Assembly: GCA_018433885.1 (NCBI GenBank)
Contig: JAHDQK010000019.1
Span: 1-64,000 of the forward strand
Source: Candidatus Cloacimonadota bacterium
Lineage (GTDB): Bacteria; Cloacimonadota; Cloacimonadia; Cloacimonadales; Cloacimonadaceae
Reading direction: 5' to 3'
DNA: 64,000 bases
Notes under the pieces: generated by a model
Told to the model about the DNA's origin: nothing
Seen by the model: only the letters and a program-made list of their open reading frames with translations
Database searches by the model: none
Position numbers and translations under genes: made by a program
Shown here: piece after piece, positions 1 through 64,000 of the stretch
How positions within the stretch are numbered: position 1 is the first letter of the stretch
How the letters are laid out: each line of letters opens with the position of its first letter

Positions 1-216
1 AAAAATGGGATTCAAAAGAGGGATTCTATGAGACATAAATGAGAAAATAGACCAAAAAGGTCACTTAGAAACTAAAAATGGCGGGCGGCTACAGAACAAA
101 TTCATCTCAATACATGCATCGATGGTTTATGCAATGGTCTTGTCTATGAGACCTATGAAGATTATCTGGACTTTGAACGTAAGCTCACTCTGATCCACGA
201 GGCCAAGGAAAATGGT

Positions 217-2430
217 GTGGTGATCGACTTCGGCAGTGACTTTCTTGATCTGGCTCCGATAGAAGAGGAACGGCTATTATACAAGGAAGAGGCTCAGCTC
301 TATGGTCGGTTCTGCCAGGAAGTGATTCGCAGGTTGTATGGAGCAGAATCCAAAGTATTAGCCTGGAAACGGATCACCAGTGACTATAACGGCAAAAGAC
401 TGGTTCCAGAACTCTACAACCTCAAAGGACCCAGGAAAGAGAGAGCGCTACGGGAATGGCTGCGCATCTACCATGAGACCAATCTCGATATGTATGCCCT
501 GATCCACAAGAGCAAAGGCAAGTACAAAGAGCGCAAGATCAGCTATCAGGAACAGCAATACCTACTGCATCTATTGCTTAATCCCAATCGCATCAAGATC
601 GGTTCTGCCATCGTTAACCTCAAACAGATGAGCAGAAACGGGATTATTGAATCTCAGGCCAATGAACGCACGCTCAGACGCTGGTGCGAGGAATGGGCTG
701 CCAGGCATCCGGCAGAATGGCATCAAGCCAGAGATGGCAGCAAGTTTGTCTCAGAGAATCTCATCAAGAGCATTATGAGAGATGACAGCACTCTGGAAGT
801 GGGACAGGTCTGGGTGGCTGATGGACATACCCTCTCCTTCGATATTCTCAATCCTCAGACCGGCAGAGCCCAACGCATGACGATGATCATGGTGATGGAT
901 TGGGCAAGCCGATATCCTGTGGGAGCATCACTTGCCTTTACCGAAGATAGCCAGCATATCCTGACAGCCTTCCGCAATGGCTTTATCAACTGCGCTCAGA
1001 TCGCCGATAACAATAGCGGAACGATGGCGGTGCTACCCAAGTATGTCTATCTGGATAACGGCAAAGCATTCCGAGCCAAACTATTTCATGAGAGATGGGA
1101 AGAGCATGACCTGAACAAGGAACTGGGTGGTATCTTCCCCCGGCTCAATATCGGAGTAAGATTCGCCGAGAGCTACAATGCCAAAGCCAAGATCATCGAA
1201 CGCTTCTTCAAGACCTTCCAGGAGCAGTTTGAGCGGTTCATCACTACCTTTAGAGGCGCATCGATTGACGACAAGCCATCTGTGCTGAATCGCAATGAAG
1301 TCTGGGCTAAGAAGCTCTATACCGGTAAGCCACCGACTATTGAAGAGACGATGCAGATGATCGCCTTCTACGTACGCTTCTGCTATGGAGAGACACCGCA
1401 TACCTCACTTAACAGACGCACACCTTATGAAGTCTTCAATGCTGCCAGGATAGCCGAGAGTCGCCAGATAGAGATCTCCAGGCTCAACTTCCTGATGATG
1501 GCGATGGAGCGCAAGAATATCCGCGCGGAGGGTATCAGACTGGATAAGAAGGTCTACTGGCACCGGGAACTGGTTAATCATGTGGGACAGCCCTGTATCA
1601 TCCGGTTCGATTACAGCGATGCCAGATGGATAGTGGTCTATGATAAGAACGATGTATTCATCTGCCAGGCAGCACTCCGCAAGACGCAGCATCCGTTCAT
1701 TGAGGTCTCGATGGATAAGGCAGTCTCACATAAGGAACTCAACAAGGAGTACAAAGAGATCAAGGGCCTCAGGCGGGAGAAAGAACGCAATGCTAAGAAG
1801 TGGGTGGTGAACTCACAGAAAGCGGTTGATAGAATCTTGAGCAACTCCACAGCCAAGCAGGAGAAACTGGAGGATCAGGGTGCCAGAGCGCTTTTCAATA
1901 GTCCTCCCATGCTGGAAGCGCCGCCCAAGGATAGTGACGAGATCATCGAGGAGATGACCAGAAAGATGATGATGAGACTGCCCAAACATCCGGATATGCT
2001 GAGTCAGGAACAACGGGAACAGCTTGATCCCAAGGAAAAGGAGAGATTGGCAGAGCAGGAGCGGGATAGGATAATCCTCAAGGAAATCAAAGAATCATTC
2101 GAACGTATAGGACTCGAATACCAGACCAGTAATGATAAACCTCCCCTGGAGTTTGCGATAGGCTTCAGCCAAACAGCCAGAGAGTACTACAAAGCTCAAC
2201 AACGAGCCCATGCAGAACAAGAAGCATCAGATAAAGATGAAGCTACCACTTCCACCACAACAACCGCTGATGCAGGTACAGAAACTGATGATCATGATCC
2301 AACGGAAACGATCTCCAACCCAGCAGAAGTGCCTGATGATAAGCAAGCACAGGATGATGCCAGGACTGGGCAGTCACCCTTCGCACACCTCTCTAGAGCA
2401 GAACTCCTCAAACGCATCGGGATAAATTAA
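217..2430 (+). CDS. DDE transposase, Mu A / TniA (TnsB)-like
   Basis: The catalytic transposase of the element, expected to bind the ends and carry out strand transfer with the ATPase encoded next. The retroviral-integrase-fold catalytic triad is visible, numbered from the GTG at 217: Asp202 in VWVADGHTLSF, Asp280 in VYLDNGKAF and Glu328 in KAKIIERFFK. A Mu-type C-terminal beta-barrel region (about 450-520) follows, then a long charged coiled C-terminus with a Thr/Asp-rich tail. The N-terminal third (to about 190) has the helical DNA-binding character of the family. The start is uncertain. The same frame stays open back to base 76 with coding-like residues (QIHLNTCIDGL, then YETYEDYLDFERKL), but it contains no ATG, GTG or TTG before 217. 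The true N-terminus may therefore be lost, frameshifted or begin at an unusual codon. The downstream ATPase gene begins 12 nt later after a good Shine-Dalgarno sequence. Confidence 0.9.
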   Translation: MVIDFGSDFLDLAPIEEERLLYKEEAQLYGRFCQEVIRRLYGAESKVLAWKRITSDYNGKRLVPELYNLKGPRKERALREWLRIYHETNLDMYALIHKSKGKYKERKISYQEQQYLLHLLLNPNRIKIGSAIVNLKQMSRNGIIESQANERTLRRWCEEWAARHPAEWHQARDGSKFVSENLIKSIMRDDSTLEVGQVWVADGHTLSFDILNPQTGRAQRMTMIMVMDWASRYPVGASLAFTEDSQHILTAFRNGFINCAQIADNNSGTMAVLPKYVYLDNGKAFRAKLFHERWEEHDLNKELGGIFPRLNIGVRFAESYNAKAKIIERFFKTFQEQFERFITTFRGASIDDKPSVLNRNEVWAKKLYTGKPPTIEETMQMIAFYVRFCYGETPHTSLNRRTPYEVFNAARIAESRQIEISRLNFLMMAMERKNIRAEGIRLDKKVYWHRELVNHVGQPCIIRFDYSDARWIVVYDKNDVFICQAALRKTQHPFIEVSMDKAVSHKELNKEYKEIKGLRREKERNAKKWVVNSQKAVDRILSNSTAKQEKLEDQGARALFNSPPMLEAPPKDSDEIIEEMTRKMMMRLPKHPDMLSQEQREQLDPKEKERLAEQERDRIILKEIKESFERIGLEYQTSNDKPPLEFAIGFSQTAREYYKAQQRAHAEQEASDKDEATTSTTTTADAGTETDDHDPTETISNPAEVPDDKQAQDDARTGQSPFAHLSRAELLKRIGIN

Positions 2431-2442
2431 TAGGAGGATAAC

Positions 2443-3153
2443 ATGAAACAGGGAACACTCGTCAGAACGCAGAACGTGATAGCCGCAGACAAGTGCATCG
2501 AATACCTGCAAACCCGACCCAAGCTGGAGATGGTGGGACTTGGCTTGCTCTATGGCAGACCGGGACTGGGAAAGACCACTTATGCCAGTCGTATAGCTTT
2601 CAGTAAGGGCTATCTATATCTCCGGCTGGAGGCGACTACCACCCCTAAAGCCTTTGCCACCAAGCTGCTATTGGCCTTATACAAGAGGTTTGGTATGGGA
2701 GATTACATCCCATACGGTACAGCTAATGACCTTTTCATGATGTGTATAACGGTTCTGGAGGATCACAAGGATACGATCATAGTTGTTGATGAGATAGACT
2801 ACGCTTTCCGGCATCCCCAGCTCTTAGGTGCAATCAGGGATATAGTGGATGTGACCACAGCGATAGTGATCCTGGTCGGGATGCAGAATGCCAAGGATAA
2901 GCTCAATCAGATCAACGAGTATTACTTCGACAGATGCAACTTCTTCTATGAGTTCCAGGACTTGCCCAAGAAAGACATCGCCCAGTTATGCAGTGAGATC
3001 CTGGAAATCAGGTTCCATCCTGATATTGTGGAATATGTCCACTTCCACTCCTGCGGCAATGTCCGCAAAGCCATGAAGCTTATCCGTTCAGTGGAAGAAA
3101 TCGGCAGATACAAGAACCTTGAAGTAGTCTCCCAAGCCGATCTGGATGATTGA
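2443..3153 (+). CDS. AAA+ transposition ATPase, Mu B / TniB (TnsC)-like
   Basis: A DNA-binding ATPase that in Mu and TniAB/Tn7-like elements selects target DNA and activates the transposase. Visible features: Walker A GRPGLGKTT at about residues 40-48, Walker B IIVVDEID at about 112-119, and a sensor-1-like VILVGMQNA at about 142-150. At 236 aa the length fits TniB/MuB proteins. It starts at an ATG preceded by AGGAGG (in taataggaggataacatg). Its 3' end overlaps or abuts the small winged-helix gene, so the three genes form one transcription unit. Family assignment rests on the Walker motifs plus its position directly after a DDE transposase. Confidence 0.88.
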   Translation: MKQGTLVRTQNVIAADKCIEYLQTRPKLEMVGLGLLYGRPGLGKTTYASRIAFSKGYLYLRLEATTTPKAFATKLLLALYKRFGMGDYIPYGTANDLFMMCITVLEDHKDTIIVVDEIDYAFRHPQLLGAIRDIVDVTTAIVILVGMQNAKDKLNQINEYYFDRCNFFYEFQDLPKKDIAQLCSEILEIRFHPDIVEYVHFHSCGNVRKAMKLIRSVEEIGRYKNLEVVSQADLDD

Positions 3154-3160
3154 GGTCAGA

Positions 3161-3664
3161 ATGACAGACAAAGATCTTATCCTCAACTTCATCAATCAGT
3201 ATGATCGTCTGTTCAATGCAGAACTAATATCCAAGCTGACCAGTGTAAACATAGAAGTAACAGAAAAGCTATTACCTGAACTGCTCCAAAGCCAAGCAAT
3301 CAAGCAGATTGAAGATTGTCCTCCTATCTACGTCCGAGCCAACCGTTACCAAGCCAGGATCGGCTATCAGCATTACAAGGGCTGGACTTTCAGCATAGCG
3401 GATGCCCACAGGCTATTAGACATTCTGGAACAAGGCAGATACAAGTCCATCCGAGAGATTGCCCAAACCATAGGTAAATCCAGACAGTGGGTCTATATCT
3501 ATCTGGAGGCTCTGGCATCGATTGAAGTAGTTGATCTGAGGAAGCACGTTTATGTGGTTATCTCCCGCCAAAACGTGCCCAAAATCGGCAGAAAAGTCCT
3601 GAAAGGTATATTAGGTCAACTCCGGAGTTTGAATAGGATTGGGTGTTTTAGATTAATCGAATAG
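3161..3664 (+). CDS. Small winged-helix protein of the transposition operon
   Basis: Unrecognised 167-aa protein, third in the transposition operon. The C-terminal half contains a helix-turn-helix-like stretch (SIREIAQTIGKSRQWVYIYL), followed by a beta-wing-like segment (VVDLRKHVYVVIS). The N-terminal half (DLILNFINQYDRLFNAELISK, VTEKLLPELLQ) looks like a second HTH of the type that asks whether an element is present, so the protein may be a tandem winged-helix DNA binder. I chose the ATG at 3161, which has GAGGT a few bases upstream. An in-frame ATG at 3146 overlapping the ATPase stop is the alternative. It has no zinc fingers, so it is not an evident TniQ/TnsD. It could be a target-site or end-binding accessory factor, or a repressor. 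Confidence 0.7.
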   Translation: MTDKDLILNFINQYDRLFNAELISKLTSVNIEVTEKLLPELLQSQAIKQIEDCPPIYVRANRYQARIGYQHYKGWTFSIADAHRLLDILEQGRYKSIREIAQTIGKSRQWVYIYLEALASIEVVDLRKHVYVVISRQNVPKIGRKVLKGILGQLRSLNRIGCFRLIE

Positions 3665-3684
3665 TCGGTGTTAATGGCATGTAG

Positions 3685-5235
3685 CTATGGCTTCTCCTGC
3701 TTTAGATGATTCTGCATCGCCTGAAGCGTTCTGAAACCAAGTTTCCTAGCAGCTTGACTTTGGCTTGAGCTTGTTTCGATGCTTTCCCGAATGGCTTCCA
3801 GCTTGATCTTTTGAATGTCACTCATTAGATTACAATTCCCCTCTATATTAACTCGTAGCTGCTCAGATATCGGGAATCTGATACACGAAATATTGTTCTC
3901 CGAAGGTCGCTTTTTATAGGACTCTCGGGCTAATGTATCGGCCGTTATCACTGGATCGGAACTAAGTATACAGCAACGCCTTACAACAGAAATGAGCTCT
4001 CGAACATTTCCCTCCCATTGATTACTCAAAATAAATCCATAAGCGGTTTTATCGAAGCTCTTTGCTTGGTACAAAATAGAGAATTTTGCTTTAGAAGCTA
4101 AATCTGACAATTCTTTATTAGTGTCTTCTAAGCATTTGTCTGCAATAAGTACCACATCTTTTCCACGACTTCTGAGTGGGGGTAGCTCAATGATACCTTC
4201 GGATAAACGGAAAAACAAATCGAGTCTAAGCTTATCAGGACTATTTGTGGCAGACACCAATCTTACATCTACCTTCTCTCCTTTATCACTACCTATGGGC
4301 TTTACTATGCCATCCTCTAGCACTCTTAGAAGCTTAGCCTGAAGATTGTGGGACAGCTCTCCTATCTCATCAAGAAACAGAACTCCTTTATGAGCCTGTT
4401 TAAACAGACCAAGTCTATCTTCCTTTGCGTCAGTGAATGAGCCCTTAACATGTCCAAACAACTCAGATTCTGCCAATGTATCGGGCAGGTTTGCGCAGTT
4501 GAAACTGAAAAATCTCTTATTATCACGAGCTGAAGCATCCCTGTATAATTGAGCAAAAAGCTCTTTACCTGTACCGCTTTCCCCTGTGATAAGAACGTTA
4601 CGATCAAACATGGCATATTTACGAACATCATTAATCGCAGATTTTATCGTCTCGCATTCCCCGATAATCTCTTTCCCTCTAACATCACCATATAGCACTT
4701 GTCTTTTCATTTTAGTGTCAGCAGGTAGTTGTTTTTGTAGTACGTCAAAGCTGATCGAAAATGGAAAGTTTACCTCTTCCACATTTGATGTTTTTCTCGG
4801 AGTATCAGTCCATGTTTGAAGTAGGGTTGCATCATATTGAGTCCTGCCAAGTATTATAAATGAGACCGTGATGGCATTAGTTCCAGAAGATGTGTTGAAG
4901 TAAAGTGCTGTCGCTTTGCGTTTTGTTGCAAGAATTTTAGCAACCTCATCACTCATTAGTTTATGCATCACAGTAATATCTGATGTCACAAGATCGTCTT
5001 GCATTGCAATGGGATATACTGTGCAGTTATACTTTTCTTTGATTTTATTGAGATAACGCCTCAGGTTCAACTCATAGCGATCTATATAGGGGTACTGGTA
5101 GAAAGCATATACTTCATCTATCGAATGATTGCCCTTAGCCAGTATAGTTTCAATAGGGCCATAAGGTTCTACCCGCCTTGTTGCGCTTTCACAATCATGT
5201 TTCCCAATCCAACTGATTAATAAGTTCATACTCAC
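3685..5235 (-). CDS. CARF-like / sigma54-type AAA+ transcriptional activator (RtcR-like)
   Basis: Three parts are visible in 516 aa. Residues 1 to about 175 form a Rossmann-like sensor beginning MNLLISWIGKHD. It has an S-G-T segment (YFNTSSGTNAITVSFIILG) resembling the ligand-binding strand-loop of CARF domains in RtcR. Residues about 190-430 are a sigma54-activator AAA+ domain: Walker A GESGTGKE near residue 215, Walker B LFLDEIGE, and the arginine-finger region FFRLSEGIIELPPLRSR. The C-terminus is a Fis-type HTH (SQSQAARKLGFRTLQAMQNHL). The sigma54-contacting loop reads GSFTDA instead of GAFTGA, but Phe and Thr are kept. RtcR senses a nucleotide or RNA ligand and switches on a divergent operon, and the same layout is seen here with the HNH/membrane-protein operon. 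The inferred role is ligand-triggered control of that operon. I found no canonical -24/-12 site in the divergent spacer. Confidence 0.82.
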   Translation of the reverse strand: MSMNLLISWIGKHDCESATRRVEPYGPIETILAKGNHSIDEVYAFYQYPYIDRYELNLRRYLNKIKEKYNCTVYPIAMQDDLVTSDITVMHKLMSDEVAKILATKRKATALYFNTSSGTNAITVSFIILGRTQYDATLLQTWTDTPRKTSNVEEVNFPFSISFDVLQKQLPADTKMKRQVLYGDVRGKEIIGECETIKSAINDVRKYAMFDRNVLITGESGTGKELFAQLYRDASARDNKRFFSFNCANLPDTLAESELFGHVKGSFTDAKEDRLGLFKQAHKGVLFLDEIGELSHNLQAKLLRVLEDGIVKPIGSDKGEKVDVRLVSATNSPDKLRLDLFFRLSEGIIELPPLRSRGKDVVLIADKCLEDTNKELSDLASKAKFSILYQAKSFDKTAYGFILSNQWEGNVRELISVVRRCCILSSDPVITADTLARESYKKRPSENNISCIRFPISEQLRVNIEGNCNLMSDIQKIKLEAIRESIETSSSQSQAARKLGFRTLQAMQNHLKQEKP

Positions 5236-5421
5236 CTCTGGAACTAAGTTAGATACACCACGTGAAATGTCAATATATTATTCAAATCATTCAACATATT
5301 GTTGATTGACATCTCATTCTCCTAATTAGATATATCTATGTTATGCAATAAGATAAAGAAAACTGAGAGCACTTTGGAACGCCTTGCTTGTAATAGGGAC
5401 AAAACACATAAGGAGATAACA
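5236..5421. promoter_or_regulatory. Divergent promoter region of the CARF regulator and HNH operon
   Basis: The 186-bp AT-rich spacer between the divergent genes contains an 8-bp inverted repeat, ATGTCAAT (5267-5274) and ATTGACAT (5305-5312). Each arm contains TTGACA oriented towards its own gene: 5306-5311 on plus, and 5273-5268 on minus. They may be the -35 elements of two divergent sigma70 promoters, although -10 matches are weak (GATATA/TATATC at about 5329-5336 on plus, TAACTT on minus). Alternatively the arms are the operator of the regulator. A sigma54-like string TTTGGAACGCCTTGCTT (about 5373-5389) has the GG and GC doublets two bases too close for a normal -24/-12 promoter. Confidence 0.45.
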
Positions 5422-5637
5422 ATGAGTAAGTTTAGAATCAACAATGGTTACAAACAATACCTAAGTGGCAGTGGCTGGGCTTACACCCACAGACGAGTTG
5501 CTGAGAAGCAGATAGGCCATACTATCCCCAAAGGATATGAAGTTCACCATAAAAACGCTGTAAAGACTGACAACCGGCCTGCTAATCTAGCCATTTTACC
5601 TAAGGGCATCCACCAGAAAATTCACAATAACAAATAA
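5422..5637 (+). CDS. Small HNH-motif protein
   Basis: A 71-aa protein. Its C-terminal half reads like an HNH nuclease core (YEVHHKNAVKTDNRPANL, then a final GIHQKIH). The His-His, Asn-Arg-Pro-Asn-Leu and terminal His spacing matches HNH_3-type homing or phage endonucleases, which nick or cut DNA with a single metal ion. I chose the ATG at 5422 because AAGGAG sits 6 nt upstream (cataaggagataacaatg). The longer in-frame ATG at 5338 has no ribosome site. It is the first gene of the unit divergent from the CARF regulator, 12 nt before the next gene. It is very short for an autonomous nuclease and could be only a domain working with its neighbour. Confidence 0.75.
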   Translation: MSKFRINNGYKQYLSGSGWAYTHRRVAEKQIGHTIPKGYEVHHKNAVKTDNRPANLAILPKGIHQKIHNNK

Positions 5638-5649
5638 GGGGTTATCCAG

Positions 5650-6471
5650 ATGAAAAGAAGAACTCAAAACATCCATGCCCATAATACGATCAGACACGGA
5701 TACGAAGCGAAGGTGATTAACGAGTCCCTGAAAAGAGCAGGCAATAATCCACAACTCAAAGGGATTGTACACGAAGTTTTGATCAAGGATGGGATCAACT
5801 ACAATCCGGTAAACATGGTTAAAGGGATAAATGCCACACTTACAAAGAGCACAAATGCAAAAACAGTCGATGTTGTAGTAAAACAGGGCAGCAAAATCGT
5901 CGGACGAATCCAAGCGAAGGATACAGCTAACTCGATAAGCAAAGTAGTTAAGCAAGTGAAAAACGGGCAATACAATTCGGCACAGATCTTGGGTACCAAG
6001 GAGACAGCCGCAAAACTAACCGCGAGATTAGCAAAGGACGGTGTATCAAAGACAGTTAAATCGTCTGGTATAAGCTCTAGAACAACTCAAGCTATAGCAA
6101 CCAAAGCAGGAGTTAACGGGTTCACTGGATTATCCAAGGCTTGCACCACTGCAGCAAAAGGAAGTGCAGTAACAGGAGCTGTAGTTGGAACCGGTTTCGC
6201 CGTATACCAAGGGATCTGTGATCTATCTGATGGATCGAAAGACTTGGGTGAGGTCGCCCTTGATGTTGGGAAAGAAGCCGTCGGAAGTGGACTTTCCGCT
6301 GCTGGCGCAGGGGCAGCTGCTACTGCTGGCGGTGCAGTTGTTGCCACTGCTGTTACTGCTGCAGGGATAACTGGTGGAGCAGCCATAGCCTTGACGGTAG
6401 GTGCTCCGGTTGTAATAGCGGTAGGGGTTGGTTACGCGATTAAGTCGATCTGGGACTCAATCTTTAATTAG
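5650..6471 (+). CDS. Putative nuclease fused to glycine-zipper membrane domain (toxin-like)
   Basis: Not a family I can name. The 273 aa split into two visible parts. Residues about 1-120 carry a PD-(D/E)xK-like pattern: Glu in GIVHEVL, Asp in TVDVVVKQGSK, and Gln-x-Lys in GRIQAKDT. Residues about 150-273 are Ala/Gly/Val-rich and hydrophobic (GAGAAATAGGAVVATAVTAA, then GAPVVIAVGVGYAIK). Such glycine-zipper stretches are typical of membrane-inserting or pore-forming toxins and effectors. It has no N-terminal signal peptide. AAGGGG precedes the ATG by about 8 nt. It lies 12 nt downstream of the HNH gene and is presumably co-transcribed with it. Inferred role: an effector that damages DNA and/or the membrane when the CARF regulator is triggered. 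Confidence 0.65.
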   Translation: MKRRTQNIHAHNTIRHGYEAKVINESLKRAGNNPQLKGIVHEVLIKDGINYNPVNMVKGINATLTKSTNAKTVDVVVKQGSKIVGRIQAKDTANSISKVVKQVKNGQYNSAQILGTKETAAKLTARLAKDGVSKTVKSSGISSRTTQAIATKAGVNGFTGLSKACTTAAKGSAVTGAVVGTGFAVYQGICDLSDGSKDLGEVALDVGKEAVGSGLSAAGAGAAATAGGAVVATAVTAAGITGGAAIALTVGAPVVIAVGVGYAIKSIWDSIFN

Positions 6472-6536
6472 AACGAGTGCTCTGATTTAATTGATGAAAC
6501 ACAACAACACAAACAAACCTCAAGGAGGATAGAGCT

Positions 6537-6791
6537 ATGTACTTTGGTTATATGAATCAATTGCTCAAAATGATGGTCACCGTGAAGCAAATCGAACAGC
6601 TTAATCAAATCTGTAACAATCCGCAGAGGAGTTACTCTCAGGAATCAGCTGAAACAGACGGAACTTGTAATGACAAAGCTGCAAAACTTGCAGATGCTTA
6701 CAGAGCATATGGCGAGTATTGCTCACTATTTGGAATAACACCAAGCGATGAAGGATTCAAGGTGTGGTACGGCGAGAACATTGATGAGTAA
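6537..6791 (+). CDS. Small hypothetical protein
   Basis: An 84-aa acidic protein of unknown function. It starts MYFGYMNQLLKMMVTVKQIEQL and ends in a compact segment with aromatic residues (YRAYGEYCSLFGITPSDEGFKVWYGENID). No motif is recognised. The strong ribosome site AAGGAGG 9 nt upstream of the ATG supports translation. It is 65 nt after the membrane/nuclease gene and 84 nt before the large ATPase gene. A sigma70-like promoter lies in that second gap, so this gene is probably the last of the first cargo unit. An immunity or antitoxin role next to a toxin-like gene is a guess based on size and position. Confidence 0.6.
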   Translation: MYFGYMNQLLKMMVTVKQIEQLNQICNNPQRSYSQESAETDGTCNDKAAKLADAYRAYGEYCSLFGITPSDEGFKVWYGENIDE

Positions 6792-6820
6792 GCAGATGCC
6801 GTGATGAGTTCATTCAAGTA

Positions 6821-6848
6821 TTGACAATTTTGATCACTCTAACATAAT
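6821..6848 (+). promoter_or_regulatory. Sigma70-like promoter of the main defence run
   Basis: TTGACA at 6821-6826, then a 16-bp spacer, then CATAAT at 6843-6848 (6/6 and 5/6 matches). Transcription would start near 6855, about 20 nt before the ATG of the 1,432-aa gene. It is the best sigma70 match upstream of the long cargo run, so that run can be expressed independently of the CARF-controlled genes. Confidence 0.6.
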
Positions 6849-6875
6849 GGAAATTTATAGGTTGTGAGGTGAAAA

Positions 6876-9800
6876 ATGATTGAATTAATAAGGAAGAAAT
6901 GCAAGCAGGGTGACATTGTTAAAATCACTCTTGATGGTGGCCGCGAGATTACTGGCGCATTGGATGAGATTAGTTCTGAACATCTGACTTTGGTGGTAGA
7001 TAAGAACCCCGTAGTGCTGACACACAAGATAATAGTTCTATTCGAAATCGTAAAGAAGATGGAAATCTCACAACCCGCAACTATTCCAATTCCTGATCAA
7101 ACCCAAATAAAGCCCACAAAATCAGAAATCACTCCAACAGATAAGGCAGATAAATTAGTTTCAGTTAACCATACATCACTTATTCAGCCCTCGCTCAACG
7201 TTCAAAAAGAAACAAAAGATTTCACCATAGAACGTATTACAAACTACAGTGAGGCACTCTCATATTGTTCTTATCTTGATGATTTCGAAATACACAATAA
7301 GGTCACTTCACTTGATTTCAAATTTGGAAACGCTTCCGAAAACAAGACCAGCATAGACAAAAAACTTCAGCGTTTATCCTCAATTTATGTGAGTTACCAG
7401 AAAGACCCTGAAATCAACTTGATTCAACCCGCTATTGCGGAGATTAACAGCTTATTCGCTGATAATCCTGGTAATACGGACCTTGCGTGGAACTATTTCA
7501 TTTTGTCTTGCATCAATGGTGATCATGAAACAGCGTTTAATTGCCTTCATACTTATGCGTTGAGGTCTGCAAATTCCGATCTAACGTCCTGGCAGGATTA
7601 TTATATCTATTTAATTGGACAAACAAGATTCTACGAAAAACTTGAGGAATTGATCAGGCACTGCAAGAGCATAGTGAAAGAAAATACTCAGTTAGTTGAA
7701 TTCTCGCGTAAGGCATTAAGTTACATGCTATATAAAAGCAAGATGAATACTGCTATTGAATCGGTTCTTGGGATTAATGACAACAATCTTCTCGCAACTG
7801 CTAAAGAGCTTATTGATAAAGTGCCTAGAAAAAGCATCTATTCAGCTGCACCGATCTCGCCCCGGCAACCATTAAAACGGATACCTTCAAAACCACAAGC
7901 ACAAAAAAGGCAGTTTTACAACCTTACTGAAGAAATAAATTATGCAGTTAGCAACGGTGATATTGAAGCTATCGACTCATTATATAGTCGATACAAATCA
8001 CGAACTGATGCCACAAAACTAATCCAAATAGGAACTGCCTACCAGCGCTTAGGGCAATATGGAAAAGCCATTCAATTGTTCAATTATGGTTTGGAGCATT
8101 TTCCTGACAAAGAGGTGGGATTCATAACATCTCGTGTCCAGTTATATGAACTACAAAATGAATGGACTCTAGCGGATGGCGATTATAAGCGACTTTTAGA
8201 GATAAATGGAGATACAGAATCTAAGAGGAAAAATTATAATTTTCAAAGAGCGCGAGTACTTCTAAAAGACAGGGCTCTCGAAAAAGCTAGGAATATTCTA
8301 TACGAGTTGAATAAAAAATACCCAACTGATACTGGGATAGCAAATGCTCTAGCTGAAGTCGACAAAGTAAAAGAAGATATTGCTTCTGGTACTGACCAAT
8401 ATATTGAGATTCCCATAATAGATATAGGCGATGATCAGGTTGAGATTATTAGCCCCATGTTAAGGTTTGATATTGAGGAGTGCGACTATAGAGATGAAAG
8501 CATAATAAAACAAGGCAACAAGCCGACTATCGATGATGCAATACGCTTAAAATCTAGAGCCATGACTAGTATCAAAGATCAAGTTGAGATGTCCGAAAGG
8601 TATCCAATTTTCCTTGAGGCGGCCAAAGCTTATAATGACTTGAATCCTGGCAGCTATGATCCAACAGATATTTACGAGTTGTTGGCTAGATATGCAGCCT
8701 TAAGAGCAGGAACAATATTCTCTGATTTAAAGAAACAACTCCTAATGATAAACAAAACTATTGATCCTCAAACCGCGCAGTTGAAAGCAGATACTGCTTC
8801 GAGTTATTATTTAGAAAGCGTTAACCTGCAGGCTATGGTGAAGCCAGAAAATATGTTGTTACCATTAACTAATCATTTAAAAATCCAGATGGCTGTCCTA
8901 CTGTATAGACTAAACAAATCTATTACTGAGGAAATATTCTCTGGCAATTTTAATGCTATATATAAATCCTGTATAGCATCTAAAATATCAGAATTGAATG
9001 AACTTGCATACAAATCAGTTGTGACAATTGGGTCTACTAATGTGCTTGCATGGAATAAACTTGCTTCAATTCAGGGTGGCAGCAAAGTATTTTACGGCAT
9101 GATATCAACCGTAAATCAGCGGCTTGTCCCCTATCAGTATCTAAGCACACTATCTGGTACTGAACTAACCACAAATGACCTTCCTGGTGATGCCCTTAGA
9201 AAGGTTTTTCAGGCAAGAAAGAGTCAAAATGAGCAATTTGTCGAGTTAACAAAATCTCCTAAGCTTATAGACTTCAGACCCCAGAATATTAGTAACATAG
9301 AGAACATTATTCAGGAATTGGAGAAATTCAGAGCCCTATATTTTGAATCTGATTTAGTGATATTGGAGAAGCTGAAGTATATTGTGAATATTTTCAAGCC
9401 TTATGAAACAAGAGGTGCCAACGAAAGAGTATCAATAATCGTTAAGGTACGTTCAGAGATATTCAGTATCATCGAGTTCATTGAGAGTAACCCAACTTAT
9501 TGGGGGCGAGTCGCGTTTTTCCCAATTCTACAGTCATGGAAGAAAAGCATTCTGAAACTTGAGTCTGAGAGAATCCAATCAGTCATTCCAAGACTGTCAG
9601 TTAACGTAGATCCTCAAGTATATCGTAGAGACAACACCCTAGTGTCAATCAATGTGGTTATTCAAAATACTGGACAGGCAACGACGGACAATCATGCGAT
9701 AAAAATAGAGTTACTGGATAATGAGAAAGGTACTCTATTCAATACTAGCGAAAAAAGCTTCAATCAGGAGCTACATGTTGATGATCATCACTATTATCAA

Positions 9801-11174
9801 TACCAGGCAGAAGTGCCAGTTAATCACAAGGGATCATTGTTTTTAAGAGTAGCTCCATCATTTTCATATCAAGGTTCAGACAATCAGCAAGCTTCTTTTG
9901 AGTTTACGATTTCACCTCAAGATTCGTTCGATTTAAAAGTTGAAGATATAAAATGGAATTATCTTAACATTCCCGATAAACACATGTTTAAGGGCAGAGA
10001 AAAGGATATAAGTAAAGTAACCACCCATGTTCAATCACCTGAAAGATCTCTTTCCTACATCCTATTTGGTCTGACCAGAACTGGTAAGACCTCTATCCTC
10101 AAATATCTTAAATCTGAGTTATACGGGTTGAAAATAACGTCGTCTGGGCAACCTTACCATTTATGTCCTATTAGGTGGGATTTTGATCAAGCTGCCGCCC
10201 AAAACAATGCAAGAGATCTTTGGAGGTACCTGATCAATACAACTATACTACAAGAAATTAATACTCTCCGTGAAACAGGAGACTTATACTCGCAGCTCCC
10301 TCAGATCAATAAACTAGATAACCCAAGATTCAAGGATTTAGGTGAGATACTATCTTTAATCCATGCCAGTGGATTTTATCCAGTATTCCTCATAGACGAG
10401 TTTTCTCACATAATAAACATGATTAAAAAGAAACTCATTGATTCCAGTTTCTTAGCACAACTTAGATCATACGCTTTGGAAGGCAAGGCATCGTTTATTT
10501 TTGCCGGAACTTATGATATAAATAACCTCGTCACTGATCCAGAATTTGGCATAACCGGGCAATTTGCGAATGTTATAAAAATGAAAGTATCAAAAATCAA
10601 TAAGCAAGCTGCTGCAGAGCTTATACATGCTATGGGCGATAAACTGCAGTTTACAGATTTAGCCGTAAAACACATACTTGAGTTATCTTTCTGTATTCCG
10701 TATTTTATCCAGATTATCTGTTACCACTGTGCAAAATATGCGCTTGAAAACGAAATTACATATATCGGGTATCCAGAGGTTGAAGAAGTGGTGAAGATTC
10801 TATCGGGAGAAAATGAAAATGACCCAGATTCAGTGATACAAAGACTTGAGGCCGAAAGATTCTCAAATAATCTACTGTCATCAGCAGATCCACCAGAAAC
10901 CAGTGCTCTACTGGCAACAATCGCACATTCCAATTATCCATTCACCCCTTACCATGAGATTATCAGGATCTGGGGCGAGCATAAAATCAAGGAGTTTCAG
11001 AGCGTAGTTGCACAAACCCTGGATACATTGGTCGATAAGGAAATTCTCTTGAGGAAAGAAGAAGAAGGTGAGTTCTATTTCAAAATAAGTGTTGGATTGT
11101 TTGAGCGATGGCTTCGGAAAGAAATCCCAAATCTCAACTATGCATTGGATAAACTACACAAGATTACCGAGTAA
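6876..11174 (+). CDS. Multidomain Sm-like/TPR/Ig-like/AAA ATPase
   Basis: A 1,432-aa cytoplasmic protein with no named family. Visible order: residues 1-60 resemble an LSm/Hfq-type barrel (GDIVKITLDGGREITGAL, then HLTLVVDKN). A low-complexity linker follows, then helical TPR-like repeats at about 380-500 (IQIGTAYQRLGQYGKAIQLF) and a long helical region. Residues about 905-1,015 form an Ig/CARDB-like beta region (VSINVVIQNTGQAT). Residues about 1,040-1,250 are an AAA/STAND-type NTPase: FKGREKDI, Walker A FGLTRTGKTSILK near 1,063, and Walker B PVFLIDEFSHI near 1,171. The C-terminus is winged-helix-like. TPR plus NTPase architecture is typical of STAND-like phage sensors. The next gene, 11 nt downstream, is another NTPase with the same GRxKxL-type opening, so the two may act as a pair. 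The gene is AT-rich compared with host genes. Confidence 0.8.
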   Translation: MIELIRKKCKQGDIVKITLDGGREITGALDEISSEHLTLVVDKNPVVLTHKIIVLFEIVKKMEISQPATIPIPDQTQIKPTKSEITPTDKADKLVSVNHTSLIQPSLNVQKETKDFTIERITNYSEALSYCSYLDDFEIHNKVTSLDFKFGNASENKTSIDKKLQRLSSIYVSYQKDPEINLIQPAIAEINSLFADNPGNTDLAWNYFILSCINGDHETAFNCLHTYALRSANSDLTSWQDYYIYLIGQTRFYEKLEELIRHCKSIVKENTQLVEFSRKALSYMLYKSKMNTAIESVLGINDNNLLATAKELIDKVPRKSIYSAAPISPRQPLKRIPSKPQAQKRQFYNLTEEINYAVSNGDIEAIDSLYSRYKSRTDATKLIQIGTAYQRLGQYGKAIQLFNYGLEHFPDKEVGFITSRVQLYELQNEWTLADGDYKRLLEINGDTESKRKNYNFQRARVLLKDRALEKARNILYELNKKYPTDTGIANALAEVDKVKEDIASGTDQYIEIPIIDIGDDQVEIISPMLRFDIEECDYRDESIIKQGNKPTIDDAIRLKSRAMTSIKDQVEMSERYPIFLEAAKAYNDLNPGSYDPTDIYELLARYAALRAGTIFSDLKKQLLMINKTIDPQTAQLKADTASSYYLESVNLQAMVKPENMLLPLTNHLKIQMAVLLYRLNKSITEEIFSGNFNAIYKSCIASKISELNELAYKSVVTIGSTNVLAWNKLASIQGGSKVFYGMISTVNQRLVPYQYLSTLSGTELTTNDLPGDALRKVFQARKSQNEQFVELTKSPKLIDFRPQNISNIENIIQELEKFRALYFESDLVILEKLKYIVNIFKPYETRGANERVSIIVKVRSEIFSIIEFIESNPTYWGRVAFFPILQSWKKSILKLESERIQSVIPRLSVNVDPQVYRRDNTLVSINVVIQNTGQATTDNHAIKIELLDNEKGTLFNTSEKSFNQELHVDDHHYYQYQAEVPVNHKGSLFLRVAPSFSYQGSDNQQASFEFTISPQDSFDLKVEDIKWNYLNIPDKHMFKGREKDISKVTTHVQSPERSLSYILFGLTRTGKTSILKYLKSELYGLKITSSGQPYHLCPIRWDFDQAAAQNNARDLWRYLINTTILQEINTLRETGDLYSQLPQINKLDNPRFKDLGEILSLIHASGFYPVFLIDEFSHIINMIKKKLIDSSFLAQLRSYALEGKASFIFAGTYDINNLVTDPEFGITGQFANVIKMKVSKINKQAAAELIHAMGDKLQFTDLAVKHILELSFCIPYFIQIICYHCAKYALENEITYIGYPEVEEVVKILSGENENDPDSVIQRLEAERFSNNLLSSADPPETSALLATIAHSNYPFTPYHEIIRIWGEHKIKEFQSVVAQTLDTLVDKEILLRKEEEGEFYFKISVGLFERWLRKEIPNLNYALDKLHKITE

Positions 11175-11185
11175 ATGGAGGAATA

Positions 11186-12787
11186 GTGGGCAAGTTTAAC
11201 CCAAGCTCAATAGTAACTGATCCAGAATTTCTGTTTGGGAGGAAGAAGCTGCTTGATGATGCATGCGAAGGTATTCTAAGCGGTTCATCATTCTTTGTGT
11301 GGGGAGAAAGAAGAAGCGGTAAGACGTCATTCCTTAATTGCTTAAACAGAGAATTGTCTGATTCCCCGGGTGTCATTTCCATATTGATAGATTTCAAGTC
11401 GTTGACATTCATCACACGTACTGCCGATGCGTATAGATGGATTTCCTCGATGCTGCTAAATGCTGCTTTATGTATAAACGAGAGTATTGAATTAAGAGTG
11501 TTTGATCTCTCGATTTACAAGATGGATACTGAATACGACTATTATGAGTTACTCAAGAGCGTCGGAGATAGCGAGTGTGTTGCTGGGCTGTTGGATAGAG
11601 TTATTCAAGCTATAAGTAGTGCAATGGAAATAAAGCGTTTTGCTGTGCTTATTGATGAATATGAGCACTTGTTTGAGCGCACATTCGGCGAAGCAAACGG
11701 ATTTATGTACATCCGAAGTTTAGCATCTGATCCAAAGTTCTTATTTAGTTATGTTCTGTCTGGATCAATACACTGGCGTTATATGAGTAGTGCTATAGGA
11801 AGTCCTGAGCTAAACAACAGCATTACGAAGTATCTGCAACCCCTAAAATGGGATGACTTCCAAGCCTTTTATAGCTACGAATTGAGTACGCTAGATGCCG
11901 GAGCTAAGAAAGAAATCATTATCGATTTAGCATCCACTATCCATTCTCAATCTGGTGGGATACCATTCTATGCCAAAGTAATCGCAAGCGGATTGATGGA
12001 TGAAATTGATAAAGAGGAGCTATTCTCTGTACTAAGCCAATACTTTGATGAAAGGTACAAGAATATGTTGCGTAACTGTGGATGCAAGTCACTAAATGAA
12101 GTCAAATGCATGATAGATAACAAGGCAAGCCAGTATAGTGAGTTTCTAAGATTGGGCATTATCAAAAAAGATGGCGATCAAGCAGAGTTCAATGGAGACT
12201 ATTGGAAATCATATCTTGATCAAAAAGAAATTGAAGCTGATGCTGGAATTCATCATTTGGAAAATGAGATACTTAAAAAGCGTATCGAAGTTGAAAGATT
12301 GATAGGAAGGATAAACCTTAATCAGTGGAATTTAGCATCTGAGGAACTGTTTGTAAGATGCGTTGATGACTATAAGGACTATGATATGCTAAGCACGATG
12401 TGCCTAGATGAAAGCGATTTTATATGTTTTGCGGGTGCGATGTTCAAGATATTCTATGAGAGGACTGCCAATACAATTATGGATGAGCTGAAGCATCGTC
12501 CGGTTCAAAAAAATCGAGAATCTCTTCCCAAAATGATCCGGTCACACGAATTCATGATTGACGTTGGATCGATTAGGCACAACTTCGGAGGCCATAAAAC
12601 GTCATCACCTTTCTGGAACAGCTTAAACGGAAGCCTTAGTAAGGCTGATCTGTTGATGAAGTATTTGGGAAAGAAGCTTGAGCCTGCTCCGCATGAATAT
12701 CTGATTTTTCAATCCAGGTTATTGGCAGCAGCTATTGAATACTTGAATAAGGTTATTCAGATTCAGTCAGATATTACCCTGAGTTAG
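11186..12787 (+). CDS. AAA ATPase with HEPN-like C-terminal domain
   Basis: A 533-aa protein starting at GTG with GGAGG just upstream. The N-terminal AAA_16-type domain has FGRKKLL, Walker A GERRSGKTSFL near residue 40, and Walker B AVLIDEYEHLF near 151. After a winged-helix-like middle and a short coiled coil (about 355-380), residues about 385-533 form a helical bundle containing IRHNFGGHK. This is an R-x5-H pattern like the catalytic motif of HEPN ribonucleases. HEPN domains joined to STAND-like NTPases are known abortive-infection effectors that cut RNA. The reading here as a phage- or partner-triggered RNase is inference. It sits 11 nt after the TPR-ATPase gene and 13 nt before the SNF2 helicase gene. 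Confidence 0.75.
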   Translation: MGKFNPSSIVTDPEFLFGRKKLLDDACEGILSGSSFFVWGERRSGKTSFLNCLNRELSDSPGVISILIDFKSLTFITRTADAYRWISSMLLNAALCINESIELRVFDLSIYKMDTEYDYYELLKSVGDSECVAGLLDRVIQAISSAMEIKRFAVLIDEYEHLFERTFGEANGFMYIRSLASDPKFLFSYVLSGSIHWRYMSSAIGSPELNNSITKYLQPLKWDDFQAFYSYELSTLDAGAKKEIIIDLASTIHSQSGGIPFYAKVIASGLMDEIDKEELFSVLSQYFDERYKNMLRNCGCKSLNEVKCMIDNKASQYSEFLRLGIIKKDGDQAEFNGDYWKSYLDQKEIEADAGIHHLENEILKKRIEVERLIGRINLNQWNLASEELFVRCVDDYKDYDMLSTMCLDESDFICFAGAMFKIFYERTANTIMDELKHRPVQKNRESLPKMIRSHEFMIDVGSIRHNFGGHKTSSPFWNSLNGSLSKADLLMKYLGKKLEPAPHEYLIFQSRLLAAAIEYLNKVIQIQSDITLS

Positions 12788-12800
12788 TTAGAGTCTATAC

Positions 12801-15800
12801 ATGAAAATCGCGGTTAATCAAATCATTTCCAGCCCCCTCTTCAACGAACCCATGAGGGTTGTAACCATTACTCCTGGGGGCAACGAAGTATACGTCTTAG
12901 GCTTGGTAGGGACAAAAAGCCAAAGATTTAGGCAGGTCAATCTTACTGTCTCCCAGATTGAAGATCTTGAAATCATAGATAGCGCATACACATACGCTGG
13001 GAATGCCAATCTCCTCAGGCTCGGGTTGCAAGCCTATATACTTGGTATCGCATACGAGTTCGACCCCTATTTTGGCCTATCCATATCCAAAGTTGATCCC
13101 CTACCCCATCAGCTTGAAGCGGTATATGATTACTTTCTCAAGCTTGCCAGGATAAGGTTTCTATTAGCTGATGATGCGGGAGCCGGAAAAACCATCATGG
13201 CAGGTCTGTTGATCAAGGAGCTGAAACTGCGTGGTTTGGCTGATAGAATCCTGATCGTATGCCCCTCCAATCTCTCCTTCCAGTGGCAACGCGAGCTCTT
13301 GGAGAAGTTCGACGAGAAATTCACCGTGCTCAAAGGCTCAAACATCCGCAACCAATTCGGTTCGAACCAATGGCTGGAGCATAATAGGATAATTACTTCG
13401 TTGGATTTGGCAAAACGGGAAGACATTCTGCCAGGTTTAAAACAATCTCATTGGGATCTGGTGATTGTTGACGAAGCACACAGGATGTCCTGCTCCACGG
13501 GTGGCAAGACAGCCAGGTATCAACTAGGTGAATACTTGCGAGACATTACGGATCATTTGGTTCTCTTGACCGCCACACCGCACAAGGGAGATCCCGAGAA
13601 CTTCACTTACTTCCTGCAGCTTCTGGATAAGGACGTTTTTGCTGATGTAAAGTCTATCCGCCATGCCATGGAAAACCAAAGAGCCCCTTTCTACCTGCGC
13701 AGAACCAAGGAAGCAATGGTCTATTTCCCAGAGAGAGACAGCGCCGGAAACTGGCTACAAGCTAAGATATTCACCAAGAGGATAACCCAGACTATTGCTT
13801 TCCAGATAGACGGTGCGGAATTTGATCTCTACAGAAACATCACCAACTACGTTAAGCGACAAAGCGCTTTGGCTGCCGCAGATGGTAGCAATCCAAGAGC
13901 AAAGGCCATCGGCTTCCTTATGTCCATGTATCAAAGGAGATTGGCTTCCAGCACCTATGCTATGCGCAAGAGCCTGATAAACAGGGCAAATCGCCTTGAA
14001 GACGCCTTGAAGGATGCCTATAAACTGGCTAATCAGGCACCTCCAACAATTCCGGATGAAGAAGAATGGGAAGAGATGGAGGAGTATGAAAGAGAGAAGC
14101 TGGAGCAGATATTGGAGGCGATGTCTCTTGTTGAGAATAAAGAACTGGTGAAGGCTGAGATTGCCGATTTGCGTGCTTTTGCCAAAGAAGCCGAAGCAGT
14201 GGAGCTAGCCAACCAGGAAGCTAAGCTGGCTAAGCTCAGGTTTCTGCTCCAACAAGAGGGATTCTTCGAGCATAAGGACAGACGCCTTTTGATCTTCACC
14301 GAGTTCAAGGATACACTCTATTACTTAGAGGAAAAGCTCAAGTCCTGGGGCTTTGCGGTTGGCTGCATCCATGGCAGCATGAAACCAGGTTCTCGTAACG
14401 AGCCCGGGACTAGGCTTCACTCAGAGCAGATGTTCAGAGAAGGGCAGATCCAGATTCTACTCGCCACAGAAGCTGCTGGAGAAGGCATCAATCTCCAAGT
14501 CTGTAACATTATGTTCAATTACGATATCCCCTGGAATCCCAACCGTCTGGAGCAGAGGATGGGACGTATCCACCGTTATGGACAGAAGAAGGATTGCCTG
14601 ATCTTCAACTTCGTGGCTGAAAATACCATTGAAGGCATGGTTCTGAAGAAGCTGCTGGAAAAACTCCAAAATATCCGGGATGCCTTGGATGATGATGCTG
14701 TGTTCAATGTGGTGGGTGAGGTAATGCCCTCTGATCAGATAGAACGCATATTAAGAGATTATTATGCAGGGAAGCTGGGAGATGCTGACCTGGAACTCAG
14801 GATTCTGCAAAACGTGGATGAAGACCGCTTCCGGGCAATCTGCCAGAATGCCTTGGAAGGACTTGCATCCAAGAAGCTGAATCTTAGCATGCTCATCGAG
14901 CGCAGAGCCCTCGCCCAAGAAAGAAGAGTAGTACCCGAGACCATCCACAGATTCATCAATGAAACTGCTAAAATTGCAAGTTTCACAATCAAGGATCATC
15001 CCAGCCTAGCACATAGCTTTGATCTTGGTAAAACTCCCGCGCATCTGAAATCATTCGAATCGGAGCCGGATTGGAAATTACCTGCCATGGCCAACCAATA
15101 TCCCCGCTGTACCACAGACAGAACTACTTCAGAGAAACATAATCTGGAGTGGGTTACTCCCGGACATCCTTTGTTTGAAGCTCTCAGACGCTTTACAGAG
15201 AGTAAGGCAAGAAAGGATCTAGCCAACGGTGCCGCCTACTACTCACTGCAACATTCAGAGCCAGTAAGGTTGGATTTTTACCGGGCCAGAATAGTGGATG
15301 GCTTGGGCATCGTAATCCATGAGCGCCTTTTCGTGGTAGAAATTGCTGAGTATAAAGAGCCGATCTTGCGAGAACCCACCATTATCGGAGATTTTATAGC
15401 TGCAGAATCAGAGATTGAACTGCCAGCAGTTGCATTCTCTGAGGAAGCCCTCAATTGGCTAAATGATAATGCCTTCATGCCTTTCCTGAATGAAATCAAA
15501 GCAGAACGGGAAGATGAGATAAAGCGGGTTGAGAAACACGTTGAGCTTTCCCTAACGGAGATCATCGGTAAAGCAGATCAGGAAATTGGTAAGCTGGAGG
15601 ATGAGATAAAACTAGGGGTCGCCGGAGCCGAAGGTCGCTTGGCAATAGCTGAAAACCACCAGGCCAATATGATCGCCCGCCGGGAGAAAAGAAGAAAAGA
15701 GCTTCAACAACAGAAGTCACTCACCTTGCAGGGCGTTGAACGTATCACCAGTATTGTGGTGCTTCCTCACCCCGAAGCCCAGTCCGATTCCTTGAAGAAT

Positions 15801-16199
15801 CTGAAGCCAAATTATGAAACTGAGGCAATTGCCATGAAAGTGGTTATGGAATATGAGGAATCGAGCGGCAGAAAGGTCTTTGATGTCCATGAAAAGAATC
15901 TCGGTTACGATATCACCAGCCTTGACGTATCCTCTGGAGAACTGCGCCTTATCGAAGTAAAAGGGATTGGAGCAGAATCCGGCACCATTATCCTTACTCC
16001 CAATGAAAGAAGAGTTGCCGAGGATAGGCCGGACTGTTTCTGGCTCTATGTGGTAACCAACTGCAATACTGCACCGCAACTTCAAGCTCCAATACTAAAC
16101 CCTGCCCAGTATCAATGGAATGAAGTGAAGAAAGTACAGCATTATACGATAAGCACGGCGAAGATAGTCGAAGGTAATAGGAATGGCACTAGGATTTAA
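12801..16199 (+). CDS. SNF2-family helicase with C-terminal DUF3883 (DrmD-like)
   Basis: A 1,132-aa DNA translocase of the kind found in DISARM (DrmD) and DUF1156/DUF499 modules. Visible features: PHQLEAVYDYF Q-like motif, Walker A DDAGAGKTIM near residue 128, DEAH box VIVDEAHRMS, LLTATPHKGDPENF motif III, and C-terminal helicase motifs (LIFTEFKDTL, LLATEAAGEGINLQ, RMGRIHRYGQK). A long coiled segment (about 905-960) follows. The end is a DUF3883 nuclease-like domain (NLGYDITSLD, then LRLIEVKGIG), which resembles a D-ExK restriction fold. The start is the ATG at 12,801; no strong Shine-Dalgarno is visible, consistent with coupling to the gene ending 13 nt before. The 3' end overlaps the next gene by 17 nt. 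Base composition is visibly richer in GC than the two ATPase genes upstream. Confidence 0.9.
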   Translation: MKIAVNQIISSPLFNEPMRVVTITPGGNEVYVLGLVGTKSQRFRQVNLTVSQIEDLEIIDSAYTYAGNANLLRLGLQAYILGIAYEFDPYFGLSISKVDPLPHQLEAVYDYFLKLARIRFLLADDAGAGKTIMAGLLIKELKLRGLADRILIVCPSNLSFQWQRELLEKFDEKFTVLKGSNIRNQFGSNQWLEHNRIITSLDLAKREDILPGLKQSHWDLVIVDEAHRMSCSTGGKTARYQLGEYLRDITDHLVLLTATPHKGDPENFTYFLQLLDKDVFADVKSIRHAMENQRAPFYLRRTKEAMVYFPERDSAGNWLQAKIFTKRITQTIAFQIDGAEFDLYRNITNYVKRQSALAAADGSNPRAKAIGFLMSMYQRRLASSTYAMRKSLINRANRLEDALKDAYKLANQAPPTIPDEEEWEEMEEYEREKLEQILEAMSLVENKELVKAEIADLRAFAKEAEAVELANQEAKLAKLRFLLQQEGFFEHKDRRLLIFTEFKDTLYYLEEKLKSWGFAVGCIHGSMKPGSRNEPGTRLHSEQMFREGQIQILLATEAAGEGINLQVCNIMFNYDIPWNPNRLEQRMGRIHRYGQKKDCLIFNFVAENTIEGMVLKKLLEKLQNIRDALDDDAVFNVVGEVMPSDQIERILRDYYAGKLGDADLELRILQNVDEDRFRAICQNALEGLASKKLNLSMLIERRALAQERRVVPETIHRFINETAKIASFTIKDHPSLAHSFDLGKTPAHLKSFESEPDWKLPAMANQYPRCTTDRTTSEKHNLEWVTPGHPLFEALRRFTESKARKDLANGAAYYSLQHSEPVRLDFYRARIVDGLGIVIHERLFVVEIAEYKEPILREPTIIGDFIAAESEIELPAVAFSEEALNWLNDNAFMPFLNEIKAEREDEIKRVEKHVELSLTEIIGKADQEIGKLEDEIKLGVAGAEGRLAIAENHQANMIARREKRRKELQQQKSLTLQGVERITSIVVLPHPEAQSDSLKNLKPNYETEAIAMKVVMEYEESSGRKVFDVHEKNLGYDITSLDVSSGELRLIEVKGIGAESGTIILTPNERRVAEDRPDCFWLYVVTNCNTAPQLQAPILNPAQYQWNEVKKVQHYTISTAKIVEGNRNGTRI

Positions 16200-17103
16200 A
16201 CAAAGAAATGCAATAAGGAAGCTTGCGGAGATACTTACCAATTTCTTGCCAGCGTCAGGTAATCCAATGTGGAAAGGACACGTTAATTTTGGTTCTGTAG
16301 CTACAAAACTCGGATTATCAGAATACTGGCATGGTGGAAGTAAGCTTCCTGCCATAATCTATCTGCTCGAAAACACATACGAGAGAAAAAGAAGTTGCTT
16401 TCAAAACTTGATAGAAGCAGTCGTATTAGAAGGGAAAACCTATAGAAACAACAAGGGTAATCCATTGTTAAGGAATGAGGTTGACGAACTGAATAAATGT
16501 CTGCTTGAGTTGGAGTTTAAGTTTCCCGATCTACATGATCCTAAGTTTCTGGAGTCTCTTGAAGATACTTTGTCCACAATCATTAAAACTCCTGTAGAAG
16601 GGTCAGTTGAGACAAGATACCGACAACAGTTGTATGAACTTAAGACAGAATTTTATGATCTTTCTAAGCTTGACAATCGGCAGGATGCAGGATATAGATT
16701 AGAAAAATTATTGAGCAGATTGTTCGAAACTTCAGGGCTAAATTCACGCTCTCCCTTTAAGGTTTGTGGTGAGCAGATAGATGGATCTGTCGAGATAGAT
16801 ACTAACACATATCTAATTGAGGTTAAGTGGACAAAGAAACCCATAAACGAAAGTGACCTATTGGTTTTCAGAGGTAAGGTAGAGGGTAAAAGCAGTTTTA
16901 CACGAGGGATGTTTTTATCGATTAACGGTTTTACCGAAGAAGCAATAACTGCAATTACGACTGGGAAACAACCAAACTTCTTTTTGCTAGACGGGTATGA
17001 CCTAACTACGGTGCTAGAAGAGAAGTGCTCATTAGGTGAATTACTAAGACATAAAATCAGAAAGCTTGCCGAGGAAGGATCTGTCTATGTTAGGCTTCCT
17101 TAG
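16183..17103 (+). CDS. Mrr-like restriction endonuclease
   Basis: A 306-aa protein. Its C-terminal half has the Mrr/REase signature: RLEKLLSRLFETSGL, then Asp in CGEQIDGSVEI and Glu-x-Lys in YLIEVKWTKKP at about residues 200-225. This is the PD-(D/E)xK metal-binding arrangement. The N-terminal half is helical and may recognise DNA or a partner. Its ATG lies inside the last codons of the SNF2 helicase gene (17-nt overlap), so translation is probably coupled. Downstream is a UvrD-like helicase after 41 nt. Expected role: double-strand cleavage within the defence system. Whether it spares DNA modified by the methylase two genes downstream cannot be read from sequence. It is more AT-rich than the helicase gene. 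Confidence 0.83.
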   Translation: MALGFKQRNAIRKLAEILTNFLPASGNPMWKGHVNFGSVATKLGLSEYWHGGSKLPAIIYLLENTYERKRSCFQNLIEAVVLEGKTYRNNKGNPLLRNEVDELNKCLLELEFKFPDLHDPKFLESLEDTLSTIIKTPVEGSVETRYRQQLYELKTEFYDLSKLDNRQDAGYRLEKLLSRLFETSGLNSRSPFKVCGEQIDGSVEIDTNTYLIEVKWTKKPINESDLLVFRGKVEGKSSFTRGMFLSINGFTEEAITAITTGKQPNFFLLDGYDLTTVLEEKCSLGELLRHKIRKLAEEGSVYVRLP

Positions 17104-17144
17104 AAAATCAAAAAATGGTGTAACTATTACTAGGTGGATTAGAA

Positions 17145-19085
17145 ATGCCATGGTATGATAACCTATTAGATAATCAACGTGAAGCAGCCAGTTGCGATTG
17201 TGACAGAGTTGTGCTATTAGCGGGCCCTGGTACCGGGAAAACGCTAACGTTAACCAGGAGAGTCTGCTACTTATTAGAGGTGCAAAACGTTGACCCCAGG
17301 AACATTTGTGTAATTACGTTTTCCAGAGCTGCAGCAGCTGAACTAAGAACAAGAATTACCAAAGAATTGGGAGAAACATCGATACCCAAGACATCAACCC
17401 TCCATTCATTTGCTTTAAGTCAATTGCTTAGGTTAACAAAGTACAATAACAACTTACCTATGCCGATCAGGATTGCAGATGATTGGGAAGAAAGATACAT
17501 AGTGCTTGAAGACCTGAAAAGGCAACTAAGTATTCCCAAGGTTTCTGATGTGAATGATCTGTTGAATCAAATGTCCTCTGACTGGCAAAGCCTTACAGCG
17601 GATGAGCAGGAATGGGAAAACCGTTTCCCAAATCCTCGATTCATTGGAGCCTGGCGAGAGCATCGGCAAGTTTACGCATACACACTAAGATCAGAATTAG
17701 TATACCAATTAAAACACACAATTCAGCAGAACCCACAAATAATTGACAATATTGGTTTCGGGTACCTCCTTGTTGACGAGTACCAAGACCTTAACAGGTG
17801 TGACCTTGCAGTTATTAAATTCCTCTCGGAGGCAGGTATTCGGCTTTTTGTTTCCGGAGATGACGACCAAAGTATATATGGGTTTCGCAAAGCTCATCCA
17901 ATGGGAATCAGAAGGTTTACAGTAGATTACCAGCAATCAGAATCTAAGAATCTGAACATTTGTAAACGATGCGATCAGAACATACTAGACTTCAGCTTGT
18001 TCGTTGCAAGACAAGACCCCCTAAGGCTTGATAAAGTTATCGTATCTGACAGCACGAGAACAGCAGACATCCGTGTGCTGAGATTTGATAATCAAATCTC
18101 TGAAGCGGAGGGTATCTCACGGTTATGTAGTTACTTAATTAATCACGAAGGCATACAAGCGCATGACATACTAATCCTGCTAAGATCTAACAAGAATAAT
18201 TGTTTTTCAAACATCATTGCTAATAGTCTTCTTGATCATGGCATATCCGTAAAAACCCAGGAAACGGAATCAAGCGTCTTTGATGATACAGGGGGACGTA
18301 GGCTATTATCTTACCTGAGGCTTATCGTTAACCCAACAGATGAGCTTTCAATGAGATCTATAATACAAACAACCCAAGGTATAGGTGCAGGTGCAATTGA
18401 TGCTATCTATCGCATATGCCAAGAGAGAAATGTTAGATTTTGCCAATCCTTGGTTTTGATAGCCCAACAACCATCAATACTAACGACATGGGGAAATAGA
18501 ATCAAGCTTGCGTTTGAAAGTATACATGTGAATCTAGCTCGATATAATCAACTATATGATCCTTCATGTATTACAACCGCCGAACTTCAAAATCTGATTT
18601 CAATCATTTGTATCGATCTTGACCTGCAGGAGACTGAGCAAGTTCAAATCTTGAACTGGTTTCAAAACTATATTGACGCTTCTGATGATGATTTATTAAG
18701 GATAGACGATATCTTAAGGGAAAAAGACACCTCACTCGAGAATGCCGAAGTCGTCTTTGAAAAAGGCAAGGTTCATATAATGTCAATGCATAAAGCTAAA
18801 GGCCTAACCGCCGAAGCAGTTATAATACCAGCATGCGAAGATGAGCATATACCTGGACGGAATACTGAAATTGAATCCATGAAAGAAGAAATGCGCTTAT
18901 TGTACGTATCTTTGACGCGCGCAAAGCATTATTTATACCTGACCTATTGTAATAGGAGAACTGATAGCCAATGTTATGCAGGTAGTAATTTAGGTCGGAC
19001 TCAACGAACTTTATCACGGTTTCTTGCAGATGCTCCTGTCTCACCTACTGACGGTACACAATTCACAAGGAGTTTACCTAATTAA
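17145..19085 (+). CDS. UvrD/Rep-family (superfamily 1) DNA helicase
   Basis: A 646-aa protein with the full UvrD/Rep set: Q-motif LLDNQREAASC, Walker A LAGPGTGKTLTLTRR, motif Ia ITFSRAAAAEL, motif II LLVDEYQDLN, motif III VSGDDDQSIYGF, motif V SMHKAKGLTAEAVIIP, and motif VI LLYVSLTRAKHYL. It unwinds DNA 3'-5' in repair, but in this context probably processes phage DNA with the neighbouring Mrr-like nuclease. A comparable helicase-nuclease pairing occurs in Gabija, whose partner is an OLD-type nuclease rather than Mrr. It ends one base before the ATG of the methylase. The C-terminal 2B/1B regions are shorter than in E. coli UvrD (720 aa). Confidence 0.88.
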   Translation: MPWYDNLLDNQREAASCDCDRVVLLAGPGTGKTLTLTRRVCYLLEVQNVDPRNICVITFSRAAAAELRTRITKELGETSIPKTSTLHSFALSQLLRLTKYNNNLPMPIRIADDWEERYIVLEDLKRQLSIPKVSDVNDLLNQMSSDWQSLTADEQEWENRFPNPRFIGAWREHRQVYAYTLRSELVYQLKHTIQQNPQIIDNIGFGYLLVDEYQDLNRCDLAVIKFLSEAGIRLFVSGDDDQSIYGFRKAHPMGIRRFTVDYQQSESKNLNICKRCDQNILDFSLFVARQDPLRLDKVIVSDSTRTADIRVLRFDNQISEAEGISRLCSYLINHEGIQAHDILILLRSNKNNCFSNIIANSLLDHGISVKTQETESSVFDDTGGRRLLSYLRLIVNPTDELSMRSIIQTTQGIGAGAIDAIYRICQERNVRFCQSLVLIAQQPSILTTWGNRIKLAFESIHVNLARYNQLYDPSCITTAELQNLISIICIDLDLQETEQVQILNWFQNYIDASDDDLLRIDDILREKDTSLENAEVVFEKGKVHIMSMHKAKGLTAEAVIIPACEDEHIPGRNTEIESMKEEMRLLYVSLTRAKHYLYLTYCNRRTDSQCYAGSNLGRTQRTLSRFLADAPVSPTDGTQFTRSLPN

Positions 19086-19086
19086 T

Positions 19087-22059
19087 ATGATTCAAAAAGA
19101 ATGTAAACGACTCGCAGAAGTAGATTTTCCGATTGCCGCAGTTTCAAAACACGCTGTCCGAGAGAAGTCTATCCATCATGGTCATCCCAGTACTTTGCAC
19201 TTGTGGTGGGCAAGGCGTCCTCTTGCTTCGAGCCGGGCGATGCTCATGGCTCTACTATTGCCAGATCCTTGTGATCCCTACTGCCCCGGTGCCTTCAAAG
19301 AAAAAGCCAGGAAATTACTTCCTTCTTTGTGTGGGACCATCGGTGAAACCGACTATGATCTGCAACGTAAGCTACTGCATTTCATAGCTGATTTTGCCAA
19401 CTGGGATAACGCGCATAGAAAGGAATACCTGGAACTTAGCAGGGCTTTGATAAAAGCCGCCCATCCTGAGGAAACACCTTTGGTGGTAGACCCCTTTGCC
19501 GGAGGAGGCAGTATTCCATTGGAGGCACTCCGAATTGGTTGCGATGCTTTTGCCAGTGATCTGAATCCAGTTGCCTGCCTGATCCTGAAAGTAATGCTGG
19601 AAGACATCCCCAAAAGCGGTCCTGAATTGATTGATGAACTGAAGGCCGCTGGAGACAGAATTATCAAACAGGCAAAAGAAGAGCTTAAGCATTATTATCC
19701 CGCTGATCCTGATGGCTCAAAACCGGTTGCCTATATCTGGGCAAGAACGGTATGCTGCGAATCTCCCGACTGCGGAGCAGAAATCCCTCTAATGCGCAGT
19801 TTCTGGCTATGCAATAAGGCAAGAAAGAAAGTAGCCTTGAAGCCAGTAGTTAAGCGAATGGATGGAGATGTCCCATCAGTTGATTTTGAAATCTTTGAGC
19901 CAAAAAAGGAAAGCGAAGTACATGGACCTACAGTGGCACGAGCCAAAGCCACCTGCTTATGCTGTGGATCGGTTCTTCCTCCTGATCGGGTTCGATCTCA
20001 GCTAGCCAATCAAAATGGTGGTGCTGATGTAATCTTTAACGATAAAGGTGAGCGATCTGGTGGCGCAAGACTCTTAGCGGTAATTACTATTAAGGAAAAT
20101 TCAATCGGAAAGAATTATAGAATCTCGCAGCATAAAGATTACAACGTGTTGATAAAAGTCCAAGATTCAATAATGGCTATTTGTAATCAGTGGAAAGATA
20201 GTGGAAAAGGTGATGTTTGCCCCATTCCTTTCGAAGCTACTCCTAAAGGGGGTGGATCTGGCGCAGGAAGAGCCTTTTCTATTCATAGTTATGGGATTCT
20301 AAGATATAAAAACCTATTTTCAAATAGACAATTACTAAGTTTGCTCACAGTTCGTAAGTTGATTGAAGCCGAGAATAGTGCAATCATACCTGATATGTTA
20401 GCTCTTTCTTTTACAAAAGGAGCGGATGGCAATAATGCACTTTGTAGATGGATGCCAGGATACGAGAGCCCTGTGAATCTCTTCTCTAGACAAGCCATTC
20501 CAATAGTGTGGGATTTTTGTGAGTCGTCGCCAGAGTCAAGATCTAGGGGCGTTTTTCTTTCTTCTCTTGATAGTCTGATTGAAATAATAAAGAACTACTC
20601 GTCAGATAAGTCTGGACAGGTGCAACAAGCCGATGCATGTTGCTCGCCTCTACCATCTGATTCTGCTGACTTGTTCTTTACTGATCCCCCATACTACGAT
20701 GCCATTCCATACTCAGATTTATCAGACTTTTTCTTTGTTTGGTTAAAGAGACTTTTGCCAAATCATCCTCTCCTTAAAGATCCCTATAACATATCAAATG
20801 AGCTAACACCTAAGGATAGAGAAATTGTCCAAGATGAAACTCGATCATACGATAATCACGTGAAAAACCGAGAGTTTTTTGAGAATATGATGGCAAAAGC
20901 TTTTTCAGAGGGCAGAAAAACACTTGCTGATCACGGTATAGGCTCAATAGTATTTGCTCATAAATCCACGGAGGGATGGGAAGCACTACTCAATGGAATT
21001 ACCAAGGGTGGATGGACTGTTACTGGTTCCTGGCCGATCGCCACAGAAATGGGAACTCGGCTAAGAGCGCGTGAGTCTGCTGCTCTGGCTACCAGCATCC
21101 ATCTAGTTTGCCGTCCTCGACCAGATAATGCAGGAATTGGAGATTGGTCTCATGTTCTGCAAGAGCTCCCTCAAAAGGTAGGTAAATGGATTGACCGTCT
21201 GGAAGCAGAGGGAGTACGGGGTGCTGATCTGGTCTTTTCCTGCATAGGTCCAGCCCTGGAGATCTACAGCCGTTACCGCAAAGTGGAGACCGCGGAAGGC
21301 ATAGAGATAAGCATCGGCACGTATTTGGAGAAGGTATGGGAAGTGGTTGGCAGGATAGCATTGGAGCAAGTGCTGGGGTCGGCAGAATCCCTGGCAAGAA
21401 ATGGCGCTTCAGGTGCCTTGGAAGAGGATGCCCGGTTAACAGCTCTTTTCCTCTGGACCCTACAATCCACAGATACATCATCAACTGCTTCAAACGAAGA
21501 GGTGGATGACGAATCAGAAGATGATGAGGACGCTCCCAAGAAAGGGAAATCCAAAGCAGGGTTTTCTCTGGTCTATGATGTTGCCAGGCGTTTTGCGCAA
21601 CCCCTGGGGATAGACTTAAGTAAATGGGATAAACGCATCATTGACATCGATAAAGGTACTGTGCGGCTAATCCCTGTATGGGAAAGGGCAGATACGCTGT
21701 TTGGCAGTGATAAGATCTCGCGGGTCGATGCAACGTTTGAAGTCAAAGAACAGCTTGAGATATTTGAAGAATATGCTTCGAAGCCACTGCCTAAGATCAA
21801 GGGCAAAAAAGTAAAGCTATCGGGAGCAGAAGAAACTCAACCGATCATGGTCACTACTCTGGATAAAGTACATGCTGCCATGCTCTTGCAAGATAATGGA
21901 CAGACCAATGCCCTAAGAGCTCTGATCAAAAGCGAGATGGAGCGGGGACAGGACTTTCTGCGCCTGGCAAACTCATTATCAGCCCTCTATCCCAAGGGCT
22001 GCGATGAAAAGAGGTTGGTGGATGCGATGCTCTTGAGTGTGCGGAGCGTGTCCAAGTAA
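19087..22059 (+). CDS. DUF1156 (COG1743) adenine-specific DNA methylase with zinc ribbon
   Basis: A 990-aa N6-adenine methyltransferase of the anti-phage-associated DUF1156 family. It would mark host DNA so that the system spares it. Visible features: the N-terminal DUF1156 signature (SKHAVREKSIHHGHPSTLHL, followed by WWARRPL), S-adenosylmethionine-binding motif DPFAGGGSIPLEALR near residue 137, cysteine pairs of a zinc ribbon (CCESPDCG, later CLCCG), and catalytic motif DPPYYDAIPYSDLSDFFF near 535. The C-terminal third has an acidic linker (DDESEDDEDAPKKGK). I chose the ATG at 19,087, one base after the helicase stop, because the conserved N-terminus begins there. The middle (roughly 20,030-20,930) is more AT-rich than the two ends of the same gene, as expected if the target-recognition segment had been exchanged. 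Confidence 0.92.
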   Translation: MIQKECKRLAEVDFPIAAVSKHAVREKSIHHGHPSTLHLWWARRPLASSRAMLMALLLPDPCDPYCPGAFKEKARKLLPSLCGTIGETDYDLQRKLLHFIADFANWDNAHRKEYLELSRALIKAAHPEETPLVVDPFAGGGSIPLEALRIGCDAFASDLNPVACLILKVMLEDIPKSGPELIDELKAAGDRIIKQAKEELKHYYPADPDGSKPVAYIWARTVCCESPDCGAEIPLMRSFWLCNKARKKVALKPVVKRMDGDVPSVDFEIFEPKKESEVHGPTVARAKATCLCCGSVLPPDRVRSQLANQNGGADVIFNDKGERSGGARLLAVITIKENSIGKNYRISQHKDYNVLIKVQDSIMAICNQWKDSGKGDVCPIPFEATPKGGGSGAGRAFSIHSYGILRYKNLFSNRQLLSLLTVRKLIEAENSAIIPDMLALSFTKGADGNNALCRWMPGYESPVNLFSRQAIPIVWDFCESSPESRSRGVFLSSLDSLIEIIKNYSSDKSGQVQQADACCSPLPSDSADLFFTDPPYYDAIPYSDLSDFFFVWLKRLLPNHPLLKDPYNISNELTPKDREIVQDETRSYDNHVKNREFFENMMAKAFSEGRKTLADHGIGSIVFAHKSTEGWEALLNGITKGGWTVTGSWPIATEMGTRLRARESAALATSIHLVCRPRPDNAGIGDWSHVLQELPQKVGKWIDRLEAEGVRGADLVFSCIGPALEIYSRYRKVETAEGIEISIGTYLEKVWEVVGRIALEQVLGSAESLARNGASGALEEDARLTALFLWTLQSTDTSSTASNEEVDDESEDDEDAPKKGKSKAGFSLVYDVARRFAQPLGIDLSKWDKRIIDIDKGTVRLIPVWERADTLFGSDKISRVDATFEVKEQLEIFEEYASKPLPKIKGKKVKLSGAEETQPIMVTTLDKVHAAMLLQDNGQTNALRALIKSEMERGQDFLRLANSLSALYPKGCDEKRLVDAMLLSVRSVSK

Positions 22060-22083
22060 TATGCTGATAATCAAATCACTAAC

Positions 22084-22119
22084 TTGCTTTTCGCTCACTA
22101 ACATTTATAATGTTAGTGA
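22084..22119 (+). promoter_or_regulatory. Promoter with operator palindrome for the AbiE-like pair
   Basis: TTGCTT (22,084-22,089), 16 bp, then a perfect TATAAT (22,106-22,111). The -10 sits inside a perfect inverted repeat with 11-bp arms, TCACTAACATT and AATGTTAGTGA, separated by TAT (22,095-22,119). AbiEi antitoxins are known to repress their own promoter by binding inverted repeats, and an operator over the -10 fits that. The pair would thus have its own control inside the long operon. Confidence 0.65.
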
Positions 22120-22147
22120 TGCAAAATCGTGTTAATGAGAGGATACA

Positions 22148-23122
22148 ATGGATGATTTGACATCAAAGACCAAAAGATATCTGGAAGATACCCTGGATTT
22201 GAGAGCGGAGATACGCTCAATTGATCTATCTGCGCAACTACCGTATTTCTACTCGGAACATTTTCGGTTTTACGATCTTGATTTAAACGGGGTAAGCTAC
22301 CTATTATGCGAGGGGAGGGATATCCTTGTGGCTAAGCAGGTACGCACTCAGTTAACTGAGTTGGAAAGCCGGATAGGCAGGCAATCAATTTACTTGAGTA
22401 ATGAGATTAACGCTAATCTCCGACGCTCCCTGGTCGAAAATCGGGTGTCGTTCATTGTCCCCAATAATCAGATTTACCTCCCCAAACTTGGGATTGTGTT
22501 CAATGAGCGTTATCGTAAAAACTTCAAGGCCACAGATCGCCTTAGCCCTGCTGCTCAAGTGATTCTGTTGCGAGCCATACTAAATCATGAGTATGACATG
22601 GTCACAGCTTCAGAATACGCAAAGAGGCTCAAATACACAGTTATGAGCGTATCAAGAGCATTTGCAGAGTTGCAGGAGTATGGTATTGTTTCCAGGGAAG
22701 AGAATTGGAAGGAAAAGCCTTTTATGTGGCTTTTCAAAGGTAGAGAATTGTGGGATAAAGCCCTTCCATTCTTGATCAATCCTGTGCGTAGATCTATGTG
22801 GATTATGGATAATGGTCGATTACCTTACTGCTTGGCAGGGATAACAGCTCTTTCCAGATATAGCATGATCAATGAAGATGATTTCAATACGTATGCTACT
22901 ATTAGTAGTATCGCAAAGAACAACTTGGACATAGTAGAGATAAGTCAAGATAGTCGACCAGCTGATAATGTTACTAAGATGCAAATCTGGAAATACAACC
23001 CTAAACTAATCTCAAGCGAAGACTGTGTTGATCGACTATCATTGTATCTGAGCATGAGAGACAGCAAAGATGAAAGAATTCAGATATCTTTGGATGAGAT
23101 GATGGCTGGTATAAGATGGTAA
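22148..23122 (+). CDS. AbiEi-like winged-helix antitoxin / transcriptional regulator
   Basis: A 324-aa protein directly downstream of a palindromic operator-promoter. A MarR-like winged-helix segment is visible at about residues 140-195 (ASEYAKRLKYTVMSVSRAFA, then QEYGIVSREE). The C-terminal half resembles the AbiEi_1-type antitoxin domain. It overlaps the nucleotidyltransferase gene by 7 nt (ATGGTAA). This antitoxin-first, coupled layout is the usual AbiE toxin-antitoxin arrangement. Expected roles: neutralise the toxin and repress the promoter. Assignment rests on the partner gene, the HTH and the operator rather than a strong sequence signature. A plain regulator of the defence operon is the alternative. 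Confidence 0.7.
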   Translation: MDDLTSKTKRYLEDTLDLRAEIRSIDLSAQLPYFYSEHFRFYDLDLNGVSYLLCEGRDILVAKQVRTQLTELESRIGRQSIYLSNEINANLRRSLVENRVSFIVPNNQIYLPKLGIVFNERYRKNFKATDRLSPAAQVILLRAILNHEYDMVTASEYAKRLKYTVMSVSRAFAELQEYGIVSREENWKEKPFMWLFKGRELWDKALPFLINPVRRSMWIMDNGRLPYCLAGITALSRYSMINEDDFNTYATISSIAKNNLDIVEISQDSRPADNVTKMQIWKYNPKLISSEDCVDRLSLYLSMRDSKDERIQISLDEMMAGIRW

Positions 23123-23865
23123 GAGGGCTGGCAACATTTAAGAACCATTTTGCTGAATATTGTGATCAATACGTTCTGATCGGCGGAGCAGCCAGCGCAG
23201 AGCTGATGGAGCAGTCCGGTCTTCCTTTTAGAGGAACTCGAGACTTGGATGTCGTCCTGATTGTTGAGGCAATGACAAATGAATTTGTGCAGGCTTTTTG
23301 GGACTTTATCGAGAATGGCAGGTATGATGTTAGGTCTCACAGTCAAAGTGAGAGAAAGTATTATCGTTTCGAGAACCCTGAAGACGAAATCTATCCAGCG
23401 TGCCTTGAGTTGTTTTCCAGGATTCCTGATAACATCAGATTTGAAGGTCATGGGCGTTTTACGCCAATACCTTTAGACGATGATCTATCATCTCTCTCTG
23501 CCATACTGCTTGATGATAGCTATTATCCTTTGATTTTGAATGGAAGAGATGATTTAGATGGATTGTCTTGCCTAAAGGTAGAGTACATCATTATCCTCAA
23601 AGCCAAGGCATGGTTGGATTTGCATCAACGGAAAGCAGACTCGAGAAAAGTCAACAGACAGAAAAACGATGTTATCCGCCTATTTCCCCTGCTCAATCCT
23701 AGCATGAGGATTGATATTCCGGAAGCGATCCAAGACGACCTTAAAGAGTATTTGAAAGCTATAGCAGAAGATAAAACCATAAACTTGAAAGACCTAGGAA
23801 TCAGCCAATTCGGCATCGCAGAAATTGTCAAAAGTATAGAACAGATATATGGTCTTTCTAACTAA
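23116..23865 (+). CDS. AbiEii-like nucleotidyltransferase toxin
   Basis: A 249-aa protein with the nucleotidyltransferase signature near the N-terminus: LIGGAASAELM, about 10 residues, then RGTRDLDVVLIV (the GG/S-x(n)-DxD catalytic pattern, with Asp residues at about 42 and 44). Later helical segments include KVEYIIILKAKAWLDL, as in AbiEii/MenA toxins, where a KxKA-type helix follows. AbiEii-type toxins stop translation by nucleotide transfer to tRNA. The ATG overlaps the stop of the preceding antitoxin-like gene. The pair lies between the methylase and the DUF499 ATPase, interrupting what is otherwise a conserved partnership, so it may be an addiction module keeping the island. Confidence 0.78.
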   Translation: MVRGLATFKNHFAEYCDQYVLIGGAASAELMEQSGLPFRGTRDLDVVLIVEAMTNEFVQAFWDFIENGRYDVRSHSQSERKYYRFENPEDEIYPACLELFSRIPDNIRFEGHGRFTPIPLDDDLSSLSAILLDDSYYPLILNGRDDLDGLSCLKVEYIIILKAKAWLDLHQRKADSRKVNRQKNDVIRLFPLLNPSMRIDIPEAIQDDLKEYLKAIAEDKTINLKDLGISQFGIAEIVKSIEQIYGLSN

Positions 23866-23890
23866 TCTATTGATATATGGAGATTAATAA

Positions 23891-26695
23891 ATGGAACCCT
23901 GGCATAAACTTGTAACACCACGAAAAGAAGTCCGGGAAGGCAGATCATTCAATCCGGATGAATTTGCCATACATTTGGAGCAGATTGTAAACGGCACTGC
24001 TCCGGAAGACTACAAGAACCCTGAGCCGTTCTTTGCCCGCACCTGTTTTACTAGCGCTTTGAAAGAACACTGTGCCATGACCCTACGCAGATTGGCAGGA
24101 GATACGGTGAATACTGCTCCGGTTATGACTTTGATAACTCAGTTTGGTGGAGGTAAGACGCACACTCTAGCTACCCTCTATCATTTGGCGAATAGCGGTG
24201 ATGCAGCCAGGGCTTTTGCTGGTATCCAAGATTTCTGCAACTGGACTGGATTGTCAGGTATTCCCAAAGCAAAAGTAGCCGTATTTGTGGGGAATGCATG
24301 GGACCCTACTCCTGGTAGGGAAACACCTTGGATAGACATTGCCTATCAGCTAGCCGGTCAAGAAGGTGTAAATGAGCTGGGCTTGAATTCTACCAAAGTC
24401 CCACCCGGAACCGAGACCTTGAACAGGGTGTTTGCAGCAGCAAAATCTCCGGTTTTGATCCTCTTTGACGAGGTGTTGAACTTCATGAACCGTCACAGAG
24501 ATATGTGTGATCAATTTCATGCCTTTATCCAAAACCTTACTGTGGCTGCAACCGGGGCCTCGAACTGCGCTGTGATGATCAGTTTACCGCGCAGCCAAGT
24601 GGAGATGACGGACTGGGATATAGCCTGGCAGGATAAGATCACCAAGGTTGTAAAGCGTGTGGCGAAAGACTTGATCGCCAATGATGAATCAGAGATCAGC
24701 GAAGTAGTTAGAAAGCGCCTCTTTGACGATATCGGTGACTCCAAAAAGATCAAGAATATCTGCAAAGAATATGCGCTGTGGGCGTTTGAACGAAGGGCTC
24801 AGCTTCCCCCGGAGTGGATGTCTGTTGATAGATCAACCACAGAAGCTTCAGCTATCGAGATGCTGCAAAAGAAATTTGAACAATGCTATCCCTTTCACCC
24901 AGCTACCCTGTCTGTCTTCCAAAAGAAGTGGCAAGCGCTTACCCAGTTTCAGCAAACCCGCGGAACCCTAGCGATGCTTGCCCAGTGGATATCTTATGCC
25001 TATAAAACAGGTTATACAGAAGCCAGAAGAGAAACCTTGATCACGTTGGGATCGGCGCCTCTGGAAGCCAATGAATTCAGAGGCGTGGTTCTGGGACAAC
25101 TGGGTGAAATGAGGCTTCAAGCTGCGATTGATGCTGATCTCTCTGGTAAACATTCTCACGCTAACGCCCTAGATGCTGATGCTAAGGATGAATTGAAATA
25201 TATCCATCGCAAGGTTGGCACGGCGATCTTCTTTGAATCTTCAGGCGGTCAGAGCGATAAAACCGCTCATCTACCGGAACTCAGATTTGCCCTGGGCGGT
25301 CCTGGCTTGGATACCACAACAATTGATAATGCGGCCTTTGCACTTGAAGATAAGGCCTATTTCATCCGTAGAGTTGGCACAGATGGCTATAAAATCGGTT
25401 TTCAACCCACTCTGAAGAAAGTGGTCAATGACCGTAGGGCATCCATTGATTATGAAAGCCAGGTTAAGCCATTACTCAAAGAGACCATTCAGACAGAATT
25501 CAAAAAGAACAGCCAGCTACCTATATCGTTTTTCCCTGCTGATAGCAGTTCTATTCAAGACTCTACTAAGCTGACGATTGTAGTAGCCGAACCCGATAAA
25601 GAATGGATGGAAAGTGAAGCATTCAAAACTGATCTATCTCAATGGATCAAATCCAGAGGAACTTCACCCAGGCTGTATCCAGCAGCTTTGATTTGGTGCT
25701 TTAAAAAGCAAGGGCGAGAGTTGAGGGATAAGGCTGAGGTTCTGCTAGCTTGGAAACAAGTAAACAAGGAATACGCTGACGGCCTACTTGGAAGCGATAT
25801 GAGCAGCAGCGATATTGCTGAGCTGAGATCTAAACTGATCGATTCAGAAAATGCGGTCAAAGATGAGATATGGGCATCATACCGGTATATTGCTCTATAT
25901 ACCAAAAATCAGGAAAATCACAATCTTCACATAATCGACCTAGGCCAGGGTCACTCCAGTGCCAGCATCTCGCTAAGCTATAGGATTATTACGGCTATGA
26001 AATCTCAAGCACTCTTGAATGATTCTGTGGGTGTTAGCTACCTGGAGCGATCTTGGCCTGAGGCATTCAAAGATAAAGGCGCATGGCCTCTGAAGAGCCT
26101 AAGGCAAAGCTTTCTGGACGGCTCTCTTACTCGTCTGGCTGATCCTGATGCGGTTCTGAAAAGCAAGATTCACGACTTTGTGTATAAAGGAGATGCGGGA
26201 CTTATCTCATCATCCAGTGCCGATGGCTCAGGTTATCACCTCTGGTTCAAGGAAGACATTGATCCTTCAGAGATCATGTTTGTATCAGAAGTGAGCCTGG
26301 TGATGGCAAAAAAGGTGGATCTATACAAACCCAAAGATGAGCATGGTCCTCAACCTGATCCTGATGGAAGAGTGACACCTCCCGAACCTGAGGGTGATGG
26401 TCAAGGGACTAGTACTAACTCTGGAACTGGTTCCACATCAGGTCAGGACCAAAATGATCCTCAGTCTGAGCTGCCGCGCATCGAAACAATAAAACTGAGC
26501 GGAGAACTACCTTATGAGCTTTGGAACAAGTTCTCCAGGTCAGTTCTCAACAAGCTAAATGCAAGCAGCAAGAGTCTGTCCATCAAGATAGACATCAAAG
26601 CTGAAGTGGAATCCAACCGCTCTGAGAATATTAAGAAAGAGCTCTTGAGCGGGATACAAGAGGTGAATCTGGATGATAAGATTAAGATTATATGA
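23891..26695 (+). CDS. DUF499 (COG1483) AAA+ ATPase
   Basis: A 934-aa protein of the anti-phage-associated DUF499 family, related in organisation to the PglY/BrxC ATPases of BREX. Visible features: the N-terminal family block (LVTPRKEVREGRSFNPDEFA), Walker A FGGGKTHTL near residue 88, and Walker B VLILFDEVLNFMN near 193. A Pro/Gly/Ser-rich linker at about 815-855 precedes a C-terminal domain starting IKLSGELPYELWNKF. It usually partners the DUF1156 methylase and an SNF2 helicase. Here it follows the AbiE-like pair by 25 nt with a weak GGAG site. Probable role: energy-dependent sensing or assembly of the restriction complex. Base composition is close to the methylase and SNF2 genes and differs from the AT-rich genes between them. 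Confidence 0.92.
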   Translation: MEPWHKLVTPRKEVREGRSFNPDEFAIHLEQIVNGTAPEDYKNPEPFFARTCFTSALKEHCAMTLRRLAGDTVNTAPVMTLITQFGGGKTHTLATLYHLANSGDAARAFAGIQDFCNWTGLSGIPKAKVAVFVGNAWDPTPGRETPWIDIAYQLAGQEGVNELGLNSTKVPPGTETLNRVFAAAKSPVLILFDEVLNFMNRHRDMCDQFHAFIQNLTVAATGASNCAVMISLPRSQVEMTDWDIAWQDKITKVVKRVAKDLIANDESEISEVVRKRLFDDIGDSKKIKNICKEYALWAFERRAQLPPEWMSVDRSTTEASAIEMLQKKFEQCYPFHPATLSVFQKKWQALTQFQQTRGTLAMLAQWISYAYKTGYTEARRETLITLGSAPLEANEFRGVVLGQLGEMRLQAAIDADLSGKHSHANALDADAKDELKYIHRKVGTAIFFESSGGQSDKTAHLPELRFALGGPGLDTTTIDNAAFALEDKAYFIRRVGTDGYKIGFQPTLKKVVNDRRASIDYESQVKPLLKETIQTEFKKNSQLPISFFPADSSSIQDSTKLTIVVAEPDKEWMESEAFKTDLSQWIKSRGTSPRLYPAALIWCFKKQGRELRDKAEVLLAWKQVNKEYADGLLGSDMSSSDIAELRSKLIDSENAVKDEIWASYRYIALYTKNQENHNLHIIDLGQGHSSASISLSYRIITAMKSQALLNDSVGVSYLERSWPEAFKDKGAWPLKSLRQSFLDGSLTRLADPDAVLKSKIHDFVYKGDAGLISSSSADGSGYHLWFKEDIDPSEIMFVSEVSLVMAKKVDLYKPKDEHGPQPDPDGRVTPPEPEGDGQGTSTNSGTGSTSGQDQNDPQSELPRIETIKLSGELPYELWNKFSRSVLNKLNASSKSLSIKIDIKAEVESNRSENIKKELLSGIQEVNLDDKIKII

Positions 26696-26778
26696 GTCCT
26701 TCACAAGGACGAGGCTTTATTGTTTTGAAAAATTTGTGAAGTGTCCTATCTGCATACTAACATAAAATCGATGAGAAA

Positions 26779-28464
26779 GTGAAGAATAAAACAACATCCC
26801 TTAAGAGCATCGTTAAGTATCTAAACAACAAAGATGAGGATGGTGGGTTCTGGTTACCCAATATCCAGAGAGCATTTGTATGGAAAGAAGAACAGATATG
26901 CAAGCTGTACGATTCAATAATGCGTGAATACCCAATTAGTTCTCTTCTAGTATGGAAGACGGTATCCCCAATATCTACACGGAAATTTATCGATAACTAT
27001 AAGATTAAATATGAAAATGAGCTGAGTGGTTTCATTAATCAGACAGATGAGAAGAAGAAAAACTTGGTTCTTGATGGGCAACAGAGGCTACAGAGCCTTT
27101 ATATAGGGTTAATGGGGTCATATGAGGGCAAAGAATTATACTTCGACACAACCAGTAATCACGATGATATCAAGGAAGAAATCAGATATAGGTTTGCTTT
27201 TTTGGAACAATCGAAGGTGACATTTCCGTGGGTTAAGGTTAAGGACATTGTATATGGACCGAAGAATTGGAACTTGGCATTCAAAAATGTGGTTGCAGGA
27301 TACAAAAATGACTGGAATCCAGCATACGAGGAAATCGTAAAAAACAACATTGCCTCAATTGTCCAGATATTTACCTCAGATGAGGGGATCTCATATCAAG
27401 AAATTGACAGCACCGAAAATGATGGATTATATACTGATAATGACATAGTTGAGATTTTTATCCGAGCAAATTCCGGAGGTACTCTATTAGGTAAATCGGA
27501 TTTGTTATTTGCCTTGCTAGCTGCCAACTGGGATAAAGCTATAACTGCCATAGAAGACCTCTTAGACGATTTAAACCGTAATGGCTTTGATTTTACTAGA
27601 GACTTTGTTTTGAAAACATGCCTGACTCTTCTCGACAAATATGCTCGTTATGATGTTGATAAGTTTAGAGACCAGTCTGTGTTGCAAGGTATTGAAGAAA
27701 ACTGGGATAGAATTTCTAATTCAATCAAAGTTGTATGTGATTATCTCCGCAGCCGGACATTTATCAGGACAGATAAAGCTCTTCCTTCGTACTTGATATT
27801 GATCCCCATTATTTATGGAGTGTACAAATATAAAGTTGATATAAATCAGGTTCCAAAACTTAACGAGTACTTAATCCGAGTATCACTGGTCGGTGCTTAT
27901 GGCTCTCGTCCAGACCAACTTATAGATGCCAGTGTAAAGGCAATTCAGAACAAGAAGGATATTGTAGTCGAGGAACTTTACGAAGTTATCAGGCAACAGC
28001 AACGACCGCTTGAGATTACTGGAGAGAAACTTATGCAAATCAGTTACGGCTCCAAAAACATCCACTTACTCTTCAATCTCTGGTATGAATCATTCGAGTA
28101 TACCCCTGTCTTTTACAACAATGTTCCACAAACAGACCACATTTTTCCACGAAGCATATTAGAAAAGGTGAAAATTCTCAATCCTGAGACAAACAGAAAA
28201 GTCATGAAGTACACAGAATCACAAAGAAATCAATTAGCAAATTGCATGTTATTGACTAGAAAAGAGAATGGTGCTAGTGAAAAATGGGATACCTCTCCAG
28301 AGGAATGGTTCAAGGATAAAACTAGTGATTATCTTGATTTACATTTAATCCCGCGAGATCCTGCCTTGTGGACACTGGATAATTACGACCGCTTCATTGA
28401 AGAGAGGAAGAAGCTAATACTGAATAAATTTAGGTATTTGATATCTCAGGATACGACAATTTAG
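26779..28464 (+). CDS. GmrSD-family type IV restriction protein (DUF262 + HNH DUF1524-like)
   Basis: A 561-aa single-chain protein. The N-terminal DUF262/GmrS domain shows WLPNIQRAFVW, then EYPISSLLVWK, and the NTP-binding LVLDGQQRLQSL at about residues 95-106. The C-terminal GmrD/DUF1524-like HNH region shows TDHIFPRSIL at about 454-463 and NQLANCMLL. GmrSD and related BrxU enzymes use an NTP to cut phage DNA with modified bases. It starts at GTG 26,779; no better in-frame start is near, and the ribosome site is weak. It is the last cargo gene, 83 nt after the DUF499 gene and 22 nt before the transposon-end repeats. It would complement a methylation-based system by attacking phages that evade it through base modification. 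Confidence 0.88.
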   Translation: MKNKTTSLKSIVKYLNNKDEDGGFWLPNIQRAFVWKEEQICKLYDSIMREYPISSLLVWKTVSPISTRKFIDNYKIKYENELSGFINQTDEKKKNLVLDGQQRLQSLYIGLMGSYEGKELYFDTTSNHDDIKEEIRYRFAFLEQSKVTFPWVKVKDIVYGPKNWNLAFKNVVAGYKNDWNPAYEEIVKNNIASIVQIFTSDEGISYQEIDSTENDGLYTDNDIVEIFIRANSGGTLLGKSDLLFALLAANWDKAITAIEDLLDDLNRNGFDFTRDFVLKTCLTLLDKYARYDVDKFRDQSVLQGIEENWDRISNSIKVVCDYLRSRTFIRTDKALPSYLILIPIIYGVYKYKVDINQVPKLNEYLIRVSLVGAYGSRPDQLIDASVKAIQNKKDIVVEELYEVIRQQQRPLEITGEKLMQISYGSKNIHLLFNLWYESFEYTPVFYNNVPQTDHIFPRSILEKVKILNPETNRKVMKYTESQRNQLANCMLLTRKENGASEKWDTSPEEWFKDKTSDYLDLHLIPRDPALWTLDNYDRFIEERKKLILNKFRYLISQDTTI

Positions 28465-28485
28465 CATTATAGTAAATCTGGTCTT

Positions 28486-28629
28486 GAGACAATTGCAGAA
28501 GTCATGTCACAAATTGCAATTTTCGGTGATCTAAATTGCAGGATTCTTGTCACAAACTATTCAAATTGTCTTGTAAAGGATGTCCTACGATGCATAAGGA
28601 TGCGACAGTTTGCAGATTTCGTTGTCACT
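28486..28629 (+). repeat. Direct-repeat array, probable right end of the transposon
   Basis: Three copies of a ~21-bp unit lie at 28,491-28,511, 28,534-28,554 and 28,608-28,629. The shared core is TTGCAG, then (A/G)(A/T)(G/T)TC, then TTGTCAC or ATGTCAC. The third copy has one extra base. Copies 1 and 3 also share GxGACA just before the core. A weaker partial copy (AATTGCAATTTTC) lies at about 28,513-28,525. Such spaced direct repeats with GTCAC facing outward are typical of transposase-binding sites in right ends of TniA/TnsB-type elements. The exact terminus is not fixed; the CA in the last GTTGTCA (28,621-28,627) is the best candidate. Confidence 0.7.
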
Positions 28630-28650
28630 ATAAAATTACTTCAGATAATT

Positions 28651-28687
28651 ACGGGCGATCTGGTGACCGCCCGTGTTTTATTTTTTT
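28651..28687 (+). terminator. Rho-independent terminator
   Basis: ACGGGCG (28,651-28,657) and CGCCCGT (28,668-28,674) form a 7-bp GC-rich stem with a 10-nt loop, followed by a T-rich run (28,676-28,687). It faces plus-strand transcription. It lies just outside the presumed transposon end, so it may originally have served a host gene now displaced to the left, while also stopping read-through from the cargo into the convergent SPFH gene. Confidence 0.75.
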
Positions 28688-28701
28688 AAGCTAGCAGTTC
28701 T

Positions 28702-29652
28702 TTAGAGCTGAGTGTCCTTGAAAAGCTGGGACATGGTCTTCACCGAACCCAGCAGAGCGGAGGATTCATAAGGAAGCACCACTGTCTTGTCTCCCTTCTG
28801 CACCAATCCCTCAAACGCGGCAATGTATTTCAACGCTATCTGGTATTGAGCAGGGTCTGCACCGGATTCTTTCAAAGCTTCAGCCACCAACAGGATGGAT
28901 TTACGTTCGGCATCCGCAACCAAGAGCTTGGATTGCGCTTCACCATCGGCACGAGCGATCTTGGCCTGTCTTTCACCTTCCGCGGTAAGGATTTGGTATT
29001 CTCTTTCGCCTTCGGCGGTGAGGATCTTCGCACGTTTATCGCGCTCTGCCCGCATTTGTTTTTCCATCGCATTACGAATCTCTTCCGGAGGCTGAATCTC
29101 CTGCAGTTCCACCCGGTTTACTTTCACGCCCCATTTATCTGTGGCTTCATCCAAGATGTTCCGTAATTTGGCATTGATGCTATCGCGCGAGGTAAAGGTA
29201 AGATCTAGGGTTAGTTCGCCGATTACGTTACGCAGAGATGTCTGAGTAAGCTTCTCGATCGCTTCCGGCAGGTTTCCGATCTCATACACCGCTTTATAGG
29301 GATCTGTGATCTGGAAGTACAAGAGGGCGTTGATGTTCATGGAAACGTTATCTGCCGTGATCACGTTTTGTCGGGGGAAATCGTAAACGCTTTCCCTCAG
29401 GTCAATCCGATTCTCCACTCTTTGAGCGACCACCACATTGCCCCGATAATCTGTTTTGTTGTAACGCCAGTGGATCGGACGCATTTTATCGAAGATCGGC
29501 ACTACGATGTGCAACCCGCTGGGGAGAGTTTTGTAATACTTGCCCAAGCGTTCGATAATAACTACTTCCGCTTGCCGCACCACGATGATGCCGCGCGCGA
29601 TGAAGATAACTACCAGAGCGGCAAAAGCTATAACAAGATATAAGGAGAACAT
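28702..29652 (-). CDS. SPFH-domain (stomatin/QmcA-like) membrane protein
   Basis: A 316-aa protein with one N-terminal transmembrane helix (MFSLYLVIAFAALVVIFIA). An SPFH/band-7 domain follows (VRQAEVVIIERLGKYYKTL, then GLHIVVPIFDKM, and ITADNVSMNINALLYFQITD). After that come Ala/Glu-rich coiled repeats (KILTAEGEREYQILTAEGER) and the C-terminal paraslipin tail (VVLPYESSALLGSVKTM). Stomatin-like proteins form membrane rafts or cages and often partner NfeD proteases, but no NfeD gene is beside it here. I chose the ATG at 29,652, which follows GGAGGTGG. Longer in-frame sequence to 29,760 adds a non-conserved 36-residue extension. This is the first host gene to the right of the transposon, transcribed towards it. 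Confidence 0.9.
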   Translation of the reverse strand: MFSLYLVIAFAALVVIFIARGIIVVRQAEVVIIERLGKYYKTLPSGLHIVVPIFDKMRPIHWRYNKTDYRGNVVVAQRVENRIDLRESVYDFPRQNVITADNVSMNINALLYFQITDPYKAVYEIGNLPEAIEKLTQTSLRNVIGELTLDLTFTSRDSINAKLRNILDEATDKWGVKVNRVELQEIQPPEEIRNAMEKQMRAERDKRAKILTAEGEREYQILTAEGERQAKIARADGEAQSKLLVADAERKSILLVAEALKESGADPAQYQIALKYIAAFEGLVQKGDKTVVLPYESSALLGSVKTMSQLFKDTQL

Positions 29653-29826
29653 TTCCACCTCCACTTCATTTGTATGCTCAAGATACTGGGTATCCCGATC
29701 TTGGCAAGTAAAATATTGTCCTTGGGCGTTTGAATCGTATCTAAAACGCCACACAGGCAAGCTCGTTACCGGAATGATATTGCCTGTGTGGTCAATATAA
29801 GAGGGCGAAAGTGCCCAATACTTCTT

Positions 29827-31266
29827 TTACATCTTCACGCTTACATTGATGTTTTTGAAGCGTGCGGGAGCAACCCCGTGAGACAAGCGCATCACCTGCC
29901 CGGGTTCACCTTTTCCACAATGGAAGGTGGAGTGATACGCCCATTCTTCCTCACCGCAGATGGCATCGCAGGAATTCCAGAATTTGGGTGTAATCCCGAA
30001 ATAGGTGGGTTCTTTCACGATTGAGGTGATCTTGCCATTCTCGATTTTATAGCCGATTTCGGTGGTAAACTGGAAGTTATTGCGATTGTCGTCGATGCTC
30101 CATGTCTTCGTGAAATCCAAGTAATAGCCATGTTCGGTGCTGGCGATCAGCTCTTCCAAGCTACCCTTACCGGGGGCGATGCAGAGGTTTGTCATCCGCA
30201 CCAGGGGAATATCGTCGGCAAACGAGGCTTTCATATTTGAAGATGGTTCCAAGCCCAGCATATGCGCGATATGGCGCGAGGTTTGCTGATTTACCAGAAT
30301 ACCATCCTTGATGATATCCACGCGGCGTCCCGGCACTCCCTCGTCGTCAAGGGGATGATAGCCCAAGCCACGGGGATCGGTGCTATCGCTATAGATATTC
30401 AGGATATCCGAGCCATATTTGAAAATACCAAGCATGGAAGGTTTCACGAAGGTCTTTCCAGCGTAGGATATCTCTTGGCCAAAGATGCGGTCGGCTTCGG
30501 TAGCGTGGCCCACGGATTCATGCAATTGCAAGGCGAGATGCCCACCTCCGATGATAATATCGGCGGTTGTATCGCTGATCACCGGAGCTTTTAGCAAGTC
30601 GATAGCTTCTTTTTTGATCCGCTCCGTATTCTCCAAGAAGTTTTGCTTGTGAAACAGCTCGAAGCCTGCTCTGCCTGCACTCATGTGTCCCGGCCAGGTG
30701 CGGGATTGCGTCTGTCCCGCTTCGGAAGCGATCACATTCATCAAAGGCAGGGTATTATAAACCGTAGTGTGGCTGAAGCTACCCTCGGTATTGGCATAGA
30801 ATTTCTCCTGGCGTTCAAACTCGGCAGCTACATAAGAGTGCACGATCTTGCCCTCAGGTTTGATCATTTGCGCCAGTTTCTGCAGGTAATCCAGCTTTTC
30901 TTCCTTGCTCATGGCAAAGGGATCGATTTCCGGGTTATGTTGATAATCCGCGAAAGTAGGGCTAAGGGTAGGGAAAGAGAGCGGTGCTTTCTGAAACATC
31001 GCGCCATGGATCGCGTTATCTTTTGCGCGTTTGATCAAGCGTTCGATGGATGCTTCGCTGAGGTCTTTGGACCCTGCGAAACCAAAACATCCGTTGATGA
31101 GAACGCGAATGCCGATCGCCGGGGAACTCTTTGAACTGCTAAAGTTGCGCAAGTTACCATTTACGAACGTGATGTTTTCAAAATCCGTGAAGCTCACGCG
31201 GACATCTGCGAAGGTTACTTCGGGGCTTTGCAATTTGGCTATGATATCTTTTATCTTTTGTTGCAT
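29827..31266 (-). CDS. tldD: TldD-family zinc metalloprotease
   Basis: 479 aa. TldD is the catalytic subunit of the TldD/TldE protease, which degrades unfolded peptides and matures some modified peptides and antitoxins. The zinc motif HExxxH is visible as LHESVGHATEADR near residue 247. The TldD block AGKTFVKPSMLGIFKYGSD and the C-terminal GKGEPGQVMRLSHGVAPARF, containing a probable third ligand region, also fit. The start is the ATG at 31,266, 10 nt after the stop of the partner gene. Both genes form one operon with the upstream amidohydrolase-like gene. The cytosolic location is known for the family. Confidence 0.9.
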   Translation of the reverse strand: MQQKIKDIIAKLQSPEVTFADVRVSFTDFENITFVNGNLRNFSSSKSSPAIGIRVLINGCFGFAGSKDLSEASIERLIKRAKDNAIHGAMFQKAPLSFPTLSPTFADYQHNPEIDPFAMSKEEKLDYLQKLAQMIKPEGKIVHSYVAAEFERQEKFYANTEGSFSHTTVYNTLPLMNVIASEAGQTQSRTWPGHMSAGRAGFELFHKQNFLENTERIKKEAIDLLKAPVISDTTADIIIGGGHLALQLHESVGHATEADRIFGQEISYAGKTFVKPSMLGIFKYGSDILNIYSDSTDPRGLGYHPLDDEGVPGRRVDIIKDGILVNQQTSRHIAHMLGLEPSSNMKASFADDIPLVRMTNLCIAPGKGSLEELIASTEHGYYLDFTKTWSIDDNRNNFQFTTEIGYKIENGKITSIVKEPTYFGITPKFWNSCDAICGEEEWAYHSTFHCGKGEPGQVMRLSHGVAPARFKNINVSVKM

Positions 31267-31276
31267 ATAGCTTTTC

Positions 31277-32605
31277 CTAAATAGTCTTGGTGGAGGAAGT
31301 GATGTTGAAGCCAGTCACTTTGGCGTGAGGGGCTTGGGCAGAGCTTACATGGAAGCTCTCATAGTTATCCGAGAACGGGATGGTAGCGGCTTTATTTTCC
31401 AATTCGGTCACATTCTCGAAGATGCGGGAAATACGTTCGGTGAAGCGCAGATTATTCACTACGGCTGTGATCTTGCCATCTTCGATGAGAAAAGTGCCAT
31501 CTCTGGTGAGGCCGGTAAGCGAGGTCTGCCGCGGATTGATGAAGTTCATATAGTGCAGGCTGGATATATACAAGCCTTTTTTTACGGAGCTTATCATCTG
31601 GGATAGAGTGGCGTTCCCCGGCGCGATTTTTACGCAAGACGCCGAGTTGCCATTTTTGGGCAGTCCCAATTTGTGATGGTAGTATTGATCGCACATAAAC
31701 GCTTTAAAAACGCCGTTTTCGATGAGTTTGAGTTCTTTATAGATGTGTCCGCCATAGCCATAATCTCTGCCAATCATGCGGGGATCCTGGGGATCGTCTG
31801 TGATCGTGATAAATTCCGGAAACACCTTTGTGTTCAGTTTATCTTCGAAGAAGCTACTATGCTGGTCCAGAGCGGAAGCGCTCATCCCGTAACACAAATA
31901 TTGGGCGAATTCCGCCAGACAGCGGGGAGCCAGGATCACCTCGTACTCTCCGGGTTCCACATCCACCACGGGGTTCGAGGCATTTAGTATTTTCGCCATC
32001 AACGCAGCGCGGAAGCTTTCTATCTCAAAATACTTAAAATCCTCTCCGCCAAATGTTTCCAGAACGGTTATCTGGCTCTTATTGTGCACAGCCTTTACTT
32101 CCAGATAGATAGGCGAGCTTTTGCTGCTTTTGTCCAAGCCATTGCTATTGATCAGGCGGGATTTGTAATAGTTACAGATGAAAGTTCCATACAGCTCAAA
32201 ATCGTGTTCTGCGGCACTCTTGGCGAGTGAGCTCAGGATATCAGTCTTGCGCTCCAAGCTGATGGCTTCGATGTTATTGCTCAGTTGTCTTTGGGGCGCC
32301 AGCCTTTGGTCGTCTTCCACATCCACAAAATCCGGATCATCCGGGAGGGAATCGATAATATTCAGCGCTTCTGCCAGAGCATTGTCGATCTTTTGGGGGT
32401 CTGGGCTGTCGATCCCGAAACTGAACTGTTTTTTGTCTTTATAAAGCGAGCATCCGATGTTGCAATTATCCTTGCTGATATTGTAGTTTGTCTGGCTTTG
32501 GTAGAATCTCAAAAAATCTGTCTGCCAATCTTCTTGATTGATCACGAACTTCAATTCCGGATGTTTTTCCAGAGCCGCTTTTAAGTAAAGCAGGTTTTCG
32601 TGCAT
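31277..32605 (-). CDS. tldE: TldE/PmbA-family partner of TldD
   Basis: 442 aa, homologous to TldD but lacking the HExxxH zinc motif, as expected for TldE/PmbA. Family-like segments are visible: SFGIDSPDPQKIDNALAEAL, then PGEYEVILAPRCLAEFAQYL, DDPQDPRMIGRDYGYGGHIY, and INPRQTSLTGLTRDGTFLIEDG. It lies 10 nt upstream of tldD on the same strand, so the two subunits are probably translated together to give the TldD/E heterodimer. It starts at the ATG at 32,605 with AGGATAG upstream. Confidence 0.87.
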   Translation of the reverse strand: MHENLLYLKAALEKHPELKFVINQEDWQTDFLRFYQSQTNYNISKDNCNIGCSLYKDKKQFSFGIDSPDPQKIDNALAEALNIIDSLPDDPDFVDVEDDQRLAPQRQLSNNIEAISLERKTDILSSLAKSAAEHDFELYGTFICNYYKSRLINSNGLDKSSKSSPIYLEVKAVHNKSQITVLETFGGEDFKYFEIESFRAALMAKILNASNPVVDVEPGEYEVILAPRCLAEFAQYLCYGMSASALDQHSSFFEDKLNTKVFPEFITITDDPQDPRMIGRDYGYGGHIYKELKLIENGVFKAFMCDQYYHHKLGLPKNGNSASCVKIAPGNATLSQMISSVKKGLYISSLHYMNFINPRQTSLTGLTRDGTFLIEDGKITAVVNNLRFTERISRIFENVTELENKAATIPFSDNYESFHVSSAQAPHAKVTGFNITSSTKTI

Positions 32606-32630
32606 ATAGCTATCCTTTTATAGTTTATTA

Positions 32631-33890
32631 TTATATCCAAGTGTGATGGTTGTGCCTGCGTTTGGGGCTGTTTATCCGCGGCACGAATTCCCCCTGCGCG
32701 GGGCAGTCGTCGGTTTGAAGCTCGCCTTTCAGCCATACCTCAGTGATCTCCCCCGTTAGCTCCACTTTATTGCCATTGGGGCCGTTCACTGTGCTTTGCA
32801 GATTGGGATCGTAGATTACAAAATCTGCATCTGATCCTGCTTCAAGACAGCCTTTTTGGGGATATATACCCAAGCGTTTGGCTGGGTTTTCGCTTAGCAT
32901 TTTAAGACAAGTGGCAAGCGGCACCTTACGTTTTTTCCAGAGTTCCGATAGCACCCAAAGATAGCTGTATTCCATGATTTCTGCGGGATTTCCCCGGAAC
33001 AGCTCATCCTCACAATCGATCTCGCAAGAGCTATTGGAGAGCAGGTATATCTTATTTGCTTTAAGAAGATCCCACAGCTCGGTCTGGAATTGCAAAAAAT
33101 CCGTTTCCCAGCGGGCGGGAAACAGCTCCGGCTCCAAGAGATGCATCAGATCTGCCATATTCATGGCAAAGGAGATGTCGCTGCGCTTGGAGATGCTATT
33201 GATGAATTCTATGGTCTCGTAGGACGACACTCTGGGGATGTGTATGGGGTTTTCCTGCATCCGGCGGAGGATCTTTTTGATGCCATCTCTTTGGGATTGG
33301 AATGTGTAGCCAGTGTGAGTATCCACATCGTAACCTTGAAAGGCAAATTCCGTATCGCTTTCGTAGATATCCATAAAGAGATCCATGATCTCGGTAAAGC
33401 TGAGGGCATCTACATTGGGATTTGGCGAGGGAGTCATCAGGATGATGCCAACCACTCCTTTGTTCCAAAGTTCCTGGGCAGATTCCGCATAATATGGATA
33501 GTCGTTCACGTCCACGTGCGCCCAAAAAGCCAGATCGGTGTGGCTCACTCCCTCGGTCTTCTTTATCACATCGCTTAGATTATAGCTCTCAAAGATAGGC
33601 TCTTCGGCATGGTAACTAAGCTCCGCCAAAGTAGTCCACCCGCCTTTGATCGCGCTTTTGGTAGCTTTCAAGAAACCGGTGGCGAAGCCCTTTTTTGCCC
33701 CCAACAGATGACTGTGAGCGTCTATGGCTCCGGGCAACAGGATTTTCCCTTTGAGGTCGATCACTTGTGGCTCTTCTTCGCTGGTGATGTCGTCTTGCGA
33801 GATTTTGATGATCTGCCGGTCGAAGAGCACGTTTACTCTCTTCATCGCGGCAGAACTGGTAGGCAGGGAGGCGTTTATAAATAGTTTCAT
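32631..33890 (-). CDS. Degenerate amidohydrolase (dihydroorotase/hydantoinase-like) protein
   Basis: A 419-aa protein with the cyclic amidohydrolase layout: an N-terminal beta-sandwich (KLFINASL, VIDLKGKILLPG), metal motif AIDAHSHLLG (HxH kept), and a C-terminal SENPAKRLGIYPQKGCLEAGSDADFVIYDP segment. By my alignment the carbamylated lysine position is Ile (GVVGIILMT against the usual G-x-x-x-FKxFM). The second histidine of the HxxHxS motif is Arg (IHIPRVSS). The last metal Asp is not in its usual TDHAP context (SNSSCEIDCED). It may thus be a mononuclear or non-catalytic relative. The ATG at 33,890 lies 1 nt after the fabI stop. The longer frame (to 33,926) overlaps fabI and is unlikely. Confidence 0.78.
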   Translation of the reverse strand: MKLFINASLPTSSAAMKRVNVLFDRQIIKISQDDITSEEEPQVIDLKGKILLPGAIDAHSHLLGAKKGFATGFLKATKSAIKGGWTTLAELSYHAEEPIFESYNLSDVIKKTEGVSHTDLAFWAHVDVNDYPYYAESAQELWNKGVVGIILMTPSPNPNVDALSFTEIMDLFMDIYESDTEFAFQGYDVDTHTGYTFQSQRDGIKKILRRMQENPIHIPRVSSYETIEFINSISKRSDISFAMNMADLMHLLEPELFPARWETDFLQFQTELWDLLKANKIYLLSNSSCEIDCEDELFRGNPAEIMEYSYLWVLSELWKKRKVPLATCLKMLSENPAKRLGIYPQKGCLEAGSDADFVIYDPNLQSTVNGPNGNKVELTGEITEVWLKGELQTDDCPAQGEFVPRINSPKRRHNHHTWI

Positions 33891-33891
33891 G

Positions 33892-34656
33892 TTAGTATGC
33901 CATAATCGAGATCCCCGCATCCACAAAGATGATGTCTCCTGTTACTCCCGAAGAGAGGTCGGAGAGCAGATAGAGGGCGGTTTTGGCGATATCCTCCTGT
34001 TCAATATTGCGGGAAAGTGGCGCGCTTTTCTCGATGCGCCGCTGCATTTGAGAGATCCCCCCGATGGCTGATGAAGAAAGGGTACGGATCGGGCCTGCGG
34101 AGATCACATTTACCCGGATTCCTTTTTCTCCCATACTATAAGCCAGATACCTCACGGTTGCTTCCAACGCGGCTTTTGCGATACCCATCACGCCATAGTT
34201 TGGCACCACCTTCTGCGCTCCGTAATAGCTGAGGGTGATGATGGACGAGCCGGGGTGCAACAGCATCTCTGCCTCGCGGGCGATTGCCAGGAGCGAATAC
34301 ACCGAGATGTCCATCGCGGTGAGAAATCCGTGCCGGCTGGTATGATGAAAGGGGATATTGAGATCGCTGGATGGCGCAAATGCCACGCTGTGAACTATAA
34401 AATCGATCCCATCCCATACCTCTGAGATCAGGCTGATCATGTTTTTGATGTCGTAATCCTTGCTGAGGTCACATTCATATATCATCTCTACCCCAAGTTC
34501 TTCGGCGATGGGGATCACTCTTTTTGCCAAAGCGCCACCGGCATAACTGATCGCCAATTCTACGCCTTGCTCTTTCAGGCTTTTGGCAATGCCGTAGGCG
34601 ATGCTGTGTTTATTTGCAATTCCCAAGATCAGGGCTTTTTTCCCTTTAAGGTTCAT
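33892..34656 (-). CDS. fabI: Enoyl-[acyl-carrier-protein] reductase FabI
   Basis: 254 aa, NAD(P)H-dependent last step of each fatty acid elongation cycle. It is a short-chain dehydrogenase fold with the FabI-type nucleotide site (ALILGIANKHSIAYGIAKSL). The FabI catalytic pair Tyr-x6-Lys is visible in NYGVMGIAKAALEATVRYLA. Also visible are INVISAGPIRTLSSSAI-like segments (VNVISAGPIRTLSSSAIGG) and the C-terminal GVTGDIIFVDAG. AGGAGACAG precedes the ATG. The start overlaps the end of the lipoprotein gene by 11 nt. It is separate from the main fab cluster at 38-44 kb but close to it. Confidence 0.95.
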   Translation of the reverse strand: MNLKGKKALILGIANKHSIAYGIAKSLKEQGVELAISYAGGALAKRVIPIAEELGVEMIYECDLSKDYDIKNMISLISEVWDGIDFIVHSVAFAPSSDLNIPFHHTSRHGFLTAMDISVYSLLAIAREAEMLLHPGSSIITLSYYGAQKVVPNYGVMGIAKAALEATVRYLAYSMGEKGIRVNVISAGPIRTLSSSAIGGISQMQRRIEKSAPLSRNIEQEDIAKTALYLLSDLSSGVTGDIIFVDAGISIMAY

Positions 34657-35536
34657 ATCTGTCTCCTTTCAGCCGCATAACCGCAGCTTCCGTCTTTGCC
34701 AGCATGGCAGTGTTTTCGAAATGCGCAAAGATATTCCCCGCCCGGATATAGTTGCTGCGGGCAGTCGCGCTTTCGCCAAGAGCTTCCAGAATGTTCGCTC
34801 TCAGCCAGAAATCGTATCCCAACGCTCCGAAATTCTCGTAGCGTTCGTCCCAATCCACTGCCTCCGAAACATATTGTAACGCTGTAGCGTGGTCTTCCCC
34901 CATATGATGATGATATGCCATCGCATACAGAGCCGCCGCCAACACTCCGGGGTCTGCGCTGAAATCCCGCTTCAAGCTACGCCGGTATCTGGCGATGAGT
35001 CTGTCCAGATCCTCTGCGGACCTCCCGCCATAGCCGGGATTCAGATGGGATTCTGCCTGCAAGGCATGGGTGAGCACCTGCATCCGGATCCCCAGGGGGA
35101 AATCGTAACTATCCACCGCCAGATCCCGGATCCCGGTGTAGTTCCCTTGTTTTTGAAGAATGTAAAGATCCAACAGCAACAGCACATGCGCCGAGCCGGG
35201 ATCCGCTAATTGAACGAGCTGATCCAACGCTTCCCGTTGCGTGGAATACTCTGCCATATTCCCTTCCAGAAACGCCAGCCGTGCCAAACCGGATAGCGTG
35301 TAGGCTTCGCCCCGGAGATCGCCAAAGGTGCGATATTGGCGCAAGCTGGAGAGATAGGTCTGCCGGCTATCCAAAAAGCGTTGTTTCTGCTCCAAATTCT
35401 GCGCCAGTGAAAGAGTCGCATCTGCGGCTGCTTTTGCCGGCGCTTGCTTTACAGAAGCAGGCCTGGAACAGGCAAACAAGCCAACCAAAAGCAGGAGGGG
35501 TAATAGTGCCAGCCTAATTTTCACCCGGCACCTCAC
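34646..35536 (-). CDS. Predicted lipoprotein with helical (TPR-like) repeats
   Basis: 296 aa. An N-terminal signal with lipobox (LLLLVGLFACSRPAS) predicts lipid attachment at Cys23, facing the periplasm. The rest is Ala/Leu/Tyr-rich helical repeats (FGDLRGEAYTLSGLARLAFL, LGESATARSNYIRAGNIFAH), resembling TPRs. It overlaps the MCE gene upstream by 23 nt and fabI downstream by 11 nt, so it is clearly in the same operon. A GTG at 35,524 is a possible alternative start. It could be an auxiliary part of an MCE lipid-transport system such as an MlaA/MlaC counterpart, but there is no direct family evidence. Confidence 0.75.
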   Translation of the reverse strand: MRCRVKIRLALLPLLLLVGLFACSRPASVKQAPAKAAADATLSLAQNLEQKQRFLDSRQTYLSSLRQYRTFGDLRGEAYTLSGLARLAFLEGNMAEYSTQREALDQLVQLADPGSAHVLLLLDLYILQKQGNYTGIRDLAVDSYDFPLGIRMQVLTHALQAESHLNPGYGGRSAEDLDRLIARYRRSLKRDFSADPGVLAAALYAMAYHHHMGEDHATALQYVSEAVDWDERYENFGALGYDFWLRANILEALGESATARSNYIRAGNIFAHFENTAMLAKTEAAVMRLKGDRYEP

Positions 35537-36602
35537 CGATTCTTGATCCCGGAGAAAATGCTTTGATACGGGAAGGAGTGATGCCTTTGCGCAAGATCGG
35601 ATTGTTGTTCAAGGCTTCCAGGGTCTGATTTGCCTTCGCCAGAGTTTCGTTCAGATTGTTGATAATCAAGAGTAGCTCGGGATTGGAGCGAGAAAGACTG
35701 CCCATGATCTTCTCGGTCTCCGTCAAGGTTCCGCTAAGCGCGTATAGGGATTCGCTCAGAGGCCGGATCAATACTTCTCCCGTGGGATCCAGCATCTTGA
35801 ATACCAAGCTGTCTGGATAGGCATAGTTTTCCGCCGCGACGTTGAGGCTGGCGATCAGGTCTTCCAAAGCTTTGGTCTGCCCCGCAACGCTCTCGCTGAT
35901 ATCTGCCACATTGTTTACAATGCGCAAAACAACTCCGGCATCCGGGTTGTTATCCCGGTTCAGGTTTGCCGTAAGTGTCTTGAGTTCCACGAGGTTTGCA
36001 TTCATCAACACCAAGGTGGTATCCGCTTTTTCCGAAAGATTCGCGGCATTCACCAGGATGCGCATCAAAGCTCCCTTGTCTGCATTGTCATCGTTGTTTA
36101 GCTCCGAGGTAAGAATCCCAATGTTTTCCACGATCATCCCGATGGGATCGCTGGCTTTGGGTGAAAGTACCTTCAACAGGGCGCGCCCCTCCGCAAAATC
36201 CGTGGAAGGGATGAAGCTCCCCTCCGGCAAAGGTGCTGCCTCACCCGGAGCGCGAACATATTCGAGCGTGGTTTTGTTCGTAATAGGGATCGTTGTCCGA
36301 TAGATCACGCTATTGCCGCGCATCAGTTCACGGTAGCGTTTCAATACGTAGAAATCCACCCGGATACTGCTGTCGTCACTCAATTCAAAATTATCCACTC
36401 TGCCGATCTCAAATCCTTTGTAGAGAACCGGAGTCTGCGCCGAGATCCCAATGGCATTTTCCAAACTGGTGAAAAAGTGGAAACGCTTCTCAAAAAGATT
36501 CTGCCGGATAGCGATGGATACGACTGTAAGGATCAACACCGCCAAGGGGATGGTGATGAAGGCAAATACGATCTTCTGTGTATGCTTTAACTTATAATTC
36601 AT
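35514..36602 (-). CDS. MCE/MlaD-family lipid transport protein
   Basis: 362 aa. One N-terminal transmembrane anchor (IVFAFITIPLAVLILTVVSIA) precedes an MCE domain at about residues 40-120 (FHFFTSLENAIGISAQTPVL, followed by YKGFEIGRVDNFEL). A long helical C-terminal part has coiled, heptad-like repeats (LSEKADTTLVLMNANLVELK, LNETLAKANQTLEALNN). Known: MCE proteins form hexameric rings or tubes that carry phospholipids between the inner and outer membranes. It starts at the ATG at 36,602 and is the first gene of the minus-strand operon MCE-lipoprotein-fabI-amidohydrolase-like. No MlaE permease or MlaF ATPase gene lies in the window. Confidence 0.85.
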   Translation of the reverse strand: MNYKLKHTQKIVFAFITIPLAVLILTVVSIAIRQNLFEKRFHFFTSLENAIGISAQTPVLYKGFEIGRVDNFELSDDSSIRVDFYVLKRYRELMRGNSVIYRTTIPITNKTTLEYVRAPGEAAPLPEGSFIPSTDFAEGRALLKVLSPKASDPIGMIVENIGILTSELNNDDNADKGALMRILVNAANLSEKADTTLVLMNANLVELKTLTANLNRDNNPDAGVVLRIVNNVADISESVAGQTKALEDLIASLNVAAENYAYPDSLVFKMLDPTGEVLIRPLSESLYALSGTLTETEKIMGSLSRSNPELLLIINNLNETLAKANQTLEALNNNPILRKGITPSRIKAFSPGSRIGEVPGEN

Positions 36603-38214
36603 GGTTTTTTCCAGATGAGTTTAGTCTTTTATGCGGGCACAAATTTGTCAAGAAAGACTTTATCCCCCATCACTTTTTTCGCGTCTCTCAATATCGCTTA
36701 TGGTGATAACATGATTCAATAAGCTTATCGAGGCAAGGTATAGTGCCATTTGAACGGCGTATCCACGTATCTAAATTAAGCGGGTAGAGTAACCACATCC
36801 TTTCATTTGTAAACCAAGAATATTGGCTGTCCGCAAACCGAAATCCCTAGGCGTTTCGCAAAAAAATAGCGGGATGCTAATCTTCTTGCCTTGGAGGAGG
36901 TTCTTGATTGACAATAATTTTCTATAAACAGAACCAGGCACCCCCATTGCTCAAAGCAATCGCCCTGCCGTCTCGATGCAGCAGGCGCTGCATGATCACG
37001 ACATCGCGATTGATTCGGGAAAAGGGGATAAATGTCTATAGCGTGTGGAGATAGATTGCTTAAACCCGATTGATGCCATTGGAGTTCATTTGGCCATCTC
37101 AAATCTCCAATGCAGCTAGTAGTTAAACAGGCCAAATGGACTTCAATCGCATGTACTGTTTTTATCCCGGCGATGAAGTCCAAGCCCCCCTGTAACCATT
37201 AGCAATTGAAGTAAATAGGGTTAGGGGCTTGAACTCCATGGCCTTAGCTGGGTTACAGTTTGGATTTCATGTATTCGCTAAGTGCCATTTTGCAATCTCA
37301 ATGCCTTGTGTCGCCCACGGGCTCTGGATATCAATTCCAATAGCCTGGATGATACCAGAGACACATCAAAGCCCTGGCACCCTGGATAAATGACGATCAG
37401 ATCGAATATGACTCAGAGATGAACCCAGTAGGTGTCTCCGGAGATCATACTCCATCCCCGCCTTTTCATTGGAAATGCAGGACAACGACCACATTGCAAA
37501 TAAATGACTAAGATACTATCAGAATTGAATCAAGCCTCGAAACCTCCCGACCACTCAAATTTAATCAAGATGTAGTTGGTCTCAGTTTAGAAACTGACGC
37601 TTGTTTTAAGGTAGATGCTTTGACTGGTAACATCATACATATGGTAGACGGTTGGGCTGGTCACTACAATGAAGAACGACCTCACAGGTCTCTGAATTTT
37701 ATGGCTCCCTACGAGTTTATTGATGCCTATAACGTCAAAGCGAATTCACCATTACAAACTGGTCTATAAAATGGGGTACGGTCACGATTATATCATTGTA
37801 TCGTTTTTTGTTCATTGAGGTATAGCCGATCACTTTCATTGTCCTGTCCTAACTTGATTATCAATGCAGTGTAACGAAATCCAGACTATCAGTAACTGTC
37901 AATCCCCAAATCTGTTGTACCCCTATACATCTGTATTATATTGCCCAGGGCTTTTTTATATGAAGTTTTTTGCGGTTTACGATTGATTGTCAGATGGAGG
38001 GCTTTGGTGGGGCTAAGGAGATGGATATTAGGCGCATAGAGGGTATAAGTGATGGTTAAAATACAATTTTAGATTGACAAAAAAGCATGGTCACAAGTTC
38101 ATGCTCTGATTAAGATAAATATTTGAAAAACGTAATGTCCGGATTTGTGCCAAGTGCAGTTATGAGATATTATTGAATCAGGTTCATTACTTTTTTTACC
38201 TAAGGAGAAATAAA
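36603..38214. other. Gene-poor interval with IS remnant
   Basis: About 1.6 kb between the divergently transcribed MCE and rpmF genes. The only coding trace recognised is the 3' tail of an IS3-type transposase (37,611-37,769). A 126-aa minus-strand open frame (36,803-37,183) has a composition unlike a real protein and no ribosome site. TTGACA at 38,074-38,079 could be part of the rpmF promoter, but no matching -10 is visible. The rest shows no tRNA-like or other recognisable element, and looks like decayed mobile DNA. Confidence 0.5.
37611..37769 (+). pseudogene. C-terminal remnant of an IS3-family transposase (OrfB)
   Basis: Translation from 37,611 to the stop at 37,769 gives the typical end of the IS3 DDE transposase: the segment WAGHYNEERPHRSLNFMAPYE matches the W-x3-YN-x2-RPH-x-SL-x4-P-x-x-F motif. 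The frame is open only back to 37,512, and nothing recognisable of the catalytic core (DDE, the N-terminal HTH) precedes it. No flanking terminal inverted repeat was identified. It is a deletion remnant. Confidence 0.75.
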
Positions 38215-38394
38215 ATGGCAGTACCCAAAAGAAAGACATCGAAGACCCGTCGGGACAAGCGCAGAACTCACGACGCTCTTACCGCGCCGAGCTTCAGCAC
38301 TTGCCAGAAGTGTGGAGAGCCCTCTCGTTCGCATCATATTTGCGACAACTGTGGCACCTATAACGGAAAGCAGATACTGGCGGCGAAGGAATAA
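38215..38394 (+). CDS. rpmF: 50S ribosomal protein L32
   Basis: 59 aa, starting MAVPKRKTSKTRRDKRRTHD as L32 proteins do. It has a zinc-ribbon pair of CxxC motifs (CQKCGEP and CDNCGTY). A component of the large ribosomal subunit. The ATG at 38,215 is preceded by AAGGAG. The longer in-frame start at 38,173 adds a non-conserved leader. First gene of the rpmF-plsX-fab cluster, an arrangement widely conserved in bacteria; plsX starts 2 nt after its stop. Confidence 0.96.
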   Translation: MAVPKRKTSKTRRDKRRTHDALTAPSFSTCQKCGEPSRSHHICDNCGTYNGKQILAAKE

Positions 38395-38396
38395 AT

Positions 38397-39392
38397 TTGC
38401 GCGTAGCGCTGGACGCCTTTGGTAGCGATTCGGCTCCGCATCCCGAGATCGAAGGAGCCATCCTTGCCATCAAGGAAGATCTTTGCCAGGAAGTGATCTT
38501 GGTGGGGGATCAGGAGATCCTCAGCCGGGAATTAAGCAAATACTATTTCGACCCCAACCGCATCAAGATAGAGCACGCCACCGAGCGCATCGGAATGGGA
38601 GATAGCGCTGCGGTTTCCGTGCGCTCAAAAAAAGATTCTTCCATGGTGAGGGCGATAGCCCTGCACAAAGAAGGCAAGGCAGACGTTGCCATCTCTGCCG
38701 GAAACACCGGTGCGATGATGAGCGCTTCGCTATTGACGCTGGGCAGGATGAAGAATGTTCTGCGCCCGGCGATAGCGGTCGTGTTTCCTACTCAGGACAG
38801 CCATGAGGTGATCTTGGATGTAGGCGCGAACGTGGATTGCGCTGCGGAGCATCTGATGCAGTTTGCCGTTATGGGATCCAAATATTACGAATATTTTTTC
38901 AAGGAAAAAAGACCCCGGGTAAGCCTCCTAAACATCGGGGAAGAAAGTGCCAAAGGAAACCAGATGTCCAAAGAAGCGCATCGCATGATGGCAGAGAGCA
39001 AGGACATCAATTTCATCGGGAATATCGAAGGCAAGGATGTAATATCTGGAATCACGGACGTGATAGTCTGCGATGGATTTGTAGGCAATGTGATGCTTAA
39101 GACCTTAGAAGGCGTAGGATTTTCGATCTTCGCCATCCTCAAGGAACAGATAAACAAGGATTGGGTCGCCAAGCTTGGCGCCATGCTCTCGTACCCGGTG
39201 TACAGCTATATCAAGAAGAAGCTGGACCACACAGAGTATGGCGGCGCGCTCCTGGTGGGTTTAAACGGCATATCGGTTGTGTCTCACGGGCGCAGCAATG
39301 GCAAGGCAATGAAAAACGCGATCCGTTTTGGCGCACGCATTGCCGAATCTGGATTTGTGGAGAGCACTCGAGACTATTTTGAGAGGTTGTAA
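38397..39392 (+). CDS. plsX: Phosphate acyltransferase PlsX
   Basis: 331 aa. It converts acyl-ACP to acyl-phosphate, feeding PlsY in phospholipid synthesis; a peripheral membrane enzyme. Family features are visible: MRVALDAFGSDSAPHPEIEG at the start, AISAGNTGAMMSASLLTLGR, RPAIAVVFPT, and the C-terminal GGALLVGLNGISVVSHGRSN. It starts with TTG (38,397), 2 nt after the rpmF stop; the conserved N-terminus begins exactly there, so translation is probably coupled. Its stop codon is immediately followed by the fabH ATG. Confidence 0.95.
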   Translation: MRVALDAFGSDSAPHPEIEGAILAIKEDLCQEVILVGDQEILSRELSKYYFDPNRIKIEHATERIGMGDSAAVSVRSKKDSSMVRAIALHKEGKADVAISAGNTGAMMSASLLTLGRMKNVLRPAIAVVFPTQDSHEVILDVGANVDCAAEHLMQFAVMGSKYYEYFFKEKRPRVSLLNIGEESAKGNQMSKEAHRMMAESKDINFIGNIEGKDVISGITDVIVCDGFVGNVMLKTLEGVGFSIFAILKEQINKDWVAKLGAMLSYPVYSYIKKKLDHTEYGGALLVGLNGISVVSHGRSNGKAMKNAIRFGARIAESGFVESTRDYFERL

Positions 39393-40385
39393 ATGGGAAA
39401 CTATTATGCAAAGTTCTCGGCCTTTGGAAGCCATGCCCCGGCAAAGATCCTCACAAACCAGGATCTGGAAAAAATGGTGGATACATCAGATGAATGGATC
39501 CGTACCAGAACCGGGATGGTCGAACGTCACATCGTAAGCCCGGAAGAAGCAGCGAGCGATCTTGCTTATCAGGCGGCGATCAACGCCATCGAGGCATCCA
39601 AGGTCAAGTATAAAGAAATCGACGCAATCATCGTAGCCACCATCTCCGGTGACCATCCCTTCCCCTCCACCGCCTGCATATTACAGAAGCGGTTGGGACT
39701 GAAGGGAATTCCTGCCTTCGACGTATCCGCCGGATGCACGGGCTTCATTTATGCCTGCGATATTGCCAAACAATATGTTGAAAACGGTGCCGCGATGAAC
39801 ATCCTGGTGGTGGGCGTGGAAGTGCTCACCAAGATTACGAATTGGACCGACCGCAATACCTGCGTGCTCTTCGGAGACGCCGCTGGGGCCGCTGTAATGT
39901 CCCGCGCGAAAGCCACCGATATTTCCAGAATCATCGATACCAAGATCGATGCCGATGGCTCTCAGGGCGAATACCTGATCCAAGCTGCCGGTGGCTCCCG
40001 ACTTCCTGCCAGCCACGAAACGGTGGATGCAAACCAACATACGGTATATATGGAAGGGAACCGCATCTTCAAAAACGCAGTGAAGAGCATGTACGCCTCA
40101 TCCGAAGAACTCATGCGCCGCAATCACGTCAGCAGTGCGGATATCGATTGGATCGTCCCGCATCAAGCAAATCTGCGCATCATCGAATCCCTTGCCGAAA
40201 AAATGAAAGTGCCGATGAGCAAAGTGATCGTGAACATTCATAAATATGGCAACACTTCCTCCGCGACGGTTCCTTTGGCGGTGGACGAAGCTGTTCGCGC
40301 AAAGAAGATCCGCCGGGGAGACATCCTGCTTCTGACATCCTTTGGCGCCGGCCTCACCTGGGGCAGCATCCTCGCGCGTTATTAG
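39393..40385 (+). CDS. fabH: Beta-ketoacyl-ACP synthase III FabH
   Basis: 330 aa. It starts fatty acid synthesis by condensing an acyl-CoA with malonyl-ACP. The Cys-His-Asn triad is visible: DVSAGCTGFIYA (Cys near 115), WIVPHQANLRI and NIHKYGNTSSA. The N-terminal TSDEWIRTRTGMVERHI block is typical of FabH. The ATG directly follows the plsX stop; the gene ends 10 nt before fabD. Downstream genes supply the remaining type II fatty acid synthase enzymes. Confidence 0.96.
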   Translation: MGNYYAKFSAFGSHAPAKILTNQDLEKMVDTSDEWIRTRTGMVERHIVSPEEAASDLAYQAAINAIEASKVKYKEIDAIIVATISGDHPFPSTACILQKRLGLKGIPAFDVSAGCTGFIYACDIAKQYVENGAAMNILVVGVEVLTKITNWTDRNTCVLFGDAAGAAVMSRAKATDISRIIDTKIDADGSQGEYLIQAAGGSRLPASHETVDANQHTVYMEGNRIFKNAVKSMYASSEELMRRNHVSSADIDWIVPHQANLRIIESLAEKMKVPMSKVIVNIHKYGNTSSATVPLAVDEAVRAKKIRRGDILLLTSFGAGLTWGSILARY

Positions 40386-40395
40386 GAGATTTGCA

Positions 40396-41328
40396 ATGAA
40401 AACAGCATTTGTGTTTCCGGGACAAGGCGCCCAATACATCGGCATGGCAGCCGATTTTTTGGAAGCAGAGCCCGCCCTTAGGAAGATACTTGAAGATTTT
40501 GATGCATCCCACGGTACAGAACTCGCCAAAGCCATGAGCGAAGGTCCGGAGGATCTGCTTAAACAAACTCATCTCACTCAACCTGCGATACTGTTTCATA
40601 GTATCTGTGCCCTGAGAGCGTTTCAGAAAAAGTATCAAATTTCTGCAGACTTTGTAGCGGGACACTCCCTGGGCGAATTTACTGCCCTGGTAGCCTCCGG
40701 CATTCTAAGCTTGGAAGACGCCATGCACATTGTTCACAAACGCGGAGAATTCATGATCAAAGCAGTGGGAGACATCCCCTTCGCGATGGCGGCTGTAATC
40801 GGATTGGATTCCGAGACGGTAAGAGGAATATGCATGGAAGCATCCACGGAAGGCATGGTTCAAGCAGTGAACTTTAACACACCGATCCAAACTGTGATCT
40901 CTGGCACGCAATCCGGAGTTAACAAGGCGGGTGAACTTGCCAAAGCCAGCGGTGCGAAACGGGTTTTACCGCTGGTGGTGGGCGGACCATTTCACACTCC
41001 TTTGATCGATAAAGCCAGCACTTGGCTGATCCAGGAAATGGCAAGGTTCGAGTTTCACCAAGGGCAGATTCCGGTGGTCTCGAACTTGGATGCCCAAGCT
41101 TCTGCAGATGGCAACGTAGCCCGCGCAAAACTGGGTAAACAGATAATCTCTGCCGTGAGATGGGTGGATAGCGTTCTTTATATGAAAGAATGCGGGGTAA
41201 CCCGTTATATAGAATTTGGTCCCCAGAAAGTTCTGAGCGGAATGATAAAGAACATTGACAAAGATGCGCAGATATATTCAGTTGACCGCATCAAGGATTT
41301 AGCTGAGCTGGAATCAGTTATAAACTGA
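40396..41328 (+). CDS. fabD: Malonyl-CoA:ACP transacylase FabD
   Basis: 310 aa. It transfers malonyl groups from CoA to ACP. The opening AFVFPGQGAQYIGMA, the serine nucleophile in AGHSLGEFTALVASG (near residue 89), Arg in HKRGEFM and the GGPFHTPLI histidine are visible. I chose the ATG at 40,396, which follows AGGAGATTTGCA and gives the standard N-terminus. The frame extends 54 nt further into fabH but that part is not family sequence. Confidence 0.95.
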   Translation: MKTAFVFPGQGAQYIGMAADFLEAEPALRKILEDFDASHGTELAKAMSEGPEDLLKQTHLTQPAILFHSICALRAFQKKYQISADFVAGHSLGEFTALVASGILSLEDAMHIVHKRGEFMIKAVGDIPFAMAAVIGLDSETVRGICMEASTEGMVQAVNFNTPIQTVISGTQSGVNKAGELAKASGAKRVLPLVVGGPFHTPLIDKASTWLIQEMARFEFHQGQIPVVSNLDAQASADGNVARAKLGKQIISAVRWVDSVLYMKECGVTRYIEFGPQKVLSGMIKNIDKDAQIYSVDRIKDLAELESVIN

Positions 41329-41379
41329 ACGGCGTTCAGATATATCCCGATAACCCACATATTCAAAAGGATAGATACA

Positions 41380-42123
41380 ATGCACGATTTTAAAGATAAA
41401 GTAGTTGTCATCACAGGCGCAGCCCGGGGCATCGGATTTGCCATTGCGAAGTCATTTGTGGAATGCGGCGCGACAGTTGCCGTTATCGACCTCTCCGCTG
41501 AGGCTGTGAACGCCGCGGTGGCAAACCTGAAGCAAATCGGCAAAGCCATTGGCTACGTAGGAAACGTAACGGATTCTTCCGGAATGGAAGAGCTATTTGC
41601 CCAAGTGGTAAAAGAACATGGCGGGATCGATACTCTGATCAACAACGCCGGCATCACCCGCGACAACTTGATGATCCGCATGAAAGAAGAAGATTGGCAA
41701 CTGGTGCTGGATATCAACCTCAAAGGCAGCTTCATCTGCACTCAGAAAGCATTCAAACACATGATGAAAGCGCGTAAGGGCAGCATCATCAACATCGCCA
41801 GCGTAATCGGCATCATGGGCAATGCCGGTCAGGCAAATTATGCGGCTTCCAAAGGCGGATTGATCGCCTTTACCAAAAGTTGCGCCAAGGAATTTGCCAG
41901 CCGCAACGTGAGAGTGAACGCTGTCGCGCCCGGTTTCATCGAAACCGAAATGACTGCCACATTGAGCGACGATGTGCGCGCCGAATATGGCAAAGCGATC
42001 CCATTGGGTAAAATGGGAAGCCCGGAAGACGTGGCAAGAGTATGTATGTTTCTTGCCTCTGAAGACAGTGCCTACCTCACCGGCCAAACCTTAGCCGTGG
42101 ACGGCGGGCTTACAATGCATTAG
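41380..42123 (+). CDS. fabG: 3-oxoacyl-ACP reductase FabG
   Basis: 247-aa short-chain dehydrogenase that reduces the keto group in the elongation cycle with NADPH. The Rossmann motif VVITGAARGIGFAIAKSF, NNAGITRDNLMIRM (FabG-specific), catalytic Ser in INIASVIGIMG, and Tyr-x3-Lys in NYAASKGGLIAFTKS are visible. The C-terminus ends YLTGQTLAVDGGLTMH. AAGGATAG precedes the ATG. It lies between fabD and acpP, as in many bacteria. Confidence 0.96.
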   Translation: MHDFKDKVVVITGAARGIGFAIAKSFVECGATVAVIDLSAEAVNAAVANLKQIGKAIGYVGNVTDSSGMEELFAQVVKEHGGIDTLINNAGITRDNLMIRMKEEDWQLVLDINLKGSFICTQKAFKHMMKARKGSIINIASVIGIMGNAGQANYAASKGGLIAFTKSCAKEFASRNVRVNAVAPGFIETEMTATLSDDVRAEYGKAIPLGKMGSPEDVARVCMFLASEDSAYLTGQTLAVDGGLTMH

Positions 42124-42177
42124 AATAATACCCAACAAGAGAATAGATAAACTCTCTTCAATAACATAGGAGGAACA

Positions 42178-42411
42178 ATGGATATTGAAGCCAAAGTAAA
42201 ACAGATCGTGATGGATAAGCTGGGCGTAGAAGAAGCTCAGATCGTTCCTGAAGCAAATTTCATCGAAGATTTGCGTGCAGATTCCCTGGATACAGTGGAA
42301 CTTGTAATGGCTTTCGAAGATGAATTTGGTCTGACCATTCCTGATGAAGATCAGGATAAACTTCGTACCGTTGGCCAAGCCATCGATTACCTGAAAGGAA
42401 AACTGGGATAA
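42178..42411 (+). CDS. acpP: Acyl carrier protein
   Basis: 77 aa, acidic. It carries growing acyl chains on a 4'-phosphopantetheine attached to the serine of [20 protein letters not shown]. Length and motif are standard for AcpP. AGGAGG sits 7 nt before the ATG, a strong site matching the high demand for ACP. A strong hairpin follows 16 nt after the stop and before fabF, which could raise acpP relative to fabF mRNA. Confidence 0.97.
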
Positions 42412-42427
42412 TCGAATCTAAACCCCC

Positions 42428-42466
42428 GGAATCAATCCTGATAGCATTGATATCAGGATTGGTTCC
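42428..42466 (+). terminator. Strong intercistronic hairpin after acpP
   Basis: GGAATCAATCCTGATA (42,428-42,443) pairs with TATCAGGATTGGTTCC (42,451-42,466) over 16 positions, with one G-T wobble and a 7-nt loop. It is followed by ATTATTT rather than a pure T run. It could partially terminate transcription or stabilise the acpP mRNA 3' end, while allowing read-through to fabF. Confidence 0.65.
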
Positions 42467-42576
42467 ATTATTTGGATCATCTGCCTTTGTCTGAGCACTC
42501 GCGCCATGAAGATTCAGACAAAAGCGGCGCAATTGGCTTGCAAAGAGCAGCCCAAGAAGAGAATACAGAGGTATAT

Positions 42577-43821
42577 ATGCAAAGAAGAAGAGTCGTGATA
42601 ACCGGTTTAGGCGCGATCACCCCCGTGGGGCACAATGTGGTCCAAACTTGGCAGAGCCTGGTGGGCGGAGTGGTTGGCGTAGGTATGATCACCCGATTTG
42701 ATACCAGCAACATCCCGGTAAAAATCGCCGCGGAAGTAAAGAACTACAATCCCGAAGATCACTTCGATCATAAGGAAGTAAAGAAGCTGGATATGTACAC
42801 CCAGTTCGCCATGATAGCAGCTCGTGAAGCGGTCAAGGATGCCGGCTTGGAAACCGGAAACTTTGATCCCGATCGCACCGGTGTGATCACTGGAGCTGGC
42901 ATCGGGGGAATCCTGACCTTCGAAGAAGAATGCATCAAGTGCCACACTGCGGGTCCGCGAAGAATCAGCCCCTTCTTTATTCCAAAAATGATCGGCAATA
43001 TCGCCGCAGCACACATCAGCATCGAACATAATTTTAAAGGCATAAACTTCAACGTGATGAGTGCCTGCGCCAGTGCCAATCACGCGCTGGGTTCCGCACT
43101 GCGCGCGATTCAATATGGCGACGCGGATATCGTGATCTCCGGTGGTACGGAAGCTGCAGTTACTCCCTTGGCAGTAGGCGGCTTTTCGTCCATGAGAGCT
43201 CTATCCACACGCAACGATGATCCTGCTACCGCCTCCCGTCCCTTCGATAAAGAACGTGATGGATTTGTGATGAGCGAAGGCGCAGCCATCCTTGTGTTGG
43301 AAGAATTGGATCACGCCATTGCCCGTGGAGCCAAGATATACGCCGAGCTCTGCGGATATGGCGCTACTGGGGATGCGTTTCACATCACAGCGCCCACCGA
43401 GGACGGCGAAGGTAGCACCCGCGCCATTCTGATGGCAATCAAGGATGCCGGGATCACACCTGATGAAATTGATTATATCAATGCCCATGGAACATCCACC
43501 CCCCTGAACGACAAGGGGGAGACGCAATCCATCAAAACGGCTTTCGGCACCAGGGCATATAAGATGAAGATCAACTCCACCAAATCCATGGTGGGTCACA
43601 TGCTGGGCGCGGCAGCGGGCATCGAAGCCATCGTTTGCGTTAAGAGCATCGAGACCGGGATCATACATCCCACCATGAACCTCGTGAATCCGGATCCGGA
43701 TTGTGATCTGGACTACACAGTAGGCACGGCGATCAAACATGAAGTAAATGCTGCGCTCTCCAATTCCCTTGGTTTTGGTGGTCATAACAGCGCGATTATA
43801 ATCAAACGCTATAGAAAATAG
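42577..43821 (+). CDS. fabF: Beta-ketoacyl-ACP synthase II FabF
   Basis: 414 aa. It condenses malonyl-ACP with acyl-ACP to elongate fatty acids. It starts MQRRRVVITGLGAITPVGHN. The Cys-His-His triad is visible: MSACASANHALGSA (Cys near 165), INAHGTSTPLNDKGE and KSMVGHMLGAAAG. The C-terminus NSLGFGGHNSAIIIKRY is typical. I chose the ATG at 42,577 with AGAGG upstream; earlier in-frame sequence to 42,472 lies in the hairpin spacer and is not family-like. Confidence 0.96.
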   Translation: MQRRRVVITGLGAITPVGHNVVQTWQSLVGGVVGVGMITRFDTSNIPVKIAAEVKNYNPEDHFDHKEVKKLDMYTQFAMIAAREAVKDAGLETGNFDPDRTGVITGAGIGGILTFEEECIKCHTAGPRRISPFFIPKMIGNIAAAHISIEHNFKGINFNVMSACASANHALGSALRAIQYGDADIVISGGTEAAVTPLAVGGFSSMRALSTRNDDPATASRPFDKERDGFVMSEGAAILVLEELDHAIARGAKIYAELCGYGATGDAFHITAPTEDGEGSTRAILMAIKDAGITPDEIDYINAHGTSTPLNDKGETQSIKTAFGTRAYKMKINSTKSMVGHMLGAAAGIEAIVCVKSIETGIIHPTMNLVNPDPDCDLDYTVGTAIKHEVNAALSNSLGFGGHNSAIIIKRYRK

Positions 43822-43833
43822 AACCCGAATCTT

Positions 43834-43873
43834 GGTCCTTCCGATGGTTTATCGCCATGGGAAGGACCATTTT
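43834..43873 (+). terminator. Hairpin between fabF and rnc
   Basis: GGTCCTTCC (43,834-43,842) and GGAAGGACC (43,860-43,868) form a 9-bp perfect stem with an inner ATGG/CCAT pair, followed by ATTTTC. It is a moderately good terminator after fabF; rnc starts 14 nt beyond the T run, so attenuation rather than full termination is likely. Confidence 0.65.
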
Positions 43874-43886
43874 CGCATAAACAAAG

Positions 43887-44666
43887 ATGAGAAAACGAGT
43901 GAAAAAGATAATATCTCAGATCATCGAGTACTTCAACGGCAAAAGAATGCCGGAAAGTTATCCCAAATGGGAGAAAAGCCTCCAGCAGTTTCAGAAACGG
44001 CTGGATTATAGTTTTAACGACAACACTCTGCTAAAAGCTGCTCTCACCCACAAATCCTATCTGCGGCGGCATTTTAATGACCATAAAATGCCATCTCCTT
44101 TCGAGCGCATGGAATTTCTGGGCGATAGCATCTTGGGCTTTGTAGTATCCAAAGAACTCTTTTCCCGGCATCCCAAGGAACAGGAAGGCAAGCTTTCCAA
44201 GCTGAAATCCAAGATTGTATCCGAAACCTACCTCACCATGAAGGCAAACACTCTGGAATTGGGCAAATACTTGCTATTGAGCCAGGAAGAAGCCGCCTCC
44301 GGAGGCGCAGAAAAACCCTCCATCCTCTCGGATAGCGTGGAAGCTCTGATCTGCGCGATATACCTGGATAGCGGTATCGCTGCCGCCTCTCGCTTCATCA
44401 AAAACCATATTCTGGTGGATTACGAGGAAACTGTGACCAGAGATGAGCTGGTGAATTACAAATCCATCCTCCAAGAATATCTGCAGGCACGTAATCAGGA
44501 TCCCCCAAAGTATGTGACTATCAGCGAGGATGGACCCGAGCATCAGAAAGTGTTTACCATCGAAGTACGGATCGGCAACAAACTAAGCTGCACCGGGAAA
44601 GGTAATACCAAGAAAGCCGCTCACCAGGAAGCCGCCCGGCTCGCCTGTCAAAAACTGGGAATATAG
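43887..44666 (+). CDS. rnc: Ribonuclease III
   Basis: 259 aa. It cleaves double-stranded RNA in rRNA processing and mRNA decay. The catalytic signature ERMEFLGDSILGFVVSKELF (about residues 73-92) and the second acidic site in ILSDSVEALICAIYLD are visible. A C-terminal double-stranded RNA-binding domain follows (YKSILQEYLQARNQDPPKYV, then GKGNTKKAAHQEAARLACQK). A basic N-terminal extension of about 30 residues precedes the core. Located after fabF as in many genomes; convergent with the histidine kinase gene 25 nt downstream. Confidence 0.95.
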   Translation: MRKRVKKIISQIIEYFNGKRMPESYPKWEKSLQQFQKRLDYSFNDNTLLKAALTHKSYLRRHFNDHKMPSPFERMEFLGDSILGFVVSKELFSRHPKEQEGKLSKLKSKIVSETYLTMKANTLELGKYLLLSQEEAASGGAEKPSILSDSVEALICAIYLDSGIAAASRFIKNHILVDYEETVTRDELVNYKSILQEYLQARNQDPPKYVTISEDGPEHQKVFTIEVRIGNKLSCTGKGNTKKAAHQEAARLACQKLGI

Positions 44667-44691
44667 AACAAGTTATGCCTATATCCGCGCT

Positions 44692-47229
44692 TCAGAGCCG
44701 CGGGGTGGCGTTGTATTCGCCATAGAGGATTCTGCGCACCTGATTTACCATTTCATCCGGGAGGATGGGTTTATGCAACACGTAGCGGATGTTTGCTTCT
44801 TCTGCCCGCCGCTGAAGATCACGATCCAGATATCCCGTATAAAGAATCACAGGGAGATTTCTGATAGCCCGGATGGCTTTTATCAGCTTGATTCCGTCTA
44901 TACCTGGCATATTGATATCCGCAACCACGATATCGAAGTGCGAGGGATCCTGGCTAAAACTATGCAGTGCCAGATGCGCGTCTGTAAACGCTTCAACCCT
45001 GTAGCCTGCATCTACCAGAGCATCTCGGAAGATCTCCGCTAGCGCAGGTTCGTCGTCCACTATCATCACCGATGCCTCGATAAAAGGTAATTCCGGCATG
45101 GGAAGTGCTCCCTCAGGAATATCATGTTGTTCCGACGCCGGGAGATATACGTTGAAGGTAGAACCATGTTCCAAAACACTCTGTACGGTAACAAATCCTT
45201 TGTAACCGGTAACAATGCCATGAACGATGGATAGCCCCAAACCGGTTCCTTCCCCAGAGCTTTTGGTGCTGAAATAGGGGTCGAAGATGCGGGAAATGAT
45301 GGATGGGGGAATGCCACAGCCCGTATCGCTTACTTTCAGATGCAGATATGCGCTTTCCAGGGCTACTTTGGGATCAATCCCGATCAGCTCGAAACCGCTT
45401 ACTTCGTTCAGGCTGATGCTTAAGGTTCCCCCCTCTACATTCATCGCGTGTGCGGCATTGGAAGCCAAATTGATGATTATCTGAGATAGCGACGAACTAT
45501 CTGCCAATGTACAGCGGCGGCTGTCTATATTGGTCTCGATATGGATTCTGGCAGGCAGGGCAGCACGGATCATGGGCAGAGCTTCTTCGATTACATCCGC
45601 GAAGATGATGTTACCCATATCCTCGATGCTTTGCCGGCTGAAAGCCAAAATCTTTCCGATCAGACTGCTGGCTCTCATGCATGCTTTAATCGCCTCATCC
45701 AAATTGCGGTGAGCTTCATTTGACTGTTCCAGCCGGGCAGAACTAAGCGAGATATAGCCGGCGATGATCGTAATGATATTATTGAAATCATGCGCTATGC
45801 CCCCGGCAAGGGTTCCCAGAGATTCCATCTTTTGGGATTGCCGGAGCTTGTTTTCCAGATTTTTAAGATCCGTGAGATCCCGGGTAATAAAGATCAGCTT
45901 TGTAGGGCTATTGGATTCGTCCATGATCACAGATGCGCTTACCAAGGCGGAGAACATGCTACCGTCCACTCTTTGCACCCGTAACTCCTGATTTCGGATG
46001 TACACCCCCTTGATGAGATCTTGCAACATCTTCAGAAACTGTTTGCGCTCAGTGGGATGCACGATATCCGAGAACTTCAGATCCGCACTAAGTAGCGCAT
46101 GATCGTCCGGGGCATTTAATAAACGGAGAGTTTCGTCGTTCACACTCAGCATGGTGCCATCGAGATCGGTAACGATGATGGATTCCGGAGAGGTAAGGAA
46201 TATCTTCCGGGTCTGCTCTTCCATCTCTTTTAGTTTCGCTTCAGTCCGGCTACGCTCGGCAATTTCCAGCACCAGTTCATTCTTTTGTTCGAAGAATCGT
46301 TTGATCAAGCGGGCTACATCCGCGAATTCGTTACCGATATCCGAAAGTGGTGCAATCAATGAAGGATCGCCCTGCTTGAGAGATTGCGAGATCAGCCCCA
46401 TAGGTGCGCTGATCCACTGTTGGATCAGGAAGTATTGCATTAAAAGAAAGATAAAGATAAAGCCCATCGTGCCAAAGAGGATCAAGTTTCCCAAGCTGCG
46501 CAGAGTAGCCAGAAACGGGTTTGAACTATAGAAGGTAAGCCATGCAATTGTATTGTTTTGCGCATCCGAGATCGCTCTTACGATTCTGGTATTGTAATGA
46601 TCCGAACTCTGGGTATCACCGGGATCGAGCAAAGAAATGCGGATATCGTAATTCAAGGCTTTTGCCAGGGAGTTTAGATACGAATAATCATAGAGTTGCC
46701 CCAAAAGGATGTAACCTTGGGGAGTTTTCTGCCTATCGGGATCCGTCGTGGCGTGAATAGTTCCTACGGTGCAGGAAAGGATGGTGTTACTGAAGCGCGT
46801 GTGATAACTGAATTTATGCTCGGATAACAGTGAATCTCCCGCGGCATAAGGCAGCCGATATTCACCCAGACCAGTGGCAGTTTCTGCCCAATCATTGTAG
46901 AGCAGATTGCCCTCTTCATCGTAAACCTGCACCAAAGAATAGCCAAAAACCGGGATTATGGTATCCAGATTGCGCCGCGCCCATTGGGTATCGTTATCCC
47001 TTACATACTCTACCATTTTATCCCAGATGGAGTAGTCTTCCACCAGATTGGTCTGGGCGTCAGCCTTCATTTGGAAGATGGCATCGATGGTAAGACGCCT
47101 CTGAAAAACGTCCCCCTCGCTATATAGCCGCAATTCTTCCTGTTTGATATGATAAAACAAGTAGAAGAACGCTCCAAAAGCAAAAGCGATGACTATGAAG
47201 AGAATCAGTAGCCGGGTGGAGATGCTCAT
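44692..47229 (-). CDS. Membrane hybrid sensor histidine kinase (CHASE4-HAMP-PAS-HisKA-HATPase-REC)
   Basis: 845 aa. TM1 at about 5-25 (LLILFIVIAFAFGAFFYLFY) and TM2 at about 235-260 (LILFGTMGFIFIFLLM) flank a periplasmic CHASE4-like sensor (DYSIWDKMVEYVRDNDTQWA). A HAMP-like segment, then a PAS domain (SPESIIVTDLDGTMLSVNDE) follow. The dimerisation/phosphoacceptor motif GGIAHDFNNIITIIAG has His near 479; the ATP-binding domain shows NLASNAAHAM, DTGCGIPPSI and GEGTGLGLSIVHGI. A C-terminal receiver domain (MIVDDEPALAEIF, Asp near 768 in VVADINMPGIDG) ends the chain. It lies 3 nt after the secretin gene in the pilin/secretin cluster. The signal sensed is unknown; phosphorelay to the nearby response regulator is plausible. 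Confidence 0.9.
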   Translation of the reverse strand: MSISTRLLILFIVIAFAFGAFFYLFYHIKQEELRLYSEGDVFQRRLTIDAIFQMKADAQTNLVEDYSIWDKMVEYVRDNDTQWARRNLDTIIPVFGYSLVQVYDEEGNLLYNDWAETATGLGEYRLPYAAGDSLLSEHKFSYHTRFSNTILSCTVGTIHATTDPDRQKTPQGYILLGQLYDYSYLNSLAKALNYDIRISLLDPGDTQSSDHYNTRIVRAISDAQNNTIAWLTFYSSNPFLATLRSLGNLILFGTMGFIFIFLLMQYFLIQQWISAPMGLISQSLKQGDPSLIAPLSDIGNEFADVARLIKRFFEQKNELVLEIAERSRTEAKLKEMEEQTRKIFLTSPESIIVTDLDGTMLSVNDETLRLLNAPDDHALLSADLKFSDIVHPTERKQFLKMLQDLIKGVYIRNQELRVQRVDGSMFSALVSASVIMDESNSPTKLIFITRDLTDLKNLENKLRQSQKMESLGTLAGGIAHDFNNIITIIAGYISLSSARLEQSNEAHRNLDEAIKACMRASSLIGKILAFSRQSIEDMGNIIFADVIEEALPMIRAALPARIHIETNIDSRRCTLADSSSLSQIIINLASNAAHAMNVEGGTLSISLNEVSGFELIGIDPKVALESAYLHLKVSDTGCGIPPSIISRIFDPYFSTKSSGEGTGLGLSIVHGIVTGYKGFVTVQSVLEHGSTFNVYLPASEQHDIPEGALPMPELPFIEASVMIVDDEPALAEIFRDALVDAGYRVEAFTDAHLALHSFSQDPSHFDIVVADINMPGIDGIKLIKAIRAIRNLPVILYTGYLDRDLQRRAEEANIRYVLHKPILPDEMVNQVRRILYGEYNATPRL

Positions 47230-47232
47230 TAC

Positions 47233-48378
47233 TTATTCCGGTTGAATATGTACCTCTTGAGCTTCCTTCTGGATTTTACGCAGCCTGTCCAGAGCGCTGT
47301 CCAAGATCTCCGCGCGGATAGTGATGATCAGTTCCCGCTCCCGCTTCTCGTAAGAATCGTATCCGGTAAGGTAACGCAAGCCAAATACCCACCAGGGCAG
47401 GTCTTTCAGGATCGGTACCCCACTGCGTACTTTGGTTTCATCCGTATCGAAGAGCCCGGCAATTACGGCTTCCTCGCGGTTGTAGAGGATCAACTCTGTG
47501 CTGGAAGTGCTTTTTGTAATCACCGTGGATATCGCTGAAGGCTGGCCGCTGGAACGCTCGATGCTTAGCTTCATCATGATCAGCTCTTCGCCATCCACCA
47601 TCACGATGGTAGGCGTCACATTCATGATAATACCGGTGGCATAGAACGAATCCTTTGTGTTTCCTGCCTCGTCCGCCGTCTTGATCGAGATATCCTGGCC
47701 CACCTGGATGTTGCCTGTTTTCCCGCTTGTTACCAAGATGCTCGGCTCTGCCAGGATGCTACCCTTTTGGTTAGATTCGATGGTGCGGATTAGAGTGTTT
47801 ATATCCACGGTATACTTTCCGATATCCGCGGATCCGGAACCAGAGAGAGTAAAGGGCGAAACCAATTGAGAGCCCCCGGCAAATCCCGCGTTTACGGTAA
47901 CTTGACCATTGAACACCGAAGACCAATCCACCCCCAGGTTTTTCAGATAACTGCGATCTGCCAGCATCGCCACCGCTTTGATGCGAACTTGCTTGGCTTC
48001 GGCATTCTTCTGTTCCTCAGAAGGCTCTGTGTGACCCGGCGTTCCCGGAGAGGACACGCCATAATCCGCATCACGTACGGCATAATAGCCTACTCCTTCT
48101 TCCAGCTTCAGATCGTTTTGCATCAGGATCAGATCCAAGGCTCTGCGCCATTCCAGGTTGCTGATCGGGATATTGATACTCCCGTTGTATTTGGAAAGGT
48201 TCAGCATCTTTCGACCGTTTTCCTGAAGGCTGAAATGCTCCATGATCTGCATGGCTTCGTTGATGTGTGTATCTTCCTTCATACTGATCCTGCTCACTTT
48301 GGCAGGCTTTTCCTGAGCGTATATCAGGGAAGCTAAGAGCATCAGGATCAGACAAATGATAAAGTGCGTCTTATGCAT
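47233..48378 (-). CDS. Secretin-domain (GspD/PilQ-family) outer-membrane protein
   Basis: 381 aa with a signal peptide (THFIICLILMLLASLIYAQ). An N-terminal domain resembling STN/secretin N0 follows at about 30-100 (ISMKEDTHINEAMQIMEHFS, then WRRALDLILMQNDLKLEEGV). The secretin core runs from about 130 to 360 (VDWSSVFNGQVTV, IESNQKGSILAEPSILVTSG, ATGIIMNVTPTIV, VIAGLFDTDETKVRSGVPIL). It is much shorter than usual GspD/PilQ proteins (600-700 aa): the N1-N3 periplasmic repeats are missing. Expected to form an outer-membrane pore for pilin or protein export. The neighbouring pilin-like and LamG genes are possible substrates. Confidence 0.85.
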   Translation of the reverse strand: MHKTHFIICLILMLLASLIYAQEKPAKVSRISMKEDTHINEAMQIMEHFSLQENGRKMLNLSKYNGSINIPISNLEWRRALDLILMQNDLKLEEGVGYYAVRDADYGVSSPGTPGHTEPSEEQKNAEAKQVRIKAVAMLADRSYLKNLGVDWSSVFNGQVTVNAGFAGGSQLVSPFTLSGSGSADIGKYTVDINTLIRTIESNQKGSILAEPSILVTSGKTGNIQVGQDISIKTADEAGNTKDSFYATGIIMNVTPTIVMVDGEELIMMKLSIERSSGQPSAISTVITKSTSSTELILYNREEAVIAGLFDTDETKVRSGVPILKDLPWWVFGLRYLTGYDSYEKRERELIITIRAEILDSALDRLRKIQKEAQEVHIQPE

Positions 48379-48387
48379 GCTTAAACC

Positions 48388-49239
48388 TCAATTCTCTTTT
48401 GTAAGATACAAGACCTGGTTCTCTTCCAAACCGTATTTATCCACTTTGAAAACTGCCTTGTTATCGCGTTGGTCGATACTGTATAGATATCCGCCCAACA
48501 CCTTATCCCGCAGGTTAAGGATGCGGATGATGCCCTGGTTATCTCTTAGGAATATCTGTTTGTTCCCGATTCCGATGAGGATACTGCTATCGATATTCAC
48601 CAGATTGGGATCCTGTTCTTCATGCTCATCATACTGAGCGGAATCCCACACCAAAGAACGGAAAAGCTGATAGGGGCTCAGGTCTGCGTTGATCTGCGCT
48701 AACCTGATATCCTGCCAATCCAATCCGCTGGAATGATAATGCGTATTCAACACCATCGAAAACGACACAGTATCGCTGTTTGCCACTCCATCTGAGCCAA
48801 GAGAGAGCTCCGAGCTTTTGATCACACTCGTCTGAGCTTCTTCCCGGTCGCTTCCGGCATCCCCCAAATCCGTTACGTGAGCCAGACCGGAATCCACCAC
48901 CTTGATCAATTCCTCCGGTTGGATCGGCTTGGTAAGATAGTGATACGCCCCGGTACGGATTGCCCGGATTGCCACATCGATACTGGAGAAGCCGGTAGTT
49001 ACGATAATCACCGCCAAAGGTTGAATCTCTTTCAATCTGGCAATCAGCTCCAGCCCGCCCATGCGGGGCATGTAGATATCGATGATATATAGTGAATATT
49101 TGGTGTATTCCACCTTTTCCAAGGCATCCACTCCATCCACCGCGACGCTGACTTCATAGCCCAGATCACCGAGAAATTCACTGATGATATCCCGGATGTT
49201 TTGCTCGTCGTCCACCACCAGAATCTTGCGGGAATTCAT
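48388..49239 (-). CDS. Response regulator with unrecognised output domain
   Basis: 283 aa. An N-terminal receiver domain is clear (KILVVDDEQNIRDIISEFL; phospho-acceptor Asp near 54 in YIIDIYMPRMGG; Thr and Lys in IIVTTGFSS and YLTKPIQPEE). After a Ser/Asp-rich linker (about 125-155), the C-terminal part (SMVLNTHYHSSGLDWQDIRL, then IGIGNKQIFLRDNQGIIRIL) has no DNA-binding or enzymatic motif that I recognise. Its start overlaps the kinase-like gene by 4 nt, so the two are coupled. It may act by protein contact, perhaps on the secretion machinery. Confidence 0.85.
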   Translation of the reverse strand: MNSRKILVVDDEQNIRDIISEFLGDLGYEVSVAVDGVDALEKVEYTKYSLYIIDIYMPRMGGLELIARLKEIQPLAVIIVTTGFSSIDVAIRAIRTGAYHYLTKPIQPEELIKVVDSGLAHVTDLGDAGSDREEAQTSVIKSSELSLGSDGVANSDTVSFSMVLNTHYHSSGLDWQDIRLAQINADLSPYQLFRSLVWDSAQYDEHEEQDPNLVNIDSSILIGIGNKQIFLRDNQGIIRILNLRDKVLGGYLYSIDQRDNKAVFKVDKYGLEENQVLYLTKEN

Positions 49240-50255
49240 GAATCCTCCCCTTTTTGCGGTTTATCTTGCGTCGCCAACAGGTTTTCCAACGCAGGATCGA
49301 TCTTATCGTGATCAGTCGTTTGTTTCTGACGACTCATAGTGTAGGTAGTCTGTAGTTTCGAGATGTCCAGGTTGCCGGCAGGCGCAGCCACTTTGGTATA
49401 GTCTTCTTTACCTGGTGAAGCGCGATAACCGATCAAAGGGTTGTCTTTTATGCTTTGCAAGCGCTGTAACAAAAGTGAGATTTTGTTTACCGCTTCTGTG
49501 ATCTCGTTATTACTTTTATTTAGTCCCTCGTTACGCAGTTCGTTGGCATAGCGCTTTACTCTGCCCAAGGATAAAGTGATCACACACAGTGGGGTATTGA
49601 TATCGTGGTCTAGATGGGCAATTTCCTTCAGCGCGGGCAACAATCTTTCCATTTCACTTTTCCATTCTTCGCATTTCTTCAGTTCTTCCACTTGTCTTGC
49701 CAGAAGTTCGTTGGTGCGGCGGTCTTTACTTAACTGATCCGAAAGATAGTTCGCGATCAACGCCACTCCACTGAAGAGCCCGGTATAAGAAAGAAGATAA
49801 ACCGTTGAGCCGCTCATATCCATCACGGAGCTTTCCATGGTTTCCAAAATCCCGTTTTGATACATTACAATTAGGACAAGCAGGGCGAAACTGCCACAGA
49901 GCCCGGCAATAACTCCCCCATTTTGCGGCATCATCAGCGACGCTGTGATCACTCCGATCAGATACGCCCATACAAAGAAGCTTTGCATACCTCCGGTAAA
50001 GTGCACAATTAAAGTGGCAAACACAATATCCAGAGCTACCTGAAAGAGTACTACAAGGCGATGTGGATCCTTTGCCTGCACCTGGAAAAGCAGATTCAAT
50101 GCCACAATCCCCCCAAACACCATGAAAAACAGCATGCTTTGATACATACCATCCCGGAAACTGATGTGTAAAAGCCCGATCGAGAAGAGCACGATCACTA
50201 AAAACCAGCGTACCATGCCCCAAAGTCTTAGAAGTTTTTGTGTTTCGTTTTCCAT
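49236..50255 (-). CDS. Membrane protein with histidine-kinase DHp motif but no ATPase domain
   Basis: 339 aa. The N-terminal half has about five or six hydrophobic segments (WFLVIVLFSIGLLHISF, SMLFFMVFGGIVALNLLF, GVIAGLCGSFALLVLIVMY, VYLLSYTGLFSGVALIANYL). A coiled segment and a HisKA-like helix with the H-box LDHDINTPLCVITLSLGRVK (His near 216) follow. The chain ends in a low-complexity region without N, G1 or G2 boxes, so the catalytic HATPase domain is absent rather than divergent. It overlaps the response-regulator gene by 4 nt. Possible roles: a phosphotransfer/phosphatase partner, or a substrate of the hybrid kinase two genes away. Confidence 0.8.
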   Translation of the reverse strand: MENETQKLLRLWGMVRWFLVIVLFSIGLLHISFRDGMYQSMLFFMVFGGIVALNLLFQVQAKDPHRLVVLFQVALDIVFATLIVHFTGGMQSFFVWAYLIGVITASLMMPQNGGVIAGLCGSFALLVLIVMYQNGILETMESSVMDMSGSTVYLLSYTGLFSGVALIANYLSDQLSKDRRTNELLARQVEELKKCEEWKSEMERLLPALKEIAHLDHDINTPLCVITLSLGRVKRYANELRNEGLNKSNNEITEAVNKISLLLQRLQSIKDNPLIGYRASPGKEDYTKVAAPAGNLDISKLQTTYTMSRQKQTTDHDKIDPALENLLATQDKPQKGEDS

Positions 50256-50266
50256 CTGCCTTGTCC

Positions 50267-51466
50267 TTAGTCTCTAATATATTGAATATCTGCAGGGTTC
50301 AATACCAGATTATAGTAGCTCCAAATCTCCGCATCTGTGAGGGTGCGTGGCACCAAACCTACCTGATCCATCAAACCATACATATACTTGAATTGGGGGT
50401 CTCCGGCTTGCGGCGCGCCAAAATACTCTCTCCCCAGATATATCCCTTGGTTACGCACAGCATTCGGGCGATAGTAGGGAAACAAGGGATTCACCTGTTC
50501 TCCCACTGGTAAACCGTTTATGTATCCTTTCACTCTGCCCCGGTCGTAAGTAAGCGCGAAAAAATGCCATTTGTCTTTGTTGTGTGGCCAGGATCCATCC
50601 GGGGTGAAGGGAGCGGTCACAGTTACCGTACTGCCATCCACAGTGGTCGCCCGGTAATACATGTTACCGCTTTGATACCACATTCCGCCCGTAGGTTGTT
50701 TGCGCACAGTTCCGGGTCCGGAAACGATTCCCGTAAATGCCGGATCTGATGTATCCGAGGGAAGCCAGACCAGGGTCGCGGCGGGATGCCCAGCCCGGAT
50801 CTTGGCAAATGCCATAATCGTGAAGTTTGAAGTCATCGTGAGGCTCTCGTTTCCGGCGTGCATGATGTAGCCTCCACCAGAACCGAAGCTCGCACATTTC
50901 CAGCCATCCACACCCTGTCCCATGGGGCGGGTAGTTACATTCCCATAAAACAGCGCATCGTTATCATTATCTGAGGAATCCCACACATGGTTCCAGTTCG
51001 CGGAAGGGTTAAACTGCGGCTGATCCATCTCCAGATGAACCGCATAATCCAGATTTAACATTACCACCAAAGGAAAGCTGAATGCCAGCTCCGCTTTGTA
51101 CTGAATAGTCTGATCCTGAGCGCCTCCGCTCACATAACTGACCGCCCGGTAGCTGTTGGCACCCGTTTCGTCGTCCGCACCTACGAAGGTATAGCGGATA
51201 CTATCGATTTGGCAATCCTGCACATTGAAACCATTAAATTCCTGAGTCCACATCACTACCGAACCCGGACCCGCCATCATCCCCAAAGAGATGGAATTGC
51301 GTACCGCCGTTCTCAGCGCATAGTCGGACACACTTTCAGCCTGTTTGGTAAGCTGGTTGCGTTGAATAATCCTGGGGAGATCCAGCATCCGGCGTTGCAT
51401 CGTTATCAACACTCCGGAGTAAATCGCTGTCATCAATACCACTACGATCAGTGCAGCACGTCCCAT
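50267..51466 (-). CDS. Surface protein with LamG/concanavalin-like domain and N-terminal membrane helix
   Basis: 399 aa. A single N-terminal hydrophobic helix (AALIVVVLMTAIYSGVLITM) followed by polar residues resembles the start of pilus-associated or pseudopilin-like proteins. Residues about 165-385 look like a LamG/concanavalin A-like jelly roll: MTSNFTIMAFAKIRAGH, WHFFALTYDRGRVKGYINGL, YGLMDQVGLVPRTLTDAEIW. Such domains bind carbohydrates or mediate adhesion. AGGGGGA precedes the ATG. It lies in the pilin/secretin cluster and may be displayed through it. The binding partner is unknown. Confidence 0.78.
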   Translation of the reverse strand: MGRAALIVVVLMTAIYSGVLITMQRRMLDLPRIIQRNQLTKQAESVSDYALRTAVRNSISLGMMAGPGSVVMWTQEFNGFNVQDCQIDSIRYTFVGADDETGANSYRAVSYVSGGAQDQTIQYKAELAFSFPLVVMLNLDYAVHLEMDQPQFNPSANWNHVWDSSDNDNDALFYGNVTTRPMGQGVDGWKCASFGSGGGYIMHAGNESLTMTSNFTIMAFAKIRAGHPAATLVWLPSDTSDPAFTGIVSGPGTVRKQPTGGMWYQSGNMYYRATTVDGSTVTVTAPFTPDGSWPHNKDKWHFFALTYDRGRVKGYINGLPVGEQVNPLFPYYRPNAVRNQGIYLGREYFGAPQAGDPQFKYMYGLMDQVGLVPRTLTDAEIWSYYNLVLNPADIQYIRD

Positions 51467-51499
51467 ATCTTCCCCCTTATGCTCCGCGCATATAAGCGT

Positions 51500-51831
51500 T
51501 CATGAAGAAACACTTGAATTGTATTTTTTTGTGCGTATGGGCTGGCTGCCTTCGCGAGGCGGATCGTGGTAAAACCCCATCCGGATTTCAGCAGCACGAG
51601 CCAGGGATGCGTTTGTGGTAAGTTGGTCATTCTTGGTATAATATCTGAACTTCAGTTCATCGATCCAAAACAGATAACCCAGATCATCCAGCGGCACCCC
51701 ATCCTGTGCCAACAACACGGCAATACCGTATGGATCCGGGGCTTCGCTGCCTTGCCGCTATCCGCCATAAAAGTGCCCTGTACCAGCTTACCCTGAGCTC
51801 CGATCCCCTTGAAGCGGTATTCTTTGGCCAT
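51500..51831 (-). pseudogene. Small frameshifted gene in the pilin cluster
   Basis: From an ATG at 51,831 with GGAG upstream, the frame reads MAKEYRFKGIGAQGKLVQGT, followed by FMADSGKA. It then turns into Cys/Trp-rich nonsense. A second frame, entered near 51,750-51,765, continues sensibly: DPYGIAVLLAQDGVPLDDLG, YLFWIDELKFRYYTKNDQL, to the stop at 51,500. Joining them needs one single-base shift and gives a ~110-aa protein. The opening resembles the N-terminus of GspF/PilC-type proteins (basic-aromatic, G-x-L-V-x-G, A-x-S), but the remainder does not. It could be a true mutation, a sequencing error, or two separate reading frames. Confidence 0.5.
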
Positions 51832-52016
51832 GGCTACTCCACGGTTTTTTTATTTTATTGTCCAATCATCTCCATTAATGTAATCATCGCAAAACCATAT
51901 GCGAGAACATCCCAATCACATTCACACAAGCATCCATAACTCTCTGATACTATATCCACTTGCGGCATCCATCCAAGCGAATATTTGTCCATGATATCAT
52001 TTTCCCTAATAAGTAA

Positions 52017-52087
52017 GATTGGTCAAGAGAATTCTTGACCAATCCTTAAAATCTGAGATATCATCAGCAAATCTATCCGATTTGCTG
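52017..52087 (-). terminator. Two tandem hairpins downstream of the pilin-like gene
   Basis: In the direction of the pilin-like gene, a 9-bp stem CAGCAAATC/GATTTGCTG (52,065-52,087) is followed by a 12-bp perfect stem GATTGGTCAAGA/TCTTGACCAATC (52,017-52,044) and then a T-rich TTACTTATT on the minus strand. This probably ends or processes the pilin transcript, giving it a stable 3' end relative to downstream genes. Confidence 0.65.
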
Positions 52088-52097
52088 GTAAACCCAA

Positions 52098-52523
52098 TTA
52101 TTCAACTGGTTCGTCAGTAGCTTGCGCAGTAACTCCGTCATCAGCGAGAGTAACAGTAGTTTCAATCTTCGGACGCATGTCGTTTCTGATGGCAGTTCCG
52201 AGACCGGTAATTACAACAGTAACACTATCAGCAGCAGTAATTTCATAAGTACCGTTTTCGTTTTTTGCGTTTTCGCCAGTGAGACCAAGATAGTCTCTTA
52301 CGTTTTCAGGTGTCATGTTGTCGCCATTTCCACCAGCTCCACCCTGGGACTCAGGGGTCTTCCAGTAATGCAGAACTTGAGCTGCAAAAGCCTGAGCATC
52401 AGATGCGATAGCTGTTTTGTTCGCATTGTAGGCTTGGCTGTTAAACATGCTGATACCGACGGCGATAGCTACACCGACGATGATAACGCTGAGTACGATC
52501 AAAAGAATTTGTTGGGTTCCCAT
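52098..52523 (-). CDS. Pilin-like secreted/surface protein
   Basis: 141 aa. The N-terminus MGTQQILLIVLSVIIVGVAI, followed by AVGISMFNSQAYNANKTAIA, is a hydrophobic helix running into an amphipathic helix, as in type IV pilins and archaeal-like small pilins. There is no classical G/FTLIE prepilin cleavage site. The C-terminal part is Gly/Asn/Thr-rich (GGAGGNGDNMTPENVRDYLG) and ends in beta-like segments (YEITAADSVTVVITGLG). AAGGAG lies 7 nt before the ATG. It has its own sigma54-type promoter about 95-110 nt upstream and a strong terminator, so it is probably an abundant, regulated structural subunit. Confidence 0.78.
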   Translation of the reverse strand: MGTQQILLIVLSVIIVGVAIAVGISMFNSQAYNANKTAIASDAQAFAAQVLHYWKTPESQGGAGGNGDNMTPENVRDYLGLTGENAKNENGTYEITAADSVTVVITGLGTAIRNDMRPKIETTVTLADDGVTAQATDEPVE

Positions 52524-52616
52524 GGTAATCTCCTTTTTGGGGTTAGTTTTTTTTAATTAGTGTATCACAACTTTGTGTTCACTCTATAACTTGTGCCTAA
52601 GCACGGCTAGCTATAG

Positions 52617-52633
52617 TGCACAGGTTGTGCCAA
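52617..52633 (-). promoter_or_regulatory. Sigma54 (-24/-12) promoter of the pilin-like gene
   Basis: On the minus strand the sequence TTGGCACAACCTGTGCA has GG and GC doublets exactly 12 bases apart. It matches the consensus TTGGCAC-N5-TTGCA except for one base. A second TTGGCAC half-site lies 9 bp upstream. Transcription would start about 12 nt downstream (near 52,606), leaving an ~80-nt leader before the ATG at 52,523. Pilin genes driven by RpoN are well known (for example pilA of Pseudomonas with PilR). Confidence 0.75.
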
Positions 52634-52915
52634 TTGTGCCAATGCCCGGTTTTTTAACCCAGTCATGCACAAGCTATCTGCTTGTAATATAGCAATATAG
52701 GGAAGAGAGTATTTATCCCCGGATACCATATATTCCCTGTTTTTCGACGCCCTTCTATGTATCCTTTAGTTAAATATTCGCAGTATTGCCGTGTCTCTAA
52801 GGGGACACTTATTCGGATTCTGAATTAAATTCAATGACAAATGCGAACTTGATGACATCAGATTTGCATTCAACCGGCAAGATATTCCCCTTTTACAGAT
52901 AGCTAAAATAAAAAC

Positions 52916-53020
52916 TTGACACTTAATATTATTCGATTAGCTTTGCTGTACATCAAAAAAAAAGGAGGTGTCCCCATGAAAAGGAGGTCAACCTCTTTTT
53001 GTTTTAGCTTAATTTGGTAG
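52916..53020 (+). other. Possible promoter, 14-codon leader peptide and attenuator
   Basis: TTGACA (52,916-52,921) lies upstream of a very strong ribosome site, AAAAGGAGGTG (52,960-52,970), five bases before an ATG at 52,976. The frame encodes only MKRRSTSFCFSLIW and stops at 53,020. Within it AAAAGGAGGT (52,979-52,988) can pair with ACCTCTTTTT (52,991-53,000), a compact hairpin ending in T residues. The same right arm could instead pair with the first ribosome site. The layout resembles a translational attenuator. No -10 element is convincing, and no gene follows closely (the next starts at 53,429). Confidence 0.35.
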
Positions 53021-53142
53021 GGATAATGGTAAGATAAAACAGATAGTTCAGGCTATTATGCGAAGTGAAGCGTGATATCAGACTTTACTCAGTCCAGATA
53101 ACCGTCGTTGTCCTGCAATCCAATGAACTGGCGGGTACGGGG

Positions 53143-53206
53143 GGCTTTTGGGGTCGTGTGGCATTCTAACGAAGAGCTTCGCTACGCTACGCACCCCCAA
53201 AAAGCC
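53143..53206. repeat. Imperfect inverted repeat
   Basis: GGCTTTTGGGG (53,143-53,153) is complementary to CCCCAAAAAGCC (53,195-53,206) apart from one extra A, with about 40 bp between the arms (containing GCTACGCTACG). It may be a small palindromic mobile unit or a decayed terminator. Only one copy is seen in this window. Confidence 0.4.
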
Positions 53207-53428
53207 TTACATGGGCGTCACAATACAGCAAATTAGCCACATCATCCCCATTGCCCGAAGCAGTGCCCAAGCCGATTTGAAGCAGTGTCCATTGCAGGAA
53301 AGAAGCATCGCGAAGGCTACGGGAAATGGGGATGAAAGAATGATCCGCAAATATTCTATGAAACCTCTTGCCAAATCTCTTCAAAGCCATATCATATTAT
53401 CAAGATAGAAATTCATATGAGGTAGAAG

Positions 53429-55636
53429 ATGGAGTTACAAATCGGTATCGACGGAATGCACTGCGCTTCCTGTAGCGCGAATGTGGAGAAGAGTCTGAAC
53501 GCCCTTAGTGGGGTAAGTAGAGCCCACGTGAACCTCGCTCTGGAAGAAGCGCTGGTGGAATATGATGAACGCAAAGTGGAAAAGGACGCGATCTTCAAAA
53601 GCATCACGGATCTGGGCTTCAAGGTGCGGGATAGCGTCCACTTGGGCGAAGATGAACAGATCCTCAAGATGCACATTGCACGCAAGCGGATGACCATTAG
53701 CTGGATAATCACCGGAGTCGTGCTGGTCTTGATGATCCCCCACATGGCGTTTGGAGGGATGATCTTTGGGCACAAGATCGATGCTTGGCTGATGTTCGTG
53801 CTTTCCTTGGGTGCCATGCTGTTTCCTGCCCGTCATGTTTACGTATCCGCCTACCGCTCGGTGATCGGTCGTGCGGCAAACATGGATGTCTTGATCGCAC
53901 TGGGAACCATCTCATCACTTCTGGTAAGTCCGCTCTCATTAGTGGTCAAAGGTATTTCTCCGCACGATTTTGCCGGGATCGCGGCGATGATCCTCTCCTT
54001 TCACCTCACGGGAAGATATCTGGAAAGCCGGGCGCGGGGTAAAGCATCTGAAGCTATCCGCAAACTGATCTCTTTGGGTGCCAAGACGGCGATCCTGCTG
54101 GTGGATGGCGCGGAACAGGAAGTGCCCATCCATCGCATCAAAGCCGGGGATACATTTGTAGTAAAGCCCGGCGCGAAAGTTCCCACCGATGGGATTATTA
54201 CAAGTGGAACAAGCTCCTTGGACGAATCCATTGCCACCGGTGAATCGATGCCCATCACCCGCAGTATCGGGGATCCTGTATTGGGAGCAACCATCAATCT
54301 GGAAGGATACTTTCAGGCAAAAGCTACCAAAGTGGGTAGCGAGACCTTCCTTGCCCAGGTGATCCGGATGGTGAGCGATGCTCAGCATTCCAAGGTTCCC
54401 ATCCAGCTTTTAGCGGATAAAATTACCGCTATCTTCGTGCCGGTAATCATGGTTCTTGCCCTTACTGTCTTTGCTGCATGGATGATCTTTCCCACCTTTA
54501 TGAACATGGTGGGCACCGCCATCAGCACAGTAATACCACTTTCTTTACCCAGCACAGGGATCGCTGCCGCCTTGATGGCGACCATTGCCACCTTGGTGAT
54601 CGCCTGCCCCTGCGCTTTGGGTCTGGCAACACCCACAGCCCTGATGGTGGGCTCCGGCATTGGTGCAAACAATGGCATCCTCATCCGAAGCGGTGAAGCT
54701 CTACAGCGGATGAAGGACGTGAATACGATCATCCTGGATAAAACCGGCACCCTCACCCATGGCAAGCCAGAATTGATCCGGGCAGAGCACTTTATGGGAT
54801 CCGCAGAAACAAACCTGGGCATCGCCTATGCTCTGGAAAGTTCCAGCGAGCATCCGCTGGCTTTGGCGATCAAGAACGCAGCTAAGGCTGAAGGGCTAAG
54901 TCCACTGCCTCTGGAAAACTTCTCCGCCAGCCCCGGCAGGGGGATATCCGCAGAAATAAACGGTAAAAAATACTATCTGGGAAGCAGCAATTGGATGAAG
55001 GAAATCGGAATCTCCAGCGAGATTGCCGCCGACCCGGAGCTTGCATACGCAGGAAGGATATATCTGGCAGAATCCGGCAACATCCTTGCCCAGTTTTATG
55101 TGGCAGATACCATTCGCGAAGAAGCCGCAAGCATGGTAAAAGCTTTTATCCAAAAAGGGATTATGCCTTATATGATGAGCGGAGACAACCTGGATACCGC
55201 CAAGGCGATCGCCGCCAAATGCGGGATCAGCGAAGTAATGGCAAATGTATTGCCCGCAGACAAGGCTGGAAAAGTGAAAGAGCTACAAGCTCAAGGACGG
55301 GTGGTGGCGATGGTAGGCGATGGCATCAACGATGCCCCTGCCTTAAAACAAGCGGATATTGGCATAGCGATGGGCATGGGTACGGATATCGCCATCGAAG
55401 CTGCGGATATCACGATCTTAAGAGGAGATCTGAACCTGATCCCGCTGGCGCAAAAGCTATCTGTGGAGACTTTTTCCAAGATCCGCCAGAACCTGTTTTG
55501 GGCTTTTTTCTATAACCTGATCGCCATCCCTCTTGCCGCATTCGGTGTGTTGCATCCCGTAATAGCCGAAATCGCCATGGCACTGAGTTCCATCACGGTA
55601 GTAACCAATGCGAACTTGCTGAAAAGGAAATTTTAG
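53429..55636 (+). CDS. copA: Cu+-exporting P1B-type ATPase
   Basis: 735 aa. It exports copper from the cytoplasm. One N-terminal heavy-metal-associated domain (GMHCASCSANVEKSL), eight expected membrane helices, the ion-binding CPC motif in TLVIACPCALGLATPTALM, the TGES phosphatase loop in SIATGESMPI, the phosphorylation site ILDKTGTLTHG, the HP motif SSEHPLALAI, and the hinge GDGINDAPALKQADI are visible. The last helices carry FFYNLIAIPLAAFG and MALSSITVVTNANLL, the Tyr-Asn and Met-Ser-Ser pattern typical of the Cu+ subgroup (P1B-1). No CopY/CueR regulator or copper chaperone gene lies next to it. It ends in a hairpin terminator shared with the convergent peptidase. Confidence 0.92.
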   Translation: MELQIGIDGMHCASCSANVEKSLNALSGVSRAHVNLALEEALVEYDERKVEKDAIFKSITDLGFKVRDSVHLGEDEQILKMHIARKRMTISWIITGVVLVLMIPHMAFGGMIFGHKIDAWLMFVLSLGAMLFPARHVYVSAYRSVIGRAANMDVLIALGTISSLLVSPLSLVVKGISPHDFAGIAAMILSFHLTGRYLESRARGKASEAIRKLISLGAKTAILLVDGAEQEVPIHRIKAGDTFVVKPGAKVPTDGIITSGTSSLDESIATGESMPITRSIGDPVLGATINLEGYFQAKATKVGSETFLAQVIRMVSDAQHSKVPIQLLADKITAIFVPVIMVLALTVFAAWMIFPTFMNMVGTAISTVIPLSLPSTGIAAALMATIATLVIACPCALGLATPTALMVGSGIGANNGILIRSGEALQRMKDVNTIILDKTGTLTHGKPELIRAEHFMGSAETNLGIAYALESSSEHPLALAIKNAAKAEGLSPLPLENFSASPGRGISAEINGKKYYLGSSNWMKEIGISSEIAADPELAYAGRIYLAESGNILAQFYVADTIREEAASMVKAFIQKGIMPYMMSGDNLDTAKAIAAKCGISEVMANVLPADKAGKVKELQAQGRVVAMVGDGINDAPALKQADIGIAMGMGTDIAIEAADITILRGDLNLIPLAQKLSVETFSKIRQNLFWAFFYNLIAIPLAAFGVLHPVIAEIAMALSSITVVTNANLLKRKF

Positions 55637-55698
55637 CGGAACCTGAAGCTAGCTCGAGCCAGACATCTTTATGGTATGAATGGATATCTTATGATAAA

Positions 55699-55719
55699 GG
55701 GTGGAGAAAATCTCCACCC
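55699..55719. terminator. Bidirectional terminator
   Basis: GGGTGGAGA (55,699-55,707) and TCTCCACCC (55,711-55,719) form a perfect 9-bp stem with a 3-nt loop. TGTTTGC follows on the plus strand and TTTATC on the minus strand. It lies between the convergent copA and peptidase genes. Confidence 0.75.
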
Positions 55720-55742
55720 TGTTTGCTATAACAATATCCCGC

Positions 55743-57830
55743 TTATATCAAACCATCACGTTTGAGCAGTGCGGTGGGATCCAAGGGACGTCCCCGGAAA
55801 GCCTCAAACAGTTCCTGGGGATGGAAGGAGTTCCCGCGGGAAAGGATGTATTTTCGGAATTTTTGGGCAGTGGCTTGGTCGAATATTCCATTTTCGGCAA
55901 ACATGCTCCAGGCATCCGCTTCCAGAGCTTCTGCCCATTTATAGGAATAATATCCCGCGGCATAGCCTCCGGCAAAGATATGGGCAAAGGCGCAGGAAGT
56001 ATTTGTGCCCTCTACCATCGGGAGCAAGGCATAGCGCGCGATTGCTTGTTTTTCGAAAGCGTTCACATCCGTGATCGTGGCGGGATCCGCCAGATGCCAG
56101 TCGAAATCCAGATTAGCATAGCGCAGTTGATTGATATTGGCGGTGGCAGCGTTGAAGTTCTTTGCCGCGATCACTTTGTCCAGCAGTTCCTTGGGCAGGG
56201 CATCGCCGGTTTCGTAGTGCCGCGCGAACAGATTCAACGCTTCTTCTTCCATCAGCCAGTTTTCCATGATCTGGCTGGGCAGTTCCACAAAATCCCATAG
56301 TACGGATGTTCCGGAAAGCGCGGTATAATATCCATCTGCCAGAAGTGAATGGATGGCGTGACCAAATTCGTGGAAGATGGTTCTGGCTTCATCCAGGCGC
56401 AAAAGCGAGGGGCTTTTATCTGTGGACGGGGTAAGGCTACCCACGATCATCACCTGGGGACGGCGCATGCCGTCGTGGAAGAGTCCCTGACCCTGCAGGC
56501 TGCTTTTCCAAGCGCCACCACGTTTGGTTTCCCGGGGGAAGAGATCGATGTATAGCAAGCCCAAATAGCTGCCATCGGCGTCGTGTGCTTCCCAAGTGGT
56601 TACATCTTCGTGATACACTGGTACATCGTGCACTTGTTTCATGTTGATCCCGTAGATTTTCTTGGCAACGGCAAAAAGGCCATCGATTACGTTTTCCACT
56701 TTGAACCAAGGGCGCAATTCTTCCGGATCGTAAGCATACAATTTTTCTTTCAGTTTGTTTGAGTAAAAGCTCCAATCCCAAGACTGCAGATCATCTATAC
56801 CATCCAGTTCTTTGGCAAGAGCGGCTACTTCATCGCGCTCTTTGAGTGCGGCAGGATACGCTACATCGTAGATTTTGTCCAAGAACTCCCGGGCATTGGT
56901 TACGCTGGCTGCCATGCGGTCTTCCAATACATAATCGGCATGATTCTTGTATCCTAAAAGCTGCGCGCGTTCTTGGCGCAGGGCGAGAGTAAGTTTGATG
57001 TTCTCTTGGTTATCAAATTGATCGTTGAACGCTCTGGAACTATAGGCTTTGCTGATTTTCTCGCGGATCTCCCGGTTCTGGCAGTAGGTAAGCAGAGGCA
57101 TCACGCTGGAGGGCTGGAGGGTAAAGAGCCAGCCGGATTCTTTGCCTTTCTTTTTGGCAGTGAATTCTGCGGCATCCAAGACTCCCTGGGGCATACCTTC
57201 CACATCTTTGGGGTCTGTGATATGCAGTTCGAAGGTATTGGTGGCGTTCAGAACATTGTCGCTGAACTTCGGGGAAAGGCGGGAGAGCTCCATGGCGATC
57301 TCGGTAAAGCGCTTCTTCTGGGTATCTGAAAGCAAAGCGCCCCCGCGGATGAAGCTGTGGTAACGGCGTTCAATCATCCGATACCGTTCGGCTGCCCGGA
57401 TGGCTTCTGTATCGTTCATATCTTTGGGAAGTTCGGGTTTGGCTTTGCCCGCCACTTCTTGATCGTAAACCGCTTTTACCCGCTCGAAGATTTTGGGATC
57501 GGTGGCGATGCTGGAGCTAAATTCTGCCAGCATGGGGGATATCTTCTGGGCAAGAGCTTTGAACTCCGCATCAGAATGAGCGCCCAAGAGGTTGAAATAT
57601 ACCGTGGAAGCATAGTTCAGTTCCACTCCGCCGAGATCCATGGCAAGAATGCTGTTCTCGAAAGTGGGGGGTTCGGGGTTGTTTTTCAGAGCTTCCACTT
57701 CTTCTCTGGCGAGTTTTAGGGCTTCTTCAAAAGCCGGCATAAAATGTTCTAGCTTGATTTCGTTGAAAGGGATCGCCTTCAGGCGATGAGTGTTCTCTTT
57801 GCGTAATAAGGGGTTATCTTGCATTTCCAC
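55743..57830 (-). CDS. M3-family oligopeptidase (PrlC/OpdA/Dcp-like)
   Basis: 695 aa. A cytoplasmic zinc metallopeptidase that cuts short peptides, fitting an amino-acid/peptide fermenter. The zinc motif HExxH is visible in ARTIFHEFGHAIHSLL near residue 480, with the third ligand Glu in SVLWDFVELPSQIMENW about 28 residues later. The domain preceding it (YLGLLYIDLFPRETKRGGAW) and the C-terminal block (GTNTSCAFAHIFAGGYAAGY, followed by YSYKWAEALEADAW) match the family. The ATG at 57,830 is preceded by AGGAGTGG. No signal peptide. The exact subfamily (PrlC against Dcp) is not resolved. Confidence 0.93.
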   Translation of the reverse strand: MEMQDNPLLRKENTHRLKAIPFNEIKLEHFMPAFEEALKLAREEVEALKNNPEPPTFENSILAMDLGGVELNYASTVYFNLLGAHSDAEFKALAQKISPMLAEFSSSIATDPKIFERVKAVYDQEVAGKAKPELPKDMNDTEAIRAAERYRMIERRYHSFIRGGALLSDTQKKRFTEIAMELSRLSPKFSDNVLNATNTFELHITDPKDVEGMPQGVLDAAEFTAKKKGKESGWLFTLQPSSVMPLLTYCQNREIREKISKAYSSRAFNDQFDNQENIKLTLALRQERAQLLGYKNHADYVLEDRMAASVTNAREFLDKIYDVAYPAALKERDEVAALAKELDGIDDLQSWDWSFYSNKLKEKLYAYDPEELRPWFKVENVIDGLFAVAKKIYGINMKQVHDVPVYHEDVTTWEAHDADGSYLGLLYIDLFPRETKRGGAWKSSLQGQGLFHDGMRRPQVMIVGSLTPSTDKSPSLLRLDEARTIFHEFGHAIHSLLADGYYTALSGTSVLWDFVELPSQIMENWLMEEEALNLFARHYETGDALPKELLDKVIAAKNFNAATANINQLRYANLDFDWHLADPATITDVNAFEKQAIARYALLPMVEGTNTSCAFAHIFAGGYAAGYYSYKWAEALEADAWSMFAENGIFDQATAQKFRKYILSRGNSFHPQELFEAFRGRPLDPTALLKRDGLI

Positions 57831-58125
57831 TCCTAATGGTTTGATTTATTCTTAATCGCGCAAGTCTGTGGAGCGGCTAGTTTAAGTCAACTCTTTTCCC
57901 ACGATCATGTGTAAAGGGAATGCCGGACATCAGTATGAGCATTTATTTGCCACCTGAATTAAGCCAAGCAACCGGCTCTTGTAGCCTAATATCTGGAAAT
58001 AACTGGAACAAAAAAAACTAAATGAGTTCTCCTTGCCAAGATTTAGCTTTACTCTTTCTCACAATTTAAAAAGATGGTTTTTACATGAGATTGCTGAAAA
58101 AATAACGATAAGGATAAAGGAAGAA

Positions 58126-59676
58126 ATGGAGACACTAACACCCTTGGACAAGCTTAGAGCGCGACGCGACAAAGCGATGCTCGGCGGTGGCGAAAAACGC
58201 ATCGCGGAGCAGCACGAGAAGGGCAAGCTTACCGCCCGTGAACGCATCGAACGTCTGGTTGATCCGGATAGTTTTGAAGAGTTCGACCTCTTTATGAGGC
58301 ATCAATGTACAAATTTTGGCATGGAAAACACAGTTTTCGACGGCGATGGTGTGGTTACGGGAAGCGCCACCATCAGCGGACGCGTGGTATATATCTTTGC
58401 CCAGGATTTTACCGTTTTTGGCGGTTCACTTTCCAAAACCTATGCCGAAAAGATCTGCAAGATCATGGATATGGCGCTGAAAAACGGCTGTCCCTTGATC
58501 GGTTTGAACGATTCCGGCGGCGCTCGCATCCAAGAGGGAGTCGATGCGCTTGCCGGTTACGCGGAAATCTTTTGGCGCAATGTGATGGCTAGCGGAGTGA
58601 TCCCTCAGATCTCCGCCATCCTTGGCCCCTGCGCCGGAGGAGCCGTTTACTCCCCCGCGATCACAGACTTTGTAGTGATGGAAAAAAACAACAGCTATAT
58701 GTTTGTAACTGGCCCCAAAGTGGTGAAAACCGTGCTCAACGAGACCGTGAGCATCGAAGATCTCGGCGGAGCCAAAATCCACTCCAGTAAAAGCGGGGTG
58801 GCACATTTTATGACCAACAGCGAGGAAGAAACCCTGTTGCTCATCAAAAAACTGCTCTCCTACCTGCCCAGCAACAATATGGAAGATCCTCCGGTGTATC
58901 CCAGCCCGGATCCCGCCACCCGTCTCTGCCCGGAACTCAACGAAGTGATCCCGGACAACCCCAATAAACCATACGACATCCTGGACGTAATCTACCCCAT
59001 CATGGATGATGGTGAGTTTTTGCAGGTGATGGGGAATTTTGCCCAAAACATCGTGGTAGGTTTTGGCAGATTGAACGGACACTCGGTGGGTGTGGTGGCA
59101 AACCAACCTAAGATATTGGCAGGCGTGCTGGATATCGACGCATCCATCAAAGCGGCCCGCTTCGTTCGGTTCTGCGACGCCTTCAACATTCCGCTGGTAG
59201 TATTTGAGGACGTTCCGGGGTTTTTGCCCGGAACATCTCAGGAGCATAATGGCATCATCCGCAACGGAGCCAAGCTTCTGTATTCTTTTGCCGAAGCTAC
59301 CGTTCCCAAGATCACCGTGATCATTCGCAAAGCCTATGGCGGAGCCTATTGCGTGATGAACAGCCGGCACATGCGGGCGGATTTGGTATATGCCTGGCCT
59401 ACTGCCGAGATCGCCGTGATGGGTCCTAAAGGCGCGGTAGAAGTGATCTTCCGCAAGGAAGCCAAGGATAGCGACAACCCCAAACAGGTACTCAAAGACC
59501 GAGAAGAAGAATATCGGGAAGCCTTCTCAAATCCCTACCGGGCAGCAGAACGGGGATTTGTGGACGACATCATCGAACCGGGTCAAACCCGCTTCCGCTT
59601 GATCCGCGCGCTGGAAATGCTGGCGAATAAAAAAGACAGCATTCCTCCCCGTAAACACGGAAACATCCCCCTGTAG
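58126..59676 (+). CDS. mmdA: Methylmalonyl-CoA decarboxylase / acyl-CoA carboxyltransferase alpha subunit
   Basis: 516-aa carboxyltransferase subunit. In the Na+-pumping methylmalonyl-CoA decarboxylase it moves CO2 from the acyl-CoA to the biotin carrier. The crotonase-fold halves are visible: [20 protein letters not shown] with [12 protein letters not shown] in the first, and [20 protein letters not shown] with [15 protein letters not shown] in the second. These are the oxyanion-hole motifs of PCCB/MmdA proteins. I chose the ATG at 58,126 (AAAGGAAGAA upstream); the preceding frame to 58,033 is not conserved. It is the first gene of a tight four-gene operon with OadG-like, biotin carrier and OadB genes. 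Those partners identify a decarboxylase pump rather than a biotin-dependent carboxylase, whose biotin carboxylase is absent here. Confidence 0.9.
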
Positions 59677-59679
59677 GCA

Positions 59680-60531
59680 GTGATGATGCGAAATACTATC
59701 TTAACCTTGATCCTGCTGATGCCCCTGATGATCTTTGCCCAAGGCCAACCAGCTCCCGGCACTCAGGCAGAGGCAGATTCCCTGCTTTTGGCAAGAGAAC
59801 AGGAAATCCAGTCTGAATACGGCTTTCGGGATAGCAACACCCTGACGGATGTGGCAAAGAAACTTGAGATCGAAGACCTGCGTAGTTGGAAAATGGCTCT
59901 GGGCTTGGAGCCGGATAACAAAGTGCTGGACAACATGACTCTGCGCAAGCTTGCGATCACCCCGTATCGCGCCCTGTTGGCTCAACAAACGGTAATGTAC
60001 GCTTACAACGAGATGAGCACGATCTCTGAAATAGCATTTAAGTTCTCTATCCCAGTTAAGAAATTTAAAGCCTTGCTGGGAAACCACGATCCCCTGGATA
60101 CCAGCTGGGATAACACGTCTCTTCAAGCCTTGGGAATCTCGCTGGATACCGTGCAAGCCGTGAAACAGGAATTTGAAGGGGATATCCTATCCTATGGCGG
60201 ATCTGTGCTGATCGTTGGAGTACTTGTAGTATTCTTGGCTCTGATCCTCACCAGCATCGTAATCAGCCAGCTTGTACATCTGAACCGCAAGAGCAGTAAG
60301 GAAAGCATCATAAAAGTAAGTAGCTCCGGTCAGGTGAAAAGTGCGCCTAAAAATATCAGCAGCAATGTTATCGTAGCCGCGGTAACCGCTCTGCATATGC
60401 ATCAAATGGACATCGAAGAACGCCGGAGAATGGTGCTCACATTCCGCCGCACTCCCACCAATCAGTGGCGGGCAAGCGCGGTTCTCAGCATGCCAAACCG
60501 CGAAATGACTTCTGTAAGGAGATCCCAATGA
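59680..60531 (+). CDS. OadG-like gamma subunit with long extracytoplasmic N-terminal domain
   Basis: 283 aa. Usual OadG/MmdD subunits are about 80-130 aa with one membrane helix. Here a signal peptide (TILTLILLMPLMIFAQ) precedes about 150 residues containing two similar helical segments (TLTDVAKKLEIEDLRSWKMA and TISEIAFKFSIPVKKFKALL). Then comes the OadG-type helix (GGSVLIVGVLVVFLALILTS) and a basic cytoplasmic tail with VIVAAVTALHMHQ. The gene starts 3 nt after mmdA and overlaps the biotin carrier gene by ATGA. It probably anchors and assembles the pump; the N-terminal pair of repeats is unexplained. Confidence 0.8.
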   Translation: MMMRNTILTLILLMPLMIFAQGQPAPGTQAEADSLLLAREQEIQSEYGFRDSNTLTDVAKKLEIEDLRSWKMALGLEPDNKVLDNMTLRKLAITPYRALLAQQTVMYAYNEMSTISEIAFKFSIPVKKFKALLGNHDPLDTSWDNTSLQALGISLDTVQAVKQEFEGDILSYGGSVLIVGVLVVFLALILTSIVISQLVHLNRKSSKESIIKVSSSGQVKSAPKNISSNVIVAAVTALHMHQMDIEERRRMVLTFRRTPTNQWRASAVLSMPNREMTSVRRSQ

Positions 60532-61268
60532 AAAGCTATAAACTCTTGATAAACGGCGAGCGATATGATGCCCGCGTTTTGGAATATACCAGCACCCACG
60601 CCAAGATAAACATAAACGGACACGACTATATGGTGCAAATCGAAGAAGATCATAGCGGCGATGTCCCACGCCTGGAGGGACAAGAAAAAGCAGTTCCGAT
60701 GGCACCTCAGTTTGATAGTGGCTTCGATCTTGGCTCCGGCGAACTGCGCGCTCCGCTGCCGGGAGTCATCGTTTCCATCCCCGTGAAAGAAGGTGATGAG
60801 GTAAAGGCGGGGCAAGCAATACTGATCATCGAAGCGATGAAGATGGAATCCGAAATCTCTTCTCCGATCGACGCTAAAGTGGCAAAAATAGTAGTGAAAG
60901 AACGCGCCCTCGTGCAGGAAGGCGACATCCTGATAATCCTGGAAGGCGGGCAAGTAAAGCCAGCTTCCAAACCTGCCCGCAAACACAGCCATGTACAGCC
61001 GGTGGCAAGCTTCCAGCCCGCCAGTAGCGCAGGTTCTGCGGGACCTGTTAGCGAGAAATTGTTAAAAGCACCCATCCCGGGAACCATTATCGATGTAAAA
61101 GTAAATCCCGGCCAAACCGTCAATGATGGCGATGTCGCGGTGGTTCTGGAAGCTATGAAAATGGAATCCGACATTCATTTCAACAGCAGTGGAAAAGTAA
61201 AGAAGATCCACGTGAACAGAGGGGATAGCGTTCAAGAAGGCGACCTCCTGATTGAGCTGGAGGACTAA
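60528..61268 (+). CDS. Biotin carrier protein with two tandem biotinyl domains
   Basis: 246 aa. Two complete biotinyl/lipoyl-type domains are visible. The first is at about 63-140 with ILIIEAMKMESEISSP (Lys105); the second at about 172-246 with AVVLEAMKMESDIHFN (Lys211). Both keep the EAMKM biotinylation motif and the preceding APLPG/APIPG turn. A Pro/Ala/Ser-rich linker joins them. The N-terminal 60 residues form a small extra domain as in decarboxylase carriers. The usual carrier has a single domain, so two biotins per chain are predicted. The start is the ATG at 60,528, overlapping the stop of the gamma subunit (ATGA). Confidence 0.92.
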   Translation: MKSYKLLINGERYDARVLEYTSTHAKININGHDYMVQIEEDHSGDVPRLEGQEKAVPMAPQFDSGFDLGSGELRAPLPGVIVSIPVKEGDEVKAGQAILIIEAMKMESEISSPIDAKVAKIVVKERALVQEGDILIILEGGQVKPASKPARKHSHVQPVASFQPASSAGSAGPVSEKLLKAPIPGTIIDVKVNPGQTVNDGDVAVVLEAMKMESDIHFNSSGKVKKIHVNRGDSVQEGDLLIELED

Positions 61269-61271
61269 GGC

Positions 61272-62399
61272 ATGCAGGAACTGATACAATTCATGCAGAC
61301 TACCGGTTTCCTGAATGTAGAACTGGGCAACATCATCATGATGGCTGCCGGCATCCTCTTTGTGTATCTGGGAATCAGCAAGGAGTTTGAACCCCTGCTC
61401 TTGGTGCCGATCGGTTTTGGCATGATCGTAGGTAACATCCCCGGAGTATCCGCACAAGGTATGGGCGTAGAAAATGAAGGCTCGGTACTTTCATACCTCT
61501 ATTTTGGGGTTGGCAAGGGTATATATCCCTCGCTGATCTTCCTGGGTGTGGGCGCGTTGACGGATTTCTCGGCATTGATCGCAAATCCACGTCTGATCCT
61601 TTTAGGAGCCGCCGCCCAGTTTGGGATCTTTGCCACCTTCATGGGTTCCATCCTCTTGGGGTTCAACATCATGGAAGCAGCTTCAATCGGCATCATCGGT
61701 GGCGCAGACGGTCCCACTTCCATCTTTTTGGCATCCAAATTGGCACCACATCTTCTGGGATCAATCGCACTTGCGGCATATTCCTATATGGCGTTGGTGC
61801 CGGTAATTCAACCCCCAATCATGCGGCTCCTGACCACCAAAAAGGAGCGGGTGATCCGCATGAAAAGCCTGCGGGTGGTTAGCAAAAAAGAGAAGATATT
61901 CTTCCCGATCGTAGCCTTCATCATTACTTCCCTAATTGCCCCGGGATCCGTGGTGTTGCTGGCAATGCTCTTTTTAGGCAACCTACTAAAGGAAAGCGGA
62001 GTTACAGACCGGTTGGCAAATAGCGCAAAGACGGTGCTTATCGATGTGGTAACCGTGTTGATCGGGATCACCGTAGGTGCCAAAACTACCGCCGACGTGT
62101 TTCTGACGCCTGCTACGATCAAGATCTTCATTCTTGGTGCCGCCAGCTTCTGCGTGGCAACCGCTACCGGAGTGCTCTTTGCTAAAATCATGAACCTAGT
62201 TTCCAAAAATAAGATCAATCCGCTTGTGGGTGCCGCTGGAGTTTCCGCGGTTCCTGCTGCCGCGCGGGTGGTGCAAGTGGTGGGTCAACAGTACGATAAA
62301 TCCAACTTCCTGGTAATGCACGCAATGGCGCCGAATGTGGCTGGGGTTGTTGGTTCCGCTGTGGCAGCCGGTGTGCTCTTGGGTATCCTCGGCTCTTGA
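61272..62399 (+). CDS. mmdB: Na+-pumping decarboxylase beta subunit (OadB/MmdB/GcdB)
   Basis: 375-aa integral membrane protein. It decarboxylates carboxybiotin and couples this to Na+ export. Family motifs are visible: LLLVPIGFGMIVGNIPG, the ion/biotin site region GIIGGADGPTSIFLASKLAP with its conserved Asp, PIMRLLTTKKERVIRM, and the C-terminal GAAGVSAVPAAARVVQVVGQ, then MAPNVAGVVGSAVAAGVLLG. About nine or more membrane segments are expected. It begins 3 nt after the biotin carrier stop and ends at a strong terminator. It completes a methylmalonyl-CoA (or related) decarboxylase; substrate identity rests on the alpha subunit. Confidence 0.93.
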   Translation: MQELIQFMQTTGFLNVELGNIIMMAAGILFVYLGISKEFEPLLLVPIGFGMIVGNIPGVSAQGMGVENEGSVLSYLYFGVGKGIYPSLIFLGVGALTDFSALIANPRLILLGAAAQFGIFATFMGSILLGFNIMEAASIGIIGGADGPTSIFLASKLAPHLLGSIALAAYSYMALVPVIQPPIMRLLTTKKERVIRMKSLRVVSKKEKIFFPIVAFIITSLIAPGSVVLLAMLFLGNLLKESGVTDRLANSAKTVLIDVVTVLIGITVGAKTTADVFLTPATIKIFILGAASFCVATATGVLFAKIMNLVSKNKINPLVGAAGVSAVPAAARVVQVVGQQYDKSNFLVMHAMAPNVAGVVGSAVAAGVLLGILGS

Positions 62400-62418
62400 T
62401 CTGAGATAATCTTAAGTA

Positions 62419-62450
62419 CAAAAAAAACCCCGAATCAATCGGGGTTTTTT
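62419..62450. terminator. Bidirectional rho-independent terminator
   Basis: AAAAAACCCCGA, ATCAA, TCGGGGTTTTTT: a stem extended by A/T runs on both sides. It ends the decarboxylase operon on the plus strand and the zinc-ribbon/nadC operon on the minus strand. Confidence 0.9.
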
Positions 62451-62465
62451 TATATCCATATCTGT

Positions 62466-63188
62466 TTACTCGGTGGTTTCTTCTCTCTGGCGTTCCATCA
62501 GGATTCTGCCGCAGTTTTCACAATAGACTATCTTATTACGTAGCTGTAGCTCGATGCGCATTTGCTGCCGAATCACAAATCCGCAACCCCCGCAGGAACC
62601 GTCGTGGGAATATGCAACAGCCAGGTTGTCCTTGTGGCGGATCAGATTTGCATAGCGTTTGAGTAATGCCTGGGGTAGCTTCACCGCCATTTCATTGCGC
62701 TCTGCCAGGGTAGCCTGGATCTGGGCATCCAAAGCGTCGATCTGCGCTTTGAGATCGCCTTCCTTATCCCTCTTGTTTGCCTCAGCAGCTTGCAAGTTTT
62801 GCTTTAGCTCCTCGATCTTCGCCTTGGCTTCGTTTTCTTTTTCCATCAGCTCCAAAAGGCGGGATTCGATCTCGGAAATCTTCTCTTTGAGGTAGGCAAT
62901 TTCGCTATTCAATGCCTTGTATTCTTTGTTGGTTTTAACTTCGGAAAGTTGACCGGAGTATTTGCGGATTTGATCTTGATGGGTTTTAATGTCGGATTCC
63001 AACGCGCGTTGTTGTTTGTTTATCTCGGCTTTTTCAGTTTCACCGGCAAGGAGATTGACTGTGGCTTGTTCCACCTGTTCGTTGATCTCATTGAGCTGTT
63101 TGGGTAATTCCTTTTGCAGAGCCAAGTATCTACCTTTCTTGTTATCCAACAATTGCATCTGCTCAAGGATATTTAGTTGTGATTCCAT
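62466..63188 (-). CDS. Coiled-coil protein with C-terminal C4 zinc ribbon
   Basis: 240 aa. A long antiparallel coiled coil covers residues about 1-180 (KAEINKQQRALESDIKTHQD, KEKISEIESRLLELMEKENE). The C-terminus has two Cys pairs (CGGCGFVIR, 20 residues, CENCGRILM). This matches the widespread bacterial zf-RING_7 (C4-type zinc ribbon) family, whose function is unsettled; nucleic-acid or protein binding is presumed. It lies 4 nt downstream of nadC on the same strand, preceded by AAGGAGTAA, and ends at a shared terminator. Confidence 0.87.
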   Translation of the reverse strand: MESQLNILEQMQLLDNKKGRYLALQKELPKQLNEINEQVEQATVNLLAGETEKAEINKQQRALESDIKTHQDQIRKYSGQLSEVKTNKEYKALNSEIAYLKEKISEIESRLLELMEKENEAKAKIEELKQNLQAAEANKRDKEGDLKAQIDALDAQIQATLAERNEMAVKLPQALLKRYANLIRHKDNLAVAYSHDGSCGGCGFVIRQQMRIELQLRNKIVYCENCGRILMERQREETTE

Positions 63189-63192
63189 ATAT

Positions 63193-64000
63193 TTACTCCT
63201 TAAATAGCAAGCTGATATCCAGCGATTTGTATGAATGGGTAAGCGCTCCGCTGGAAAGGTAGTGAACGCCGGTCTTTGCGTATTGCATGATGTTGTCTTC
63301 GGTTACTCCGCCTGAGATCTCCAACTCCACCTTCTTACCAAAGCGCTTTACTGCCGCCTTGATATCCTTGATGCTCATGTTATCCAACATCACGCGATCC
63401 ACCTTGGCTGCCACCGCCTCTTCGAGTTCATCGAGGTTGGTAACCTCCACTTCAATCTTGTAGCTGGCATTCTGCTGCTGGATCCTGGATACTGCGGCGC
63501 TAATGCCTCCCGCGGCGCGGATGTGGTTTTCCTTCAGCATGATCATATCGTAAAGACCATGCCGGTGGTTGAGACCGCCGCCCACTCTCACGGCGTATTT
63601 CTCTAAAGCACGGAGCAAGGGGGTGGTCTTCCGGGTATCCAAGAGACGGGTGGACGTTCCCGCCATGGCATTTACCATGCGGCGGGTTTGAGAGGCAATG
63701 CCGGAGAGACGTTGTAGAAAATTGAGCGCAGTGCGCTCTGCCTGCAGGATGCTGGATGGCTTGCCCTCTACACGCATGATCTCGTCCTTGGGTGCCACAA
63801 AATCTCCATCTTTGCGATAGAGAGTAATCTTTAGTTCCGGATCCACAGCCTTGAAAACCTGGCGGGCGACGTCCGTTCCGGCGAGGATTCCCTCTGCTTT
63901 GGCGATCATATAGGCGGTGCAGATCTTGGGTTCGAGGTCCAGATAACGTGTAGTGATATCACCGGAACCGAGGTCTTCTTCCAAACTTTTGCGAATAATT
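63193..64000 (-). CDS. nadC: Quinolinate phosphoribosyltransferase NadC (5' end outside window)
   Basis: At least 268 aa. It makes nicotinate mononucleotide from quinolinate and PRPP in NAD synthesis. NadC motifs are visible: EEDLGSGDITTRYL near the N-terminus, LNFLQRLSGIASQTRRMV, LLDTRKTTPLLRALEKYAVR, GGGLNHRHGLYDMIMLKENH, VEVTNLDELEEAV and LEISGGVTEDNI. The frame stays open to the window edge (residues IIRKSL precede EEDLG), so the start lies beyond 64,000. The TTG at 63,984 is not the real start. It is followed by the zinc-ribbon gene. Confidence 0.95.
   Translation of the reverse strand, partial: IIRKSLEEDLGSGDITTRYLDLEPKICTAYMIAKAEGILAGTDVARQVFKAVDPELKITLYRKDGDFVAPKDEIMRVEGKPSSILQAERTALNFLQRLSGIASQTRRMVNAMAGTSTRLLDTRKTTPLLRALEKYAVRVGGGLNHRHGLYDMIMLKENHIRAAGGISAAVSRIQQQNASYKIEVEVTNLDELEEAVAAKVDRVMLDNMSIKDIKAAVKRFGKKVELEISGGVTEDNIMQYAKTGVHYLSSGALTHSYKSLDISLLFKE

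Follow-up and report, generated by a model that had tools for sequence, protein, structure and literature searches.

A sigma54 activator with a CARF sensor domain, encoded in a 64,000-nucleotide stretch of a Candidatus Cloacimonadota genome (hereafter the window), probably controls a divergent unit of three small genes lying ahead of an Hma-type restriction operon. The unit, which encodes an HNH protein, a 273-residue putative effector and an 84-residue protein, would act as an induced layer of defense, and the whole assembly is transposon cargo (Table 1). This proposal draws on gene order, domain families, the CARF fold, sigma54 promoters found across the regulator family, and the recurrence elsewhere both of the regulator/273-residue pair and of the 273-residue family. 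The 2.42-Mb genome (G000), in which the window is contig C78, is 99.9% complete.

Table 1. Genes and sites in the transposon-bearing part of the window, numbered from its first nucleotide.
Feature	Position	Strand	Evidence or remark
TnsB/MuA-like transposase, start lost at the contig boundary (864 aa in G045)	217..2430	+	Mu-transpos_C E 1e-14
TnsC/TniB-like AAA ATPase	2443..3153	+	AAA_22 E 4e-12, TniB E 6.5e-5
Winged-helix protein grouped with the transposition genes	3146..3664	+	weak HTH matches
Sigma54 activator, CARF-AAA+-FIS-like HTH (RtcR_PspF2 clade), 516 aa	3685..5235	-	PADLOC, Pfam, CARF fold model vs PDB
Candidate activator-binding region, arms ATGTCAAT...ATTGACAT and inner palindrome TCAACA-TAT-TGTTGA (5291-5305)	5267..5312	.	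chance-level alone; position fits an upstream activating sequence
Sigma54-like -24/-12 element TTGGAACG-CC-TTGCT	5374..5388	+	spacer 2 bp below consensus
HNH_3 endonuclease-like protein, 71 aa	5422..5637	+	Pfam HNH_3 E 1.5e-13; PHROGs phage HNH families E 3e-12
Putative effector, 273 aa	5650..6471	+	alignments, hydropathy, PDC-M72B E 9e-7; low-confidence model
84-aa protein under purifying selection	6537..6791	+	Nd/N over Sd/S = 0.19 (window vs G045)
Sigma70-type promoter-like site TTGACA-16-CATAAT, 11/12	6821..6848	+	27 bp before TPR gene
TPR / AAA ATPase protein, 1432 aa	6876..11174	+	
AAA ATPase, 533 aa	11186..12787	+	
HmaA-like SNF2 helicase	12801..16199	+	PADLOC HmaA E 1.5e-172
Mrr-type nuclease	16183..17103	+	Mrr_cat E 8e-9
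UvrD-like helicase	17145..19085	+	UvrD-helicase E 2.6e-47
HmaB-like DNA methyltransferase	19024..22059	+	PADLOC HmaB E 4e-112
MarR-like wHTH protein	22148..23122	+	
AbiEii-like nucleotidyltransferase (weak)	23116..23865	+	E 0.0065, below cut-off
HmaC / DUF499 ATPase	23891..26695	+	PADLOC HmaC E 6e-97
GmrSD-family restriction protein	26779..28464	+	GmrSD_N E 1.8e-28; HEC-05 E 1e-104

The Transposon and Its Cargo

The regulator, the three small genes and the Hma-type system, of which HmaA, HmaB and HmaC are all present downstream, are carried by a Mu/Tn7-like transposon of 28.6 kb. The same 28.5 kb is found at 94% identity in a second genome (G045) between other chromosomal genes, which places the right end of the element near position 28628, and G044 contains a third one, interrupted where its contig stops. 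The initial annotation described four open reading frames between positions 3685 and 6791. All four were found as described, with the HNH start best moved to 5422 (an AAGGAG box lies at 5410), giving 71 rather than 99 residues; the genes are real but the extent was incomplete, as the colinear plus-strand run continues to 28464 within the transposon cargo. Selection between the window and G045 copies establishes that the regulator (Nd/N over Sd/S = 0.13) and 84-residue reading frames are genes, while the gene for the 273-residue protein differs at just 6 of 822 bases, too few to weigh. A search of positions 1-30000 against Rfam returned no RNA family.

A CARF-Containing Regulator Distinct From RtcR

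CARF, sigma54 AAA+ and HTH domains are all present in a single chain. The regulator matches the PADLOC profile RtcR_PspF2--CARF_AAA_HTH (PDLC01995) over its whole length (E 4e-112) and the canonical RtcR profile of PADLOC far more weakly; Pfam identifies Sigma54_activat (E 1e-53) and the AAA lid. The sigma54-contacting GAFTGA loop reads GSFTDA, a variant that is rare within the family and keeps the F and T, and RpoN is encoded by the host genome. AlphaFold modeling of the N-terminal 189 residues with 52 family members gave a pLDDT of 81 and a pTM of 0.78. All 22 PDB matches obtained with this model in Foldseek at E <= 0.001 are CARF proteins, among them Csm6, Csx1-Crn2, Cad1, Cam1, Csa3, Cami1 and Cdn1. 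Judged by its predicted fold, the N-terminus is a CARF domain, as the initial annotation had suspected.

That annotation also described the protein as RtcR-like, which is right as to the sigma54 type but does not extend to RtcR itself. The regulator shares with RtcR of the rtcBA operon its domain order and a CARF domain lacking a positive residue after strand 4, but its score against the NCBIfam RtcR equivalog (252.3 bits) is far below the cut-off of 650, and no RtcB, hence no adjacent rtcBA, was found in G000. Canonical RtcR was rejected as an identity on these two grounds. Because the clade is separate from RtcR, the suggestion that repair genes had here been "replaced" by toxin-like effectors has to be dropped.

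Related Regulators and Their Promoters

A genome-wide scan for relatives of the regulator yielded 80 loci, 72 of them with a near-complete regulator. A defense gene lies within about 10 kb at 61 of these 72, compared with none of the seven other sigma54 activators of G000. The kinds include type I restriction-modification (R-M) genes (43 loci), VWA/PP2C/kinase/AAA sets (9 loci), Hma, type III CRISPR and others; these kinds are biased, since the defense reference proteins came partly from plasmid homologs of the same family, and the control used the same set. Regulators of the RtcR-like clade at the head of defense operons had already been published, by Makarova et al. in 2014 (PMC4012209) and in the CoCoNuT paper of 2024 (PMC11090510); in this respect the initial view of a new arrangement does not hold.

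A -24/-12 site scoring at least 12 occurs within 300 bp downstream of the regulator at 51 of 71 loci, where shuffled sequences predict 1.1, and most of these sites sit within a few bases of the regulator stop codon. On the divergent side a sigma54 site is present at 16 of 72 loci. A literature search found no report of sigma54 promoters at loci of this clade.

Promoters and Operon Structure in the Window

In the window itself, no canonical sigma54 promoter precedes the HNH gene. The best candidate is the element TTGGAACG-CC-TTGCT, in which both half-sites are present at a distance that fits the HNH start but are separated by a spacer 2 bp too short. Both other transposon copies carry it without change, and the loose pattern TTGGNACGN{2,6}TTGCW has just two occurrences genome-wide. 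This element could be a promoter that is weak, altered or no longer functional.

Where does the controlled unit end? Operon structure was read here from spacing and consensus sites. One reading, which we consider rather unlikely, is that the activator drives a single long operon from HNH to GmrSD, such that the entire Hma-type system is induced, with the HNH, 273-residue and 84-residue genes as minor accessories at the front. The sigma54 promoter of most relatives sits immediately ahead of the main defense operon; at one locus the regulator is followed by HmaA-HmaB-HmaC (L061) and at another it is divergent from HmaA (L098). The genes up to 28464 are also codirectional with short gaps, and no terminator-like site was found between 6791 and 6876. 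Against this, the best sigma70-like promoter of the window, its sole 11-of-12 match in 64 kb, lies immediately ahead of the TPR gene, and G045 has the identical site although the sequence upstream of it differs. This site therefore favors a three-gene induced unit followed by a constantly expressed restriction operon.

The Small Genes and the 273-Residue Family

The 273-residue protein consists of a nuclease-like part (residues ~18-131) and a hydrophobic, Gly/Ala-rich part (~160-273). E42, D74 and Q88-x-K90 are invariant in five sequences with identities down to 34%, within the conserved frame KGxxxE...VD...RIQxKD. This frame resembles the PD-(D/E)xK nuclease pattern in its QxK variant, which suggests nuclease activity. 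The C-terminal 114 residues contain 47 Gly and Ala, have a mean hydropathy of +0.86 and include 19-residue windows above +2.0; on this composition the protein may insert into the membrane. Its proposed action could end in cell death. The E...D...QxK signature and hydrophobic Gly/Ala-rich tail are in line with the earlier description of a PD-(D/E)xK-like domain joined to a glycine-zipper membrane domain. Pfam gave no match to the protein and nothing of weight for all effector members, and a PDB sequence-profile search with both domains found no significant match. An AlphaFold model from three sequences was unusable (pLDDT 40), so the nuclease call depends on residue conservation in a small number of sequences. 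The PADLOC candidate family PDC-M72B is similar to the protein over its nuclease-like part (Table 1), but the profiles, of 168 and 193 positions, are too short to take in the hydrophobic C-terminus. A paper search for "PDC-M72" returned no match.

Relatives of the protein were found at few loci: two in G034 (80-81% identity), one each in the proteobacterial L066 (40%) and in L121 (34%), as well as a fragment of the C-terminus in L134. None was found among plasmids and none, for the protein and its homologs, in viral contigs. Other weak matches in the larger group of L066 (L125-L127) covered the Gly/Ala-rich part alone; the one followed further (L136), a short protein among housekeeping genes, was discarded. 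In G034 two codirectional copies are followed by cas6, a CARF nuclease, cas10 and type III-D genes. In L066 the homolog (2e-52) is divergent from an RtcR-like regulator heading a VWA-PP2C-kinase-AAA set, with perfect or near-perfect sigma54 sites before the homolog (TGGCACGGCGCTTGCG) and after the regulator (TGGCACGCAGCTTGCT). The L134 relative precedes a kinase-like/VWA/PP2C set and that of L121 is one gene from a DNA methyltransferase. These contexts link the family to defense and show that the regulator/273-residue pair recurs across phyla. The family is small and defense-associated, and is new or extended by this analysis. The initial annotation had named two outcomes that would refute its proposal, an N-terminal domain modeling as something else than CARF and a lack of recurrence of the gene set in other genomes. 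Neither was seen for the regulator and the 273-residue gene, whose divergent pairing recurs in L066, in another phylum; the HNH and 84-residue genes were found solely in the copies of this transposon. The 84-residue protein had no Pfam match below 0.05, none in PADLOC or NCBIfam, and chance-level matches in PHROGs.

Could the three small genes be unrelated transposon passengers, beside the regulator by accident? HNH_3 proteins are common mobile phage genes, the HNH and 84-residue genes lack recurrence, and the window has no canonical promoter. However, the divergent pair of L066 has a perfect sigma54 site before the 273-residue gene, the arrangement is kept in three genomes and the 84-residue gene is under selection, making an accidental association highly unlikely.

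The Ligand and a Proposed Mechanism

The position after the strand-4 motif is N in the regulator of the window and P in most relatives, a constancy partly due to the search pattern, which itself covered that residue. A K or R at this position is typical of CARF domains, including those that bind cyclic oligoadenylate (PMC4012209). RtcR likewise lacks a positive residue there and another ligand was suggested for it (PMC4012209); its CARF domain binds 5' tRNA halves with a 2',3'-cyclic phosphate (PMC7790460), and oligoadenylates do not activate E. coli RtcR (PMC9650030). No convincing Cas10 was found in G000 (one match fell below the cut-off, to a model that also matches in E. coli), which points away from oligoadenylate, in the same direction as the RtcR data. 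A more likely ligand than cyclic oligoadenylate would be RNA ends, for instance those of fragments with a 2',3'-cyclic phosphate; the ligand is the least certain step of the scheme.

The module might instead be the transcriptional arm of type III CRISPR signaling, acquired by the transposon and responding to cyclic oligoadenylate. This reading is kept alive by the type III neighbors of relatives of both genes, namely the type III-D locus beside the 273-residue family in G034 and clade regulators within type III loci of G083 and L064, as well as by the CARF fold. It is distinctly unlikely in view of the missing Cas10, the uncharged N or P after strand 4 (by the rule of PMC4012209) and the unresponsiveness of E. 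coli RtcR to oligoadenylates (PMC9650030). Membership among cyclic oligoadenylate-controlled type III accessory genes was rejected for G000 on the Cas10 result, although relatives of both genes sit in such loci.

In the preferred scheme, of a regulator controlling the three-gene unit, the CARF domain would keep the AAA+ ring inactive in the absence of infection, and an infection-linked nucleic-acid ligand, with RNA ends favored, would release it. The activator would then open sigma54-RNA polymerase ahead of the HNH gene, leading to production of the nuclease and membrane proteins as an induced second layer, while the Hma operon behind them, with its own sigma70-like promoter, would always be ready. 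Standing restriction with an induced layer is similar to the layered design proposed for RtcR-headed superoperons (PMC11090510). Four observations run against this working model: the spacer before HNH that is 2 bp short, the GSFTDA loop, the effector pLDDT of 40 and the restriction of the HNH and 84-residue genes to copies of this transposon.

Comparison With Known Systems

The closest parallels are the RtcR-like regulators linked to R-M systems (PMC4012209; PADLOC RtcR_PspF2), which have the same domain order, a full-length profile match and adjacency to defense operons. The relatives examined here mostly head R-M operons codirectionally, whereas the regulator of the window points away from its neighboring small nuclease/membrane-protein unit, which precedes an Hma-type system. 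RtcR-headed CoCoNuT superoperons (PMC11090510) also place an RtcR homolog in front of a long operon that combines several restriction systems with toxin-like genes, and the same class of ligand has been proposed. However, the window has a divergent orientation and lacks CoCoNuT genes; Pfam and PADLOC found no McrBC-like core domains among the operon genes, and CoCoNuT membership was rejected. The HNH and 273-residue proteins occupy the place held by BrnT-like genes in other loci. The three genes of the Hma system as defined in PADLOC are all here, but interleaved with Mrr, UvrD, HTH and AbiEii-like genes and flanked by TPR/AAA and GmrSD genes.

Most of the 71 loci have a sigma54 promoter where one would be expected, in support of a prediction that had previously been based solely on gene order. 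The module offers a testable case of CARF sensing turned into gene expression during infection, and the analysis names a small candidate membrane-nuclease family that recurs beside different defense systems. A tentative and somewhat doubtful extension is that this family is a mobile, sensor-less membrane nuclease effector recruited by unrelated systems (Hma, kinase/VWA/PP2C, type III-D CRISPR and R-M) and fired through CARF-gated sigma54 transcription, without binding a second messenger directly. If true, the family would be the transcriptional counterpart of CARF-fused effectors.

Type III CRISPR neighbours

In the type III-D locus of genome G034, which also encodes a CARF-PD-(D/E)xK protein, the 273-aa putative effector family is present as two tandem copies directly 5' of cas6 and the cas10 operon. 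In G040, 26 residues of a 273-aa-like C-terminus (a weak match, 62% over 26 aa) lie on the opposite strand at the contig edge that terminates a type III CRISPR operon. G037 and G039 encode longer proteins (389 and 540 aa, respectively), each combining a QxK nuclease-like segment with a hydrophobic, Gly-rich one; their genes lie in small clusters with transposase genes nearby, and they are possibly distant relatives of the 273-aa family.

RtcR-like sigma54 activators are themselves enclosed or adjoined by type III CRISPR genes in L025 (G083), L064 and L115, and in G083 the end of the regulator gene lies 8 bp upstream of cas10. Among the regulator loci L041-L120, most carry a near-perfect sigma54 promoter a few bases past the regulator stop codon, and the promoter falls ≤300 bp downstream in 51/71 loci.

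Mobility of the defence island

Within the Hma operon, a MarR-like gene is overlapped by a gene weakly matching AbiEii-like nucleotidyltransferases, and the two may form a type IV toxin-antitoxin-like pair. The whole defence island is cargo of a Mu/Tn7-like transposon (CI/LexA-like repressor, TnsB-like and TnsC-like genes) common to three genomes, and two of its copies occupy different chromosomal sites. Sequence divergence between copies is mosaic, varying from gene to gene between 0 and 12%, a pattern suggestive of recombination inside the transposon.

Coordinates of the features discussed
Feature	Genome	Location	Remark
Tandem 273-aa family copies	G034	L016:14156-16462	
Type III CRISPR operon, 273-aa-like piece	G040	L135:3187-12290	contig edge
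RtcR-like activator, type III CRISPR genes	G083	L025:5608-8864	
Longer QxK/Gly-rich protein	G037	L133:3183-4352	
Longer QxK/Gly-rich protein	G039	L020:1924-3546	
AbiEii-like nucleotidyltransferase	window	23116-23865	weak match
Transposon copy	window	1-28628	
Transposon copy	G045	C4 11777-40257	L018, L141, L142
Transposon copy		L019

Follow-up and report, generated by a model that had tools for sequence, protein, structure and literature searches.

A repeat array that very probably forms the right end of a defense-carrying Mu-type transposon in Cloacimonadota

Genes and features of the locus

The window, i.e. the whole 64,000-nucleotide stretch of Candidatus Cloacimonadota DNA that was analyzed, starts at a contig edge and opens inside an interrupted transposase gene. 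According to PHROG and Pfam matches, a MuA-like DDE transposase and a MuB-like ATPase are encoded by adjacent genes. A small third gene follows, and a series of cargo genes leads to a repeat array near 28.5 kb. All sequence data, here and in the comparisons below, are draft metagenome assemblies. The features to the left of the array are as follows.

1-141, no strand assigned: end of a multi-copy IS of about 1.3 kb inside the transposase gene, duplication GTCTA (IS junction)
142-2430, plus strand: MuA/TnsB-like transposase, 3' part, with the 5' part on contig C38 (Pfam Mu-transpos_C; PHROG 310 transposase)
2443-3153, plus strand: MuB/TnsC-like AAA+ ATPase (AAA_22, TniB; PHROG 296 DNA transposition protein)
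3146-3664, plus strand: small HTH-like protein, third gene of the module, of which the phages also have one
3685-5235, minus strand: RtcR-like sigma-54 activator, adjoining the module and common to the element at G008:C4
5338-5637, plus strand: HNH endonuclease-domain protein (cargo)
6876-11174, plus strand: TPR / AAA ATPase protein (cargo)
11186-12787, plus strand: AAA ATPase (cargo)
12801-16199, plus strand: HmaA-like SNF2 helicase (cargo; PADLOC HmaA, E 1.5e-172)
16183-17103, plus strand: Mrr_cat restriction endonuclease domain (cargo)
17145-19085, plus strand: UvrD helicase, GajB-like (cargo)
19024-22059, plus strand: HmaB-like DUF1156 adenine methylase (cargo)
23891-26695, plus strand: HmaC-like DUF499 ATPase (cargo)
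26779-28464, plus strand: GmrSD / HEC-05-like restriction protein (cargo), adjoining the right end

The module has the gene order repressor / HTH / MuA-like transposase / MuB-like ATPase / HTH. An intact relative (L051) encodes a CI-like repressor, a 190-aa protein, an 864-aa transposase (PHROG 310, Mu-transpos_C), a 236-aa ATPase (PHROG 296), and a 172-aa HTH-like protein; its repressor, with Peptidase_S24 and HTH domains and a PHROG phage-repressor match, is divergent from the transposase operon. The repressor region of the window's element lies on contig C38 and is colinear with G008:C4. An AlphaFold2 model of the transposase was poor (mean pLDDT 47.8, pTM 0.25) and was set aside. Elements with at least 83% identical transposases were also present in three MAGs labelled Bacteroidota (L052, L053, and L056), reflecting either horizontal transfer or misbinning. 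The N-terminal part of the RtcR-like activator may be CARF-like, as judged by eye only.

Contig C38 and the window meet within the transposase gene via 141-bp IS-derived contig-end tails. The same IS end is also found on contigs C29, C84, C31, and C18, and window positions 1-141 were accordingly rejected as the left end of the element itself.

Layout of the right-end array

The initial annotation had described a noncoding array of three units with spacings of 43 and 74 bp, and the sequence agrees on each count. The motif TTGCAG-N6/7-TGTCAC occurs at 28493, 28536, and 28610 and nowhere else in the 64-kb window, while 100 first-order Markov resamplings gave 0.02 occurrences per 64 kb on average and at most 1. 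The array is flanked by the stop codon of the HEC-05/GmrSD-like gene at 28464 and by a minus-strand SPFH gene (28702-29760). Its parts are listed below.

28491-28634, plus strand: right-end block of repeated units, putative transposase-binding array (25 aligned copies; homology end; 5-bp duplication outside)
28493-28510, plus strand: unit R5, TTGCAGAAGTCATGTCAC
28514-28529, plus strand: unit R4, degenerate, TTGCAATTTTCGGTGA
28536-28553, plus strand: unit R3, TTGCAGGATTCTTGTCAC
28579-28602, plus strand: spacer with GATG every 10 bp (28579, 28589, 28599), kept in most copies
28610-28628, plus strand: outermost unit TTGCAGATTTCGTTGTCAC, R2 and R1 fused, 21 bp shorter than in other copies
28629-28634, plus strand: terminal hexamer TATAAA, mostly NTTGCA, NTTACA, or NTTATA in other copies
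28635-28639, plus strand: target-site duplication ATTAC, its second copy immediately bordering the left end on contig C38

Alignment of 25 copies yielded a common family layout of three units in tandem, of which the middle one is degenerate, followed by the GATG spacer and two tandem units. The loss that fused R2 and R1 is confined to the window copy, these units being separate in the other 24. Because the IS splits the transposase gene and the two outermost units are fused, the window's copy of the element is probably immobile by itself. A 23-bp match to the spacer at 28579-28602 was also found at C67:3218, where it stands without the array.

Conservation of the right end across genomes

A right-end match was detected in 34 of the 148 genomes searched, comprising the window's own genome and related ones. 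Further copies in the same genome lie on contigs C32, C64, C16, and C70 (partial). Across the 25 aligned copies, all from Cloacimonadota genomes, the conserved block measures about 165 bp and runs from the first unit to six bases past the last GTCAC, and the sequences outside it are mostly unrelated on both sides. Window positions 142-28624 are colinear at 94% identity with the element at G008:C4, which occupies a different site in another species; the cargo and the module therefore move or descend together. The homology between these two elements stops at 28624. The proposal that the array is a transposon right end located at the element's boundary is thus borne out, as the block is found at further sites in this genome and in some 25 related ones, with homology ending at its outer edge, short of the position (28650) beyond which its continuation would have spoken against the proposal.

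The initial annotation had also regarded the same repeats in genomes lacking the transposase as contrary to its reading, and such cases do occur: a close transposase copy (at least 75% identity) was not seen in 15 of the 25 genomes whose right-end match is strong. The direct explanation is that these matches belong to non-autonomous copies, with gaps in the MAGs contributing as well. At C16 and G030:C61, both ends are present and the transposase gene is absent between them.

Left end, insertion site, and target duplications

Homology among relatives of the transposase reaches about 2.1 kb upstream of the reading frame derived from the window and stops at TATAAACTGACACCCAAAGCTGCAA, a left terminus that is present at many loci. 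More distant members have the left terminus TA(T/C)AAA..TCACCCAAA. The left terminus resembles the right one in inverted orientation, though imperfectly. The left end carries at least two conserved units, and the same kind of unit is thus present at both ends of the element.

The left end of the window's element and its flanking gene are located on contig C38. In both G003 and G006 this flanking gene and the SPFH gene of the window are neighbors. When the C38 and window flanks are joined at ATTAC, the resulting empty site can be aligned to G006 across the end of the flanking gene, a terminator hairpin, and the SPFH gene. ATTAC is found directly outside both ends, on the C38 side and at 28635-28639. 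The element has a size of approximately 30.7 kb without the IS, of which about 28.6 kb is in the window and about 2.04 kb on C38. The initial annotation was right in placing the array at the element's end, but that end is 28634 rather than 28629 because the C38/C78 pair places ATTAC at 28635-28639; the fourth, degenerate unit and the fused state of the outermost one further refine its description of the array. An end at 28629 with GTTGCA as a target preference was rejected on the same grounds.

Five-base duplications were also identified at other elements, namely CATAT at G040:C17 and GTAGA at G006:C40. Departures were observed at G030:C61 (six bp) and at G003:C17 (an imperfect five), and no clear target duplication was found at the flanks of G008:C4 and G047:C102, in which both ends are present. 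Five bp is thus the common duplication length, with exceptions. The C16 element is flanked by a 15-bp direct repeat (L020:3810-3824 and L009:8732-8746) instead of the usual 5 bp, and a tRNA nucleotidyltransferase-like gene has its stop codon at this repeat.

Cargo of related elements

Defense cargo (Hma, Ssp, BREX, or restriction genes) was present in six of the seven elements examined from the window's clade. The window and G008:C4 elements carry the Hma helicase, methylase, and ATPase together with HEC-05. The C16 element encodes SspC, SspD, SspA, SspF, and a DndH-like protein, and G040:C17 has a similar set, as judged from gene order. BREX PglX was found in C32 and G030:C61, the former also encoding PglZ and BrxL, while G033:C19 carries ZacC, a DrmD-like helicase, and a type III restriction enzyme. 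The cargo of G047:C102, MinD-like ATPases and a peroxiredoxin as read from the sequence, is not obviously defensive. Judged from these gene contents, cargo is exchangeable between the same ends and is not always defense.

Relation to transposable phages of Cloacimonadota

Relatives of the transposase are encoded by viral contigs, at no more than about 60% identity to the window clade. A terminase large subunit was found in 45 of 46 viral contigs examined with at least 38% identical transposases, nearly always together with genes for the ATPase, the HTH protein, DUF3164, and MuF in a matching arrangement. These transposable phages of Cloacimonadota (IMG/VR, e.g. L186, L183, and L195), approximately 30-40 kb in length, share with the element the order repressor / transposase / ATPase / HTH, the left terminus TAyAAA..TCACCCAAA, and 5-bp duplications (CAGTG, AATAC, and CCCTT at three phages). 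Three phage right ends bear tandem TTGCAG units, and two of them (L186 and L195) have the 3+2 layout. Unlike the window clade, with its mostly defensive cargo, the phages carry terminase and MuF; no TerL match was obtained in the window or in the available relatives of its clade, and no terminase or MuF match in the elements of that clade. Viral contigs bearing GATGCGACAGTTTGCAG were dismissed as three chance matches in which the array is absent. Outside the element, at window positions 37356-37496, the MuF protein of a Mu-like phage is represented by a 47-aa fragment that shares 83% identity with the G020 prophage.

A tree built from 69 transposases places the window clade (13 rows, support 97/96), which contains no terminase-bearing member, among the phages. 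The transposase paralogues of C21 (L016) and C3/G025 (C3 being L017) form separate terminase-free branches of the phage tree. Here terminase-free means no match within the available flank, and the number of conversions is approximate in a tree with long branches.

Discussion

Taken together, the array is very probably the right end of a Mu-type transposon of about 30.7 kb, whose transposition module derives from transposable phages of Cloacimonadota and in which the packaging genes have given way to mostly defense cargo. The TTGCAG-N6-TGTCA units would act as transposase-binding sites from which a Mu-like synaptic complex is built. The MuB-like ATPase would choose and activate the target, the CI-type repressor may silence the module or control its operon, and transposase from an intact copy could move copies without a transposase gene. 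Speaking against this interpretation are the terminal hexamer TATAAA, a departure from the NTTGCA norm, the elements with missing or irregular target duplications, the draft state of the metagenome assemblies, and the not obviously defensive cargo of G047:C102.

Phage Mu has a MuA/MuB module, a repressor, 5-bp duplications, and several transposase sites at each end. The element resembles it in its MuA/MuB-type module, repressor, 5-bp duplications, and repeated units, which are predicted transposase sites, at both ends, but differs in the motif and number of sites and in having no virion genes. Identity to named transposable phages was approximately 22-29% among the matches listed. CasMu-I and CasMu-V are Mu transposons of a phage-like type in which MuA and MuB are combined with CRISPR systems (PMC10910872, PMC11656645). 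They and the element are alike as Mu transposons with MuA, MuB, and non-phage cargo; however, the CasMu cargo is a guide-RNA targeting module, whereas here no array of this kind was detected and Hma, Ssp, BREX, or restriction systems are carried instead. Mu-type transposons with CRISPR cargo are already known (PMC10910872), while no description of the defense-loaded form was found in the open-access literature.

Tn7-like transposons with defense cargo are well documented (PMC8649781) and likewise combine a DDE transposase with an AAA+ ATPase, exchangeable defense cargo, and 5-bp duplications. The initial annotation had pointed to Tn5053-like and V-K CAST ends, and on that account the array would be the TnsB-binding right end of a Tn7/Tn5053-type or V-K CAST-like transposon. 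The only PDB matches of the transposase profile are indeed V-K TnsB (E 5.6e-8), the ATPase matches TniB, and outward GTCAC-type motifs are shared along with the duplication length. Nevertheless, a Pfam scan of the element's proteins gave no match to TniQ, TnsA, or Cas12k/Cas12, and no 20-mer occurs three or more times in 142-28640, as a CRISPR array would have it. A whole-genome TniQ search also gave no match, but the controls of that search were silent as well. The CI-like repressor, the phage gene order and end layout, and the branching inside the phage transposases all argue for the Mu-like phages as closest kin, and the suggested kinship with Tn5053 and CAST elements is improbable.

A Mu-like prophage that has decayed and later accumulated defense genes of the host, rather than an independently mobile defense element, would have the same module as the phages and could be damaged as this copy is, with an IS in the transposase gene and fused end units. 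This is very unlikely considering that the whole cargo is colinear with that of G008:C4, located elsewhere and in a different species, and that other members enclose different complete defense systems with these ends and gave no match to terminase or MuF. That the repeats are repressor operators or other regulatory sites, or chance occurrences unrelated to transposition, can be given almost no credence despite the shortness of the units and the CI-like repressor encoded by the element, as like units occur at both ends and the block is kept in 25 copies and stops at duplicated target bases.

Returning to the Mu-type transposon, a broader and doubtful conjecture is that transposable phages of this one phylum turned into defense transposons more than once, the transposase-less copies being satellites mobilized, and perhaps packaged, by phages or intact elements. 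The defined ends permit exact delimiting of defense islands in Cloacimonadota, transposase-less copies included, and together with the transposase they constitute a ready assay for mechanism. Furthermore, the element and its phage relatives, which within a single phylum agree in how their ends are laid out, in the length of their duplications, and in gene order, outline at the sequence level how a virus can become a vehicle for genes directed against viruses.

Follow-up and report, generated by a model that had tools for sequence, protein, structure and literature searches.

A conserved sigma-54 promoter of a pilin-like gene in Cloacimonadota and its likely PilR-like activator

Introduction

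In a genome of Candidatus Cloacimonadota, a motif of the −24/−12 type lies ahead of a pilin-like gene, which raises the questions of whether it is a sigma-54 promoter, which activator would serve it, and whether the gene it would drive is still part of a pilus. We know of almost no regulatory data for the phylum Cloacimonadota. A promoter together with its upstream sites and a probable activator offers a testable handle on when pili are made. Type IV pilus genes are described in almost all digester Cloacimonadota genomes, where they form part of one hypothesis for electron transfer to methanogens (PMC13082233); a term search of the main text of that article returned no mention of RpoN, sigma or pilin. 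Here we analyze the stretch of 64,000 nucleotides that contains the motif (referred to as the window), the remainder of its genome, and related loci in other genomes.

The promoter site

The 17-mer TTGGCACAACCTGTGCA, at 52617-52633 on the minus strand, is a −24/−12 (sigma-54) type site with TTGGCAC as the −24 and GTGC as the −12 element, and it is found only once in the window even when three mismatches are allowed. The distance from GG to GC is 10 nt, confirming the correct spacing claimed in the initial annotation, and comparison to TGGCAC-N5-TTGC shows one mismatch, a G for T in the −12 element (GTGC for TTGC). TGGCAC begins 109 nt ahead of the ATG of a 141-aa ORF (52098-52523, minus strand), and a sigma-70 scan found no minus-strand site between TTGGCACAACCTGTGCA and this ORF. 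At sigma-54 promoters, transcription usually begins 12 nt past the GC; this geometry predicts a start at 52605-52607 (minus strand), and with it an 82-84-nt leader. The −24 box is doubled at 52617-52642 (minus strand, TTGGCACAATTGGCACAA), with a second TTGGCAC 9 nt upstream.

Sites with at most one mismatch number eight in the window and 231 in the 2.42-Mb genome, where a reversed control pattern yields 68. Arithmetic from the genome count gives a chance of about 1% per oriented 250-nt stretch, the figure that speaks for reading the motif as a chance match with no promoter function. Since it carries one mismatch and 231 such sites exist in the genome, the window motif by itself is weak evidence for a promoter and is not striking. 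Exact matches elsewhere in the genome were rejected as evidence, as all five lie inside stop-to-stop frames of 294-720 codons; one of these, at L046, is followed 46 nt downstream by a start codon and might be a real promoter. This check covered 30 loci, of which 27 were readable automatically.

The strong terminator that had been assigned to the pilin-like gene was upheld only in part. The hairpin that follows the gene at 52015-52046 (minus strand) is indeed strong (−22.9 kcal/mol, z −5.2), but it has no T run on the minus strand and a terminator scan did not list it. The palindrome also matches at the hairpin position in L081, L072 and, on one strand, L074.

Conservation of the promoter in relatives

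Homologues of the pilin-like protein were detected in 30 of the 40 genomes searched, the window's own genome counted, and a scan of the collection kept 79 loci, mostly labelled Candidatus Cloacimonadota, the other labels being Neomarinimicrobiota, Kryptonia, Ignavibacteriae, Bacteroidetes, Gemmatimonadetes, Armatimonadetes and Deltaproteobacteria. The 250 nt upstream of 91 distinct pilin-like genes from relatives, the window gene excluded, contained a site at 34, 56 and 72 genes when zero, at most one and at most two mismatches were allowed, respectively. With thirty dinucleotide shuffles the corresponding means were 0, 0.27 and 6.6 and the maxima 0, 1 and 12, so that the two-mismatch count is partly chance. 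Wrong spacers of 2, 3, 4, 6, 7 and 8 nt gave 0, 0, 0, 0, 0 and 1 exact matches and 7, 3, 0, 2, 0 and 1 matches with at most one mismatch among the same 91 genes, and the opposite strand of the 91 upstream regions gave none of either kind. A stricter count that demanded exact GG and GC yielded 34, 51 and 58 genes, a filter that missed sites ending in TTGT or TTGA in L091, L093, L096, L104 and L116. This count drew on ORFs with the N-terminal pattern from 77 of the 79 loci (92 ORFs, one of which was dropped for having under 120 nt of upstream sequence).

No site with at most one mismatch was present within 250 nt upstream of 35 of the 91 genes. These include all listed genes from Kryptonia, Ignavibacteriae, Gemmatimonadetes and Neomarinimicrobiota, many, not all, of the second copies in arrays, and certain Cloacimonadota genes present singly, for example those at L083 and L137. 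One locus labelled Armatimonadetes (L125) and one labelled Deltaproteobacteria (L148) do carry an exact site. The presence of this promoter is therefore mainly a Cloacimonadota trait.

Because the site is conserved across related pilin-like genes when measured against the shuffles, we take the window site to be a real sigma-54 promoter, a conclusion supported by conservation and not by the lone motif, with the caveat that related genomes are not independent samples. The position of the site ahead of a pilin-like gene, as initially annotated, was likewise borne out, as it corresponds to the conserved promoter of such genes in relatives. L081, a relative of the same genus (UBA5210), carries the same GTGC deviation in its −12 element. 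Conservation at fixed spacing, together with the paired dyads described below, contradicts a chance match, which we consider exceedingly improbable.

RpoN and the likely activator

The inference that the organism has RpoN proved correct, as a genome search found rpoN (E 1.9e-50), and the suggested search for a PilR-like activator produced a candidate on contig C62. The genome encodes eight strong Sigma54_activat genes, two weak hits on C66 and C1 having been left out. The candidate gene (C62, 61010-62422, minus strand) encodes a receiver domain, a Sigma54_activat (AAA+) domain and a Fis-type HTH; the HTH_8 match of the C62 protein is weak (17.2 vs. a cut-off of 22) and that of its L098 homologue passes (27.5).

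Fourteen activators are encoded in the 79 loci, and 13 of them match the C62 protein best (405-473 bits, with 252-296 for the next best) in a comparison that covered seven of the genome's eight activators, C44 being left out; the fourteenth (L146) is encoded on the opposite strand and has another activator as its match. The C62-type gene ends 302-714 nt before the pilin gene in nine of these 13 loci and lies 2.4-4.8 kb before it in four, and in several a histidine kinase precedes the activator. All 13 loci in which this linkage was seen are of other families. C62-type activators were found in 28 of the 40 genomes at E ≤ 1e-100. Among the 30 genomes with a pilin match, a promoter site with at most one mismatch was found in 24 of the 26 that have the activator and in none of the four that do not (one-sided Fisher p ~0.0006 by our own arithmetic, relatedness ignored). 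This table used the stricter site filter and, in activator-bearing genomes, covered a subset of the pilin copies; the best gene of G030 had only 80 nt of upstream sequence, and the divergent N-termini of G005 and G020 were scored from the start of the match. G004 and G038 have the activator and no good site, with a truncated pilin copy at a contig end of G038 that does have one, and G001 and G031 have the activator and no pilin match. The activators of G025, G026, G030 and G033 are just 41-44% identical and may not be orthologous to the C62 type.

Because its homologues lie near the pilin gene in other families and co-occur with the promoter, the PilR-like C62 regulator is the likely activator of the pilin promoter. 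The promoter might be real and driven instead by another sigma-54 activator of the genome (C87, C63, C16, C70, C44 or C85), given that eight strong activators are available and that sigma-54 activators can share targets; the association of the C62 type with the pilin in other families (13 of 14 activators) and its co-occurrence with the promoter argue against this alternative, which we consider quite unlikely.

The neighbour of the C62 activator gene in the window's genome encodes a 198-aa protein with a HisKA match only, which to the eye looks like a shortened form of the L098 kinase, and no pilus gene was seen in the 13 kb read around the activator. HisKA proteins with no detected ATPase domain are encoded both beside the C62 activator (L158, 7420-8016, minus strand) and in the window (49236-50255, minus strand).

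The initial annotation held that no sigma-54 activator was visible in the cluster. This is accurate for the pilus cluster, in which none was found, but the window does contain one, the sole activator detected there, at 3685-5235 (minus strand), an RtcR/PspF-type activator with a CARF-like N-terminus (PADLOC RtcR_PspF2--CARF_AAA_HTH, E 4e-112). It was rejected as the pilin regulator, being CARF/RtcR-like over its length and having defence-type neighbours. The gene adjoins Mu/TniB-type transposition genes (217-3153) and defence-like genes. The region from 6876 to 28464 is a likely defence island, with an HmaA/DrmD-like helicase (12801-16199), a GmrSD/HEC-05-type gene (26779-28464) and large unnamed proteins.

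Putative activator sites upstream of the promoter

Candidate activator sites were sought in 50 stricter promoters plus that of the window, divided into the window's family and others by hand from locus order and genome handles, with no tree. The sequence TGTCA peaks 120-200 nt upstream of the −24 boxes at 12 per kb, compared with 0.5-5.4 per kb per bin elsewhere out to 400 nt. Counts of k-mers and exact dyads gave only a hint of TGTCA and model fitting was needed; the fitted 18-bp dyad reads TGTCAT-N6-ATGACA in the other families and takes the looser form TGT-N12-ACA in the window's family. In 14 of 23 promoters of the window's family and in 22 of 28 of the others, the best and second-best dyads are 28-36 bp apart, while controls in which all but the best site was shuffled gave means of 2.0 and 1.8, respectively, and a largest value of 6; dyad spacing played no part in the fitted model. 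No pair at 28-36 bp was found in nine of the 23 and six of the 28. Separations of 31 bp are the most frequent in the other families, and those of 31-34 bp in the window's family. Such separations correspond to about three helical turns, which would place both copies on one face of the DNA.

The window carries a putative activator site, the dyad TGTCCCCTTAGAGACACG, at 52790-52807 (minus strand), −175 from the −24 box. It scores 12.8 bits with a model built without the window site, and 95% of 300 shuffles score below 9.9. A possible degenerate second site at 52758-52775 (minus strand), 32 bp nearer the promoter and therefore at the conserved spacing, scores 1.5 bits and ranks third in 418 nt. 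The window has a single strong dyad, with a degenerate second copy at best.

The double dyad also offers a means of listing other targets of the activator. A search of 16 genomes of the order for two dyads exactly 31 bp apart with at most three mismatches returned six places, and the reversed control returned none. At four of the six, a sigma-54 site with at most one mismatch follows 86-140 nt downstream on one strand; the other two have none. One of the four, in G028, precedes a gene of the window-type pilin family. Another, at G029:C171:8245-8293 (L189), lies ahead of a gene for a 438-aa protein beginning MGRFAIIIVLTLILLL, with a pilin-like start, which is a possible second target of the activator. 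The third, in G038, is some 5 kb away from the activator gene and immediately precedes a pilin start at the end of a contig, and the fourth had no gene readable by script. Involvement of IHF near the promoter was considered and rejected, as the exact consensus occurs in the 120 nt upstream of only two of the 51 promoters.

The pilin-like protein

The product of the gene at 52098-52523 starts MGTQQILLIVLSVIIVG and lacks the Glu at mature position 5; searches of Pfam and NCBIfam assigned it to no family, N_methyl included. Residues M1, G2, Q4 and Q5 are invariant in 43 sequences chosen for an MG-type start and are followed by a hydrophobic run. A putative prepilin peptidase site and a hydrophobic helix are recognizable from the sequence, and the genome has one prepilin peptidase gene. 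In the AlphaFold2 prediction (pLDDT 87, pTM 0.69), residues 2-55 form a helix and a sheet of four strands is present, a fold consistent with the general type IV pilin layout. Foldseek gave no significant match to a solved structure (best E 0.065) and no pilin among the 50 matches shown, and the best sequence-profile hit was to a geopilin chain (E 0.43). We therefore call the protein pilin-like because of its start and its neighbours.

Both the Glu at mature position 5 and the N_methyl match are found in a canonical pilin encoded on contig C1 (L160, 17546-17983, in the region 17546-18046). A sigma-54-like box, TTGGCACACATCGTGCA, lies 47 nt before the ATG of this gene and has the same GTGC deviation as the window site; its upstream region contains no convincing dyad (8.3 bits vs. 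9.9 for the null).

The pilus cluster and its missing genes

The pilin-like gene is followed, all on the minus strand, by an out-of-frame remnant in which the start of PilC is fused to the tail of a small pilin-like gene (51500-51831, identified by comparison with L081), a 399-aa LamG-domain protein with a pilin-like start (50267-51466), a protein with a PilS-like membrane domain and a weak HisKA match in which no ATPase domain was found (49236-50255), a receiver-domain protein in which no AAA+ or HTH domain was found (48388-49239), a secretin (47233-48378) and a CHASE4-PAS-histidine kinase-receiver hybrid (44692-47229), the last five assigned by domain search. L081 encodes, in order, the pilin, PilC (446 aa), PilB (593 aa), a pair of small proteins, the LamG protein and the PilS-like protein; the small proteins (142 and 190 aa) have no Pfam match and, judged from their hydrophobic starts, are probably minor pilins. 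PilC and PilB follow the pilin in L098 as well. Alignment of the window to L081 by blastn joins L081 position 6777 to 10540, so that about 3.8 kb are missing, with flanks that overlap by about 8 nt. The genes for PilC, PilB and the minor pilins are thus absent from the window locus and that for the secretin is retained. Elsewhere in the genome, strong hits to PilB and PilC were confined to C1; they are 36% and 22% identical to the L081 proteins and belong to a canonical pilus set with the N_methyl pilin.

The gap could be an assembly error or a minority variant in a species that keeps a complete operon, as the assembly of the window genome is a draft of 91 contigs. Two observations make this unlikely: the ~8-nt overlap of the flanks relative to L081 is too short for a usual de Bruijn misjoin, and the missing PilC and PilB have no close homologue elsewhere in a genome that is 99.87% complete. 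Within the genus, a second PilC type (~445-457 aa), judged by frame length and score and present in pieces at contig ends in G008, was found in nine of 12 genomes and was absent from G000, G001 and G005. From its absence in three of 12 genomes and the gap in the window, the pilus system therefore seems prone to loss, and the window genome seems to represent one step of that loss.

The proposal that a sigma-54 activator controls surface display is accordingly doubtful, as the PilC and PilB dedicated to the operon of this gene in relatives are missing here, and in the window genome, which has no dedicated motor, "pilin present" should not be read as "pilus present". The site may even be a relic, a promoter and pilin left from an operon that lost its motor and no longer used. 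The absence of the PilC, PilB and minor-pilin genes, the GTGC deviation of the −12 box, the degenerate second dyad, and the lack of the second PilC type in G001 and G005 of the genus are consistent with disuse; against it, the pilin frame is unbroken, one of the dyads is strong, and PilC and PilB are retained in L081, which shares the GTGC. On balance we regard disuse as somewhat unlikely.

A model for control of the pilin promoter

We propose that the window site very probably serves as a sigma-54 (RpoN) promoter for the pilin-like gene, whose counterparts in relatives stand first in a type IV pilus operon of Cloacimonadota, and that this promoter is run by the PilR-like C62 activator. RpoN-RNA polymerase would bind the −24/−12 box, while the C62 activator would bind dyads located mostly 115-190 nt upstream, which in many relatives are present in two copies about three helical turns apart, and would open the promoter with ATP through looping of the intervening DNA. 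The signal might reach the activator by phosphorylation, for which the hybrid kinase at 44692-47229 would be one candidate source. In the window genome the promoter would drive a pilin with no dedicated assembly motor, a protein that may be taken over by the second, canonical pilus machine, encoded on C1, or may be on its way out.

More tentatively, these loci may define a separate Cloacimonadota type IV pilus lineage whose pilins are without Glu5 and which has a sigma-54 switch of its own, with the activator at two dyads three turns apart and, in the window's genome, sensors without ATPase domains. The system would be undergoing gene-by-gene loss in the genus; the window pilin would have kept its promoter after loss of the motor and may be borrowed by the C1 machine.

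Comparison with known systems

Limited searches of the open-licence literature found no description for this phylum, pilin family or enhancer layout. The control proposed here is of a kind already known, that of pilins by PilR and RpoN, in a distant phylum. In Pseudomonas aeruginosa, pilA is controlled by PilS-PilR and RpoN, with NifA-like PilR sites described as TGT-N11-AGA with GTCT elements (PMC6058289). The window system resembles it in having a sigma-54 promoter, a receiver-type activator and a six-helix PilS sensor, and the TGT-N12-ACA dyads resemble the TGT-N11-AGA sites. It differs in that the activator is encoded on another contig, the PilS-like protein has no detected ATPase domain, the pilin has no Glu5, and dyads often occur as pairs 31-34 bp apart.

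In commensal Neisseria, pilE is described as having an RpoN promoter, the Npa/Nps two-component activator and an upstream activator sequence (PMC6528607), an arrangement of promoter, activator and upstream sites before a pilin gene that is also predicted here; the Neisseria system, as described there, uses IHF, whereas the exact IHF consensus is found here in only two of 51 promoters. In Geobacter sulfurreducens, pilA is described as having an RpoN promoter and being located immediately after pilR (PMC2725144). Unlike this gene, the window pilin belongs to no Pfam or NCBIfam family and has its activator on another contig; the Geobacter arrangement is nonetheless approached in nine of the 79 loci, where a C62-type activator ends 302-714 nt before the pilin.
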